Source of the DNA: Closterium sp. NIES-65
Lineage: Eukaryota > Streptophyta > Zygnematophyceae > Desmidiales > Closteriaceae
Reading direction: 5' to 3'
DNA length: 64,000 bases
NCBI GenBank assembly: GCA_948144175.1
Contig: CANXME010001994.1
Span: 434,001 to 498,000, forward strand
Below, one piece after another: positions 1-64,000 of the stretch; position 1 is the stretch's first letter, and each line of letters opens with the position of its first letter. The notes beneath the pieces were generated by a model that had not been told where the DNA came from, ran no database searches, and saw nothing but the letters and a program-made list of their open reading frames with translations. A program made the position numbers and the translations under genes.

Positions 1-3000
1 TCTCACTCTCACCACCACCAGAAACAGCAGCAAGCGCTTTACCCCCTGCTGCTTCCCCTCCCCCTCCTCCCCCACACAGCCCTTCTTGCAGGAATCTCTG
101 CCACGTGGCAGTCAGCCATTGTTCGCAGTGAAGAACGATCGGTGGCAGGAGCGTGCCGAGCCAGAGAGGATAGAGGCTCGGCGGACAGGATTTGACCAAT
201 GGGAGCAGGACGAGCTTCTGCAGCAGTCGCAGGTGCCGAGCCTCCATGCTAGCCACGGAATCGGCCAGTGCGGCCCGAACCTCCAGCACGAACTGCTGCT
301 GCTGGGGTGAGACCGAACCTAAGGATTGCAGGTTCGTGACGGGAGGCTCGGGAAGGGAGAAAAAGGCTGCTGGGGCGTTTGCTGCTGCCATACCAAGGAA
401 GCCATAACTGTTTGGGAGGAGGGCGGAGGAGGAGGAAGACCGGGAAAAACAGAACTAGAGTTGATTCTCTAATTAACTGAAAAGCAGAGAGCAGAGAGTC
501 CACATTCACCTACCAGCACCACAAAATGTAGCAGCCCTAAAGCTACAGATACTGTAACAGGTTCGGAATTGAAGGGGGAAAACAATCCGCCCACCCACCT
601 GTTGTCCTGCACACACTTGAGCCAATTCCGCCTCATTGCCAAAGCCATAGCCTCCCCTTGCACACCAGCACCACAACCAAGTCGCCCTGAAGCTACAGAT
701 ATGGTAACATGTTTGGCATTCAGGGGGGGAAACAATCCACCCACCTGTTGTCCCGCACACACTTGAGCCAATTTCGCCTCATCGCCAAAGCCATAGCCTC
801 CCGCTGCCTCTCCCCTGCTCCTCCCCCAACCCCTCCGCCTCCCCCTCCGCCTCCCCACGCCCCCCCTCCTCCCCCGGTCCCCCCCAGCAGCAGCGGCACG
901 CCCTCCTGCTTGCCTGACACGCCTGCCTGCCCCAGCACTGCTGCCTTCTCCTGCTGCCCCACCAGCAGCGCTGGGGCGAGGGTGGGGGGAAGGGAGGCGA
1001 GCACCTGAGGGGACCAGAGGGCGTGGAGGCAGTGCAGCAGCTGGGATGGAAAGGGGGGCGGAGGAAGCGGGGAAGGAGAGATATAACATTGAGAAACTTG
1101 GGTGGTAGGTGGTTTAACCCCCAAAGAATCAACAGCACGCCCTCCTGCTTGCCTGACACGCCTGCCTGCCCCAGCACGGACACCTTCTCCTGCTGCCCCA
1201 CCAGCAGTGCTGGCGCGAGGGTGGGGGGAAGGGAGGCGAGCACCTGAGGGGACCAGAGGGCGTGCAGGCAGTGCAGCAACTGGGGAGGGGGGAGGGGAGG
1301 GAAGGGAGATACGGCGGTGAGAAGCGGTGAGCAGTGGTGAGAAGCGGTGAGCAGTGGTGAGAAGTGGTAATATGAATGTAGGTGAGAAAACAGAGGTGAT
1401 GCTTGGGGAGGGAGGAGGGGGTTTAAGGTTTAGGGCGTGCAGGCAGTGCAGCAGCCGGGAGAGAAGGGGAGGGGAGACATAGTACCCTCCCCCGAATTAT
1501 CTTTTCCCATTCTCCTCCTGATCAGTCACTTAGTCATCTCGCTCTGAGCAGGGGAGGTACGAGCCAGTGTAGATGCAGACACACACAGTGCCTCACCCCC
1601 TTCCCTCCCTCCGTCTTCCTCCTGCCCCACCTCAGAAGCACCCCATTTTCATAAATCAGCTCAATTTGAACATCGTCTTACTCTGAGAAGAGGCGGCATG
1701 ATTCAATGCAGGTGCGGACTCACACAGTGCCTCACCCGCATCCCACACCCCTCACCTTCCACCCTTCCCACCTCAGAAGCACCCAATTCACATGAGTCTA
1801 TTCAACTTCATCTTACTCTGAGCAGGGGAGGCACAATCCAATGCAGGTGCGGACTCACACAGTGCACCGCCCCTCCCCCTCCCCCTCCACTCCCGCTTCT
1901 TTCCCCCACAACCCCATCCGCCACCCCCACAACCCCAGGGGAAGGCGGCGGCGTCGCCGCCACTCCTCCCCCTCCCCCTGCTCCCCCTCCCGCTCCTCCC
2001 CCTCCCACTCCGCTCCCCCCGCCAACAGCAGCGCGGCGCATGATTCTCTCAAGAAGCATCGTGGTGTGGTAGACGGCCCAGAAGTCTGCTTCCTCCTGGG
2101 AGCCCGAGCTGGGGGAGTGGAGGAGGAGTGCTGCTAGGGCTTCCGGGGAGGAGAGGTAGCGCGCCTGCCACGTGGCATCCGCCCATTGGGCGCGGATGGG
2201 TGCTAATAGCCACTCTACCACGGCTGCTTCTTCACTGGGGCTGCGCTGGTGGGGAGGGGATTGAAATGGGAGCAAATGGGGAGGGGAGAGTGGGCGGGTG
2301 CGGGGGAGGGAAAGGGGATAGGGGGGGGTGTTTTTGAGTCAACTCAGTACATTCCATTGGCGCTAGCACTCGACCATGCCTGCTTCTTCACTGGGGCTGC
2401 GCTGCTGGGGAGGGGTGGGGGGGGATTTAGAGTAAACGGAAGAGGAGGGACAGTGGGGAGCCAGGGGCGGAGAGAGGGGGAGGAAGGTGGGAGGGAGGGA
2501 AATATGATCACTCACCCTGCAGCAGCAGCAGCCACGAGCAGCAGCGCTTCAGCGAGCAGAATGAGTTTTCATGCCGCACCGCACCTGAAAGCGTCTGCTG
2601 CACTCGCTGCACTGCACTTGCATCTCGCTCCCACACTCACTCACCCACTCATTCCTGCTCACTCACACCCTCACTCCCTCCCTCACTCACCCTGCAGCAG
2701 CAGCCACCAGCAGCAGCGCCTCAGCGAGCAGAATGATCTCCCCATGCAGCACTGCGCCTGACTGCGTCTGCTGCACTCGCTGCACTGCTGCCTGTTGCTG
2801 TTGCCGAATGCCCATCACCTGATCCACCATTGCCTGGAGTTGGAGGAGGAGAAGAGGAGTGGGGGTGTGGAGAACGGAGAAAGGGAGATTAGAGGAGGTA
2901 TGAGACGTCTCAAAGATTGCCAGGCACTTCTGCAGTGCTGCCTGCTGCTGCCGGGTGTTCATCACCTAATCCACCATTGCCTGGAGAGGAGGGAAGGGGC

Positions 3001-6000
3001 AGAGGGGGAAAGGAAAGATCACAAGCTGTGAGACGTCTCCATGCTCTGCTGCATGCGCTGCAGTGCTGCCTGTTGCTGCTGCCCAATGTTCATCACCTGA
3101 TCCACCATCGCCGGGAAAGGAGAAGGGGGAGGAAAGGAGGGGAACCAGGAATCGGAATACACATGTTGTGAGTGAGACGTCTCAACACCAGACTGGCTCT
3201 GCTGCACGCGCTGCACTGCTGCCTGCTGCTGCTGCCGAATGCCCATCACCTGATCCACCATCGCCTGGAGAGAGAAGAGGGGGAGGGTGTGAGTGAGAGG
3301 GAACGAGTGGTGAGACGTCTCAGAGCTTGACTGCACGCGCTGCACCATAACCTGAAGAGAGGATGAGGGGGGATGAGATCAAACAAACGAAAGAGGGGGA
3401 AAGGAGGACGGAAAGGGAGCAAAAAACCTTAAACCTAATGCTGCCTTGAGGTAATATCCCAAAGGCAATAATGCTTTGTGGTGGGACCTTGAGCATGGGC
3501 GCGAGAGCCACGTCAGCAGAGCGTGCCACTCTCAGGATGGACGTGCACACTTGCAGGCGGGGCAGGCGATTGGTTCTCACCTCACCCCTCACTGCGTCGC
3601 CTGAGGCGATACCAGGGGCCGTGTAACGCACCTTGAGCATGGGTACAAGGGCCACGTCAGCAGAGCGCGCCACTCTGAGGATGGACGTGCACACTTGCAG
3701 GCGGGGCAGACGGTCCTCACTGCGCTCCGGCCGCAGCATGGGCTCCACTCCCTGGCAGGGTTGGGGAAGGGGGAGGACCACAAGGAGATAGAGGGGGAGG
3801 GGCACACGGAGAGAGATAGGGAGGGAGAGGTGACTCTTCTTGCAGGCGAGGTAGGCGGTCCTCACTGCGCTCCGGGCAGAGCATGGGCTCCACTCCCTGG
3901 AGGGGCAAGGGGCGAGGGAAGAAAGGGCGGAAGACAGGAGAGGGGAGGGAACAAGAGGAGGGAGAGGTGACTGTTGAGGCTTGAGTCGGGAATAACAAGG
4001 GCGGCAGCAGGAGGAGGGGAGTGCTTGAGGAAGGGGCTGAGCGTGGTGACTTAACAAGGGGAACGAGCAGCTCAGAATACATACCAGGGGGGTGGGTGGC
4101 AGAGAGCTGAGGAGCTCGAAGAGCTTGGGAATGACGAGGGCAGCTGCGGGCGGGGAGTGCTTGAGGAAGGGGCCCAACGCGTCCAGCAGGTGCGCATGCA
4201 GCTCTATCAGCACGGGGTCATTCCACTGCACACACAACAGGCGTTGTAGCACACCTGGAGGGGAGGAACAGCAAAGAGAGGGGAAGGGGTGGGGGCAGGA
4301 GAGTGCTTGAGAAAGGGGCTCAGCCTCTCAGCGCGTCCAGCAGGTGTGCGTGCAGCTCTATCAGCACAGGGTCGCTCCATTGCACACACAGCAGTCGCTG
4401 CAACACACCTGGAGGGGAGGAATAGCAAAGAGAGGGGAAGGGGGGTGGGGGGGGAGGGGAGTGCTTGAGGAAGGGGTCCAGCTGCCCAGCGCGTCCAGCA
4501 GGTGTGCGTGCAGCTCTATCAGCACAGGGTCGCTCCATTGCACACACAGCAGTCGCTGCAACACACCTGTGGGGAGGAATAGCAAAGAGAGGGGAAGGGG
4601 GGTGGGGGGGGGAGGGGAGTGCTTGAGGAAGGGGTCCAGCTGCCCAGCGCGTCCAGCAGGTGTGCGTGCAGCTCTATCAGCACAGGGTCGCTCCATTGCA
4701 CACACAGCAGTCGCTGCAACACACCTGGAGGGGAGGAATAGCAAAGAGAGGGGAAGGGGGGTGGGGGGGGGAGGGGAGTGCTTGAGGAAGGGGTCCAGCT
4801 GCCCAGCGCGTCCAGCAGGTGTGCGTGCAGCTCTATCAGCACAGGGTCGCTCCATTGCACACACAGCAGTCGCTGCAACACACCTAGAGGGGAGGAATAG
4901 CAAAGAGAGGGGAAGGGGGGTGGGGGGGGAGGGGAGTGCTTGAGGAAGGGGTCCAGCTGCCCAGCGCGTCCAGCAGGTGTGCGTGCAGCTCTATCAGCAC
5001 AGGGTCGCTCCATTGCACACACAGCAGTCGCTGCAACACACCTGTGGGGAGGAATAGCAAAGAGAGGGGAAGGGGGGTGGGGGGGGGAGGGGAGTGCTTG
5101 AGGAAGGGGTCCAGCTGCCCAGCGCGTCCAGCAGGTGTGCGTGCAGCTCTATCAGCACAGGGTCGCTCCATTGCACACACAGCAGTCGCTGCAACACACC
5201 TGTGGGGAGGATTAGCAAAGACAGGAGGAAGGGTGCTTGATAAAGGGGCCTAAGGCGTCCAGCAGGTGTGCATGCAGCTCTATCAGCACGGGGCCGCCCC
5301 ATTGCACACACAGCAGCTGCTGCGACACACCTGGTCACGGGAGAGGGGGGTGAGAAATCGGGTGGGGAAGAGCGAACAGGAGTGGGTGCGTGCAGCTCTA
5401 TCAGCACGGAGTCATGCCACTGCACACACAGCAGCAGCCACTGTAGTACTTTTGGTAGAGTGGGAAAGCAAGATGAATGGGGAGAAGCGAGGAGGTGGCA
5501 GGGAGTGCAGCTCCAGCAGGGAGTGCAGCTCCAGCAGCATGGGGTCATGCCACTGCACACACATCAGCAGCCGCTGCAAGATGTCACAACCCACATACTC
5601 GTTACAAGCTACCCCACTCACCCTCTACAATGAGCCCCAGGTCGTCAGCAAGAATGGCGGGATTGGTGGAGTGAGCAGCGGCTGCTGCCATGACTGCATC
5701 AGGCACAGCAGTCATCACCGCATCTTCCAGCATTCTCGCTCCCTCCAACACTGCCACCACCTGGACGGGGGAGGGCGGGGGAAGTTTAGCCCTATGTAGG
5801 TTGAAGCATGCATGCATCGTGCCCAGCTGCTGCCATGACAACATCAGGCACATCTGCCATCACCGCATCTTCCAACTTGCTTCACTAACACCCCATGCGC
5901 CATGCCCACATGCCCACATGCAACATGCCTGATGCAACATGCCCCATGCCCCAAGGCACCCGTGCCCCATGTCCCATGCCCATGCCCCATGCTCCATGCC

Positions 6001-9000
6001 CCATACTCTATGCCCCAGGGCTTGCCTTGGGGGGCGGGGGAGCGGAGGTGGCAGCAGCAACCGCGGCTTCGATGCGAGAGGCCACCTTGGATGCTGCTAT
6101 GAGCGGCTGCTGCTGTGTCACCAGCCGCACCACGTCCATCTGCAGGAGCGAGGGGTGGTTGGGGAGGGAGGGAGGAGAGGGATGGGGAGCGGCTGCTATG
6201 AGTGGCGCCATGCCCCACCTACCATCCCGAGAGGCCACCTTGGATGCTGCTATGCGCGGCTGCTGCTGTGTCACCAGCCGCACCACGTCCATCTGCAGGG
6301 GGATTGAGGGGGAGTGAAAGGAGAAAGGGAGGGAGGGAAAGGAACCTGAGTGGGGGAGGTGGGGAGAGAAGCCAGGGAGGAGACAGGGTTGCTATGAGTG
6401 CACAACTCACCACCCATCCATGTTATCACTCTATTTTCACTGCACTCACCAGTCGCCTCCTGCACTCACCAGTCGGCTCCTGTACTGCGCGTAATCTCCA
6501 CTGTTGGTAAACTCCTCGTGCCAACCCTCCCTGTCCTCCCCATCATCCCCCTCCCCATCTCCTGGGCGTCTAGGAAGGTGATCCGCCAGCAGCCTCAGGC
6601 AGAACCAGGCAGTGCAAGCCAATAGTCCCCCCCATGCACTCACCAGTCAGCTCCCACTCCCACTAGTTACCTCCCACACTCACCAGCCGGCTCCTGTACT
6701 GCGCATAGTCCCCGCTGTTGGCAAACTCCTCCTGCCAACCCCCATCCTCATCCTCCTCTTCCTCGCCCTCCCCTGGGCGTCTAGGAAGGTGATCCGCCAC
6801 TACGTCTAGCAGCCTCAGGCAGAAATCGGGCAGTGTGCAGTCCAAACCAGTGCAAGCCAGTGCAAACCAGTGCAAGCCACTAGCCCCTGTGCAGTGTGCA
6901 CTTACCAGTCGGCTCCTGTACTGAGCGTAGTCTCCACTGTTGGTGAACTCCTCCTGCCACCCTTCGTTGTCGTCCCCATCATCCCCCTCCCCCTCCCCTG
7001 GTCGTCTCGGCAGGTGATCTGCCACCACGTCCAGCAGCCTCAAGCAGAAATCAGGCGGCACGAGAATCACTGCAGCGCGCTTGTTGTCCTTTCCGCCACT
7101 CGTGCTCTGTGCTGATTCCCTCAGTAACACCTGAGGGAGCGGGGAGGGAGTTTTGGTGGGTCACCCTGACTCATGTTTTCGAAGGGCTGCAGTAGTAGAG
7201 AGGACGCTTAAGCAAAGGAACAACAGTAAAAACTTGTGAAAAACGCAGATCTGAGAAACCCTTGACTTCCGAAAAGCCTCCTTTCCGCCACTCGTGCTCT
7301 GTGCTGATTCCCTCAGTAACACCTGAGGGAGCAGGGAGGGAGTTTTGGTGGGGGGAGGGGAGGAGGGGAGATGCGGGGTGGAGGGGAAGTGGGATGAGTT
7401 ACCTAGATCCCAATGAATCCAGATATAACTAGGAGGCAGTGAGCCAGGACAAAGGTAGGTGCGTGCTAAGTGTTTGCTAAGTGCTTGGTAAGTGCTTGGT
7501 AAGTGCTTGCCAAGTGCTATGTAAGTACATTAAGTGGTGGGAGCTTACCAGCCAGAGTTGGAGCGCCAGGGCGTGCAAGGAGAAGCATTTGCACTCAAAG
7601 AAGCGAAGCATCTGCAGGCACGAGAGGGGAGCGGCAGCAGGAGGAAGGCGAGGGTGGGAGGAGAGGAGATAAGTAATTAGCAGAAAGAAGTGGATAGCAG
7701 GTGAGGACGAGGAGGACGGGGACCATCAGTGAATAAAACCGATTCCAGAAATGGGAAGCAAGAGATCGCACACCTCAAGTTGAGAGCAAGACAATATTCA
7801 GCAAGGATAATGGTTATTTATCTCCACAGACTGTTTCCGTGTCGTCTATATGCCAAACACTGTACTACTCATCGTGCGTAGCAAATTATCGTGTGAAAAG
7901 GAGACCAAAAACAAATTTAAAAAGCAAGGAGGCAATCAAACAAACATACAAACTCACTGTGTGGAAGAATTTGGCATATCTAGAATCATCCTGCTGTGCT
8001 GCTCTCTTTTGAGTAGACGCAAAAGTACTTTGCCATGCAGAAGAATCCTAGATGTGAAAGCGAATACTTACCGTGTGGAAGAACTTGGCATATCTAGAAT
8101 CATCTTGCTGCGCTGCTCTTTTGAGATTCGACGGCGCAAATGCCACCATCGCCTCACACAGCCTTTCAGCAAACGCCACCTCCCCCTCATCCACCTCCCC
8201 CGCCCCCCCTCCTCCCCTCGCGCCCCCCCCTGCTGCCATCCCCCCTCCCTGCCCCGCTGCTTCCCTTGGAGAGGAAGCAGGGGCGGAACCTGTAGAGGTG
8301 GTGACGCGATCAAGGGAATTGTCGGCTGCAGAGACGAGGGAGTCGGCCACTGATGTCATGGCGGCGTTGAATGCCTCCTGGTCGTCTGAAGGGGCTCGCC
8401 TGAAGGGGGTTGCAGCAGGGAAAGTGGGGGGACGTGGGGGGGAGGGGGGGCGGGGGGGGTTGTGGGTGATGGTGAGGCGATTTAGTAGTCGACTCAAAAA
8501 GCCCCCCCGTTTCTTTTGGAGAGGAAGCAGGGGCGGAGGCTGTAGAGGTGGTGATGCGATCGAGAGAGGCGTCAGCTGCCGAGACGAGGGAGTCGGCCAC
8601 TGATGTCATGGCGGCATTGAATGCCTCCTGGTCGTCCGAAGGGGCTCGCCTGAGGTGGGGGAGGGAGGGCAGGGGGGGAGGGAGGGTTACTACAAGGATT
8701 GCCATCCCCGTTGCCTGTCTGTTCCCCTGTTCTCCTTGGAGAGGAAGAGGGGGCGGAGCCTGTAGAGGCGGTGATGCGATCGAGGAGGCATCAGCTGCAG
8801 AGACGAGGGAGTCAGCCACTGATGTCATGGCGGCGTTGAATGCCTCCTGGTCGTCCGAAGGGGAGTGCCTGAAGGGAGTGAGCGGTTGAAGGGGAGAACA
8901 GCAGAGGGGAAAGAGGAAGAGAAAGGGGGCACACAGCAGCGGAGGTTAGATGGAGAAGGGGAAGCGAAAAAGAAAACTATTAACACAGAAATCACCTTCA

Positions 9001-12000
9001 GATAAAGCTCAAAAAACCCCGATCGATCAGCTTGAAGATAGAAAAATCACCTCAAAAACACCAGCCAGCCAACCAACCCTTGGCAAACACTCAAGCATCA
9101 TTCACGGGTCACCCCAGATAGAACCGCCCTCGCACCACCGACCAGACAGCCCTTGGCGAGGCCCAGCAACCCTATTCCAGCTTCCAGCTTCCCTCCACCA
9201 CCCACCTGGCCGCCAGATGCTTGAAGAAATCCGCAGCTCCCATCCGGAAACCCGGCGAGCTGAGGAGAAACAAGCACCATGAACCATCCAGCCCTGGGTG
9301 AGAACTATCCCTTACACCCCCAACTGTTCGAGTGCCAGTGACCCTCCTCACCACCACACCACCCACTCTTGCTCCAACTCGTATCCATCATCCACCCACC
9401 TGGCCGCCAGATGCTTGAAGAAATCCGCTGCTCCCATTCGAAAATCAGGCGAACCGAGGAGGAAACCACAGCTGGAGGGGAGGGGGGACGTGGGTGATGG
9501 GAGGGGAAAGAGGGGAAAACACTTCAAAATAACTCTTGAATTCCAAAACCCTGGAAACTCACACGTTCAGCAAGCCGGCAAAGCGGAGATCAGGCACAGG
9601 CGCACAATCCGCATACGCCCCCGGTGCTGCCAGGCCCGCTGTCACATGAGCAGCCACTCTAGATATAAACCTCAACATCCGCAGGTCATACGCATGCAGC
9701 AAGCCAGCAGCGGCAAGAGCAGGCTCAGGCGCCAGCTCAGCATACACCCCTAGCGCTGCCAGCCCCCCTGTCACTCCTCACACACAGTGAACTTGAAACC
9801 CTAAACCCGAAAACCTGGACGCTCTCGCATTGAGCAAGCCAGCGGATGCAATCGCAGGCACAGGCGCCCACGCTGCATACGCCCCCAGCGCTGCCAGGGC
9901 GGCGGTCACAAGAACACCCAACCTACATACCCCAAAACCTCAAACCCTGAAACTCGCGCATTGAGCAGGCGAGTGGATGCAATTGCAGGTACATGCGCCC
10001 ACTCTGCATACGCCCCCAGCGCTGCCAAGCCTGCTGTCACAAGAACACCCAACCTACACACCTGAAAACCTCAAACCCTAAAACTCACGCATTGAGCAAG
10101 CCAGCGGATGCAATTGCAGGCACAGGCGCCCATTCTGCATACGCCCCCAGTGCTGCCAAGCCTGCTGTCACGGCTGCTGCATGCTGCCTTGCTGCGTCCA
10201 CGTTGCTCTGCTGCATGTCTGCCAGTGCTGCTGCGAAGTTAGAGTCCAGAAGCTGCAGAGGAATGCGACGAGGGGTGGGGAAAAAGCCAGGATTGCAGGG
10301 AAGCACTGGGTATCAAGAGGTGCTTGAGCGGACAAGACCCACTGTCTCGTCACTGCCTTGCAGCTTCACGTTGCTCTGCTGCATGTCCGCCAGTGCTGCT
10401 GCGAAGTTAGAGTCCAGAAGCTGCAGAGGAACGCGACGAGGGGTGTGGAAAAAGCCAGGGTTGCAGGGAAGCACTGGGTATGAAGAGGTGCTTGAACTTC
10501 CAAGCCTGCAGTCACGGCTGCTGCTGTGCAGCTTCACCTGGATCTGCTGCATGTCTGCAAGCGCTGCTGTGAAGCTGGAGCCCAGAAGCTGCAGTGAATG
10601 GCAATTTTTGGGACGTCTGAAAAATAACCTATCTACACGTGGCTTCACCTGGATCTGCTGCATGTCTGCAAGCGCTGCTGCGAAGTTGGAGCCCAGAAGC
10701 TGCAGTGAATGGCAAGGGTTGCTAGATCAGAACAACTAGCCTCAGGATGAGTGGAAACGCAATTTACTGGGAAAGGTGGGCAAAGCAAAGCACGGACCGA
10801 GTAGAGGAAGGGGAGGATTTGCGGCAGAGTCGCTGTAAGGCCGAGAAGCAGCTGACGCCTCCTGTTGCCTGGTGGAAGGGGGCGGGTGTGGTGATGGTGG
10901 GAGAACAGAACAGAGGAAGTGGATGAAATTTGACGACAGAGGATGGGGGTGATCAGAGGGTCACAGTTTCGACCTATCCTACTTCTCATGTTTTCCAAGG
11001 CAGAAAGGTTAGAAAAGAGTTGATAACAGGGGGGAACATGCGCTTCCTTGCACTGAACGAAGAAGGGAAGGAGGGTACGGCTGCACACTTGTCTTCTATA
11101 TCCCTCCTATTGACAATGTTACTATAGTCGTTGTAGACGAGTTTTGAGACGTCTCAAAACTTGCACACTTGTTTCCTTTTATATCCTTGCTATTGATAAT
11201 GTCACTATCCTCGTTGTAGACAGTCACTTGCTCGTATGCTCTATCACCTTCTATATCCTCGTTATGGACTGTCACATCTTCTGGTACAAACTGCAGCACA
11301 AGAGCCACCGTCTCTGCCTGCCCAGCCAGCCAAGGGGGGGAAGTCAAGAGAACAGTGGTAGGGGTAGGGGTTATTAGTGAAAATCAATGTGAGGGCACAC
11401 GAAGTGTGCATGTGGTGGGGGGGGGGACTTTGAGACGTCTCAAAAGTAGACGACTTTTGAGACGTCTAAAACGAAAATCAATGTGAGGGCATGCGAAGTG
11501 TGCATGTGACGGGGGAAGGGAGGGTTGTGGGGCGTAGAATGGGGGGTGTGGGGTGTGGGAAGGGAAGAAGAGTGAGGTAGTATCACTGAACAGGTGTCAG
11601 AAAAAGAAGTGGCAGCAGCAAAAGAGCAGAGTAAGAAAAAAAATCAACTCACTTATGTAACCCAGCCCCACCTTCCCCCACCCTCTCCCTCCCATTCCTT
11701 CCCTCCCCCCTCTCGCCTGACTGACATGGACGGGACTGGCAGCAGAGAGAGCGAGCAGAGACGGCAGCATCTCCTTCCACAGGTCCGACCCCTCGTGCTT
11801 CACAATCTGAGACAGTGGGGGAGAAAAGACGGAGGAAACGGGGAGGTAATGGGGTGGAGAAGGGGATGAATCGTCTTTACACAGGAAAGAAACTCTTTGC
11901 ATGAGTCCAAATCTTCATGATTCACCACCAGCAGGAGTGGGGTAGGAGAGAGAAGGCTAAGCAAGTCCTCGAAAGGTTAAGCAGCAGCAGCAGCAGCAGC

Positions 12001-13894
12001 AGCAGCACAAACACCAGCACCAGGAATAGCACAAGCACCGCCAGAACGACTCACATCAGCCAGGAGGGCAGCCGCCTTGCTGCGGATGGACCAGGGCTCC
12101 CCAGCAGTGTCGGCACAGCGCCTGGGCAGATCAAAGTTCAAACGCGTACACTGCCAGCCCAGCCTCGCCAGAAGCATAAGGTCACAGCAACACGCGACTC
12201 ACATCGGCCAGAAGTGCAGCCGCCTTGCTGCGGATGGACCAGGGCTCCCCAGCAGTGTCGGCGCAGCACCTGAGCAGATCAAACGCGTAAACTGGCAGCC
12301 CAGCCTCACCAGAAGCATAAACTCACAGCGACAAGCGACTCACTCACATCAGCCAGCAGTGCGGCCGCTTTGCTGCGGATGGACCAGGGCTCGCCAGCAG
12401 TGTCGGCGCAGCACCTGAGCAGATCAAACGCGTAAACTGGCAGCCCAGCCTCACCAGAAGCATAAACTCACAGCGACAAGCGACTCACTCACATCAGCCA
12501 GCAGTGCGGCCGCTTTGCTGCGGATGGACCAGGGCTCGCCAGCAGTGTCGGCACAGCGCCTGAGCAGGTCAAACGCGTACACTGCCAGCTTGCGCCGCTC
12601 GTCCGCGGGGAACTGCTGCCACTTGTTGCGCGCCACGTTCTTATAAGGGGGGGGGAAAGGAGGGGAGAGGGGGGGAGAGACGGGGTTCAGGTGGGAGGAA
12701 GGAAAAGAGAGTAGATACTTGAGGGTATTGGGTAATGGGTGATGGGACATGGGTAATTGGTCATGGGTCATGCGGGGTCATGGGGCCATGATTCACGAAT
12801 CATGGTTCATGTCATAGGCCATGGGGCATGAGCATGGTTCATGGCTCATGGGTCATGGGCATGGTTCATGGGTCATGGGCATGGTTCATGGGTCATGGGC
12901 ATGGTTCATGGGTCATGGGCATGGTTCATGGGTCATTGGCCATGGGCCATGGTTCATGGGCCGGGTCATGGTTGATAGCTCAAGTGTGATGGGAAATGGG
13001 TCATGGGTCATGGGTCATGGGTCATGGGTCATGGTTCATGGGTCATGGGTCATGGGTCAAGGGTCATGGTTCATGGGCCATGAGTACCGGGTAATGGGTA
13101 ATGGGAAATGGGGCGGCGGCATACCTGCAGCAGCTGGAAGGCGAAGAGGCGGGCATGCTCAGGCTGATCGCCGTTCACCAGGTGGGCTGCTAGCGACGCC
13201 TGACGGTGCGGCTCCTCCTCTGTCTTGAGCTGTGCGCGTGGAAAGGAGGGTTCAGGGATTGAAGAGGTGGCAGGCAATGTGATTAGGCTGCGTGTGTTGC
13301 TCAACCAAGTGACCTGGCATGCTCGGGCTGATCGCCGTTCACCAGGTGGGCTGCTAGCGACGCCTGACGGTGCGGCTCCTCCTCTGCCTTGAGCTGTGTG
13401 CGTGGAAAGGGAGTTCAGAGAAAGAAGGGGTGGCAGAGAACGTGAGCTGGATTCGTGAGTTTCTGGCCCAAGTGATTCGGCCTAACCAAACCCTGTGCTC
13501 TGGCCTGACTGACCAAGCGATGGAAAGTCCGTGGGCTATTGAGGCAGGAAGGAACGCATTGGCTGCGAAACAGCCTGCAGGACCAGGAGTGCCGTTTCTG
13601 GTCAGAATCTTCGGGCATAAGTATCAAGAGGAGCAGCACCGTCGGATGAGAAGGCTACAGTCAGGATCTGGTTGCTCAGCAGGTAACGTGACCGTGTCTA
13701 TTTCTGAGCACATAAGGCCACAGTTTCCAGGAATTCCAGGAGAACTTTGAGTCAACTCAAATCGTCCACTGAACAGCAATGATCACCTTTTCGAGGAATT
13801 CCGTGGCCGCAGCACGAGACGCCTGATCCGTCCGCCAATCAACGGCGACAGCGAGGGCCTGCAGCACCGCCTGGAGCTCTGTCGCCTCGTCCAT
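1..13894 (-). CDS. HST: HASTY / Exportin-5 orthologue, spliced, 3' end outside window
   Basis: Importin-beta-family karyopherin that exports pre-miRNA and other small-RNA cargo from the nucleus with RanGTP (family knowledge). Exons I could join with GT-AG sites and matching phases: 13787-13894, 13125-13229, 12493-12639, 11726-11806, 11248-11317, 10798-10868, 10089-10252, 9400-9471, 8072-8399, 7549-7611, 6906-7130, 6026-6139 (GC donor), 5622-5760, 4085-4254, 3632-3751, 2691-2833, 1817-2234, 745-1040, 78-407. They give about 1054 codons. Landmarks matching Arabidopsis HASTY in order: EPWSIRSKAAALLAD, VPEDVTVHNEDIEG, QHAAAVTAGLAALGAYAEWA, SPDFRMGAADFFK, SGDYAQYRSRL, LLDALGPFLKHSP, RLQVCTSILRVARSADVA, HALWSP and LVKSCPPSLYPLW. 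Start ATG at 13894 matches the family N-terminus. Roughly 250-300 C-terminal residues are missing. Gly-rich insertions occur in exons 9, 17 and 18. The frame is open throughout, so the gene looks functional despite many pseudo-exon copies in its introns. Confidence 0.9.
515..802 (-). repeat. Two-copy repeat covering 3' end of HASTY exon 18
   Basis: Two units of about 144 bp (about 515-660 and 661-802). The right unit carries the real end of exon 18 (RRNWLKCVRDNR plus donor GTGGGT). The left unit is a diverged copy with the same donor and the same intron start, lying in the intron before exon 19. Confidence 0.75.
886..1460 (-). repeat. Copies of 5' part of HASTY exon 18
   Basis: The first part of exon 18 (coding LHCLHALWSPQVLASLPP and what follows) is at 886-1040 and is repeated at about 1131-1277, preceded by its own acceptor. 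A short third fragment lies at about 1434-1460. Phase and family alignment select the 1040 acceptor; the other copies are intronic. Confidence 0.75.
1540..1862 (-). repeat. Three copies of 3' end of HASTY exon 17
   Basis: The exon end coding HLHWIVPPLLR with its GTAAGA donor is at 1817-1862. Diverged copies lie at about 1677-1740 and 1540-1600, spaced about 140 bp, on the intron side of the real donor. Confidence 0.7.
2512..3355 (-). repeat. Pseudo-exon array around HASTY exon 16
   Basis: Real exon 16 is 2691-2833. Its 5' part (coding AMVDQVMGIRQQQQAA, with acceptor) is repeated upstream at about 2930-2985, 3045-3116 and 3195-3270, with a fragment at 3330-3355. Its 3' part (coding LLAEALLL, with donor) is repeated downstream at about 2512-2588. 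Several copies are separated by the palindrome GAGACGTCTC. Confidence 0.8.
3480..3905 (-). repeat. Pseudo-exon copies of HASTY exon 15
   Basis: Exon 15 (3632-3751) codes GVEPMLRPERSEDRLPR followed by the helix RLQVCTSILRVARSADVA. A 3' copy with a donor-like end is at about 3483-3573. A 5' copy with an acceptor is at about 3847-3903. Confidence 0.8.
4255..5590 (-). repeat. Ten-copy pseudo-exon array of HASTY exon 14
   Basis: Intron 13 is filled with a tandem repeat, unit about 154-160 bp. Each unit has an acceptor, the start of exon 14 (coding VLQRLLCVQW and LIELHAHLLDAL), a 7-base insertion that shifts the frame, and a pyrimidine-rich tail that serves as polypyrimidine tract for the next unit. 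Copies of the core lie near 4332, 4488, 4648, 4808, 4966, 5126, 5248, 5388 and 5500. Only the last copy (4085-4254) continues to KLFELLSSLP and a GTATGT donor. Confidence 0.85.
5830..5880 (-). repeat. Partial copy of HASTY exon 13
   Basis: A diverged copy of the part of exon 13 coding MLEDAVM and following residues lies in the upstream intron. The real exon is 5622-5760. Confidence 0.55.
5884..6014. repeat. CATGCCC-type microsatellite/minisatellite
   Basis: A run of short imperfect units built on atgcccc and ccatgccc inside HASTY intron 12. No coding content is seen. Confidence 0.8.
6229..6298 (-). repeat. Copy of 5' part of HASTY exon 12
   Basis: This copy codes MDVVRLVTQQQPRIAASKVA after a CTGCAG acceptor, as does real exon 12 (6026-6139). 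Only the latter continues to APPPPK and the donor. Confidence 0.75.
6470..7335 (-). repeat. Pseudo-exon copies of HASTY exon 11
   Basis: Real exon 11 is 6906-7130 (75 codons). Two long 3' copies (coding CLRLLADHLPRRPG-type sequence and GDYAQYRSRLV) lie downstream at about 6680-6840 and 6470-6607. A short copy of its 5' end (coding VLLRESAQSTSGG) lies upstream at about 7270-7332. Confidence 0.8.
7960..8012 (-). repeat. Copy of 3' end of HASTY exon 9
   Basis: This segment codes KRAAQQDDSRYAKFFHT followed by GTGAGT, a copy of the end of exon 9 (donor at 8071). It lies in intron 9. Confidence 0.75.
8506..8873 (-). repeat. Two copies of 5' part of HASTY exon 9
   Basis: Segments at about 8506-8653 and 8734-8873 each have an acceptor and code PSDDQEAFNAAMTSVADSL. 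Real exon 9 (8072-8399) starts with the same block. The unit spacing is about 230 bp. Confidence 0.8.
9180..9266 (-). repeat. Partial copy of HASTY exon 8
   Basis: This copy codes GFRMGAADFFKHLAAR and ends in the same GTGGGTGG donor. It lacks the exon's first residues (CGFLLG), which only the 9400-9471 copy has, so 9400-9471 was taken as the real exon. Confidence 0.75.
9565..10040 (-). repeat. Four 3' copies of HASTY exon 7
   Basis: Blocks at about 9565-9650, 9695-9770, 9832-9912 and 9960-10036 repeat the 3' half of exon 7 (coding AALGAYAEWAPVPAIASAGL). They lie on the donor side of the real exon (10089-10252) and several keep GTGAGTTT-like donors. Confidence 0.8.
10354..10730 (-). repeat. 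Three 5' copies of HASTY exon 7
   Basis: Blocks at about 10354-10440, 10524-10600 and 10650-10720 repeat the 5' half of exon 7 (coding LLDSNFAAALADMQQS) with a CTGCAG-type acceptor, on the acceptor side of the real exon. Confidence 0.8.
11090..11247 (-). repeat. Degenerate copies of 3' part of HASTY exon 5
   Basis: Downstream of the exon 5 donor are two to three AT-richer copies of the stretch coding VTVHNEDIEG, separated by the 20-bp palindrome at 11141-11160. Confidence 0.6.
11983..12008. repeat. CAG/CTG trinucleotide run in HASTY intron 3
   Basis: About eight consecutive agc units. It is intronic, so it is not part of the protein model. Confidence 0.8.
12050..12486 (-). repeat. Three 3' copies of HASTY exon 3
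   Basis: Copies at about 12058-12125, 12204-12290 and 12346-12432 repeat the coding of RCADTAGEPWSIRSKAAALL with its GTGAG donor and a CTCAG created inside the exon. The real full exon (12493-12639) lies on the acceptor side. Confidence 0.8.
12725..13110. repeat. ATGGGTC minisatellite in HASTY intron 2
   Basis: Dozens of short units such as atgggtc and atgggcatggttc, with a local higher-order repeat of about 20 bp between 12830 and 12935. No coding content is seen. Confidence 0.85.
13315..13396 (-). repeat. 5' copy of HASTY exon 2
   Basis: This copy codes EEEPHRQASLAAHLVNGDQ with the same CACAG acceptor, then diverges. Real exon 2 (13125-13229) continues to LFAFQLLQ and a GTATGC donor. Confidence 0.8.
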
Positions 13895-15784
13895 TGCCGT
13901 ATCCCCGCTAAAAGCCGATCCTTGTATAAACGTAAGACAAATCGGCTGTATGCAAGTGCGCGCAGCACTGTCTAACACGCTGCCGCTTCGCCCATTTCGG
14001 ATGTTACTAAATGATTTCACCGTTCGCTATCACCACCCCGAATTCGGCGTTATTTCTGCATTTCCTTATCACCGGACCGAAAGCGGCCTTATTGCGACTC
14101 TGGGACAACGAGCCGGATTCAGAATCTAATGCCGATTCCTCTGAGATTCAAACTGCCCCTGTGAAGTAAAGCACTTGCCGACTTCGGCTAGCAAGAGCTG
14201 AGAGAATCACTACCAGCTTTCATCGAATCCTGCACCACTTACATGGCCCTGGGAATCTCTAGAACGCAGAGAATCCTCGACCATCTGGCAGCACAGCAGG
14301 CAGGAACCCTGAACCTGAATGCCTCGGTTCTGCCGAATTTGTTCCTAGTGTACCATTCGGGTTATTATTTGTTTTACCAAAGATACGCCCTTACAAATGT
14401 GAAGGCCGTCTGCGATAATAGACCCAGTGCATACAATATGTGATAATAACCAGTGGCATTTTAGACCAACAAGGTGACACGAGGAATTTCATCATTTTTG
14501 ATGTGACGGGGAAGGACGAATTCAACTACATAAGAAATGTGGCAATTTGCCAGGCCTGTACTGGAAATCCTAGTTTGAGGCACCTTGATGTGACAGCGAA
14601 AAATGCCACCTATCCACAAATTTTAACCTATAATTTGATTTTAGATTCTCTAAACTATCTAGAGAAATCTGTAATTTATCAGTCACTTATCTAAGCTATT
14701 TTATCCTTGATACTTATACTCGTGTCCTGTTGGCATGTACCTGGAACCCCCTAAATTGATATCGGGCATCGTTTAGAGCAGATCACATGGCGTGAATGGG
14801 AAGCAACACAGGCTCCGTCTGCCATAAGATGTCGCCGTCAAGTTCGCCAACGTCGAAAGAACCGCCTGGGCTGGGCGTTCTCCTCTCACTTCACCCTATC
14901 CGTCTCTCTGTGATTGGTGGTTTTGCTCATGGCATGTCAAAACCCGTGTCGCCACGTCGTTATCTCACGCCTTCCATACCTAGCTCGAGGCTGTATACTA
15001 GCCAAACCTGCGCTTTGGTTGCGGGATTTCTTGTTCGGGCTGTGGTGTCTCTCTCGGTCGGTTCGGACAGCCTAGAATTTGTCTGTGTGTGGTGACATCA
15101 GTGTTCCCCACACCGCATCGAACCCTCCCTAATTCCGTGGGAAAATGTCAATAACGAACGGGATTTTCGCCCTCTTCTAGCTGGCTGCCTCCAAGCCTGG
15201 AACTGCCAGCAAAAGCCAAGCCATCGTACATATCAAACCGAACATAATTGTCCACCCGAACCGTGCTTCCTGGTTTGCCGCAGCCACCCGAGCCGAGAGT
15301 GAGGGCAAACCAAAATGGAAGACAGGAAGGGATGAATGAGCATTGAGCAGACAGACAGAGAACCCTAGGAGGAAGAGATAAGGGCGACGTCAGGTTATAC
15401 ATTTCACATGGGTTTACAGTTCTTGTATCGTGGCTCAAGACGGTCCAAAACGGTGGAAAGAGGTTCTTGACGTTTATCGCTCTGCACCGTGTTGAAACGA
15501 AGTTAACCGCAGTGTGAGTACAAAAAGTTGTACAACCTGACGTCGCCCTAGAAGCCATTCGCCAGTGCTGCTACTCCCCTTCCAGTTTGCCCTTTCAAGT
15601 TCAAGTTCAGGTTCAAGCTTGATATATCTGAGGCACTGGAGTGAGCTTCAAGTGCTTTTGAGTATTTCTGTCTTCTTGCTTCCCCTTGTGAATCCGCAGT
15701 GTTCGTTTATCTTTCTGAGCTATTTGCGACCGTAAATGAAGTAGAAAGTTTTGACACTTCCAACGAAATCAGCGACGTCCCTGA
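13895..15784. other. Divergent intergenic region between HASTY and the CUE gene
   Basis: Lower GC than the flanking genes, with no ORF I recognise. A 136-codon minus-strand ORF at 15148-15558 shows no family motif and is left uncalled. It must hold the promoters of both flanking genes. Short direct repeats (ttcaag, gttcaa) occur at 15594-15620, just upstream of the CUE gene. Confidence 0.5.
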
Positions 15785-18700
15785 ATGGAGGCTGCACTAA
15801 CTCACTTACGGGAGCTGTTTCCCAAGGTGGACGTCAGGCTTCTGAAGGCGGCGATTCGCGAGCATGGCACGTCGCCGGAAGCCATGGACGAGGTGGTTCA
15901 GTACCTCATGGACGAAGCGCTTTCGGATTCCTCGTCTTCCGACGGAGAAATTTCGGACAAGGAGGACGATGTCGAGAATATTAATACGGTAAGTGATTTC
16001 GTTCCGGTCTGCTAGGCCGGCTTCATTTGTTCCGTTCTCCTCGTTCTCCCTATTATTCTGTTTCCTAGTGTATGTTAGCCGAAAGTTAATTTGGTTATTC
16101 CCCTTGCAGGATTCTGCCGGGTTTGCACCATTAGGGGTTACTGATAGACACGAATCTTCGTCCCCCATTGACGCAAAGTCTTTTGACGAGACCGCCGATA
16201 ACGAGGATCCATCTGGCGAAGCCGTTAACGAGGAGTCTTTTTTTGAAGCCGAGGAGAATCTCCCCGCGTCAAGAGCTTCTCTGCAAGACTCAGCGGCTTC
16301 CAGCGACGATAAGATCATCCTCGGCTTGTCGGAAATACCGGTGATGACAGTTCTGCCAGCGTCCTCAAACTTGTACAGTGAAAATAGTGTCGGTGAGGAG
16401 GGAGAGAAACACGATGAGCAGGACCTTTCCGCCCTCGTCGCTACTGGCCAAGGTCCAGACAACATCAGCACCATCGGCACCATCGATACCACCAGCACCA
16501 TCGATACTACCGGCACCATCGGCGCCACTGGCGAAAGATCAGCAGACTCGTTAGAAGCACCTCTGACGGCTTCTTCCGATAGCGAAGATTTTGGAGAACT
16601 CATGGCGGGAAGTGCACCGCCGTTGGATGCGACACTGGAAGAATCTGTGGACGGCGCAGATCTGGTTTATGAGAATCTGAAAGAAGACGCTATTAACGGT
16701 GATAAGGCTGATGGTGGCCAAGTCGAGGGTGACTCTATCGAGGGTGCTGATGCTGACGTACGCGAGGCTGGAGTTGTGATTAAAGCGGGGGCGAAATTGT
16801 TTGCGGATGCTGCTGATGCGGCCGGCGCTTCTGGTTCTACTGATGGGACCGAAGAGGAAGAGGAGAAAGCGGAGGTGGAGAAAGCGGTCGTTGTGAATGA
16901 ACCCGAGGGTGAACCGGAGAGTGAACCGGAGAGTGAACCCCAACAGGCGGACGGAGAGAACATGGGCGGTGCTGGGGTGGGTCGAGAAGAGATTCAGGGC
17001 GAGCCCGAGCAGGCCACGCACAAAGCAGAACCTGTAGTGGAGAAAGGGGAGGAGAGGGACGAGGCTGTAGCTGTGCAAGAGGAGAGCAAGGGAGAGGAGG
17101 TCAGGATGGAGGAAGTTTTGAAGGAAGGAGAGGAAGCAACGGAGGGAAAGCAAGAGAAACGAGCGGATGAGCGCGAGAAGGAAGAGAAAGATGAGGGGCA
17201 AAAGGAGCGGGAAGAGGAGGAGGAAGAGTGCGAGCATGTGGAGGTACCAGAGAGCCTAGTGAACAGCTGGAGCCGGTCCTTCGTGGAGGTCGAAGTCAGC
17301 ACCATTGCCCACCACGTGGCCTCCACCAGAGACGCCAAATCCCGCCTCGACGCCCAGCTAGCGTCCATTCAGACGCTCCTGTCGGAGGTGGAGCGCGCCG
17401 AGCAGCAGGCAGCCGCAGCTGAAACCGCTCTGTCCCATGCTGGCGAGGCTGACGTTGCCGAAGCTGAGAATGTGCTTCGGCACGTGGTTCGGTCACAGCA
17501 GGCGCTGGAGATCCGCGCGGCGCAGGTGTTTGGGCACCGGGCGCAGCTGCAGGAGGATTCGCAGGGGCTTAAATCCCGGGTCGAGGCGATTCAGGGTCAA
17601 TTCGCGGAGGTGGAGAGGCAGGTGGAGGAGTTGAGAGCGGTGCTGGAGAAGAGGTTGGAGCGAGCTAGGGAGAGGATTGGTGAGTTGGAGAAGAGGAGGA
17701 GGGAGAGGGAGGAGGGAGGGAGGAAGAAACTGAAAGGGGCAGAAAGGGAGATGGGGCGGGTGCTGGGGGAGGTGCCGGGGCTGGAGAGGCAGGAGCGGGC
17801 GTGTGATGAGCTGGCAGATGCACTGGTGGCACGTCACCACGAGGCTGATGTGTTGGAGGGACAGCTGGCGGTTCTGCGGGAGGACCTGGCGGCGCTGGTG
17901 AGGGGCGTGGGACGGCTGCCCGGGCTGCCTGGGGAGGCAGTGGAAGACCTGGGATACTCGTTTTTGAGTGAAGAAGGAAAGGAAACTCGTGAAGGTGAGT
18001 GGTGTGCATGGGGACTGTGATGTTTGTAGCGAGGTAGTGAAGGGCGTGGGGCAGCTGTCTGGGCTGCCTGGAGAGGCAGCGGAGGATCTGGGGTACTCGT
18101 TTCTTACTGAGGGAGGAGAGGAAGACGGTGCAGGTGAGTGGAGTTGAGGGGCCTGTGATGTTTGTGGTTAGTAGTGCGGGGCGTGAGGCAGCTGCCAGGG
18201 CTGCCAGGGCTGCCTGGGCTGCGTTGGCTGCTTGGGTACTCAAAGGATGACTGGGCTTAATCATTACTGTGTGTTGTTTGGTGGCGGTTTTGGAAACATG
18301 TGCGTTCTGTGTGGCCTGCACATGCCCCAATCCATCCGCGTGTTTATGTCTCCTCATGCTGCTCTCTCTATGTGTCCTCTTCTCTTTCCTTTCCATCCCG
18401 ATCTCTTTTTCTGTTCAATCAGGCCAGAGGCAGGAATCTTATCATTCTCTGCACGAGGATCTCTCACAAGCATCAGGATCATCAGCAACAGCAGCGTCTG
18501 CACCGGACGCCATTATGCCTGCCGTACAGGCCGCTCCCATCACAGGTCGCACAGGTGAAGGCCAGAGTAACCTTGTTGCTGGAGTATTGGGGTTGAAGCA
18601 GCAGCAGCAGCTGCAGGTCCCATTACAGGTTGCTGGAGTATTGGGGTTGCCCAACGCCTCTAGCCCTGCTTCGGTGGGTGACTTGAATGCAACTGCTGTT

Positions 18701-19003
18701 CCTGCAACATCTAATGCTGGTGCCCCTGACGCTGGCACTGCTGGTGCTGCCGCTGGTGGTGCTGCCGCTCTGTACTCAGAGCTGTGCAGTGCCCAAAACC
18801 TCGGCACATCCCCTGCTGCCGCCGCTGGGGTCAACGCCCTTTCTGGTGACTCTTCGTTCAGCAACACCACTCCTGCTGCTGTCGAGACCGCATTCAACAT
18901 CCCCACGGCTTCTCCCTTCGAAGATGAGGACCAATTCGAGGCGAAGATGCGTGAAATGTCCAGCATGCTCAAGGAAACGCTCCCTGTTTCCCGCTCCCGG
19001 TTC

Positions 19004-19053
<50 letters not shown>

Positions 19054-19384
19054 CCAGCTGCAGTCACAACAGCAGCAGGCAGGTGTGGTAAGCGGGTTGA
19101 CTGATAACAACACTGGAGTGGAAGGCGTGACGATGATTGAAGACGGTGACTGGAGCGTGCTGGAAGCTTCTGATCTGCTCACAGCGTCAGTGCTAGGTAA
19201 TGGGGTTGGTGATGGTGCTGGTGGGGCATTGGGAGGTGCTGATGATGAGGCGCGGTGGTCGGGGCACAGCTCGTTCAGTGTGCATGCTGGCAGCACTCCT
19301 CGGGCGAGGGAGGGCGGGGTTGTGAGGGGTGAGAGTGGCAAGATCAGTGAGGTGATGGAGCGGTATTTTGGCAGCAGTGAGTAA
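15785..19384 (+). CDS. CUE-domain, acidic, coiled-coil, polyQ protein (3 exons)
   Basis: Exons 15785-15988, 16110-17994 and 18423-19384 join in phase (0, then 1) to 1016 residues. Residues about 5-47 look like a CUE domain: LRELFPKVDVRLLKAAI with the LFP motif, then AMDEVVQYLMDEAL. CUE domains bind ubiquitin (family knowledge). After an acidic, Glu-rich region (roughly 230-455), residues about 458-675 form a long heptad-rich coiled coil. A run of about 16 Gln follows near residues 890-906. The C-terminus ends in SEVMERYFGSSE, which is repeated after the stop. The start is the first ATG in frame with CUE. No transmembrane segment or signal peptide is seen. I do not recognise a named orthologue. 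A ubiquitin-binding adaptor role is inference. Confidence 0.8.
17907..18242 (+). repeat. Three-copy repeat of the 3' end of CUE-gene exon 2
   Basis: The block coding LPGLPGEAVEDLGYSFL with donor GTGAGT (17907-17994) is repeated at 18043-18133, which keeps a GTGAGT donor and a possible AG acceptor at 18041-18042. A decayed copy is at 18179-18242. The second copy is 91 nt, so its inclusion would shift the frame. Confidence 0.8.
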
Positions 19385-19716
19385 AGAGACGGCAGAGCGG
19401 CAGCGGCATGATGAGGCGCGGTGGTCGGGGCACAGCTCGTTTAGTGTGCATGCTGGCAGCACTCCCCGGGGCAGGGATGGAGGGGAGATCAGTGAAGTGA
19501 TGGAACGATACTTTGGTGGCAGCGAGTAAGGGGGGGAGGAGCAGCAGTGGCAGTTGCAGCAGCAGTGTGGGTGAGGATGAGGCACGGTGGTCGGGGCACA
19601 GTTCGTTCAGAGTGCATGCTGGCAGCACTCCCCGGGGCAGGGATGGAGGTGCTTGGAGGGGCGAGAGCGGAGAGATGTGTGAGGTTATGGAGCGATACTT
19701 TGGCAGTAGTGAGTAG
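19240..19716 (+). repeat. Three tandem copies of the CUE-gene C-terminal coding end
   Basis: 19240-19384 codes DDEARWSGHSSFSVHAGS through VMERYFGSSE and the stop. Copies at about 19409-19528 and 19572-19716 code the same peptide with small changes, and each keeps an open frame and its own stop codon. They lie in the presumed 3' UTR. Confidence 0.85.
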
Positions 19717-20088
19717 AGAGGGAGACTGGCCACAGGTGTGTGTGTGTAGATGCAGCTTCTTTAAGGGTTCTCGAAGAAAGTTCAGCAGTGCAGACAGGAG
19801 GAAGCTGAGAGGAGGATGGTGACTATGCCCTTGCTAGGGACATGGGTCTGTGTACATAGTTTCTGTGCGGCAAGGTGTAGACAACTGAGACTCTGTCTAT
19901 TGCATTGCATTTTAGTTCTTGTAAAAACCACTGGTGCCTCATTTCAATTGATGTAATACGTACACATAGCATAGAGAAACACAGCACATGTCCAAGAGCT
20001 AGTAAATGGTTCAGCGTGTTGGAACTGTGACAAACTCACATCCGCAACTCACAAGGAAGCACCTCTCCCCTCTCTTGCCGATGTGGAA
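19717..20088. other. 3' flank of the CUE gene
   Basis: AT-richer flank up to the TIR element. I see no ORF or RNA gene; it probably holds the poly(A) site. Confidence 0.4.
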
Positions 20089-20581
20089 TACCGTATCACC
20101 CCGAATATAAGTACAGGTGCGGTTATAATAAAACAGTGATTTTTAGGGGGGGTGCCGGTAGTTGGGTCAGATTTATGAACGCATGTGCTTATAAAATGAC
20201 AATTACAGAAATATGTTTTAAAGTCACCAAATTGTGCATCTCAGTCGTGCAATTTCAATCAAATCGAAACATTAGAGAGTCCCAAATCAGAGAATCGCAC
20301 GAGGGCGATTTCTGCTGCCGCACAAGAGCGAGGACACGTCACTTCATAGAGGGATGTGTCAAGCTCGCCCCGAACCAATGTACGAGCCAGACGCACGGAG
20401 TCGCTTGCTCGCAGTGCAGAGGCAGTGTCGCTCCCGAGTCCCCCCGCCCGCCCCTTTTTCGCTCGCACAACGTACAGGACAGTCGTTTCCAGCGCCCCTC
20501 TTCCCTCCCCCCCCCCCCCCTCTCAACGATGTGCTCTCAGTCAGTCAGCTTCGCGCCGTTTCGCTTCTCCTGCGAATCGCT

Positions 20582-20690
20582 TGTTAGAATGGACTAATCT
20601 ACTAGCGGGAGCTTTAGTAGTCTTAGAACCTCCTCCTAAAGCCTAGGAATCTTATGAGCCCACTTAGGCATAAACCATGCTAGAACAAAA
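20582..20690 (-). repeat. Copia-A 3' LTR, distal part
   Basis: Matches the outer part of the right LTR (from TGTTAGAATGGACT on the plus strand). It breaks off at the PAT-like element and resumes at 26458. Confidence 0.85.
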
Positions 20691-20877
20691 ATTATAATTT
20701 TTAAACACACATGTAGTGTTTTTTAAAATTGTGTATTGTGAAAGCGAAGCTGCTTGTACTGCACAATTGGCATCGTCGAAGCGCGCTAAACGCCCTTCTC
20801 CAACTACAAAAACCGTGGGTTGGAGCTCATTTCCCTCCACCCACGTTTCTCAATTTTCAAACGGCTCACTCAACATT
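20691..20877 (+). repeat. PAT-like element repeat A1
   Basis: Left terminal repeat starting ATTATAATTTTTAAACACAC. Nearly identical to A2 at 26076-26262. Confidence 0.9.
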
Positions 20878-20986
20878 TTCCGCTCGAGTAGTTTTTCCCT
20901 CCAAGCTGGCTAGGATTAAATCGCTTCCTAGAGGCGAGTCACCCTCTACTTTACTCAGCGACATTTTCAACTTCAATCGCTCAACG

Positions 20987-22180
20987 ATGGCACCTACGCC
21001 GACACTTAACAACGGGAACTCGTCAACCCCCGCTTCCGACTCCGACCGTAACGCCCGCGATTCTGCGGGCGAACGCCGTAACAAGCGTCGGGCAGAAGAC
21101 GGACCTTCCGCCCCGACTGCAGTGGACGTGCTGCTGGGCGGGCTCGAGGTCCACAAAAACGCCGAAACCCAGCAGCACCCTTCGGTCCCTGTGGCGCCAG
21201 TGGCGCCTGTGGCGCCAGTGGCACCTGTGGCGCAAGTGGCGACGGGGACTGGCGCGGCACACGCGACTGACGCCGAGCACACGCCAGCACCCGCTGCTGG
21301 ACCGTCGCGTCAGCGTCAGAGGAGGCGGACTGCAGTCTCCTCGTCTGACGCGACCGCCGCCCCTGCGCTGACGCAGGCGTTGACCCCGGACCAGGTCAAC
21401 GCGCTGCTGTCCCTTCTACAGCAGCAACCCGTCAGCGTTACAGCCGCGGAAACTGCACTACCCGCCGCATCTGCGTCGGCTAAAAAAGAAACTGCAAAAA
21501 AGGAGAAAGGCACACGGGGAGCACGGACGAACCGGCATGACAACGACGCAGCGACTGCCGCTCTCCCTGCTCCAGCGGTCGACAACGACACCGACGACTC
21601 TGAAGATGAAGCCGGTGAGGCTCCAGTCAACAATGTTAATTTTATTGGCACGGAAAACCTTCCCCCCCTCCCTTCTTCTAATCTTACCTTCTCGGCGGCA
21701 ACCTTCGTCAACGACTCCGTGCGAGAGCAAGCGGAGCTACTGGAGGACCTGCGGGCATACCTGCTGCACGCCGAATACAAGGCGCAGCGCGGTGATCCGG
21801 CGGGCGGACTCGAACTCATCTCACACGCTCTCAACCTCATCGCGGGGCGTTTCGAGGTGCTTCAAGTGGAGGACGCCTCCGACTTTCGCACGGCGAAGCG
21901 CTTTAAGCTGTACCAGCAGAAGAGCCTGCTGACTTCTCGACCCTTCAAGCAGGCGGTCGCGGACATGGCGGCGATGGACCGTGCGGCAAGCGGATACGCT
22001 CGTGTCAACCGCGGCGGAAACAACGGGCCGATGCCGTTCTTACCCAAGCGAGGCCCCCCGCCCACGGCCAATTGCCGTGGGTTCCGGGGCTCATGCTTCC
22101 GCTGCGGCCAGCCGGGCCACGTGGCAAGTGCCTGCCCTCGGAACGGGCATGGAGGCCAGGGACCCGCTCCGGTGGTGTAG
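20987..22180 (+). CDS. PAT-like element ORF1, gag-like protein with CCHC knuckle
   Basis: 397 residues from ATG at 20987. The frame is open further upstream, but that part lies in repeat A1. The N-terminal half is low-complexity (Ser/Thr/Ala/Pro, with VAPVAPVAPVAPVA). The middle has a helical block with EQAELLEDLRAYLLHAEYKA and FEVLQVEDASDFRTAKRFKL. The C-terminus carries a canonical zinc knuckle, CFRCGQPGHVASACP (CX2CX4HX4C). It is the likely nucleocapsid-like RNA-binding protein of the element, acting in particles or on the template. The frame is intact. Confidence 0.8.
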   Translation: MAPTPTLNNGNSSTPASDSDRNARDSAGERRNKRRAEDGPSAPTAVDVLLGGLEVHKNAETQQHPSVPVAPVAPVAPVAPVAQVATGTGAAHATDAEHTPAPAAGPSRQRQRRRTAVSSSDATAAPALTQALTPDQVNALLSLLQQQPVSVTAAETALPAASASAKKETAKKEKGTRGARTNRHDNDAATAALPAPAVDNDTDDSEDEAGEAPVNNVNFIGTENLPPLPSSNLTFSAATFVNDSVREQAELLEDLRAYLLHAEYKAQRGDPAGGLELISHALNLIAGRFEVLQVEDASDFRTAKRFKLYQQKSLLTSRPFKQAVADMAAMDRAASGYARVNRGGNNGPMPFLPKRGPPPTANCRGFRGSCFRCGQPGHVASACPRNGHGGQGPAPVV

Positions 22181-22469
22181 GAGCGGGCCATGAGACTAGG
22201 CGCTTGGGCGCTAGGCACGGTGCACTCTTGAGTGCGAAAACCGTGGGCAACCCTAGGGGTTTGCGATGGCAAGAGGCCAGCCCTAGTAAAGGGTGGGATA
22301 GGCTTGGGCCTAGGATAGGGAAGGGGAACAACAACCCCTCGGTCCCATATGTTGGCCACTTGGTGGCATGCTAGGAAAGCATTGCTATGTGTGTTGGTTG
22401 ATTTAATAAAAACTACCTTCCTAAAGGCCTATGGTTTTGGCAAAGAGACTATGAAAATCAAGAGGAGGA

Positions 22470-22668
<199 letters not shown>

Positions 22669-22859
22669 GAGAGAATGAGAGAAAGCACAATGGACAACGG
22701 TGTCCATGGCCCTAGGCATCAGCCCCTACGCACTAAGGGCAGGCACAACCATGTCCTACCAAGTGGACGACGGGGCAAGAAAAAAAAAAAAAAAAAAAAG
22801 GGGAAACGAGGAGAAGAAGAGACATGCGTTGACATGCGTTAACATTACCGACACATTCG

Positions 22860-24965
22860 TTGACATTTCATTCAATTGTTCATTCTCTTCACACCTTCGA
22901 TCAATGGTTGCCCGTACAAGTACATGCACACGCATGCTTTAACGTGGAATACTCAAAGCTTATACCACTTGGCCTCAAATGTACAGGAGCACGACGGTGC
23001 GAGGCGGCATGCCACGACGATCCGTACGAATTTGCCGTTACAGACAGAACTATTACACACATGCGCGGTCGTCTTCGCGCGACATTTGCGTGGTGGAGCT
23101 CATGGTGCCCCAGCAGCCTTGTCCTCTCCGTCATCGCCAAGGGTTACTGGTTGCCATGGAGCCACGGCCCACCGCAACATTTCCACGATCGCAATCATGT
23201 CGGGGCAAACACGCATGCCACGTTCACACGTACCACCATCCAAGAACTCATAGAGACGGGAGCGGCAATTCCGATGGCCGCAACGGAGCTTACATGCATA
23301 AGTCCACTCAACGTGGTCGAGCAAAAAGACAAATGCAGGCTCATTCTTGATCTGAGGAAAGTCAACGCCAACTTGATCATCCCCAAGTTCAAGTACGAAG
23401 GGCTCAGCCGCGTCGCCGACCTTGCGCGCGTTGGGGACTGGATGTTCTCCATTGACCTCAAATCTGGTTACCACCACATCGACATCCACCCATTGTGCTG
23501 GAAGTTCCTTGGCTTTGAATTTGATAAGCGCACATACGCATTCCGTTCACTACCATTTGGCCTCGCGACAGCTCCATTCGTTTTCACGCAGCTCATCAAG
23601 CAACTAGCTCGGCGTTGGCGAGAACAAGGCATCCGAGTCGTACCTTACGTGGACGACATCTTATTTCTCTGCCAGTCGAAAGAGGACGCGCAAGCAACTT
23701 GCCAGCGGGTGACATTGGATCTTAAAGAGGCAGGCCTTGTGATAAACGCGAAGAAATCACAACTGTCACCATCGCAGCGTCTCCGATTCCTGGGCGTAGA
23801 ACTCGAGACCGATACCGGCCGATTCTCCATCGGTCTGGACCGACGAGCCTCACTACATGCAACCATCCGGAACCTCCTGAGCGCAAGCAAGGCATGCCGA
23901 CCAGTCCCGGTCCGCCACGTGGCCAGAATCACTGGCATGCTCGCATCGATGGGTGTCGCACTTGGCGCGACAGCTCGCGCATTCAGCCATGCTATGTTAC
24001 AAGTGATCGACGACGCACCGTCATGGAAAAGCAGCGTCGTTATCCCCCCATCTGCAGCAGAAGAGCTCCAATTTTGGCTCGAGGAGTTCGACCGTTTCAA
24101 CGGCGCACCTTTTCACGTCAAGAACAGCTACGACGCGGTAATCCACGTGGATGCCAACTCTCATGGTTGGGGCGCCACTCTGACCACATTTCCGGGTGGC
24201 ATCGAAGAAGCTAGCGCAACCATGTCAGAGCCGCTACGAGGAACGTCCAGCACGCGACGGGAGATCGAAGGCGTCCTTTGGGCGCTACAAACGTACGCGA
24301 ACAAGATCAAGCAAAAACACGTTCTCGTGCGGGTGGACAACCAGGGCGTATTCTTCATCCTTCGCAAAGGCGGCTCTCACAGCCCCGACCTCACAACGGC
24401 ATGCAAGAGCATCATCCGAACATGCATGGCGCTTGGCACGCGCTTGATCATTGAATGGATTCCGCGCGAGCTCAACACACACGCCGACGAGCTTTCAAAA
24501 ATGGTCGACCACGACGATTACGCGCTGAAAACGCCGTGGTTCCGGATCTTGGAACGTCGTTGGGGTCCTCACTCCATCGACCTTTTCGCAAACTCCCGCA
24601 ACACCCAACTGCCGCGCTTCTGTTCAAAGATTCCCCACCCGGCAGCCATTGCAGTTGATGCGTTCTCGATCGCGTGGACACCTGAAAACAACTTCGCCTT
24701 CCCCCCACCTCAACTGGTCCCAGCCGTCCTCCATCACGCACAACGCACCCATGCATCACTCACACTGATAGTTCCGCACTGGCCAGGCGCAAGCTGGTGG
24801 CCACTCTTGCAACCCTCCCCACGCACTTGGGCACCACACATCCACGCGCACATCCCTCTGACACACGGAAGCCAATGCCTAGACGTAGGGTCCCATTCAA
24901 CTGCTTTTTCGGGCATGGGACTACCGCACAGCCCAATCATTGCACTGCGAGTGGCATTTGACTAA
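22860..24965 (+). CDS. PAT-like element ORF2, reverse transcriptase-RNase H
   Basis: Up to 701 residues; the true start may be further downstream. RT motifs in order: CRLILDLRKVN, FSIDLKSGYHHIDIHP, FRSLPFGLATAPFVFTQL, the catalytic VVPYVDDILFL, and LRFLGVELET. RNase H follows, with HVDANSHGWGATL, TRREIEGVLWALQ, VRVDNQGVFFIL and HADELSK supplying the acidic residues. The C-terminal extension (DLFANSRNTQLPRF, LIVPHWPGASWWPLL) is typical of DIRS-order elements. The frame is intact to a TAA at 24963. It copies element RNA into DNA. Confidence 0.9.
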   Translation: MTFHSIVHSLHTFDQWLPVQVHAHACFNVEYSKLIPLGLKCTGARRCEAACHDDPYEFAVTDRTITHMRGRLRATFAWWSSWCPSSLVLSVIAKGYWLPWSHGPPQHFHDRNHVGANTHATFTRTTIQELIETGAAIPMAATELTCISPLNVVEQKDKCRLILDLRKVNANLIIPKFKYEGLSRVADLARVGDWMFSIDLKSGYHHIDIHPLCWKFLGFEFDKRTYAFRSLPFGLATAPFVFTQLIKQLARRWREQGIRVVPYVDDILFLCQSKEDAQATCQRVTLDLKEAGLVINAKKSQLSPSQRLRFLGVELETDTGRFSIGLDRRASLHATIRNLLSASKACRPVPVRHVARITGMLASMGVALGATARAFSHAMLQVIDDAPSWKSSVVIPPSAAEELQFWLEEFDRFNGAPFHVKNSYDAVIHVDANSHGWGATLTTFPGGIEEASATMSEPLRGTSSTRREIEGVLWALQTYANKIKQKHVLVRVDNQGVFFILRKGGSHSPDLTTACKSIIRTCMALGTRLIIEWIPRELNTHADELSKMVDHDDYALKTPWFRILERRWGPHSIDLFANSRNTQLPRFCSKIPHPAAIAVDAFSIAWTPENNFAFPPPQLVPAVLHHAQRTHASLTLIVPHWPGASWWPLLQPSPRTWAPHIHAHIPLTHGSQCLDVGSHSTAFSGMGLPHSPIIALRVAFD

Positions 24966-26030
24966 TTCAAAATATATATACACCTTGTGTTCAGATTTGC
25001 TCCCAAAGTTACACGACCAACTGATCAACATGCTCGCGCAGTCCCGCGCCGATTCTACGATCCGGACATATGAACCATACTGGGCCAAGTTTCGAGCCTT
25101 CTGCACAAAAGTGAACCTTCCATTCCTCCCGGCATCCGACATGACCCTCGCGCTATACCTGGTACACGCAATCCGACGCAAAGCCACCCTGTCCGTAGTG
25201 CAGCTAACCTGCTCGGCGGTCAGCTTCGCCCATCGCATGACCGGGAGCAAATGCCCGACAACCGGACCGTTCACCACCCAAGTCCGTGACTATGCAAGCG
25301 ACACTGCCCACGCCCTACTCGTCTGAAGGAACCCGTCTCGATCCAACAAGTCCAGGAAATGGCCGCGAGCTACTTGCAGTCCGACGATCCTGCGCAATTT
25401 CAGAAAGGGTTGATACCCATCCTCATGTACTCCGGATTCCTGCGATACTCTGACCTAGTAGCCATAAAATGGCAAGACATCCAATTCGACGACGAGGTCA
25501 TGTGGATTCTCATACCACACTCCAAGACCGATCAAGCTGGTCACGACACTTGGATACCCATTGCAGCAACGGCGGACCCCTGCTGCCCAGTGCGCTGCAC
25601 CCGACGCTTCATCCGACTCGCTGGCTATGGCCCACGGTCAGAGGGACCATTGATTCGTGTCTTCGGTCACGGTTCAACCAGAGAGGGCCAGGCTAGGCCA
25701 CCTTCATACACTACGATCCGGAACTGGTGCAAGGAAGCCTTCGCAAAGGTTGGCCTTGGAGAGTTGCAGCTAGGCACCCATTCTTTCCGAAAAGGTGCAG
25801 CCACAGTAGCAGCCAACACGGGAGTGCCAGACAGAGTCTTCAAACGGCTGGGCAGATGGCGAAGCGACACAGCAAAGGAAATGTATGTTACGCCATACGT
25901 CGAGCCCCTCATCGAAGCCTCCCGTACCCTACAAGATTCGACGCATGCGGTGTCATCGGCGCAACACACAGAGGCACTCGTACGCAACCGGAGGCCCCCG
26001 CTGCCCATGTCTCAGAGACCCCATTTGTAA
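24940..26030 (+). pseudogene. PAT-like element ORF3, tyrosine recombinase, one frameshift
   Basis: Part 1 (24940-25326; likely ATG at 25030) has the core-binding domain, with SRADSTIRTYEPYWAKFRAF. After a frame change near 25320, part 2 (to the stop at 26028-26030) holds the catalytic domain: the first Arg in GFLRYSDLVAIKW, HSFRKGAATVAA (HxxR) and the nucleophile Tyr in RWRSDTAKEMYV. This enzyme integrates the circular cDNA. The break looks like a single lost base and could be a mutation or a sequencing error. ORF3 overlaps the end of ORF2 slightly. Confidence 0.85.
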
Positions 26031-26457
26031 TGAGAATGATGCCAATTGATAAGAAAGAAAGCAAGCTTTCTCAATATTATAAATTTTAAACACACATGTA
26101 GTGTTTTTTAAAATTGTGTATTGTGAAAGCGAAGCTGCTTGTACTGCACAATTGGCATCGTCGAAGCGCGCTAAACGCCCTTCTCCAACTACAAAAACCG
26201 TGGGTTGGAGCTCATTTCCCTCCACCCACGTTTCTCAATTTTCAAACGGCTCACTCAACATTCCCACCACCCACCCCAGTGTAAACCGCCTTGCTAATGC
26301 CACTTGGATAGGGTACATAATAGCTAGTGTTATTAGTCCGCACTAGCTTATGTCGAACGATGATGCAAATGTTGTAATACGCCATTTGTAATGAGAACGA
26401 TGCCATTTGTAATGAGAACGATGCCAATTGATAAGAAAGAAAGCAAGCTTTCTCAAT
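26021..26457 (+). repeat. PAT-like element B1-A2-B2 block
   Basis: B1 26021-26075, A2 26076-26262, spacer 26263-26402, B2 26403-26457. The B1/A2 joint (CTCAAT then ATTATAA) equals the circle junction expected when the element's two ends meet. Confidence 0.9.
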
Positions 26458-26647
26458 AAAGTGATTTCAAAGGAGTAAGGTTCCAACAAGAGAGAACCCT
26501 AACCTATATGGTTTGGGAGGTGGTCCACTCTAAAGATTGTACACCACAAGTTCTCCCAACCCAACCAATGTATTCTATACTACTACAGTGTAGATCTGCC
26601 ACTTCATATGTTTATTGGAGCAACCCGAATTAACCTTAATTCCAACA
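26458..26647 (-). repeat. Copia-A 3' LTR, proximal part, with C21 polypurine tract beside it
   Basis: Completes the LTR begun at 20582. It ends at TTCCAACA next to a run of 21 C on the plus strand (26648-26668), which is the polypurine tract on the element's sense strand. Confidence 0.85.
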
Positions 26648-26699
26648 CCCCCCCCCCCCCCCCCCCCCTGCTCCAATAAGCATTAAGTTCACCCATAAA

Positions 26700-27145
26700 T
26701 CAAAACACAACCCCTCCAGCGGATGAAGCATTGGCCTTCGCAGCCATCATTCGCATGCCGATGCGCTCTAGGTTCTCATGCAGCTGCAAGCTTGGAAGAG
26801 CTTTGGTGAGCATGTTGGCATCCTGGAGGTGGGAGCGTACTGAGTGCACCTCGACCTCCTGCTGGCGCACCGCAAAGTGCCATGCCACCTTAATGTACTT
26901 GGTGTGCTGATGGAGAACGGGATAGTGGGCAAGGGAGACAGCGGCCTCATTATCACAGAGCAATGGAATAGCCCCCCCATCCCCCACATGCATCTCTGCC
27001 AACAAACTCCTCAACCAAATGGCCTCCTTGGCCCCCTCCGATAGAGCTTTGTACTCAGCTTCAGAAACGCTTGCTGCAACACTGTCTTGCTTTTTGCTAT
27101 ACCAGCTGATTGCTCCTCCTCCCAACTTAAAGAAGTAGGCTGTCA
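26700..27145 (-). pseudogene. Copia-A RNase H fragment
   Basis: Minus-strand coding of AYFFKLGGGAISWYSKKQ, SVSEAEYKALSEGAKEAIWL, LLCDNEAAVSLA and HLQDANMLTKALPS, the C-terminal end of a copia RNase H. Its N-terminal neighbour lies at about 32054-32160; the gap is the 4.9-kb gag-only insertion. Confidence 0.85.
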
Positions 27146-28131
27146 CAGAATCTATTGGTAAGAACAATATATTCAGTTACGTACGCTAGCATGGTGTAGA
27201 GTGGTGTACAAGTGGGTTATGTAACATTGCCAGGGGGTTGTTAGGGTCCAGGGGAGTAACGCGAAGTTGGTAGCAGTGGGAATTGCGAAGTGCAGTAAGA
27301 GGAGCTCAGGGAGCCTCGAGGGACAGGAAATCGGCATTGGCCAATCCAAGGCCTCGGCGACTCGAACCTAACCCAGTCGGTCGATCAAATCACGACTTGG
27401 GAAGGACAATAAGTAGCCTAGCCTAGCCTAGCCAAATCCGTTCTCTCGTTTGTTTGCCTCGTATAGTGGATCTAAGTTGCCATTTTAAAGCTAAGTCCAG
27501 CTAGGTAGCTAAGCCACTGTGGGCAGCCATAGAGTGGGAGCCGGAAACTCTCACAAACGAGAGAAGCAGATAGGCAGTATGGACTGCCATGAGCTGCGGT
27601 GGCAGCGGACGTACTCGCGGCGGGAGATACCGCCGTCGCGAAGGATGCGCTCAAAGGAGCGGGGAAGATCGCCAGGTCGCTCGCCTAGCAGAGAGGCGGA
27701 TCGGGCGGATTGGATGGCGACCAGTGATGGTTCTGCACGGTGAAGGCGAGCTCGGTCTGCAGATGAGATCGGCGCCAGGACCCCACCCGTCGAAGAGCGA
27801 TCCCTGGGATCTGGCAAGAGGCCAGCGGGGCGCGGGAGTAAGGCGTCAGGAGGATGCCGATGAGACGGACTCGCTGATGTTGGCAAAGGAGGCCGACGGT
27901 GAGGAGTTGGCAGAGGATGATCCCATGGACGAGGAAGAAGATCACTCGCCGGGCGACATGCGCAAGGCAGGCGAGAGGCGTCGTGGAGAAAAACGTGAAG
28001 AACGCGGAGAGGCGACGTGATTAAATCGCTCGACAGACGAAGTGTGTGGGAGTGGCGCAAGGCGACGCGGGAGCGCGGAGGCAAATGGCGCGACCGACGA
28101 AATGGGTGGGGGCGGCGCGAAACGCCAGGGG

Positions 28132-28383
28132 AACCGCGCGGATGCAGATCGCGCGCCAGAGGAGGTGCGCGGGAAGGAAGCGAGGCGCCAGGGGAATCGC
28201 GCGGAGGCAGATCGCACGCCAGAGGAGGTGCGCGGGAGTCAAGCGAGGCGCCAGAGGAATCGCGCGGATGCAGATCGCACGCCGGAGGAGGTGCGCGGGA
28301 AGGAAGCGAGGCGCGAGGGGAATCGCACGGAGGCAGAACGCGCGCCAGAGGAGGTGCGCGGGAGTGAAGCGAGGCGCAGCAGG
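28132..28383 (+). repeat. Four 63-bp tandem repeats coding a 21-residue unit
   Basis: Units start at 28132, 28195, 28258 and 28321. Each codes NRADADRAPEEVRGKEARR with small changes, so the repeat preserves frame. Confidence 0.85.
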
Positions 28384-29123
28384 AGCAAAGCAGCTGAGCC
28401 CTGGTCAAGGGAGCGAGGGGAGGAGGAGAAGAGGCGTGCTGCACCAGCAAGAGTGTATCGTTCGCCCGAGCCAGGACAAGGCCGTGCGGGCAGGAGGCGT
28501 ATGGCGATAGTAGAAGGGAGATCGCTGGAATGGTCAGAAGAGGAGGAGGACGAGGATTACGAAGGAAAGCGCGTTCAGCACTCGCCAGCAAGGAGGCGGC
28601 GGCCAAGGGAGAAGGCGCGAGGCAGGGGTAGCATACGATCGCCACCCAGCGCCTCAAGGGAACAGGCAGGAGCGCGTCGTGAGAAAGCATAAGAACACCT
28701 GTGGGCAGAGAGAAGGGCTGCAAAGGAAACAAGCGAAGAAGCAAGAAGGTGGCCCGAGAGAGAGAGAGAGCCGTGAGAGGAGGGGCGAAGGAGAGCGATA
28801 CCAAGGGGGTGAAGAGGCAGGAAGAAAAGGGGAAACAGGAAAACGGGACCAGGAACGCCGAGGCTGGGAAGAGTGTGGAGATTATGAGGAAAGAGACAGG
28901 TGGGACTCACAGGAAAGAGAAAGGGAGTGGAGGCGCGAGGAGGACTGGCGAGGCAAGAGAGAAGGTGTGCGGACACCAGAAGTCTCGAGGGCAGCAGAGA
29001 AGGAGCGACAGCGAGAGGACAGAGTGCGGCAGTACCAGGAGCGGTCCCCTGCAAGGGGAGAGAAGCGTCGGGAAGATGCAGAGAGGCGCAGGGGGGAGCG
29101 AGAAGATGCGCGAGGGAGGAGCC

Positions 29124-29496
29124 TGTCAGTAGATCTGCACTGTGGATGCCCGATTAATCCTGGAGAGGGTTACAGGTGCATTCGCCTGGGGGGTTATGGG
29201 CGCACTGACCCGCTACTTAACAAGCCCTTTTATCCCAATGGTCTAGTGGTTGGGATTCTAACATGGTATCAGAGCGATCTCGGGTTCGATTCCCGGTGTA
29301 TGCACATGTAGGCCGTTGCCGCTGTGCTTAGTCCTGGGCCTCCCAGTGTGGGGGGGTGTCAGTAGATCTGCACTATGGATGCCCAATTAATCCTGGAGAG
29401 GGTTACAGGCGCATTCGCCTGGGGGGTTATGGGCGCACTGACCCGCTACTTAACAAGCCCTTTTATCCCAATGGTCTAGTGGTTGGGATTCTGACA
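29124..29496 (+). mobile_element. TRIM (miniature LTR retrotransposon), complete
   Basis: 373 bp: LTR 29124-29263 (140 bp), internal region 29264-29356 (93 bp), LTR 29357-29496 (140 bp, four differences). LTRs begin TGTCAG and end in ACA. The primer-binding site TGGTATCAGAGC (29264-29275) matches the plant initiator-Met tRNA 3' end. A G-rich polypurine tract precedes the second LTR. TSD GAGCC is at 29119-29123 and 29497-29501. There is no coding capacity. Confidence 0.92.
29239..29293 (+). promoter_or_regulatory. tRNA-like pol III A and B boxes spanning LTR/primer-binding junction of the TRIM
   Basis: A box TGGTCTAGTGG at 29239-29249 (inside the LTR) and a perfect B box GGTTCGATTCC at 29283-29293 (internal region). 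The B box sits in a T-arm-like hairpin (TCGGG/CCCGG). The 5' part resembles tRNA-Glu. The primer-binding site occupies the anticodon-arm position. The acceptor ends do not pair, so it is not a normal tRNA gene. Confidence 0.6.
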
Positions 29497-29710
29497 GAGC
29501 CCTAGCCCGATGGGCCCGAGGAGGCCGGGGCGTCACGGCGTAGGATCTGCTGGAGCAAGAGCAGCTAGGGAGGGAATAGAGCGAGTACTGTATGGAACCA
29601 GCACGGGCAGCAGGGGAGAAAGGGAAAGGAGGAGAGGGGTTATGATGTCTGAGCAAGGAGGGACAAAGAGCTGGGAAACAGGGAAGTGGGGGGCAAAAGC
29701 ACAGCCGTGA

Positions 29711-30991
29711 GTGGAGGTGCCAGTACGCTTCACGGGAAACGAAAAAACCGGCCCAAGTCTAAAGAACTATTTGATGCAGATCAGCAATGTTAAATACCGA
29801 TGTGACAGAAGCGGGATGGACCCGATTGAGTTTTTTCTGAGCCTGCCAAGCACGTTGGGAGGGGAAGCAGAGACTTTGTATCGCATGAAGATGGGTGAAT
29901 GGCTGTGGAGGGCAGAAGAGGATGACGAGGACCCGACGGTACTGTTCCTGGAGCGACTAAGGAAGCAGTTCCCTGGGCATACGGCAGCGCGCATCAGGGA
30001 ATTCCAGGAGTTTAGGCGGAGGGACAAGGAGTCACTGCTGACATACTACGGACGGTTAATGAACCTGGCGGAAGACGTGGTGTGCACGGACAGCAGCATG
30101 ATCATTAGCAAGTTTCTGAATGGTTTAGACAAGGGATTGGCGGGAGGGTTGAGAATGAGAGTCTATGAGCTAGGAGCAGATGCAACACCAGAGGAGGTAT
30201 TCGAGTTAGTGGAAAGGGTGGAGCTGGCGCAGAGGAAGTATGAGGTATACCTGCCGAGGACGATAGAGAAGAAGAATCCTACCTGGGCAGCGGCGATGAT
30301 ACCAGGGGAGGGAGCAGGAGAAGAGAGCAGGCCGGAGAAAAGGGCAGAGACACGCACCTGTTACCGGTGTGGACAGCCGGGGCACATAAGGATGCACAGC
30401 AGGAACTGCGATGCATGTGGGAAGCCAGGGCACCGCCAAAGGGACTGCCCGGAGGCACCGACATGTAAGGAGTGCGGAGAAAGGGGGCATGAAGCAAGGG
30501 GATGCGATAAAGGGGCAGGCGGAACAAAAGGGTCACCAGAGGAGATCGAGAGCCAGATAAGGAAGTTGCGGGCGCAGTTGCAGGCCCTGGGAGGGAGAAA
30601 GGAGAAAGAGGCTGGGCTGTATGCGAGGGAAGAAGGAGCAGAAGAGGAGGAAGGGCAGGAGCCAGAGTACACATGCCTGGCGTTACGTAGCCGTGAGGGA
30701 CTGGGGCTGCGCAGCGGGGGCAGAGACGGAAGGAAAGGGCGGGAGTTGAGAGGAAGGACAGAGAGGCAGGCGGGGTTGTATGCAAGTGAGGAAGAAGAGA
30801 AGGAGGAAGGGAAGCAGGAGCCAGAATATTCCTGTGCGGTGCTGTGTAGCAGTGAAGCCATGGGGCTGCGCAGTGGGGGCAGGGACAGAGGAAAGGAGCG
30901 AGCCACGAAGGTGAGGGCATGCAATGGCAGAAGGGGAAGAGAAGGGCGAGGAGGAGGCAGGAGTGTGCGAATTAGTAGCAGCAGACACTGA
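29711..30991 (+). CDS. Gypsy-type gag protein with three zinc knuckles
   Basis: About 426 residues. The N-terminal half resembles the retrotransposon gag capsid domain: LFLERLRKQFPGHTAARIRE, FRRRDKESLLTYYGRLMNLA, then PEEVFELVERVELAQRKYEV. Three Cys/His knuckles follow near residues 217-263: CYRCGQPGH with wider final spacing, then canonical CDACGKPGHRQRDC and CKECGERGHEARGC. A block of about 75 residues (AGLYA, EEGQEPEY, LGLRSGGRD) is duplicated near the C-terminus. An upstream TGA separates it from its apparent N-terminal extension. A capsid-like assembly and RNA-binding role is inferred from family. Confidence 0.75.
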   Translation: MEVPVRFTGNEKTGPSLKNYLMQISNVKYRCDRSGMDPIEFFLSLPSTLGGEAETLYRMKMGEWLWRAEEDDEDPTVLFLERLRKQFPGHTAARIREFQEFRRRDKESLLTYYGRLMNLAEDVVCTDSSMIISKFLNGLDKGLAGGLRMRVYELGADATPEEVFELVERVELAQRKYEVYLPRTIEKKNPTWAAAMIPGEGAGEESRPEKRAETRTCYRCGQPGHIRMHSRNCDACGKPGHRQRDCPEAPTCKECGERGHEARGCDKGAGGTKGSPEEIESQIRKLRAQLQALGGRKEKEAGLYAREEGAEEEEGQEPEYTCLALRSREGLGLRSGGRDGRKGRELRGRTERQAGLYASEEEEKEEGKQEPEYSCAVLCSSEAMGLRSGGRDRGKERATKVRACNGRRGREGRGGGRSVRISSSRH

Positions 30992-31937
30992 AGGGAAGGA
31001 TGAGAAGGTGAGGAAATGGGCAGCAACAGAAGGGGAAGGGAAGAATGAGAGAGAGGGGACCTGGGAGTGTGTACCTGCAGCAGCAGCGGGAGCGGAAGAG
31101 CAGGACGAGCAGGTGGGGGCACAAGCATGTGTACCAGCAGCGGCGGAAGCAAAAGGGAAGAACGAGAAGATGGGGATCCAGGCGTGCACACCAGCAACAG
31201 TAGAAGCGGAAGGGAATGAAGAGAAGATCAAGGTAAAGGCGTGCAAACCAGAAGTGGCAGAAGCAGTAGGGAAGAAAGAAGAGCTGGGGGCATGGACAGG
31301 TGCACCAGCAGCAGCAGAAGCTGAAGGGAAGAACGAAGAGGTGAGGGTCAGGGCAAGTGTATCAGCTGAAAGGACGAGCAACTGGTGGCAAGGGGAACCA
31401 AGAATAGCATGGTGGGAGGGTCCGGTGTGGGACACGGCCCAGGAGCAGGAGGAGGCAGAGAGGGAGACCAAGGAAGTGTGGGCAAGGGAATGCCTGCCAG
31501 CAGGGGAAGAAGTGGACGATACTGGGGGAGAGGCTGAGAACTGGGTGGCCTGGAAGGGGGCCAAGGCAGCAGGCTACCTGAGGGGAGTGCAAACGGCAGC
31601 AGAAAAGGACCTGCATACAGTGCAGACGGGGAATGCGTGCGAGTATGAGCAGCGATGGCAGCAGAGCAACAGAAGGACGAAGAAAGTGGTAGGGGTGGGA
31701 GAGAAGACAAGGGTAAAGGAGGAGACCCGAGATGTGGAGCGGGGAAGAGTGCAAGAGAAGATGCAAGCAGGGCAAGGGGTAGGAGTGTTGGTGCTGGAGA
31801 AGGAGACAGGAGAGCAGACAGTGAACCGCCAGACCCACATGGCAGGGGTGCAGAGCAGCCGTCCTCAGCTTGGAGGTCCTGTGACTCGGGCCCGAGCAGC
31901 TCGAGCACGAGCACAGGAGGGGGCAGGTACTGGCTGA
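30924..31937 (+). CDS. Repeat-bearing acidic ORF overlapping gag
   Basis: An open frame overlapping the end of gag by 68 bp in another frame. It holds about six imperfect units of 21-24 residues built on CVPAAAEAEGKNEKVG-type sequence, then a Trp-rich stretch (NWWQGEPRIAWWEGPVW) and a basic tail. I recognise no domain. It may be a gag extension reached by frameshift, or non-coding with residual openness from purine-rich composition. Confidence 0.35.
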   Translation: MAEGEEKGEEEAGVCELVAADTEGKDEKVRKWAATEGEGKNEREGTWECVPAAAAGAEEQDEQVGAQACVPAAAEAKGKNEKMGIQACTPATVEAEGNEEKIKVKACKPEVAEAVGKKEELGAWTGAPAAAEAEGKNEEVRVRASVSAERTSNWWQGEPRIAWWEGPVWDTAQEQEEAERETKEVWARECLPAGEEVDDTGGEAENWVAWKGAKAAGYLRGVQTAAEKDLHTVQTGNACEYEQRWQQSNRRTKKVVGVGEKTRVKEETRDVERGRVQEKMQAGQGVGVLVLEKETGEQTVNRQTHMAGVQSSRPQLGGPVTRARAARARAQEGAGTG

Positions 31938-32107
31938 GGACAAGGGGAGGGATTTAGAACAGGAAAGGGGCATGAATGAAGGTAAGAAGAGAAGAGAGCA
32001 GAGACATGAGGGAAGGAAGCAGGAGGAGGAACACTGTTTTCCGACAAGGCAGAGCGACTCTTGCCATCAGTCTCACCACCCCAATCCGAGTCTGTGTACC
32101 CAACAAC

Positions 32108-35100
32108 CTACTCACCACCTTGGCGCTCATACCTGATGACACGATCAGCTGTGTCGACCAAGTACCTGAGTGCTCTCAGTGCAGCACGCATGTGAATGCG
32201 TCTTGGTGCCACGCAGGACTGTGCAAGGGTGTTGACAGTGAAAGACATGTCACGACGGGTGGTCACAACAGCATACATCAAGCTGCCAATGAGACTCTGG
32301 TACACCTTGACATCAGCTGCAACACCTTCCTCAGTCGACCAAGTACCATTTCTGATCTTAGAGAGATCATTGGGTGACATTGGAGTATGCACCCTATGGG
32401 TCTCCTTCAGCAGATCACCAAACCTTCCCTGGAGACCACGGACACACTTCTCCTGACCAATCTCCAACCACCCATCCTTGACCGACTTGCGAACCTCCAC
32501 ACCAAGATACGTGGATACCTCACCTAGATCCTTCATCTGGTACCTCTGAGCAAGCACCTCCTTGACCTGACCGATCAGCTCCAAGCCTGGAGACACAAGC
32601 AAGAGGTCATCCACATACACCAATACATACACTAGCTCTTTATCCACAAATATGATGTACAGAGCCTCATCACATGCACTGCGGTCAAACCCTGCTGCAA
32701 TCAGGGTGGTACCAATCTCCTCATTCCAAGCACGAGGCGCTTGCTTGAGCCCATAGAGAGCTTTGCGCAAGCGATACACCCTACCTGTACCATCATCAAA
32801 TCCCTCAGGTTGCCTCACATACACCTCCTCTTGAAGGACTGCATTGAGGTAAGCATGATCAACATCCTCCTGTTGTACATGCCACCCTTTTACCGCGGCT
32901 TCTTCAAGAAGCACCCGACCTGAGGTGAGCTTGCCCACAGGGGCAAATACCTGATCATAGTCCTTCTCGGGCTCCTGAGTGTACCCCTTAGCAACAAGGC
33001 GAACCTTGTGATGTACCACCTTATCCTCCTTGTCAGTTTTCCTGCGGAAAACGTACCTGACCCCAATGACCTTCTTACCTGGAGGTAAGTCGACCGGCTC
33101 TGGATCCCATACACCCATAGTGCGCATTACATTTACCTCCTTCTCAGCGCCTGCCTTCCATGCAGGGCCCTCAGGGCCACACAGGGCCTCAGCGAGTGTG
33201 CGAGGGACATCACCGGTGCTCACACCTGCTAGTGCAACACCTTCTACCTCCCTGGCCAAACACAGCATGCCCTCAACCACACCAACATCCCCCCCTACCT
33301 CCTCACCACTTGTACCAGACTGGATACCAAGCACCTGCAAACCCGTAACCGGTGGCGGGGAGGTAGTCGCTGGTGATGGAGGTGCACCCGTAGAGAGAGG
33401 GACAGAGCGCTGACCAGAGGAGGAGGAAGAGGAAGTAGCCTGTGTAGCGGATCTCTGCTGAATGACCGAGGGGCCACTGAGCTGCTGCAGAGGGGTGGGC
33501 TGCTGCTGCACCGACACAATCAGCGGTGCCGGTGGCAATGATGAAGGTGGCATCTCAACGTCGTCAACAGTTGCTGAGGGTGGCGATAGTGGAAGAGGGA
33601 GGAGTTGGGAAATCGCAGCTGCATCCTGCAGAAGCTCCCCAAATCCCTTTGCCTTGTCCCAATCCTTCCACATCACATTCTCAAGAAAATCAACATCCCG
33701 AGCAATGCGAATGCGCATGAGAGAAGGGTCCAGCATGCGCCAACCCTTGCTCTCCATGTCCACCCCAACACAGACACACATAACAGCCCGTGCATCAAGC
33801 TTGCCACCCTTCTCATGCCCATGCAGCATGACACTCCCCATGCAACCCCAAATCCGAGCCATGCCCACATGCGGCTTCTGGCCGGACCACGCCTCCATTG
33901 GTGTGATGGAGGCAGGCAAAGCACTGTGGGTGACCCTGTTCTTAGCCCACACGACCCACATCAATGCTTCGCCCCACAAGCGAGCAGGGAGACCATAGTC
34001 GACCAACAATGTGCGAATCCCCTCTGCCATCGTCCTGTGCCACCTCTCCACGACCCCATTCTGCTGCGGTGTATCTACGACACTCAATTGGGTTTTGATG
34101 CCAAACTCCACTTTCGATGCTTTCACAGCGTCCCCCAAGAATTCGCCACCCCTGTCGGAGCGAATAGCCTTCAGCTTCCGACCACACTCCAACTCCACGT
34201 CCTTATGCCACTGGCGAAGGACTTTTGCGACTGTGGCCGATTCGTTGTTGGGGAGTGGGAATGACCAAACTCGTCTGATGAAGTCGTCAATGAGACTGAG
34301 GACATACACCGCTCCTCCCAGTGACGGTGTGCGCACTGGCCCCCACAAATTCATGTGGACCTCATCCAAAGGCCCAAGTGCCCGAGACGCCTCGTGGGGA
34401 AACGGCTTCCGAGCCGACTTTCCCAATAAGCAAGGCTCACATGGGGAGCAATCAGTGCTCCCCCCCCCCCCGATCTCCAAGCCCAGTACATTGCTCCCCC
34501 GAGCCATCTGTTGCAATGTTGTGGGGGTGGTGTGACCAAGGCGGCGATGAGCAAGGGTCAGTGGGGAAAATGAGGAGGAGGACCCAGCTGCAAGAGCACA
34601 GCCTTGTGCGCCCCGAGCAAGAAGAAGAGACATCCGCACCAATCCATGGTACCTTCCCCTCTCCTTTTCTCCAATCGCGAACACCCTCTCCCCCCGTTTA
34701 AGAACACATATCTTGCCCTTGAATGTGACAATGACATCTCGAGAGGTGAGGTGTGGGACTGACAGCAGACGCGTGTGCATCTCACGCACAAGGTGGACCT
34801 TTTGAATCCTCAGCAGCTGATCTCCAGCACCAACCACTGGCACCTCACCCATGCCAACAGCTTTCACCACCCGTCCATCTCCCAATCTAACTCCCCGAAC
34901 CTCTGGTGGCTGAAGCTTGCTTTTGAAGTCCGATGCATAAGGAGTAAAGTTGTGGCTGGCCCCACTGTCAATCCACCACCCCTCTCGCGGCTGCTCCTCT
35001 CCCACTGCTGCAACTGCCTCTCCAACCACTGCCTCTGCCTTGTCATCCTGCTCCTCCTCATCCGCCACCTGTGCCTTGCCGTTGGATCCACAACCCCCCC

Positions 35101-35627
35101 GTTTTAAGAATGCCGGAATGCCTCCCTTAAGTCGATAAGGACATCGCTGCCATGCATGTCCCTCATCCGAACAGCCATGACACAACACCCGAGGAGCCAT
35201 GCCCTTGGACCCCCAGCGGAAATCAAGCACTCCTGCTTTGCCTTTTCCTTGACCCCATCTGCCCGAGTTGGTGTCACTACTGCTACCGCTGCCTTCATGC
35301 TTTCCTCCTTTGTCCCAATTTCCCCTGCCGCTGCTGCCCACTTTTGTACCCGCTCCAAAAGTGGCTACACCATCCGATCTTGGTGCGACACCAATCCGCA
35401 TATCCTCGCTCCTCAAAGAGGTAAGCAGCTGATCCTTAGTGAGCGATGATGACTGGTTGTTCAGCACCACATTCAACATCTCAAAGTGAGGAGGTAGTCC
35501 TTTGAATACCCTCATCATCCACTCCTCAACCTCCTCCTTCCCTCCTGCAGCCAAGTACTTGGACCTCAAATCCTCGGCACGCGCCCAGTATGTAGCCACT
35601 CCCTCCCTTTCTTTCATCTTCAATGAG
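32108..35627 (-). pseudogene. Copia-A gag C-term, protease, integrase and RT
   Basis: Minus-strand frame open for about 1170 codons. It holds the gag end (LKMKEREGVATYWARAEDLR), knuckle CHGCSDEGHAWQRC, protease WWIDSGASHNF, integrase HRRLGH with CEPCLLGK, core KAIRSDRGGEF and PQQNGVVERWHRTMAEGIR, and RT with VHHKVRLVAKGYTQ, LYGLKQAPRAW and LVYVDDLLL. The integrase HMNLWGPV has Asn where the first catalytic Asp is normal. An in-frame TAG at 32108 precedes GYTDSDWGG, the start of RNase H. The true frame begins in upstream gag pieces; the first codons at 35633-35701 are LTR sequence of Copia-2. Confidence 0.88.
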
Positions 35628-35632
35628 GAGAG

Positions 35633-35764
35633 TGTCAGAACATTATAGCTTATGCTTTTGTGTAGGCTGTAGTGGGGTAGCCCATATGGGGTACAACCCA
35701 ATTAGGGTTAGTACTTGTACCCAACTGTGTCATAGTTCATCTATTTCTCGTTTCAATTCTCACA
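35633..35764 (+). repeat. Copia-2 5' LTR
   Basis: Begins TGTCAGAACATTATAGC and ends TTCTCACA. Confidence 0.92.
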
Positions 35765-35859
35765 TGGTATCGAGCAGGTTCCCTCGTGGGAACTGTTCCT
35801 AGGGCCCACCAATTCGACATTTTTTTTTCTTGCCCTGAGCACGCTCAGCCCTAGCCCGA

Positions 35860-36800
35860 GTCGCGCTCCCCCCTTTTCTCGCCCCGTCGCGCCGCCCTAG
35901 CGGCCCCGTCGCCTGCCTTGCGGCCATCGCGCCGCCCTTCCTGGCCCCGACCCGCCGCCCTGCGGCCTCGTCGCCTACCTCGCGGCCATCGCGCCGCCCT
36001 TTCCCGGCCCCGATCCGCCGCCCTGCGGCCTCGACGCCTACCCAGCGGCCCTCGCGCCGCCCTGCGGCCCTGACGCCGCCCTTACCGGCCTCGGCGCCTA
36101 CCTGCGGCCCCGACGCCTACCTGTGCGGCCCCGGGGACTACCTGCTGGCCCCGCCACCTACCTGCGGCCCCGCCACCTACAAGCGGCCCCGCCACCTACG
36201 TGCGGCCCCGCCACCTACCCGCGGCCCCGCCACCTACCTGTGCGGCCCCGACACCTACCTGCTGGCCCCGCCACCTACCTGCGGCCCCGCCACCTACCAG
36301 CGGCCCCGGCACCCACCTGCGGCCCCGCCACCTAACCGCGGCCCCGCCACCTACCTGTGCGGCCCCGGCGCCTACCTGCGGCCCCGCCACCTACCTACGG
36401 CCCCGCCACCTACCTGCGGCCCCCGCCACCTACCAGCGGCCCCGCCACCTACCTGCGGCCCCGCCACCTACCATTGCGGCCCCGCCGCCTCCTCCCAGCG
36501 GCCCCTGACGCCGCCCTCTCAGCGGCCCCGCCGGACCGCCCAGCAGCCGAGCCACCCAGCAGCCGGACCGCCCATCAGCCGAGCCGCCCGGCAGCCGAGC
36601 CGCCCAGCAGGCGAGCCGCCCAACAGCCGAGCTGCCCACCCGCCGAGCCGCCCAGCAGCCGAGCCGCCCAGCAGCCGAGCAGCCGAGCCGCCGAGCCGCC
36701 GAGCAGCCGAGCCGCCAAGCCGCCCAGCAGACGAGCCGCCGAGCCGCCCAGCTGCCGAGCCGCCGAGTCGCCCTACAGCCGAGCCGCCCGAGCCACCCTG
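35860..36800 (+). repeat. GC-rich leader minisatellite of Copia-2
   Basis: Between the primer-binding site and gag. First, many units of about 18-23 bp based on GCGGCCCCGCCACCTACCT (to about 36510); then units based on cagccgagccgcc (to about 36800). The frame is partly open only because the repeats lack stops. Confidence 0.85.
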
Positions 36801-36872
36801 TCCGGTAAGAGCAGCGCCTCTTTCACAGCACTGCCCTCACCTTACTGTTTGCGCTGCTAGTCTACTGCTGTC

Positions 36873-39800
36873 ATGGCTACCCCTACTGTCCTTGCTTTTG
36901 ATGCTGAGGGTCGGGCCATTGACTTTGACGTCTGGATAGATGACCTGCAGCTTTTCTTACAGTGCGATAGGGCAGACGGTCTCTCTCTCTCTTTGACCTC
37001 ACCTCTGGTGCCTCTCCTGCCCCTGCTGCTGATGCTGACGCCACTGTTCGCTCACAGTGGGCCACGCGCGATGCTGCTGCACGTCTTGCTGTGCGTCGCC
37101 ACCTGCCTACCTCTGAGCGTGCGCACTTTAGTCAGTACAATAGTGCTCAGACCTTGTACGCCGCTGTAGTTGCACGCTACTCCTCCCTTGCCACTGCTGC
37201 ACTGAGCCGCCTCATGCTACCGTACCTCTTTCCTGACCTTGCTGCCTTTCCCACAGTCGCTGACCTCATTACGCACCTCCACACTTGTGACACTCGCTAT
37301 CGCGTTGCGCTTCCTGCTGAGTTCTGCGCCAAGAACCCCCCCCCCCATGTACATCACTCTCTACTACAAAGTCACCCGCCTCCCTGACTCCCTTCGCGTA
37401 GTCAGGGACCACGTCCTCTCAGTCTGCCCCACCACTCTCACTGTTGACCTCCTCGAGAAGGCCCTCTTAGCAGCGGAGAAGAGCATAGTCGCTGTAGGAG
37501 CCTCTCGTGGTGACCCGCGCACCCCCATCATTGAGGGGTGTTCCCCCTCGCCCCTTTTGCCCTCTGTTGCCTCTGCTGCTGCGGCCCACCTCGTTGGGCT
37601 TGAGTCGGTCGGTGCGGCGTCTACCCCTAGCTGGAGACGCTACCCTGGCAAGGGAAAGGGGGGCAGGGGCGCTGGAGGAGCTAGCGGGGGCGGTGGAGGC
37701 GGCAGTGGAGGCGGCGGAGGGGGTGGGGGTGGCGGTGGGGGTGGTGGCGGGGGTGGAGGTGTCGGTGGCGGCAGTGGAGGCGGAGGCAGCGGCGGTGGTG
37801 GTGGGAGCGGAGGTGGCGGGGGTGGCGGCGGTGGAGGAGGCGGTGGTGGAGGAGGTGGAGCTGGTCGGGGTGGCGCTGCGCAGAGGGTAGGCTCCGGTGG
37901 TAGTCAGCGCCAGCAGCAGCAGCAGCGCACTCGTGACATCCCCCCCCCTCAGCAGCTCCGTGAGTGGTACGCTGCACGCCAACGGGGTGGGGGTACTGGT
38001 TCGTGCACCTACGTCCTCCGCACCGGCGACCGCACGCGTGAGCAGTGTGGGGGTGCGCACCCCACACAGCGCTTCTTTGGCCGCCTGACGGACGCTTGGC
38101 GTCACCAGCTTCCGGAGGCCACAGAGATCCCCCGCTGGGGTGAGCTGTCTAGGGCGGGCGTAGCTATCTTTGATCTTGACTTCGATGCTATTCTTGCTGC
38201 CTTGTATGCTGTGACTATTAGTGATGAGGGTGACTGTTACCGGTGTTTCCTACCCGACACGGGCATTGAGACTGCTGCTCTAGGTACTGGTGAGGCTGCT
38301 GCTCTAGGTGCCAACGAGGCTGCTGCTCTAGGTGCTATTGCGTCTGCTTCCTCAGGTACTGGTGAGTCCGCCCTCTCATGTACCGCGTCGGCTTCGGCCT
38401 CCCTCACCTTCACCCTTGTCTCGGGGGCGTCTCGCTCCTTCTTTCAAGACCGCACCACACTCACGCCGCTCGGTCGGCCAGTTGCGGTCTCTCTGGCAGA
38501 CCCCTCTGGGGGTCCTGTCCTTGCTCACTTCTCCACTGTCCTCCCGTGTCCGGCGGCTCTCTCTGGCACCCTGTCTGGTCTTTACCTCCCCTCGTTCTCT
38601 ACTAACTTGGTGAGTGGCGCTGACCTTCAGGATGGGGGAGTTCACCAGTTCACTCCTGCGAGCCAGAGAGTGACCCACTGCACGGACGCTCGAACGGGCC
38701 GACACTTGGCCACGTTTACTCGTCGGGCGGGGTCGAGCCTGTACACACTGTCCACTACGGCTCCTTCTGTCCCTGCGTCTGGTCAGGTAGCTGCGTCGGG
38801 TCAGGTGTTTGCTGCAGCGTCCAGGTCTGGTCCTGAGTCTGCCCCCTGCTCGTGTCGCCTCCTGTCTCACGAGACTCTCCTTTAGCACCACCGCCTTGGT
38901 CACCCCTCCCTGCTTTGTCTCCGAGGCATGGCGTCCCGTGTCCTTGTCTCTGGTCTTCCTCGGTCTCTCCCTCCCCTTCCTCCGGGGCCTGGCCCTACCT
39001 GCGTCCCCTGTGTCGAGGGGCGGCAGCGGGCTGCCCCTCACACCTCCTAGTTTCCTCCGACCAAGGCCCCGCTACAGACGCTTCACATGGACGTGTGGGG
39101 CCCGGCCCGCGTTCGTGGGCTGGGTCAGGAGCGCTACTTCCTGTTGGTGGTTGACGACTACTCGCGTTACACCACAGTTTTCCCCTTGCGCAGCAAGGGT
39201 GATGTCACTGATGTGTTGATCGACTGGATCTGCGCAGCTTGTCTCCAGCTCAGGCAGAGCTTCGGCTCGGACTTTCCTGTTCTGCGTCTGCACTCTGACA
39301 GAGGCGGAGAGTTCTCCTCTGGCCTTCTTCGAGCCTAGTGTCGTGCATGAGGCATCCGCCAGACCTTCACGCTTCCGGACTCTCCACAGCAAAATGGGAT
39401 TTCTGAGTGCCGCATTGGCATAGTCATGGACGTCGCTCGTACGTCCATGATGCATGCGGCTGCCCCCCATTTTCTGTGGCCGTTTGTGGTTCGGTACGTG
39501 GCGCATCAGATCAACCTTCAGCCCAGGGTCTCCAGGCCGGAGACCTCCCCAGCCTTGATGTGGACGGGAAGGTTGGCGATGTGTCTGCGTTCCGTGTCTG
39601 GGGATCTCGCGCGTTTGTCCACGACTTGTCTGCGGACAAGCTGTCCCCTCGTGCTGCTCCCTGCGTCTTCCTGGGTTTCCCCCCTGACGTGCCAGGGTGG
39701 CAGTTCTACCACCCCACCTCTCGCCGTGTTCTGTCCTCCCAGGACGTCACGTTTGACGAGTCGGTCCCCTACTACCGCCTCTTCCCCTACCACACTCCGT

Positions 39801-42064
39801 CCCTCCCTCCGCCGCCGCTCTTCCTTGTACGAGGTCCCCCTCCGGTAGACCCCCTCCCCCCTCAGGGTCCGTCCCCTTCAGGTGTGTCCCAGGTAGAAAG
39901 AGTCGAGCCTATTGAGGTCACTGGTGACTCTGGTGCTGCTGAGGGTGCTGAGCTTGGGGGTGCTGAATCTGGGGGTGCTGTGCGTGTGCGTGCTACACCT
40001 GGGGGTACTGAGACTGGGGGTGCTGAGCCTGGGGGTACTGAGACTGGGGGTGCTTAGACTGGGGGTGCTAGGCCTGGGGGTGCTGAGCCTGGGGATGCTG
40101 AGACTGGGGGTACTAAGCCTAGGGGTACTACGCCTGGGGTGCTGAGCTTGGGGGTGCTACGACTGGAGGTACTGAGCCGGAGGGAGCTGGGCCTGCTTGT
40201 GAGGCGTCCGGCGGTGCTGGGCCTGGATGTTCTCCGGATGCTTCATCTCGGCGGGAGCCCCTCTCTCCACAGGAGCTGCGCGAGTGGTTTGGCGGACGCT
40301 GGAGGCGTACTACTGGAGCTGGGGTTTCTTCGGCTGCTAAGGGTGCTAGTGCTGCCGGTCCCGGAGGTGCTCGTACGGGAGACACTGGAGCTGCTGGGCC
40401 GGCGAGTGCGTCTGGAGCTGGAGCTGCTGCGGGTGTTGGCGCTGAGGCTACTGCTGTCGGTCCTGGTGGCGGTGCTGCTGGAGTTACTGGAGCTGGAGGT
40501 GCTGCTGGCGCTGGTGCTGCCGCTGGGGGTGCTGGTGCTGTCCCTGCTGTGTCTAGAGTCGCCGCACGGCCTCGGCCGTACTTCGTTCCGCTCCTTCAGC
40601 AGGTTCTTGGTTTCCCGCCTTCTACTGGTCCTCCTCCTCCCTTAGAGTGTCCACAGCCTATCCCGTCACAGTTACGGTTACAGCCGGCCTGCCCGCTGCC
40701 TCCTTCTCCCTACACTGGTCCTACTGGAGGTCTTGCTGAGCGTCGTGAGCCTGCGTCTTGCCCTACGTCGCCAGTCCGTCCTGCTCGCGCTAGTGGTCGT
40801 AGTTCGCGTGAGCGTCCTCCTCCTGTCCCTGGCACACACCGGATGTCTCTGCGTCCGTCCACTGCTCCTCTGCGTGCCCCGTTGCCTTCTCCACCTGATT
40901 CCTCTCTTCCTGCTCTTGCCGACCCTGAGTCAGACTCTCTTCGTGCTTCCAGTCCTACTGTCACGCGTCTCCTTGCTACTGTCGCCACTGACCCTTCTTT
41001 TGAGTCCACTACTGCGTCTGCCCTAGTTGCTGAGCTCGTCGACTTTGCTACTCGCTGTCGTCTAGACTACGCTGCTAGTCTTGTCGCTGAGTCTGAGTCT
41101 GTCTGTCCTCCGTCCGTCGGGGGTGAGTGTGCCCTTGGCACGGACGTCCTTGAGGACAGGCAGGAGGATTTCCAGTGTCTGGCTGGTGCTTCACCTCATC
41201 TCGTGTCTGTACTGCTTACCCTTGAGGGAGACCCGCATGCACTTGACATCCCGACTCCGCGCTCTTACGCGGAGGCGATAGAGGGTCCCTACTCCTCTCA
41301 GTGGCAGGCAGCTATGGATGCAGAGATGGCTTTCTGGAAGTCCACAGGCACCTACATTGACGAGGTTCCCCCACCTGGGGCGAACATCGTCAGTGGCATG
41401 TGGATTTTCAGGGTGAAGCGGCCGTCGGGTTCCCCTCCTGTCTTCAAGGCACGGTACGTGGCTCGTGGTTTCAGTCAGCGGCAGGAGTTGACTACTTTCA
41501 GACTTTCTCTCCCACCCCGAAGATGACCACTCTTCGGGTGCTGCTGCACATAGCCGCTCAGCGCGACTACGAGCTTCACTCTCTTGACTTCAGCATTGCT
41601 TTCTTGCAGGGTCGCCTGCACGAGGAGATCTGGCTGCGCCGCCCGCCTGGCTTCACTGGGACTTTTCCTCCTGGCACCCAGTGGAGTCTCCGGCGGCCAG
41701 TCTACGGTCTCCGCCAGGCACCGCGTGAGTGGCACGACACACTGAGGACTACGCTTCGCTGGCTCACCTACCTGCTGTCCGACCTTGGAGAGCCGCCTCG
41801 TTTTCCTCCAGTGCTGTATATAGACAACAAGGCCATGCTGGCCTTGTGTCGAGAGCAGAGATAGGAGCACAGAACGAAGCACATTGCTCTTCGCTACTTC
41901 CTTGCTCGTGAGCAGCAGCAGCGTGGTCAGCTGCGTCTTGCGTACGTGGCCTCTGAGGCCAACACTGCTGATATCTTCACCAAGGCACTTGCGCCTTGTG
42001 ATCATCGGCGCTTCTGTACTCAGCTTGGTCTTGTGCCTGTCTTGCCTCACTTGCTCACCTCTTG
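36873..42064 (+). pseudogene. Copia-2 gag-pol, broken and lacking RT active site
   Basis: Gag starts MATPTVLAFDAEGRAIDFDV. Frameshifts occur in a TC run near 36980 and a C run near 37340. A poly-Gly tract (about 37690-37860) precedes CTYVLRTGDRTREQCGGAHP. The protease has VSGAS in place of DSGAS. A TAG at 38883 interrupts before HHRLGH. Integrase (HMDVWGPARVRG, HSDRGGEFSSG) carries further stops, including TAG at about 39337. RT starts near 40549, but after YGLRQAPREWHDTLRTTL the frame jumps straight to RWLTYLLSDLGE of RNase H, so YVDD and about 250 residues are missing. The element cannot transpose by itself. Confidence 0.9.
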
Positions 42065-42277
42065 ACCTTGCTTGTACTATTACATATATATACACCTGCT
42101 CTTGCTTGTCTAGCTTTCTATATATATATGTACTCCTTCATGTGAACTGGCCTTGTGGTCTTGAACTTGTGCTCGGAATGTGTGGTGACTTTGTGATCCA
42201 CCCTGAGCTTGCTTTGCTTTGCTTTGCTTGACTTGTCTTGTGATCGCTTGTTCTCCCCCACTTTGCCTATGGGGGTG

Positions 42278-42409
42278 TGTTAGAACATTATAGCTTATGC
42301 TTTTTTGTAGGCTATAGTGGGGTAGCCCATATGCGGTACAACCCAATTAGGGTTAGTACTTGTACCCAACTGTGTCATATTTCTTCCATTTCTCGTTTCG
42401 ATTCTCACA
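42278..42409 (+). repeat. Copia-2 3' LTR
   Basis: Begins TGTTAGAACATTATAGC and ends TTCTCACA. Confidence 0.92.
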
Positions 42410-42598
42410 GAGAGTCAGAGATTACCATCCAATTACACAATCCACGCTGAAAGTATAACTCTTTCACTCGTATGTATGCCGCTGCTTAGCCCGCAGGAAC
42501 CCGGGTGACTGCTCTTGCTCCGAACTCTTGTACCAAGCGAATCAGCTCATCTGGCACCAAGGCATTGCAAAATTGGGCGGAATGCCTTCTGATTTTTC
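42410..42598 (-). pseudogene. Copia-A gag middle fragment
   Basis: A 189-bp island between Copia-2 and Copia-3. Read on the minus strand it codes NQKAFRPILQCL, then after a frame change LVPDELIRLVQEFGARAV, a stop, and VKELYFQRGLCNWM, joining SSLKMKEREG of the next piece. It links the gag halves and proves that both neighbours are insertions. Confidence 0.85.
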
Positions 42599-42730
42599 TG
42601 AGAAGAAGTGAACGAGAATGAATGAACTATGAATGAAGTGAGTACAAATATGAAACCCTAATTGGGTTGTACCCCCTATGGGATACCCCACTATAGCCTA
42701 CACAATAGCATAAGCTATAATGTTCTGACA
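42599..42730 (-). repeat. Copia-3 3' LTR
   Basis: Identical to the LTR at 49725-49856. Confidence 0.93.
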
Positions 42731-42942
42731 CACCCCCATAGGCAAAGTGGGGGAGAACAAGGGGTCACAAGACCAGTCAAGCAAAGCAAAGCAAAGCTCA
42801 GGGTGGATCACAAAGTCACCACACATTCCGAGCACAAGTTCAAAGGCCAGAAGGCCAGTTCACATGCAAGATCATATCTAGAGATATACAAGAGTCAAGC
42901 AAGCAAGAGCAAGAGTATATATAGGTGAAGGTACAAGCAAGG

Positions 42943-45078
42943 TCAAGAAGTGAGCAAGTGAGGCAAGACACGCACAAGACCCACCTGCGTGCAGCAACGC
43001 TGATGATCACTAGGCGCAAGTGCCTTGGTGAAGACATCAGCAGTGTTGGCCTCAGAGGCCACGTACGCAAGTCGCAACTGTCCACGCTGCTGTAGCTCAC
43101 GAGCAAGAAAGTAGCGGAGAGCAATGTGCTTAGTCCTGTGCTCCAGTCGCTGCACTCGACACAAGGCCAGCATGGCCTTGTTGTCTACGTACAGGACTGG
43201 AGGAGAACGAGGCGGCTCTCCAAGGTCGGACAGCAGGTAGGTGAGCCAGCGAAGCTCCTGGGCAGCCATAGCCCCGGCGTAGATCTCAGCCTCACAACTG
43301 GAGCCGAGAACAGAAGACGAGCGGGTAGCCCGCCACGAAACAGAGCCGGAACCAAGGCTGAAGGTGTAACCCTGTGACGACCGCAGCGTAGCCTGGTCGC
43401 CGGCCCAAGAAGCGTCCGCGTGCCCAGTGAGGACCACTGGACTGCGCCCTCCAAGCACTAGCCCCATGCCCGACGTACTGCACAAGTAGCGCAACACCCT
43501 CTTCGCTGCAGCCATGTGCTCTGGTCGGTGTCTCCCAGGAGCAACATAGCGTGCGAGAATGCTAAGAGGGTATGCAAGGTCAGTTCGTGTGCAGGTCATC
43601 AGGTACATGAGGCAGCCAACAAGCTCTGCATACGGGCCGCTCGACTCTACGGACTCATCCGAAGGCAGAGCTGAGAGCGAGTGGCGAGTAGGCAGAGGAG
43701 TGGCCTGAGGCGCGGAGTACGTGAAGCCGAAGTGCTGAAGGACCTGCTGCACCATGTGTGACTGAGTCAGGGTAATGGTGCGGCGTGCTCTGTCCCGGGT
43801 GATCTGCAAGCCAAGGTAGCTGCGCAGTTCACCCAGGTCTGTGCACGTGTGTCTCTTCTGCAGCTCGGACTTCACGTAGGCGAGTCCAGCAGTGTCAGCT
43901 GTGGCAAAGACCAAGTCGTCGACGTACACGAGGATGTAGAACGGCGGCAGAGAGGTGTCGGTGCGCAGAAACAGCGACGGGTCGGCAGTAGAAGGAGCAA
44001 ACCCAAGTGCCGGCAGCGTAGTCCTCAGTGTGTCGTGCCACTCACGTGGCGCCTGGCGGAGACCGTAGACTGGACGCCGGAGACTCCACTGGGTACCAGG
44101 AGGGAAAGACCCAGTGAAGCCAGGTGGGCGACGCAGCCAGATCTCCTCGTGCAGGCTGCCCTGCAAGAAAGCAGTGCTGAAGTCGAGAGAGTGCAGCTCG
44201 TAGTCACGGTGAGCAGCAACGTGCAGCAGTACCCGAAGAGTGGTCATCTTCGGGGTGGGGGAGAAGGTCTGAAAGTAGTCAACTCCCTGCCGCTGACTGA
44301 AGCCACGAGCCACGTAACGCGCCTTGAAGACAGGCGGAGAACCCGGCGGCCGCTTCACCCTGAAGATCCACATGCCACTGACTATGTTCGCCCCAGGAGG
44401 GGGAACAGCGTCAACGTAGGTGCCTGTGGACTTCCAGGAAGCCATCTCTGCATCCATAGCTGCCTGCCACTGAGAGGAGTAGGGACCCTCTATCGCCTCC
44501 GCGTAAGAGCGCGGAGTCGGGATGTCTAGTGCATCCAGGTCTCCCTCAGGGGCTAGAAGTACAGACGCGAGATGAGGTGAAGCGGCGGCAAGACACTGGA
44601 ACTCCTCCTGCCTGTCCTCAAGTACGTCCGTGCCAAGGGCACACTCACCCCCGACGGACGGAGGACAGACAGACTCAGACTCAGCGACAAGACTAGCAGC
44701 GTAGTCTAGACGACAGCGCGCAGCAAAGTCGACGAGCTCAGTGACAAGGGCAGACGCAGCAGAAGACTCGAAAGAAGGGTCAGTGACGACAGTAGCAAGG
44801 AGACGCGTGACAGTAGGACTGGCAGCACGAAGAGAGTCCGACTCCGGGTCGGCAAGAGCAGGAAGAGAGGAAGCAGGAGGAGAAGGCAAAGGGGCACGCA
44901 GAGGAGCAGTGGACGGACGCAGAGACATCCGATGCGTGCCAGGGACAGGAGGAGGACGCTGACGCGAACCGCGACCACTAGTGCGCGCAGTACGAACAGG
45001 CGACGCAGGACGAGACGCAGGCTCACGACGCTCAGTAAGACCTCCAGTCGGACCAGCGTAGGGAGAAGGAGCAGGCAA
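42943..45078 (-). CDS. Copia-3 reverse transcriptase-RNase H
   Basis: 711 residues, intact. RT: WIFRVKRPPGSPPVFKARYV, ARGFSQRQGVDYFQTFSPT, YELHSLDFSTAFLQGSLHEE, VYGLRQAPREW, and the catalytic YILVYVDDLVFA. Linker: SLSALPSDESVESSGPYAEL, LVGCLMYLMTCTRTDLAYPL. RNase H: VLTGHADASWAGD, SSCEAEIYAGAMAAQELRWL, LYVDNKAMLALC and EANTADVFTKALAP. It shares one ancestral polyprotein frame with the integrase, now offset by the linker deletion. It copies element RNA in cytoplasmic particles (family knowledge). Confidence 0.92.
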   Translation of the reverse strand: MPAPSPYAGPTGGLTERREPASRPASPVRTARTSGRGSRQRPPPVPGTHRMSLRPSTAPLRAPLPSPPASSLPALADPESDSLRAASPTVTRLLATVVTDPSFESSAASALVTELVDFAARCRLDYAASLVAESESVCPPSVGGECALGTDVLEDRQEEFQCLAAASPHLASVLLAPEGDLDALDIPTPRSYAEAIEGPYSSQWQAAMDAEMASWKSTGTYVDAVPPPGANIVSGMWIFRVKRPPGSPPVFKARYVARGFSQRQGVDYFQTFSPTPKMTTLRVLLHVAAHRDYELHSLDFSTAFLQGSLHEEIWLRRPPGFTGSFPPGTQWSLRRPVYGLRQAPREWHDTLRTTLPALGFAPSTADPSLFLRTDTSLPPFYILVYVDDLVFATADTAGLAYVKSELQKRHTCTDLGELRSYLGLQITRDRARRTITLTQSHMVQQVLQHFGFTYSAPQATPLPTRHSLSALPSDESVESSGPYAELVGCLMYLMTCTRTDLAYPLSILARYVAPGRHRPEHMAAAKRVLRYLCSTSGMGLVLGGRSPVVLTGHADASWAGDQATLRSSQGYTFSLGSGSVSWRATRSSSVLGSSCEAEIYAGAMAAQELRWLTYLLSDLGEPPRSPPVLYVDNKAMLALCRVQRLEHRTKHIALRYFLARELQQRGQLRLAYVASEANTADVFTKALAPSDHQRCCTQVGLVRVLPHLLTS

Positions 45079-45122
45079 AGGGGAGGCAGGCTGTAGCTGT
45101 GACTGGACAGGCTGAGGACCCT

Positions 45123-46652
45123 CTAAGGGAGGAGAAGGAGGACCAGGAGAAGGTGTAAGACCAACAACCTGCTGCAGGAGCGGAACGAAGTACGGTCGGG
45201 GCCGCGCGGCGACTCCAGAAACAGCAGGGACAGCACCAGTACCCCCAGCAGGAGTACCCGCTCCAGTAGCACCTCCAGCAGCACCTCCAGTAGCTCCAGA
45301 ACCCCCAGCAGCACCTTCTGTGGGGAGAGTGGCTCTCGGCGAGACGAAGCACCTCCAGGCGGAGAACCTCCAGGCGAAGAACCTCCAGGCTCAGCACCCT
45401 CAGGCAAAGCACCTCCAGGCGGAGCACCCCCAGGCTCAGCACCCCCAGGCCCAGCACCCCCACGCTCAGTACCACCAGGCTCAGCACCCCCAGGCTCAGC
45501 ACCCCCAGGCTCAGCACCCCTAGACTCCGCACCCCCAGGCTCAGCACCCCCAGGCGTAGCACCTCCAGTCCCAGCACCCCTAGGCTCAGCTCCCGCAGCA
45601 GCACCAGAGTCACCAGTGACCTCGACAGGCTCGACCGCGTCTACCTGGGACACACCTGAAGGGGCAGGACCCTGAGGGGGGAGGGGGTCTACCGGGGGGG
45701 GACCTGGTACCAAGAAGAGCGGGGGCGGGGGGAGGGACGGAGTGCGGTAGGGGAAGAGGCGGTAGTAGGGTACCGACTCGTCGAACGTGACGTCCTGGGA
45801 GGACAGAACACGTCGAGAGGTGGGGTGGTAGAACTGCCACCCAGGGGCATCGGGGGGGAACCCCAGGAAGACGCAGGGAGCAGCGCGAGGGGACAGCTTG
45901 TCCGCAGACAAGTCGCGGACAAACGCCCGAGATCCCCAGACCCGGAACGCCGACGCATCGCCAACCTTCCCCGTCCACAGCAAGGCTGGGGAGGTCTCCG
46001 GCCTGGAGACCCTGGGGTGGAGGTTGATCTGATGCGCCGCGTACCTGTCCGCAAACGGCCACAGAAAATGGGGGGCAGCCGCATGCATCATAGACGTACG
46101 AGCGACGTCCATGACCATGCCAATGCGGCGCTCTGCAATCCCATTTTGCTGCGGTGAGTCCGAAAGCGTGAAGGTCTGGCGGATGCCTCGCGCACGACAG
46201 TAGGCATGCAGAAGGCCAGAGGAGAACTCTCCGCCTCTGTCCGAGTGCAGACGTAACACAGGAAAGTCCGAGCCAAAGCTCTGCCTGAGCTGGAGACGAG
46301 CTGCGCGGATCCAGTCGATCAGCACCTCAGTGACATCACCCTTGCTGCGCAAGGGGAAGACTGTGGTGTAACGCGAGTAGTCGTCAACCACCAACAGGAA
46401 GTAGCGCTCGTGACCGAGTCCACGGACGCGGGCAGGGCCCCACACGTCCATGTGAAGCGTCTGCAACGGAGCCTCTGTCGGAGGAAACTGGGAGGAGTGA
46501 GGGGCAGCACGCTGGCGCCCCTCGACACAGGGGACACAGGCAGGGCCAGGGCCCTGAGGAAGGGGAGGGAGGGACCGGGGGAGACCAGACACAAGAAGAC
46601 GGGAGGCCATGCCTCTGAGCCGAAGCAGAGAGGGGTGGCCAAGGCGGTGGTG
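45123..46652 (-). CDS. Copia-3 integrase, in frame after the TAG
   Basis: Begins HHRLGHPSLLRLRG. The zinc site HH-CC is completed by CVPCVEGRQ. The DDE core is intact: LQTLHMDVWGPARVRG, VLRLHSDRGGEFSSGL and SPQQNGIAERRIGMVMDVAR. The GKY-like tail is AFRVWGSRAFVRD and CVFLGFPPDAPGWQFYHP. A Pro/Gly/Glu-rich linker (GGAEPGGAEP) follows. The linker frame is lost near 45310, where about 37 bases present in Copia-4 after CCACAG are missing. An internal ATG at 46610 exists but is unlikely to be the start. Confidence 0.88.
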   Translation of the reverse strand, partial: HHRLGHPSLLRLRGMASRLLVSGLPRSLPPLPQGPGPACVPCVEGRQRAAPHSSQFPPTEAPLQTLHMDVWGPARVRGLGHERYFLLVVDDYSRYTTVFPLRSKGDVTEVLIDWIRAARLQLRQSFGSDFPVLRLHSDRGGEFSSGLLHAYCRARGIRQTFTLSDSPQQNGIAERRIGMVMDVARTSMMHAAAPHFLWPFADRYAAHQINLHPRVSRPETSPALLWTGKVGDASAFRVWGSRAFVRDLSADKLSPRAAPCVFLGFPPDAPGWQFYHPTSRRVLSSQDVTFDESVPYYRLFPYRTPSLPPPPLFLVPGPPPVDPLPPQGPAPSGVSQVDAVEPVEVTGDSGAAAGAEPRGAGTGGATPGGAEPGGAESRGAEPGGAEPGGAEPGGTERGGAGPGGAEPGGAPPGGALPEGAEPGGSSPGGSPPGGASSRREPLSPQKVLLGVLELLEVLLEVLLERVLLLGVLVLSLLFLESPRGPDRTSFRSCSRLLVLHLLLVLLLLP

Positions 46653-48650
46653 CTAGAGGAGGGTCTCGTGAGACAGACGGCGACACGAACAGGGGGCAGA
46701 CTCAGGACCAGACCTGGACGCAGCAGCAAACACCTGACCAGACGAAGGGACCCTACCAGACTCAGCACCTGGAGGAGAAGCAGTGGTCAGTGTGTACAGG
46801 CTCGACCCTGGCTGACGTGTCAACCTAGCCAGGTGGCGACCTGTGCTAGCCTCTGTGCAGTGTGTCCCCCGCTGACGAGCAGGAGTGAACTGGTGGACAC
46901 CCGCATCCTGTAGGTCAGCACCACTCACAAGGTTCGTAGAGAACGAGGGGAGGTAGAGACCAGACAGGGTGCCAGAGGGAGCCGCCGGACACGGGAGGAC
47001 TGTGGAGAAACGAGACAGGACAGGAACCCCAGAGGGGTGAGCCAGGGACGCCCGACTAAGCGGCGTGAGAGTGGTGCGGTCCCGAAAGAAGGAGCGAGAC
47101 GCCCCAGAGTCAAGGGTGAAGGTGTGAGAGGCCGAAGCCGACACAGTACCTGAGAGTGCAGACTCACTAGTACCTGAGAGCACAGACGCACTGGCACCTA
47201 GAGCAGCAGCCTCACTGGCACCTAACGCAGCAGAACCAATGCCCGGGTCGGGCGGGAAACACCGGTAACAGTCACCCTCATCACTAACAGTCACAGCATA
47301 CATGGCAGCAAGGATAGCATCAAAGTCAAGATCAAAGATAGCTACACCAGCCCTAGACAGCTCTCCCCAGCGGGGGATCTCAGAGGCCTCCGGAAACTGC
47401 TGGCGCCAAGTGTCGGTCAGGCGGGCAAAGTAGCGGCGGGCGGTGTGGGTGCCCCCACACTGCTCACCCGCGTGGTCGTCGGTGCGAAGGACGTAGGTGC
47501 GGGGACCAAACGCCCCACCACGCTGACGCTGCAAGTACCACTCACGGAGCTGCTGAGGGGCGGGGACGTCGCGAGAGCGCTGCTGCTGCTGCTGCTGCTG
47601 CTGGCGCTGACCACCCCCAGTGCTGCTCCGCTGGGACGAGCCACTCCGACCACCTCCACCACCGCCACCCCCGCCTCCGCCGCCACCGCCGCCACCGCCA
47701 CCCTCGCCCCCTCCGCTCCCACCGCCACCTCCACCGCCACCTCCGCCTCCACTGCCGCCACTAGTACCTCCACCCCCGCCCCCACCTCCACCGCCACCCC
47801 CACTCCCCCCGCCGCCCCCACCTCCTCCGCCACCGCCCCCGCTAGCTCCAACCGCTCCCTTGCCCCCCTTGCCCTTGCCAGAGCGGCGCCTACCGCTGGG
47901 GGCAGACGCCGCACCGACCGACTCTAGACCAACGAGGTCGGCCGAAGCAGCAGAGGCGACAGAGGGTAACAGGGGGGAAGGAGAACACCCCTCAAGGATG
48001 GGGGTGCGGGGGTCACCACGAGAGGCCCCTACAGCGACTATGCTCTTCTCGGCCGCTAGCAGGGACTTCTCGAGGAGGTCGACAGTGAGGGTGGTGGGAC
48101 AGACAGAGAGAAACTGGTCCCTAACAGCACGAAGGGACTCAGGGAGACGGGTGACTAGAAAGTAGAGGGTGATGTACATGGGAGGGGGGTTTTCGGCGCA
48201 GAAGGCAGCAGGAAGCGCAGCTCGGTAGCGAGTGTCACTAGCGCGAAGGTGGGTAAAGAGGTCAGCGACTGTAGGAAAGGCAGCAAGGTCAGGGAAGAGG
48301 TAAGGTAGCATGAGGCGGCTCAGTGTAGCAGTGGAAGGGGAGGAGTAGCGCGCAACTACAGCGTCGTACAAGGCCTGAGCGGTCTTGCACTGACTAAAGT
48401 GTGCACGCTCAGAGGAAGGGAGGTGGCGACGCACAGCAAGACGTGCAGCAGCATCGCGTGTGGCCCACTTGGAGCGAACAGTGGGGTCAGCATCAGCAGG
48501 AGGGGCAGGGACAGCGCTAGAGGCAAAGTCAAAGAGAGAGATGTCATCTACTGAATCGCACTGCAAGTACAGCTGCAGGTCCTTGACCCAGACCGCAAAG
48601 TCAATGGCGCGACCCTCAGCGTCAAAGGCCAGGACACTAGGGGTGGCCAT
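46653..48650 (-). CDS. Copia-3 gag-protease, ends at TAG
   Basis: 665 residues from ATG at 48650; the open frame upstream is leader repeat. The gag capsid part starts MATPSVLAFDAEGRAIDFAV, with RLMLPYLFPDLAAFPTVADL and LTVDLLEKSLLAAEKSIVAV. A poly-Gly tract of about 75 residues follows, then PQQLREWYLQRQRGG. The zinc-binding site of its relatives (C-x13-C-x3-H-x4-C) is degraded here: the first Cys is Arg and the last is Tyr. The protease FTLDSGASRSFFRDRTTLTP has an intact active site. The frame stops at TAG 46653-46655 in LSHETLL-stop-HHRLGH; the integrase continues in the same frame. Confidence 0.88.
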   Translation of the reverse strand: MATPSVLAFDAEGRAIDFAVWVKDLQLYLQCDSVDDISLFDFASSAVPAPPADADPTVRSKWATRDAAARLAVRRHLPSSERAHFSQCKTAQALYDAVVARYSSPSTATLSRLMLPYLFPDLAAFPTVADLFTHLRASDTRYRAALPAAFCAENPPPMYITLYFLVTRLPESLRAVRDQFLSVCPTTLTVDLLEKSLLAAEKSIVAVGASRGDPRTPILEGCSPSPLLPSVASAASADLVGLESVGAASAPSGRRRSGKGKGGKGAVGASGGGGGGGGGGGGSGGGGGGGGGGGGTSGGSGGGGGGGGGGGSGGGEGGGGGGGGGGGGGGGGGGRSGSSQRSSTGGGQRQQQQQQQQRSRDVPAPQQLREWYLQRQRGGAFGPRTYVLRTDDHAGEQCGGTHTARRYFARLTDTWRQQFPEASEIPRWGELSRAGVAIFDLDFDAILAAMYAVTVSDEGDCYRCFPPDPGIGSAALGASEAAALGASASVLSGTSESALSGTVSASASHTFTLDSGASRSFFRDRTTLTPLSRASLAHPSGVPVLSRFSTVLPCPAAPSGTLSGLYLPSFSTNLVSGADLQDAGVHQFTPARQRGTHCTEASTGRHLARLTRQPGSSLYTLTTASPPGAESGRVPSSGQVFAAASRSGPESAPCSCRRLSHETLL

Positions 48651-48759
48651 GATAGCAGCCGACAGTCTCACCAGAGAGGAAGGGTCGAGCAGCTCAGTAG
48701 GACAGCAACACGGCAGCTCAGCAACTCCGCCGGCCCAGGAGTAGCAGCAGCCCCACAGG

Positions 48760-49620
48760 ACCCGGCGCTCGGCACCGTAGGCGGCTCGGGCGGCTCGGGC
48801 GGCTCGGGCGGCTCGGGTGGCTCGGGCGGTCAGCGGCACGGGCGACTCGGGCGGCTCTGCTGCTCGGGCGGCGCGCGCGGCTCGGGTGACGCGGGTGACA
48901 CGGGCGGCGCGGGCGTCGTGACGGGCTGCTCACGGGCGGCTCACGGGCGGCTCACGGGCGGCTGTACGGGCAGCTGCACGAGCGGCACTGGCGGCTCACG
49001 GGCGGCACGACGGGCGGCTGCACGGGCGGCTGAACGGGCGGTTGCACGGGCGGCTGCACGGGCGGCTGTACGGGCGGCCGCACGGGCGGCTGCACGGGCG
49101 ACTCACGGGCGTCCGAGGGTGGCTGCACGGGCGGCACGTCGGGCGGCTGAGGGCGGCTGACGGGCGGCGCACTTGCAGCTCACGGGTGGCTGTACGGGCG
49201 GCGCGTCGAGCAGCCGCGGGCGGCAGACGGGCGGCAGACGGGTGGTGAACGTGCAGTGCACGTGCAGCTCACGGGCAGCCGAGGGCGGCGCACGGGCGGC
49301 GCGTCGGGCGGCGCACTGACGGCTCACGGGCGGCTGACGGGCGGCCCACGGGCGGCTCACGGGCGGCTCGTCGGGCGGCTAAGGGCGACGCGCGGACGGC
49401 GCGTGGGCTGCCTGGGGCCTAGCGAGCGGCGCGCGGGCTGATTAGGGCGGCGCGCGGGCCGCTTAGGGTGGCGCGCGGGCTGCCAAGGGCGGCGCGCGAG
49501 CTGCAAAGGGCGGCGCGCGGGCTGCACAGGGCCTGGACGGGCGGCGCGCTAGCGTCTAGGGCGGCGCGCTGGCAGCGTGAGGCCTGAACGGGCAGCGCGC
49601 GGGCGGCTAAAGGCCGGTCG
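48760..49620 (-). repeat. GC-rich leader minisatellite of Copia-3
   Basis: Units of about 10-20 bp based on cgggcggctcacgggcggct, then a second zone of ggcggcgcgcgggctgc units. It occupies the same leader position as the unlike arrays of Copia-2, Copia-4 and Copia-5. Confidence 0.85.
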
Positions 49621-49724
49621 ACAGAGTAAGAGAGATCCCGGAGTGCGCTCCGGACAGAAAAAAAAAGTTCGAAGTAGTGGTGGGCCCTAAGCACAGTTCC
49701 CACAGGGGAACCTGCTCGATACCA

Positions 49725-49856
49725 TGAGAAGAAGTGAACGAGAATGAATGAACTATGAATGAAGTGAGTACAAATATGAAACCCTAATTGGGTTGTACCC
49801 CCTATGGGATACCCCACTATAGCCTACACAATAGCATAAGCTATAATGTTCTGACA
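49725..49856 (-). repeat. Copia-3 5' LTR
   Basis: On the minus strand it begins TGTCAGAACATTATAGC and ends TTCTTCTCA. Confidence 0.93.
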
Positions 49857-50131
49857 TTTTCCTCTCCCACTTCAGTCGTGCGTCACCCGTTGCAGGTCGC
49901 TCCTCCGAGCCATCAAAAATCGTGTGCCTCTGCCCATTGTTCAAATCGGAAGCTCCACGTCCAATGGTCGCTCCCATCAAACTTTGGCGCACTCTCCAGC
50001 TTCCCTTCACCTGAGTCGTGATCCATTTGTGGTACAAACACTGAAGATTGACGTTGAGGTGGTGGCGGAGGCAACGACGGCGGCGGTGAAGACGATGCGG
50101 GCAGAATCACCCCTCTTGGTTTTTGGAGCAT
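49857..50131 (-). pseudogene. Copia-A gag N-terminal fragment
   Basis: Minus-strand coding of LESAPKFDGSDHWTWSFRFE, the typical copia gag start, then after a frameshift GDARLKWERK, which continues into the 42598 fragment. The stretch 50132-50750 up to the primer-binding site is untranslated leader in which I see nothing else. Confidence 0.8.
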
Positions 50132-50762
50132 AACTCCGCGCTCGAACCTCCGAATAATGAGCCGTTTAGTTCTAATGAATCATCGCTCCGAGCCCGTTCC
50201 AATGGGGTATCGCGCTCCGGGATCCCACGTCCGAGTTGTCCGCTTAAACTCGTCGAACTTGGCCGATTTTTTGTCAACGAAGACTCGACCGTTTCTCCTG
50301 ATTTTTGGCTTGTTGAATGCACCCTGGCCTCCTCTTTCGGCGTCTACACTCCAATTTTTTTTCCGCGCTTTAAATCTTCCCCGATTTGCGATTTTCCAAT
50401 TCGTCCGCCGACTGTATTTCGCGAAGTGCGTCCGATCCGCTCGTCGATTGGTAACAGCCCTGGGGCGATTGTTGTAGATTGTGTCAAGGCCTTTCCAACG
50501 GTATGCTGCACGTCTTGATCGGCCAGAGTTGACTGAGCGCCTCCGTGAATGGATGTCGCTCTTCTCGTCCTCCTGAACGGATCCACACGATTTCCAGCAG
50601 TTTTCTTCTCTCCTCCTCCCCTCCCACGTCCAGTGTCCGCCACGGTGTAGCAGCCCTTCGGGAGGGATGGAAGCTATTTAGCTTCCATCAAAGTGTTATG
50701 ATCGAATTTCTTGAGTAGCTCCTACTCCAACAGATTGCTAGGCCTTCCTAGCTCTGATATCA

Positions 50763-51060
50763 TATTAGAATGGACTAAGCTACTAACGGAAGCTTTAGTA
50801 GTCTTAGAACCTCCTCCTAAAGCCTAGGAATCTTAGGAGCCCACTTGGGCATAAACCATGCTAGAACCAAAAAGTGATTTCAAAGAAATGAGGTTCCAAC
50901 AAGAGAGAACCCTAACCTATATGGTTTGGGAGGTGGTCCACTCTAAAGACTGTACACCACAAGTTCTCCCAACCCAACCAATGTATTCTACACTACTACA
51001 GTGTAGATCTGCCATTACATATGTTTATTGGAGCAACCCGAATTAACCTTAATTCCAACA
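50763..51060 (-). repeat. Copia-A 5' LTR
   Basis: 298 bp. On the minus strand it begins TGTTGGAATTAAGG and ends in TTCTAATA just before the primer-binding site. It matches the split left LTR over its whole length. Confidence 0.85.
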
Positions 51061-51468
51061 TCGCTCGCCCTCGAGTGAGTCAAACAATGTAGGAACGGTT
51101 CTAGTCTTGTTGCAAAAAGGAGAAAACTTATCGTATTAATCAGGATTTCATGGTAGAATTATTGATGCGCTTATAATAAGTCAAGGTTTTACAGGGGGTG
51201 CGCTTATAATCGAGGATCAGCCATAAGCGCATTGCTCCAGATAACATAGGCATGCACTTATATCCGGGGTGATACGGTAGTTACAATATCATAATTTTTA
51301 AGCACACGATGTGTTTTCAAAATTACGTATTTCGAAAGCGCAGCTGCTTGTAACGCATGTTTTGGAGTCGTCGAAACGCCCTAAATGCTCTTCTCCAATT
51401 ACAAATCGTGGGTTGGAGCTCATTTCCCTCCACCCACGTCTCTCGTTTTTCCAACGGCTCATACAACT

Positions 51469-51592
51469 TTAGAAAAGTGAAACGAGAATGATGTGCACTA
51501 AGGAATGGAATGTGGTACAAATATGCAACCCTAGAATTGTGTACCCCATATAGGCTACCCCACTACAGCCTACACAACATTATGATTTGACA
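51469..51592 (-). repeat. Copia-4 3' LTR
   Basis: On the minus strand it starts TGTCAAATCATAATG and is followed by CACTTTTC toward its end. It matches 59827-59950. Confidence 0.9.
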
Positions 51593-51802
51593 CACCCCCA
51601 TAAGTAAGTGGGGGAGAACAAGGGGTCACAAGACCAGTCAAGCAAAGCAAAGCAAAGCTCAGGGTGGATCACAAAGTCACCACACATTCCGAGCACAAGT
51701 TCAAGGCCACAATGGCCAGTTCACATGTAGGAGAACATATATATATAAAAGGCTAAACAAGCAAGAGCAGGAGTATATATATATGTGACAGTACAAGCAA
51801 GG

Positions 51803-54800
51803 TCAAGAAGTGAGCAAGTGAGGCAAGGCAGGCACAACACCAAGCTGAGTACAGAAGTGCTGATGATCACAAGGCGCAAGTGCCTTAGTGAAGATATCAG
51901 CAGTGTTGGCCTCAGAGGCCACGTACGCAAGTCGCAGCTGACCACGCTGCTGCAGCTCACGAGCAAGAAAGTAGCGGAGAGCAATGTGCTTCACTCTGTG
52001 CTCCAGGCGCTGCTCCCGACACAAGGCCAGCATGGCCTTGTTGTCTACGTACAGCACTGGAGGAGAACGAGGCGGCTCTCGGAGGTCAGTCAGCAGGTAG
52101 GTGAGCCAGCGAAGCTTCTGAGCAGCCATGGCTCCTACGTAGATCTCAGCCTCATAACTGGAGCCGAGAACGAAAGACGAGCGAGTAGCCCGCCACGAAA
52201 CAAAGCCGGAACCAAGACTGAAGGTGTAACCCTGTGACGACCGCTGTGTAGCCTGGACGTCAGCCCAAGAAGCGTCTGCGTGCCCAGTGAGAACCACTGG
52301 ACTCTGCCCTCCAAGCACTAGCCCCATGCCCGACGTACTGCACAAGTAGTGCAACACCCTTTTTCGCTGCAGCCATGTGCTCCGGTCTGTGTCTCCCAGG
52401 AGCAACATAGCGTGCAATGCGGAGATAACTGCAGCAACGGGAGCTAGGCTACGGGCTAGGCACGTGTGCTCGTGTGATCTCTGCATTCGTTCACTTAGTC
52501 GTTTCCTTGTGTTCACGCTCCTTGCTAGTTCACGGGGAGAATTTGCAAGAGTTTCACTAGGAAAACATGACAACAATGATACAATGAAGTTGGCATAGCA
52601 ACACTACATTAGAGCAAGCATTCAGGTCGGCCAACTGCCAGCGCAGCTTGGTCGACCGCGTTCCAGCACGACTTGGTCGACCGCGCTCCAGCAAGGCAAG
52701 GTCGACGGCGTGCCAACGTCGCAGGTTGACGGCGTGACAGCGTTGCTCACGCAGGACAGCAGTGCACCCTGCTTCGCAGCTGTGCGCAGATGATTGGCGT
52801 GCAGAGTCTCGTCACCTGCACAGCGCACACACCACGTCAACCTCGAGCTGACGACTGCCTCTGATCCGCCACGATGACCTCGGGATACCACCACCGAGGT
52901 CGGGCTCGCCAACTTCGCCTGGGCGACCGTCGCACTCCTCCGCAGCACTTCGTCACCCACGTAACCTGGTCGACCAGGCAACCACGTCGACCAGCAGCTC
53001 CCGGTCGTGCCCGTCGACCTCCCAAGTCGACGACCACCTCCACGTCAACCTCCTCCAGGTCAACGTCCCCTCTGGTCGACCGCCTCCCCGTCGACCAGCA
53101 CAGTCGTCGGCCGACCACCCACGTCGGCCACCCAAAGCTAGCGTCACGAAGTTGACGCCTCGCTACTCGACGCCCAACTGCTCGGCGTCCTGCGTCAAGA
53201 TCGACGTCGACCCCTCCTTCATCGACCACCAGGACCATTCGACCACTAACAGGTCGACCAGCAGTCCGTTAGCCGACCGCCGAAGTCGGCTTCACCAAGT
53301 TGACGTCCTCCGCAGGTCGACTCCCAAGTCGACCTCCCTGAAGTGGACGCCACCCTGAAGTCGGCGCCCGTGCAGTGGTCCCCCGTGCAGGTCGACCTCC
53401 TCGTCGACCAGCTCACCCACTGCTGCAGGTCGGCTGCTCCCCTCACACCCGACCACGAAGTCGGCTCCGCCCAAGCGAGGACGGGGCCAATACCCAACTC
53501 CCGTTGACATGCAAGAATGCTAAGAGGGTATGCGAGGTCAGGTCGTGTGTAGGTCATCAGGTACATGAGGCAGCCAACAAGCTCTGGGTACGGGCCATTC
53601 GACTCTACGGACTCATCCAAAGGCAGAGCTGAGAGCGAGTGGCGAGTAGGCAGAGGAGTGGCCTGAGGCGAGGAGTACGTGAAGCCGAAGCGCTGAAGGA
53701 CCTGCTGCACCACGTGGGCGAGTCCAGCAGTGTCAGCTGTGGCAAAGACCAAGTCGTCAACGTACACGAGGATGTAGAACGGCGGCAAAGAAGAGTCGGT
53801 GCGCAGAAACAGCGACGGGTCGGCTGTAGAAGGAGCAAACCCAAGAGCCGCAAGCGTAGTCCTCAGTGTGTCGTGCCACTCACGTGGCGCGTGGCGGAGA
53901 CCGTAGACTGCCCGCTGGAGCCTCCACTGGGTGCCAGGAGGGACAGACCCAGTGAATCCAGGTGGGCGACGCAGCCAGATCTCCTCGTGCAAGCTGCCCT
54001 GCAAGAAAGCTGTGCTGAAGTCAAGAGAGTGAAGCTCGTAGTCACGCTGAGCGGCGATGTGCAGTAGCACCCGAAGAGTGGTCATCTTCAGGGTGGGAGA
54101 GAAGGTCTGAAAGTAGTCAACTCCCTGCCGCTGACTGAAGCCACGAGCGACGTAACGCGCCTTGAAGACAGGCGGAGAACCCAGCGGCCGCTTCACCCTG
54201 ATCCACATGCCACTGACGATGTTCGCCCCAGGTGGGGGAACATCGTCAACGTAGGTGCCTGTGGACTTCCAGGACGCCATCTCTGCATCCATAGCTGGCT
54301 GCCACTGAGAGGAGTAGGGACCCTCTATCGCCTCCGCGTAAAAGCGCGGAGTCGGGATGTCAAGTGCATCCGGGTCTCCCTGAGGGGTAAGCAGTACAGA
54401 CACGAGATGAGGTGAAGTAGCGGCCAAGCACTGGAACTCCTTCTGCCTGTCCTCAAGGACGTCCGTGCCAAGGGCACACTCACCCCCGACGGACGGAGGT
54501 CAGACAGACTCAAACTCAGCGACAAGACTAGCAGCGTAGTCGAGACGACAGCGAGCAGCAAAGTCGACGAGCTCAGCAACTAGGGCAGACGCAGCAGTGG
54601 ACTCAAAGGAAGGGTCAGTGACGACAGTAGCAAGGAGACGCGTGACAGTAGGACTGGAAGCACGAAGAGAGTCTGACTCCGGGTCGGCAAGAGCAGGAAG
54701 AGAGGAAGCAGGAGGAGACGGCAAAGGGGCACGCAGAGGAGCAATGGACGGGCGCAGAGACATCCGGTGCGTGCCAGGGACAGGAGGAGGACGCTGACGC

Positions 54801-57800
54801 GAACCGCGACCACTAGTGCGAGCAGCACGGACTGGCGACGCAGGGTGAGACGCAGGCTCACGACTCTCAGCAAGACCTCCAGTAGGACTAGTGTAGGGAG
54901 AAGGAGCAGGCAGCGGGGAGGACGGCTGTAACTGTAACTGGGACGGGACAAGCTGTGGACACTCTAAGGGAGGAGGAGGACCAGGAGAAGGCTGGAGACC
55001 AAGAGCCTGCTGAAGGAGCGGAACGAAGTACGGCCGAGACTGCGCGGCGACTCCAGACACAGCAGGGACAGGACCAGTACCCCCGGCGGCAGCACCAGCG
55101 CCAGCAGCACCTCCAGCTGCAGTACCTCCAGCAGCATCACTAGCACCCGCAGCAGGACCGCCTCCAGGATTGACAGCAGTAGCCTCAGCGCCAACACCCT
55201 CAGCAGCTCCAGCTCCAGTCGTACCCGCAGGCCCAGCAGCTCCAGTACTCCCGCCACGAGCACCTCCCGGACCCGCGGCACCAGCACCCTCAGCAGCCGA
55301 AGAACCTCCAGCTCCAGCAGCACGTTTCCAGCGCCGGGAAAACCACTCGCGCAGCTCCTGTGGAGAGAGTGGCTCCCGGTGGGACGAAGCACCCGGAGAA
55401 CCTCCAGGCCTAGCACCGCTAGACGCCACACGAGTTGGCCCAGCTTCCTCAGACTCCGCACCCCCAGGCTCAGCACCTCCACGCGTAGCACCCCCAGGCT
55501 CAGCACCTCCAGGCTCAGCACCCCCAGGCTCAGTACCCCCAGTCGCCACACCCCCAGGCTCAGCACCCCCAGTCGCCACACCCCCAGGCTCAGCACCTCC
55601 AGGCTCAGCACCCCCAGTAGTAGCACCCACACGCTCAGCACCCGAGTCACCAGTAACCTCGATAGGTTCGACTGCGTCTACCTGGGATACACCTTACGGG
55701 GCAGGACCCTGAGGGGGGAGGGGGTCTACCGGGGGGGGACCTGGTACCAGGAAGAGCGGAGGCGGGGGGAGGGAAGGAGTGCGGTAGGGGAAGAGGCGGT
55801 AGTAGGGGACCGACTCGTCAAAAGTGACGTCCTGGGAGGACAGAACACGGCGAGAGGTGGGGTGGTAGAACTGCCACCCTGGTGCATCAGGGGGGAAGCC
55901 AAGGAAGACGCAAGGAACAGCACGAGGGGACAGCTTGTCCGCAGACAAGTCGCGAACAAACGCCCGAGTTCCCCAGACACGGAACGCAGACGCATCGGCA
56001 ACCTTACCCGTCCACAGCAGAGCTGGGGAGGTCTCCGGCCTGGAGACCCTGGGTTGAAGGTTGATCTGATGCGCCGCGTACCGAATTGCAAATGGCCACA
56101 GAAAATGGGGGGCAGCCGCATGCATCATGTACGTACGAGCGACGTCCATGACCATGCCAATGCGGCGCTCAGCAATCCCATTTTGCTGTGGGGAATACGG
56201 AAGCGTGAAGGTCTTGCGGATGCCTCGTGCACGACAGTAGGCTCGCAGAAGGCCAGAGGAGAACTCTCCACCTCGGTCAGAGTGCAGACGCAGAACAGGA
56301 AAGTCCGAGCCGAAGCTCTGCCTGAGCTGGAGACGAGCCGCGCGGATCCAGTCGATCAACACCTCAGTGAGATCACCCTTGTTGCGCAAGGGGAAGACTG
56401 TGGTGTAACGCGAGTAGTCGTCAACCGCCAGCAGGAAGTAGCGCTCGTGACCCTGTCCACGGACGCGGGCTGGGAACCACACGTCCATGTGAAGCGTCTG
56501 CAGCGGGGCCTCTGTCGGAGAAAACTGGGAGGAGTGAGGGGCAGCCCCTTGCCGCCCCTCGACACAGGTGACGCAGGTAGGGCCAGGCCCAGGAGGAAGG
56601 GGAGGGAGGGACCGAGGAAGACCAGAGAGAAGGACACGGGAGGCCATGCCTCAGAGACGAAGCAGGGAGGGGTGACCAAGGCGGTGGTGCCAGAGGAGAG
56701 TCTCGTGAGACAGGAGGCGACACGAGCAGGGGGCAGACTCAGGACCAGACCTGGACGCTGCAGCAAACACCTGACCCGACGCAGCGACCTGACCAGACGC
56801 AGTGCCAGGAGGAGACTCAGTGGTCAGTGTGTACAGGCTCGACCCCGGCCGACGTGTAAACGTGGCCAGGTGTCGGCCTGTCCAAGCGTCCGTGCAGTGG
56901 GTCACCCGCTGACTCGCAGGAGTGAACTGGTGAACCCCCGCATCCTGTAGGTCAGCACCACTCACCAAGTTCGTAGAGAACGAGGGGAGGTAAAGACTAG
57001 ACAGGGTGCCAGAGGGGGCCGCCGGACACGGGAGGACAGTGGAGAAGTGAGCAAGGACAGGACCCCCAGAGGGGTCTGCCAGAGAGACTGCAACTGGCCG
57101 GCCAAGAGGCGTGAGTATGGTGGGGTCTTGAAAGAAGGAGCGAGAAGCCCCTGAGTCAAGTGTGAAGGTGTGGGAGGCCGAAGCCGACGCAGTACCTGAG
57201 ACCGCAGACTCACCAGTACCAGAGGAAGCAGACGCACTAGCACCTACAGTAGCAGCCTCACTAGCACCAAGAGTAGCAGCCTCACCAGCACCTAGAGCAG
57301 TAGTCGCAATGCCCGGGTCGGGCGAGAAACACCGGTAACAGTCACCCTCCTCACTAATAGACACAGTATACATAGCAGCAAGAATAGCATCAAAGTCAAG
57401 GTCAAAGATAGCTACCCCTGCCCTAGACAGCTCGCCCCAGCGAGGGATCTCAGTGGCCTGAGGGAACTAGTGACGCCAAGCGTCAGTCAGGCGGCCAAAG
57501 CAGCGCTGGGTGGGGTGCGCACCCCCACACTGCTCACCCGCGCGGTCACCGGTGCGTAGGACGTAGGTGCACGGACCAGTACCCCCACCCCGCTGGCGTG
57601 CAGCGTACCACTCACGGAGCTGCTGAGGGGACAGGGTCTCCCGACTGCGCTGCTGCTGCTGGCTCTGACCACCACCAGAGCCACTCCTCTGCGAAGAGCC
57701 ACGACCTCCTCCTCCTCCTCCTCCGCCACCACCTCCTCCACCTCCGCCACCTCCACCACCTCCGCTCCCACTGCCACCGCCGCCGCTGCCTCCGCCTCCA

Positions 57801-58699
57801 CTGCCGCCGCAGACACCTCCACCCCCGCCACCACTCCCACCACCACCCCCACCCCCTCCACTGTCTCCATTGCCACCTCCACCGCCCCCGCTAGCTCCTC
57901 CAGCGCCCCTGCCCCACTTGCCCTTGCCAGAGCGACGCTTCCCACTAGGGGTAGACGCCGCACCGACCGACTCCAGACCAAGGAGGTCGGCCGCAGCCGC
58001 AGAGGCAACAGAGGGCAAAAGGGGGAGGGGGAACACCCCTCAAAGATGGGGGTGCGCGGGTCACCACGAGAGGCCTCTACAGCGACCATGCTCTTCTCCG
58101 CTGCTAGGAGGGCCTTCTCAAGGAGGTCAACAGTGAGAGTGGTGGGACAGACTGAGAGAAAACGGTCCCTAACTACGTGAAGGGAGTCTGGGAGGCGAGT
58201 GACTATGTAGTAGAGAGTGATGTACATGGGGGGGGGGGTTCTTGGCGCAGAACTCAGCAGGAAGCGCAGCGCGGTAGCGAGTGTCACTAGTGCGGAGGTG
58301 CGTAATGAGGTCAGCGACTGTGGGAAAGGCAGCAAGGTTAGGGAAGAGGTACGGTAGCATGAGGCGGCTCAGTGCAGCAGTGGCAGGGGAGGAGTAGCGT
58401 GCAACTACAGCGTCATACAAGGTCTGAGCACTCTTGTACTAGCTAAAGTGCGCACGCTCAGAGGTAGGTAGGTGGCGACGCACAGCAAGACGTGCACCAG
58501 CATCGCGTGTGGCCCACTGTGAGCGGACAGTGGCGTCAGCATCAGCAGCAGGGGCAGGAGAGGCACCAGAGGTGAGGTCAAAGAGAGACAGACCGTCCGC
58601 CCTATTGCACTGTAAGAAAAGCTGCAGGTCATCTATCCAGACATCAAAGTCAATGGCCCGACCCTCAGCGTCAAAAGCGAGGACACTAGGGGTAGCCAT
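51803..58699 (-). pseudogene. Copia-4 gag-pol, broken
   Basis: Gag starts at 58699 (MATPSVLAFDAEGRAIDFDV). Breaks: TAG at 58439, a G-run frameshift near 58230, and further frame loss near 57470. The zinc site CTYVLRTGDRAGEQCGGAHP then TQRCF is intact. The protease FTLDSGASRSFFQD is intact, and TGG stands where Copia-2 and Copia-3 have TAG. A TGA lies near 56648 and a TAA at 55694 after an otherwise intact integrase (HMDVWFPARVRG, HSDRGGEF, PQQNGIAERR). The linker includes EPLSPQELREWFSRRW. RT has a TGA near 54500, YVDD is present, and about 39 residues are missing after ATADTAGLA. RNase H is interrupted at 52418-53509 and resumes to 51803. Confidence 0.9.
52418..53509 (-). mobile_element. Probable solo LTR (1092 bp), GTCGAC-rich
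   Basis: Inserted in Copia-4 RNase H between LSILA and RVLHYLCS. The ends are TG...CA in both readings. TSD TGCAA is at 52413-52417 and 53510-53514. The host sequence is continuous when it is removed, compared with Copia-3. It has no ORF of its own. The middle (52650-53420) is dense in GTCGAC and near-variants. Orientation is uncertain. Solo LTR is inferred from ends and TSD only. Confidence 0.7.
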
Positions 58700-58879
58700 G
58701 ACAGCAGTAGACTAGCAGCGTGAACAGTAGGGTGAGGACAGTGCAGTGACAGAGGCGCCGCTCTTACCAGACAGGGCGGCTCGGGCGGTTCGGCTGCAGG
58801 GCGACTTGGCGGCTCGGCAGCTGGGCGGCTCCGCGGCTCGGCGGCTTGGCTGCTGGGCGACTCGGCTGCTGGGCGGCAC

Positions 58880-59700
58880 GGCTGCTGGGCGGCTCGGCGG
58901 GGCCGCTAGGAGGAGGCGGGGGGGGCGCAAAGGTAGGTGGCGGGGCCGCAAAGGTAGGTGGCGGGGCCGTTGATAGGTGGCGGGGCCGCAGGTATGCGGC
59001 GGGGCCAGAGGTAGGCGGCGAGGCCGCAGGTAGGCGGCGAGGCCGAAAGTAGGCGGCGGGGCCGCAGGTAGGCGGCGAGGTCGAAGGTAGGCGGCGAGGC
59101 CGTAGGTAGGTGGCGAGGCCAAAGGTAGGCGGCGGGGCCGCAGGTAGACGGCGAGGCCGAAGGTAGGCGGCGGGGCCGGAGATGGGTGGCGGGGCCGCTG
59201 ATAGGTGGCGGGGCCGCAGGTATGCGGCGAGGCCAGAGGTAGGCGGTGAGGCCGAAAGTAGGCGGCGGGGCCGCAGGTATGCGGCGAGGCCGAAGGTAGG
59301 CGGCGGGGCCGCAGGTAGACGGTGAGGCCGAAGGTAGGCGGCGGGGCCGGAGATGGGTGGCGGGGCCGCTGATAGGTGGCGGGGCCGCAGGTATGCGGCG
59401 GGGCCAGAGGTAGGCGGTGAGGCCGAAAGTAGGCGGCGGGGCCGCAGGTATGCGGCGAGGCCGAAGGTAGGTGGCGGGGCCGCAGGTAGACGGCGAGGCC
59501 GAAGGTAGGCGGCGGGGCCGGAGATGGGTGGCGGGGCCGCTGATAGACGGCGAGGCCGCAGGTAGGCGGTGGGGCCGAAGGTATGCGGCGAGGCCGAAAG
59601 TAGGCGGCGAGGCCGAAAGTAGGCGGCGGGGCCGAAGGTATGCGGCGAGGCCGAAGGTAGGCGGCGGGGCCGCAGGTAGGCGCGACACAGCCGCTAGGGC
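58880..59700 (-). repeat. GC-rich leader minisatellite of Copia-4
   Basis: Units of about 20-23 bp on the pattern ggcggggccgcaggtag, with a higher-order repeat of about 170-177 bp (marker GCCGGAGATGGGTGG at about 59167, 59346 and 59516). The unit is the complement type of the Copia-2 leader repeat. Confidence 0.88.
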
Positions 59701-59826
59701 GGCGCGACACAGTGAGAAAGGGGGAGCGCGACTCGGGCTAGGGCTGAGCGCGCTCCGGGCAGGAAAAAAAAGGTCGAATGTGTGGGCCCTAGGAACAGTT
59801 CCCACGAGGGAACCTGCCGGATACCA

Positions 59827-59950
59827 TGAGAAAAGTGAAACGAGAATGATGTGCACTAAGGAATGGAATGTGGTACAAATATGCAACCCTAGAACTGTGT
59901 ACCCCATATAGGCTACCCCACTACAGCCTACACAACATTATGATTTGACA
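59827..59950 (-). repeat. Copia-4 5' LTR
   Basis: Matches 51469-51592 with two differences. The minus-strand end TTTTCTCA abuts the primer-binding region. Confidence 0.9.
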
Positions 59951-60180
59951 CAACTCTCCCACCCGCCACCCCAATAGTGATGGACATCAAGGACGCCGTT
60001 TGAACAAGGAGATCGATAGCCAGTATCGTAGCATGATCGATAGCTAGTACAATGATTGATGCATAGGATAATAACATGTACTAGCACTTATGTTTCCTAG
60101 CTCGAGATTCATGTTGTAATTTGCCAGTTGAAATGAGAATGATGGCAAATAATAAGTATGAGAAAGTCAGCTTTCTAAAT

Positions 60181-60411
60181 ACAGAGTCCAAGTCTGCCAC
60201 GTACCAAAGTGGTCGTTGCGTGCCGTAGTGTCTGGCGGCCAGATGTCGAGCATGAGCAGCTTCGCACCGTTCAACGCATGAACAGCTTGTGTAGGTTGTC
60301 CGTTGTCGCCATCGCGTAGGAATAGCAGGTCCTGAAGCAATTCTCCTTGTTGCCAGGCGGGTTGCTGTACCCTGTCACCTCTTCCTCGTACAAATCGAAA
60401 TGTGTGGTGCC
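60181..60411. other. Short unassigned stretch between PAT remnant and Copia-5
   Basis: 231 bp of unique-looking sequence. No ORF or motif is seen; presumably the old host DNA. Confidence 0.4.
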
Positions 60412-60649
60412 TGTCAAAGTATGCAGTGATGCTGAAGGCTATACTGGGGTATGTTACAGAGGGGATAACCCATTAGGATTTCAACTTGTACCTCCTTTTT
60501 TCCTTGTCATTTCATTCCTGCCTCATGATTCTGACATGGTTTCAGAGCACGTAGGTGCCTAGGACCGAATTTTTTCTATGGCCCACCGTTCGTTCTACCC
60601 TGCCCGTTTTTTTGCCCTGCCCCTAACGATCGCGACCCAGCCGCCCGCC

Positions 60650-61230
60650 AGAGCCGCCCTGCCCTATGCGTTCGCACCTGCCCTGGCTTGCGTGCTGCCC
60701 TAGGCGCTACCCGAGCGCACAGCTGCCCACGCTGCCCGCGACATGCTTACGCACCCTGCAGCCCACGCTCGCCTCTGCTGCCCGCGTGCGCCCTGCTGCC
60801 TGCGTGCGCCTCTGCAGCCAGCGCGCCCTGCTGCCCTGCGCCCCACGCGCGCTCTGCTGCCCACGCCCCGCTCGCCCTGCAGCCCGCGCACTGCCCTGCC
60901 CGCGCTGCCCTGGCCCTCGTGCCTGCGTTGCCCGTGCCCGCGCACCTCTGCTGCCCTGCGCCCCGCGTGCGCGCTGCAGCCCGCACGCCCTGCAGCTCGC
61001 GTTGCCCTGCAGCCCGCACGCCTTGCAACCCGCAAGCCCTGCAGCCCGCGTCGCCCTGCTGCCTGCGTCGCCAGCGCGCCCTGCTGACCTGCGCCCCGCG
61101 TGCACCCAGCTTCCCACGCGCCCTGCTGCCCGCACGCCCTGCGTGCCCTACACCCCGCGCACCCAGTTCCTAGCGCGTGCCCTGCTGTCCGTGCGTGCTC
61201 TGCTGCCCACGCACCCTACTGCCCAACGCA
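60650..61230 (+). repeat. GC-rich leader minisatellite of Copia-5
   Basis: Imperfect units based on gccctgctgcccgcgcg and ctgcagcccgc, in the leader position used by unlike arrays in the other Copia copies. Confidence 0.7.
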
Positions 61231-61436
61231 TGTGCCCAGCCACTGCCTCTACAACCACTCCAACAGTCGCTACGGCTGTTGCAGCCACAGCACCTGCCAC
61301 TACAGCGACTACCGCTACTGCTACAGCTGCAGCTGCAGCAGTCACTATTGCAGCCCTTGCACCGCTGCTACTGACTGCCACTGCCTGTCTTGGCCACTAC
61401 TATCACAGTCGTAGCAGCGTCTGGGGGTGAACAGCA

Positions 61437-63897
61437 TCAGCAGTCTCGACGCAAGGAGACTCTCTCACCGCAACAGCTTCGTGAGTGGGTTATTCGGCGA
61501 GGCCGCTCTTGTTGGGGTACTGTGCTGGAGGTACTGGACAGCAGAGGCAGTCTCGTCGACATGAGACTCTCTCGCCGCAGAAGCTTCGGGAGTGGGTTTT
61601 CCAGCGACATGTCCCTGGTGGTTTAGAGGCTACTAGTCTAGGTGCCATTGAGCCTGCTAGCACAGGTGCAGCCCCTGTGGAGGATGTGCAAACCTTCACA
61701 CTTGACTCAGACGCGTCTCGCTGCTTCGTCCGCGATTGCACCACAATCACACCGTTCACTACACCTGTCCCGGTCACTATGACTGACCCCTATGGGGGCC
61801 CAGTAGTAGCACGTGCCTCCACCATTCTCCCGTGTCCGGCAGCCCTTTCTGGCTCGTTTGAAGGTCTCCACCTACCCTCATTCACTACGAACTTGGTGAG
61901 TAACGCTATCCTCCAGGACCAACTTGTCACTGTCTAGGGGTGAGCATGTCGATCTGCACAGACTCACAGACTAGCGTCCACCTTGCCACGTTCACTCAGA
62001 GACCCGAGTCTGGCCTGTACACACTAACCATTCAGATCGCACAGGTAGCTCTATCCGGTCATGTACCTGTGTCTGGTCTGGTAGTTGCGTCTTGCTCGTC
62101 GGTTACTCATGCACCCGTCTCTCCTCTGACACCATTGTATGAGTCAACCCTCCCTACCGCGTCTGCGTAGGATGCTCTCCCGTCTCCTTGTCTCTTGTCT
62201 TCCCAAGTCTTTGCCCCGCTCCCGTGCTCACTTGCACTGCCCTGCCTTCCCTGCGTTGAGGGGCGGCAGCACGCCGCTCCTCACTGCTCCTCGTTTCCTC
62301 CGACCACTGCTCCTCTTCAAACTCTCCACATGGACGTGTCGGGCACATTCCGCGTCAGTGGACCGGATGGCAAGTGCTACTTTCTTCTGGTTGTTGACAA
62401 CAACACGCGCTACACTATTGTGTTCCCCTTCGAAGCAAGGTGGATGTCCCTAGTGTCTTGATCCCCTGGATCCGCACTAGCGTCGCCAGCCGCGCACGGT
62501 TCCAGCAGGACCTTCCGGTCCTATGTGTGCACTCTGACAGGGGCGGTGAGTTTTCCTCCCGCCTCCTTGAGGCTTTTTGTCGTGAGGAGGGCATTGCCCA
62601 GTCGTTCACGCTTCCATCCTCTGCACAATAGAATGGGGTTGCTGAGCGCCGCATTGGCTTGATCATGGAGGTTGTTCGCCCTTGCACGATCTATGCAGTT
62701 GCAACCCATTTTTTGTGGCCGTTTGCGGTCCAAGTACGCCGCGCATCAGCTCAACCTTTGGCCCCTTGTCTCGGTGCCAGAGACCTCGCCTACACTATGT
62801 TGGACGGGGGAGGTTGGCGATGCCTCGGCGTTTTGGGTCTGCGGTTCGCATGCCCTTGTCCGCGATATCACCGCAGACAAGCTCACTTCTTGCACCATTC
62901 GTTGCGTCTTTCTTGGCTTCCCCCCCTGGTGCGTCTGGCTGGCAGTTTTACAACCCAGCCTCGTGTCGTGTCCTGCCCTCCCATGACATCACCTTTGACA
63001 AGTCGGTTTGCTTCCACTGTCTCTACCCCCACCGCACTACCCGGGTCTCCCCCCCCCCCCCCCCCCCCCCCCCCCTCTCTTCCTGGTCCCAGGTCCTCCC
63101 CCGGTAGACCCCCTCCCCCCTTAGGGTCCTGATGTCTTAGGTAGACCCACCTTTCTTGGTTGAGCCTTTGGAGGTCACCTCTGACACCTCTGGCCCAGTT
63201 GAAGTGGGTGACGCTGCTGCTGACGACACAGCAGCTATCCGCCGCTCACCGCGCTTGGAGACCCCTCTTGGTTTTCTGCCTCGGCCGTCTTCGCCGCCTC
63301 TGCAGCCTTTTACTGTTGACTCCGGTGATGCTGGGGGTGGTGACGCTGGGGGTGCGGAGTCTAGGGGTGGTGATACTGGAGATGCTAGTTCTGGGGGTGC
63401 TAAATCTGGGGGTGCTGGTTTTGGGGGTGCTGAGCGTGCTATTGGTGGTGGAGTTGCTGGTGCTCCTACAGGTTTTCGGGGTGGACAGCAGCAGCGGTCT
63501 TGTTAGCAGGAGTCTCTCTCACCACAACAGCTTCGCGAGTAGGTTACTCGGCGGTTCGCTCTGGTGGCGGCGCTGGAGGCGCTGGGACTGGAGGTACTGG
63601 CGCTGAAGGTGCTGGAGCTGTAGGTCCTGGTGCTGGCGATACTGGTGCTAGAGGCGCTGGAGCTGGAGGTACTCGTGCTGGAGGCACCGGAGCTGGAGGT
63701 ACTGGAGGTGCTGGAGGCGTTGGGCCTAGAGGTCCTGATGCTGGAGGTACAGGAGTACTGGAGCTGGAGGCTCTGGTAATGTGGGTACTACACAGCGGCG
63801 ACGGTATTTCTCACTATAACCACCTGGCTCGGCGCTTCGCCAGGTTCGTAGTCTTCCGTCTTCCACTAGCCTCCCTTATTGTGTCCACCGCTTGACT
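61437..63897 (+). pseudogene. Copia-5 protease-integrase-linker remnant without gag capsid
   Basis: The conserved gag start (MATPSVLAFDAEGR in relatives) is absent; the leader passes into two ETLSPQ-LREW blocks (61453 and 61562). The protease reads FTLDSDASRCFVRD, with DSDA in place of DSGA. TGA stands at the position where relatives have TAG or TGG. Integrase: CLPCVEGRQ, HMDVSGTFRVSGPDGKCYFL; a frameshift near 62440; then HSDRGGEFSSRLLEAFC, a TAG and NGVAERRIGLIME. A C-run at 63051-63074 breaks the tail. A Gly-rich linker with a third LSPQQLRE block follows (63514-63550). Confidence 0.8.
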
Positions 63898-64000
63898 CCT
63901 CTAAGACACAATTATCACCGGACTCCCCACTACCTGCTCCTTCTCCTTCCACTAAGCAGCCAGACTCTCTGACAGAGCGACGTGAGTCTGCGTCTCATCC

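What the first reader, a model, noticed from the sequence alone, without database searches (positions are those of the whole stretch)
1..13894. Almost every HASTY exon has intronic partial copies that straddle a splice junction
With phases and family alignment I fixed 19 real exons. At least thirteen have extra copies nearby: 5'-half copies with acceptor lie upstream of the real exon, and 3'-half copies with donor lie downstream. So each copy is a tandem duplication across an intron-exon border. Such duplications keep one working junction and turn the rest into intron, a plausible route for intron growth. The scale (over 30 copies in one gene) is unusual.
Basis: partly seen in the sequence, partly recalled or inferred. 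Interest (0 to 1): 0.88.

Follow-up and report, generated by a model that had tools for sequence, protein, structure and literature searches.

The report
Introns filled by exon-edge duplications
In a desmid alga, the introns of one gene are largely made of old and new local copies of the ends of that gene's own exons, showing how introns can grow by repeated small duplications and hinting that such copies may exchange places with the working exon.

Summary
Window 13894-1 (minus strand) is a HASTY/exportin-5 gene of a Closterium alga; its 19 in-window exons join to 1082 codons without a stop and align to a NIES-68 protein with no gap at a border. Of 44 exon-versus-intron hits, 41 lie in an intron next to their own exon and belong to 13 of 19 exons; the 24 upstream copies lack the exon's 3' end, the 17 downstream copies lack its 5' end, none is a whole exon. 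Shuffled introns gave 3 hits in 30 replicates. Stretches from exon to farthest copy cover 6375 of 10647 intron bases. The one neighbouring gene examined shows the same. Best reading: frequent small tandem duplications, filtered so that one complete exon survives; one border-crossing case is known in potato. New: copies differ from exons mainly at third codon positions (321 of 603 mismatches; dead-copy simulation 276, sd 11), so some were probably not dead since they separated; exchange with functional alleles or exons is the likeliest cause. No RNA or genome-wide data could be obtained.

The parts
1..13894 (-). HASTY/exportin-5 gene, 19 exons in the window, continues beyond the window start
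13787..13894 (-). exon 1 (no copies found)
13125..13229 (-). exon 2
13314..13393 (-). upstream copy of exon 2, bases 1-80 of 105, 96%
12493..12639 (-). exon 3
12055..12444 (-). three downstream copies of exon 3 bases 51-147 with donor (95, 90, 87%); mosaic with the exon
11726..11806 (-). exon 4 (no copies found)
11248..11317 (-). exon 5 (no copy at threshold)
10798..10868 (-). exon 6 (no copies found)
10089..10252 (-). exon 7
10353..10699 (-). three upstream 5' copies of exon 7
9564..10040 (-). four downstream 3' copies of exon 7
9400..9471 (-). exon 8
9206..9270 (-). downstream copy of exon 8, bases 8-72 of 72
8072..8399 (-). exon 9
8501..8863 (-). two upstream copies of exon 9
7959..8019 (-). 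downstream 3' copy of exon 9
7549..7611 (-). exon 10 (no copies found)
6906..7130 (-). exon 11
7279..7322 (-). upstream copy of exon 11, bases 1-44, 100%
6470..6833 (-). two downstream copies of exon 11 3' part; mismatches 3,3,21 and 3,3,17 at codon positions 1,2,3
6026..6139 (-). exon 12 (GC donor)
6183..6292 (-). upstream copy of exon 12
5622..5760 (-). exon 13
5824..5881 (-). upstream copy of exon 13, bases 25-82
4085..4254 (-). exon 14
4288..5578 (-). nine upstream copies of exon 14, six of them an array of 158-159 base units
3986..4045 (-). downstream copy of exon 14 interior, bases 74-130
3632..3751 (-). exon 15
3839..3896 (-). upstream copy of exon 15
3488..3570 (-). downstream copy of exon 15 (mismatches 0,1,7 by codon position)
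2691..2833 (-). exon 16
2924..3264 (-). three upstream copies of exon 16
2520..2615 (-). downstream copy of exon 16
1817..2240 (-). exon 17
2367..2396 (-). upstream copy of exon 17
1543..1775 (-). two downstream copies of exon 17
745..1040 (-). exon 18
1118..1278 (-). upstream copy of exon 18
599..680 (-). downstream copy of exon 18
1..407 (-). exon 19, cut by the window start
15785..19384 (+). second gene, exons 15785-15988, 16110-17994, 18423-19384 (1016 aa), used as internal comparison
18031..18136 (+). intronic copy of the end of exon 2 of the second gene with its donor
19408..19720 (+). two copies of the coding end of the second gene behind its stop codon, third-position divergence

Best explanation
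These are local DNA duplications, with units of about 110-250 bases, that fell across an exon border. A duplication across an acceptor leaves a useless 5' piece upstream of the intact exon; one across a donor leaves a useless 3' piece downstream. Either way one complete exon with both splice sites remains and the extra piece is inferred to be spliced out as intron. Duplications inside exons or of whole exons would change the protein and are inferred to be removed by selection. Repetition, including duplication of earlier copies, has built up to 60% of the intron length. The mutational route is probably fill-in repair of staggered nicks, as described for rice and for nickase-induced breaks (inferred from papers, not shown here). 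A subset of copies has probably recombined with the functional exon or with diverged alleles: exon 3 and its copies are mosaics, and many copies differ from the exon mainly at silent sites.
For: Position rule 24 of 24 and 17 of 17; 41 of 44 hits adjacent to their own exon; 3 hits in 30 shuffled replicates. AG at 21 of 24 projected acceptors, GT at 12 of 17 projected donors. Copies accumulate amino-acid changes: polarised by the NIES-68 protein, 169 changes on the copy, 22 on the exon, 38 on neither; 4 stops in 1259 codon pairs; 17 of 41 copies hold a gap whose length is not a multiple of three. Identity from 68 to 100% suggests a continuing process. The neighbouring gene shows the same. Silent-site excess: mismatches 158/1312, 124/1314, 321/1304 at codon positions 1, 2, 3; the dead-copy simulation never reached 321 (max 300 in 4 x 60 runs; max 306 in 150 runs), also without E14 (214 of 371 against 166, sd 8.5) and with one copy per exon side (154 of 277 against 127, sd 7.2). 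Exon 3 and its three copies show all four combinations of two left and two right sequence types (read by eye from the alignment).
Against: No RNA reads: that the copies are spliced out rests on the NIES-68 gene model and on phase. Automatic models of the locus (P0001-P0003) use several copies as coding sequence. Some near-identical pairs have spacers without a recognised parent, so simple head-to-tail duplication does not cover all. The exchange step is indirect: no diverged allele or paralogue of HASTY was found, 27 of 41 copies (third-position share under 0.62, the E14 upstream copies among them) need no exchange, and intron flanks were too noisy to date (no background computed). Absence of whole-exon copies was not tested against a formal model.
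Confidence: 0.75

Rival explanations
1. Some copies are real alternative exon ends that are translated in part of the transcripts, which would explain their silent-site divergence.
For: Third-position bias of the E11 downstream copies (3,3,21 and 3,3,17; 0 of 2000 simulations each), weaker for E16 up (p 0.0055), E15 down and up (0.0115, 0.015). The frame stays open from exon 11 through its first downstream copy, whose end lies 222 bases, a multiple of three, from the exon end. Models P0001-P0003 use copies.
Against: Copies behind the stop codon of the second gene show the same bias (3/46, 2/45, 12/46 and 3/57, 7/56, 20/56), where ordinary translation does not reach. Read by eye, the cut edges of the 41 copies show no consistent splice site. 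The NIES-68 model uses none. Most amino-acid changes fall on copies.
Confidence: 0.1
2. The duplications are targeted to exon borders (by transcription, splicing or exon structure) rather than random and filtered.
For: 7 of 7 pairs with at least 90% identity (bases 1-15800) carry exon-border sequence; local repeats cover 34% of the HASTY span, 12% of the second gene, none of the 1.9 kb between the genes and 0.3% of the other 44 kb.
Against: Less similar pairs without exon sequence at this threshold exist in introns 4, 5 and 2 (11379/11473, 11082/11162, satellite near 12729). The last 44 kb is largely retroelement sequence, the intergenic piece is short, one search misses some short pairs, and exon-bearing copies stay recognisable longer because one partner is conserved. 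By my rough estimate, not computed in a call, about 70% of surviving random 150-base units would cross one border here, so 7 of 7 would not be significant.
Confidence: 0.12
3. A mobile or palindromic insert creates the repeats as long target duplications of 49-74 bases around a small insert.
For: The palindrome TTTGAGNNNNCTCAAA (up to 2 mismatches) occurs 8 times in the HASTY span against a mean of 0.55 in 200 shuffles (maximum 3) and once in the other 50 kb; 7 of 8 lie between the two copies of a pair, where 36% of intron bases lie; it lies inside the short gaps 11139-11161, 11428-11472 (twice) and 10605-10641.
Against: The other duplicated pairs show no such palindrome in their gap; over the whole window with up to 3 mismatches the pattern is not enriched (23 against 21.5); the two in one gap are hardly independent, and the related TGAGACGTCTCA sites at 2901-3322 repeat within exon 16 units; no element was linked to it.
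Confidence: 0.08
4. Assembly artefact.
For: Six array units of 158-159 bases are nearly identical.
Against: Most copies differ by 5-30% from the exon; models on other contigs (P0002, P0003) carry several of the same copies.
Confidence: 0.02

Closest known systems
Tandem duplication across an intron-exon border in a potato RdRp gene (PMC4974935; abstract and Results section read)
   Same: A duplicated segment holds the 3' end of an intron and the 5' part of the next exon; most splicing signals come from the parental border.
   Different: One event that created a new intron supported by RNA reads; here 41 copies in one gene, no new intron seen, existing introns lengthen.
[quoted passage not shown]
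   Same: Local duplication changes gene structure and exon sequence becomes intron.
   Different: That model duplicates an exonic AGGT segment; here the units include an existing splice junction.
Small tandem duplications from repair of adjacent nicks (PMC7971508 passages; PMC8355091 passages; Vaughn and Bennetzen 2014 and Schiml 2016 seen only in a reference list)
   Same: Local, direct duplications of tens to hundreds of bases; structural mutations reported as rarer in exons than introns.
   Different: Described as mutations or polymorphisms; accumulation at the exon borders of one gene is not in the passages I read.
Introners (PMC9860276, listing and start of abstract only)
   Same: A repeated DNA process shapes introns.
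   Different: Introners copy themselves into many genes; here each copy comes from its own neighbouring exon.

Membership tests
HASTY/exportin-5 gene | full-length colinear similarity to a HASTY-type protein | tested here: met
   NIES-68 protein 88% identity over 98% of the query; Escallonia 34% over 97%; human exportin-5 chain 3a6p_A, E 6.8e-17, residues 8-296. The name HASTY is recalled; the sources shown do not use it.
Tandem duplication across an exon border | direct orientation, next to the parent exon | tested here: met
   41 of 44 sense hits adjacent to the parent exon; 17 antisense hits, all in E9, E17, E18
Tandem duplication across an exon border | copy includes intron sequence beyond the splice site | tested here: met
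   clear for many (e.g. E2, E3, E7, E14), indistinct for others (e.g. E9 down, E15 down) (no background computed)
Tandem duplication across an exon border | head-to-tail without spacer | tested here: inconclusive
   met or nearly met for E2, E3, E7, E14, E15 up; not for E11 up, E12 up and the first two E7 upstream copies
Intron gain by tandem duplication | a new, spliced intron | tested here: not met
   19 of 19 exons align to NIES-68 without gap at any border; intron positions of NIES-68 itself were not available
Functional alternative exons | complete exon with both splice sites | tested here: not met
   none of 41 copies holds a complete exon; no consistent splice site at the cut edge, read by eye
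Functional alternative exons | inclusion in RNA | not testable with these tools
   no RNA reads available
Introners | the same element in introns of many genes | not tested
   own-genome search did not complete (25 attempts, last)

The most novel reading that the evidence does not exclude
Exon ends in this alga are not fixed: intronic copies act as a reserve that recombines with the working exon, so that a sequence which is intron or 3' UTR in one strain is exon in another. Hints: copy 2 behind the stop codon of the second gene matches the working exon end of strain Yama58-4 (43/47) better than its own exon (38/47) or those of NIES-65, NIES-53 and Naga37s-1 (39/47 each); the intronic copy of exon 2 matches Naga37s-1 (28/34) better than its own exon (22/34); exon 3 of HASTY is a mosaic with its copies. 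At 51 copy-covered sites where the window exon differs from NIES-68, a copy keeps the NIES-68 residue at 12, all copies agree with the window at 26, and 13 are neither. An old duplication with later change of the exon could explain part of this, and the strain tree is unresolved (support 0.10).
Probability: 0.35. Interest if true: 0.8.

Novelty: new variant of a known kind. Interest (0 to 1): 0.6.

Why it matters
How introns grow is usually told through transposons. Here one housekeeping-type gene records dozens of small duplications of different ages, each with a known parent sequence and a clear selective filter, so rate, age and fate of such mutations can be read directly. If copies swap with the working exon, introns would serve as a store of spare exon ends. 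It also warns annotators: three automatic gene models of this locus include such copies as coding sequence.

Tried and rejected
Chance similarity: rejected by shuffles. Biased composition: a likely cause of the 3 non-adjacent, 17 antisense and 5 reversed hits, not of the 41. Splice sites at the cut edges, which would make the copies small complete exons: looked at for all 41 by eye, no consistent signal (the E2 upstream copy does end at CAG|GT). Ongoing gene conversion as the cause of the silent-site bias: rejected by argument only. Higher mutability of G, C and CpG: included in the simulation, does not explain the bias. Copy-versus-copy comparison is mixed: E14 pairs show no third-position bias, E3 and E11 pairs do, others vary. 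Per-copy tests with 2000 runs were done for 14 of 41 copies (those with third-position share of at least 0.62); only the two E11 copies survive correction for 41 tests. Eight spacers searched against the window: no parent found, only short or low-complexity matches and, for the 37-base spacer, the palindrome. The palindrome in prokaryote genomes: 11 scattered matches, read as chance. Papers: no description of exon-edge copies in Closterium introns showed in the listings; these are listings of an open-access library and no proof of absence. One search used a faulty filter and was replaced, whose settings still miss some short pairs; searches failed on wrong options and gave no usable data; the strain identities printed were off by one residue and are replaced. 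No protein-family library was searched (one search failed and was not repeated); the Pfam accessions are precomputed.

Full report
What it is. The first 13.9 kb of the window, minus strand, is a gene for a HASTY/exportin-5 type protein. Nineteen exons join in phase to 1082 codons without a stop; the introns are GT-AG except for a GC donor at exon 12. I chose the borders for phase and homology; the independent check is that the joined protein is 88% identical over 98% of its length to CLOM_g22773 of Closterium sp. NIES-68, with every exon colinear and no gap at a border. Human exportin-5 is the best solved relative. The host is therefore read as a Closterium; NIES-65, Yama58-4, NIES-53 and Naga37s-1 hold homologues of the second gene. 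The gene continues beyond the window start.

The copies. Each exon was compared with all introns in sense orientation. Of 44 hits, 41 lie in an intron directly next to the parent exon: 24 upstream, none reaching the exon's last base, and 17 downstream, none including its first base. No hit holds a whole exon. Thirteen of 19 exons are concerned; E1, E4, E5, E6, E10 and the partial E19 are not. Identity runs from 68 to 100%. Shuffled introns gave 3 hits in 30 replicates; antisense and reversed introns gave 17 and 5 hits, all in E9, E17 and E18. AG stands at 21 of 24 projected acceptors and GT at 12 of 17 projected donors, and for many copies similarity runs on into the intron. By alignment 3974 of 10647 intron bases are exon-derived (my sum of the per-intron figures), and the stretches from each exon to its farthest copy cover 6375. 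Several of the copies are also present in gene models on other contigs, which makes assembly error unlikely.

Not this gene only. The second gene (15785-19384, plus strand) has a copy of the end of its long exon plus donor in the following intron (18031-18136) and two copies of its coding end behind the stop codon. No other gene was examined. Local repeats, short-period ones masked, cover 34% of the HASTY span, 12% of the second gene, none of the 1.9 kb between them, and 0.3% of the remaining 44 kb. The last figure is a poor control because that stretch is largely retroelement sequence (frames; family recalled). The mean intron length here, 591 bases (10647/18), is close to the 485-554 bases reported for four strains of the Closterium peracerosum-strigosum-littorale complex (PMC10407611, passages read).

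How it arises. A duplication across a border leaves one complete exon; this alone gives the position rule. Selection against duplications inside exons or of whole exons would explain why no whole-exon copy is seen; I did not test this with a formal model. In rice, tandem duplications are the commonest source of insertions, enriched at 50-200 bases, and are linked to repair of adjacent nicks (PMC7971508, passages); such duplications can be made experimentally at breaks with protruding ends (PMC8355091, passages). That this happens in Closterium is inference. A single border-crossing duplication is known from potato, where it made a new intron (PMC4974935, abstract and Results read). Three near-identical pairs here are separated by spacers of 37, 81 and 118 bases without a recognised parent, so part of the events carried filler DNA or were later interrupted.

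What does not fit dead copies. If a copy is dead from birth, it changes equally at all codon positions while the exon changes mainly at silent sites, so third positions should carry about half of the differences or less. Observed: 158/1312, 124/1314 and 321/1304 mismatches at positions 1, 2 and 3. A simulation that lets the exon accept every silent change, and in three of four settings gives G, C or CpG higher mutability, yields 267-279 third-position mismatches of 603, at most 300 in 240 runs and at most 306 in 150 runs. The excess stays without E14 (214 of 371 against 166) and with one copy per exon side (154 of 277 against 127). It is concentrated: the E11 downstream copies have 3,3,21 and 3,3,17, and E15 and one E16 copy are similar, while the E14 upstream copies, E17 and others look dead. 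Singly, after correction for 41 tests, only the two E11 copies stand. Copies behind the stop codon of the second gene show the same bias, the one across its donor does not (6/36, 8/35, 10/35). Against functional copies: polarised with the NIES-68 protein, 169 amino-acid changes fell on copies, 22 on exons, 38 on neither. The picture is of a mixture: copies that died early, and copies that were coding for a long time and died recently.

A possible reason. In exon 3 the exon and its three copies show all four combinations of two left-hand and two right-hand types, which suggests exchange within the unit (read by eye). In the second gene, copy 2 behind the stop codon is closer to the working exon of Yama58-4 (43/47) than to its own exon (38/47), and the intronic copy of exon 2 is closer to Naga37s-1 (28/34) than to its own (22/34). 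Exchange between copies, exons and diverged alleles would explain this. An old duplication followed by change of the exon explains part of it too, and the tree of the strains does not resolve which is outermost (support 0.10). For HASTY, at 51 sites where the window exon differs from NIES-68 a copy keeps the NIES-68 residue at 12, all copies agree with the window at 26, and 13 are neither.

Limits. No RNA data, no DNA of other strains, and no answer from the own-genome search in 25 attempts. Statements on frequency genome-wide are therefore open. Copies within one array are not independent; the counts are copies, not events.

Noticed in passing
2333, 2899, 8008, 10607, 11143, 11429, 11456, 13746 (starts): A palindrome TTTGAGNNNNCTCAAA (0-2 mismatches) is enriched in the HASTY span (8 against 0.55 in shuffles), and 7 of 8 sit between the two copies of a duplicated pair, where 36% of intron bases lie.
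   Followed up: partly
6440-6486 and 6637-6694: 20-base tandem repeats with a donor-like CTGGTGAGTG on the minus strand next to the exon 11 copies, so duplication also occurs at a much smaller scale.
   Followed up: no
12729-13112: Satellite-like TGGGTCA repeat (period 7, 14 or 21) fills most of intron 2, which has no exon copies.
   Followed up: no
intron 5, about 11114-11247: The P0003 gene model reads an exon-5-like stretch (VTVYNED) here, perhaps a copy too diverged for the threshold.
   Followed up: no
19741-64000: Several long frames with retroelement gag, integrase and reverse transcriptase look, on both strands, with glycine-rich parts (names recalled).
   Followed up: no
P0001, P0002, P0003: Automatic gene models of this locus include intronic copies as coding sequence, 1705-1731 aa against 1358 aa in NIES-68.
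   Followed up: partly
22472-22682: A 211-base AG dinucleotide run.
   Followed up: no
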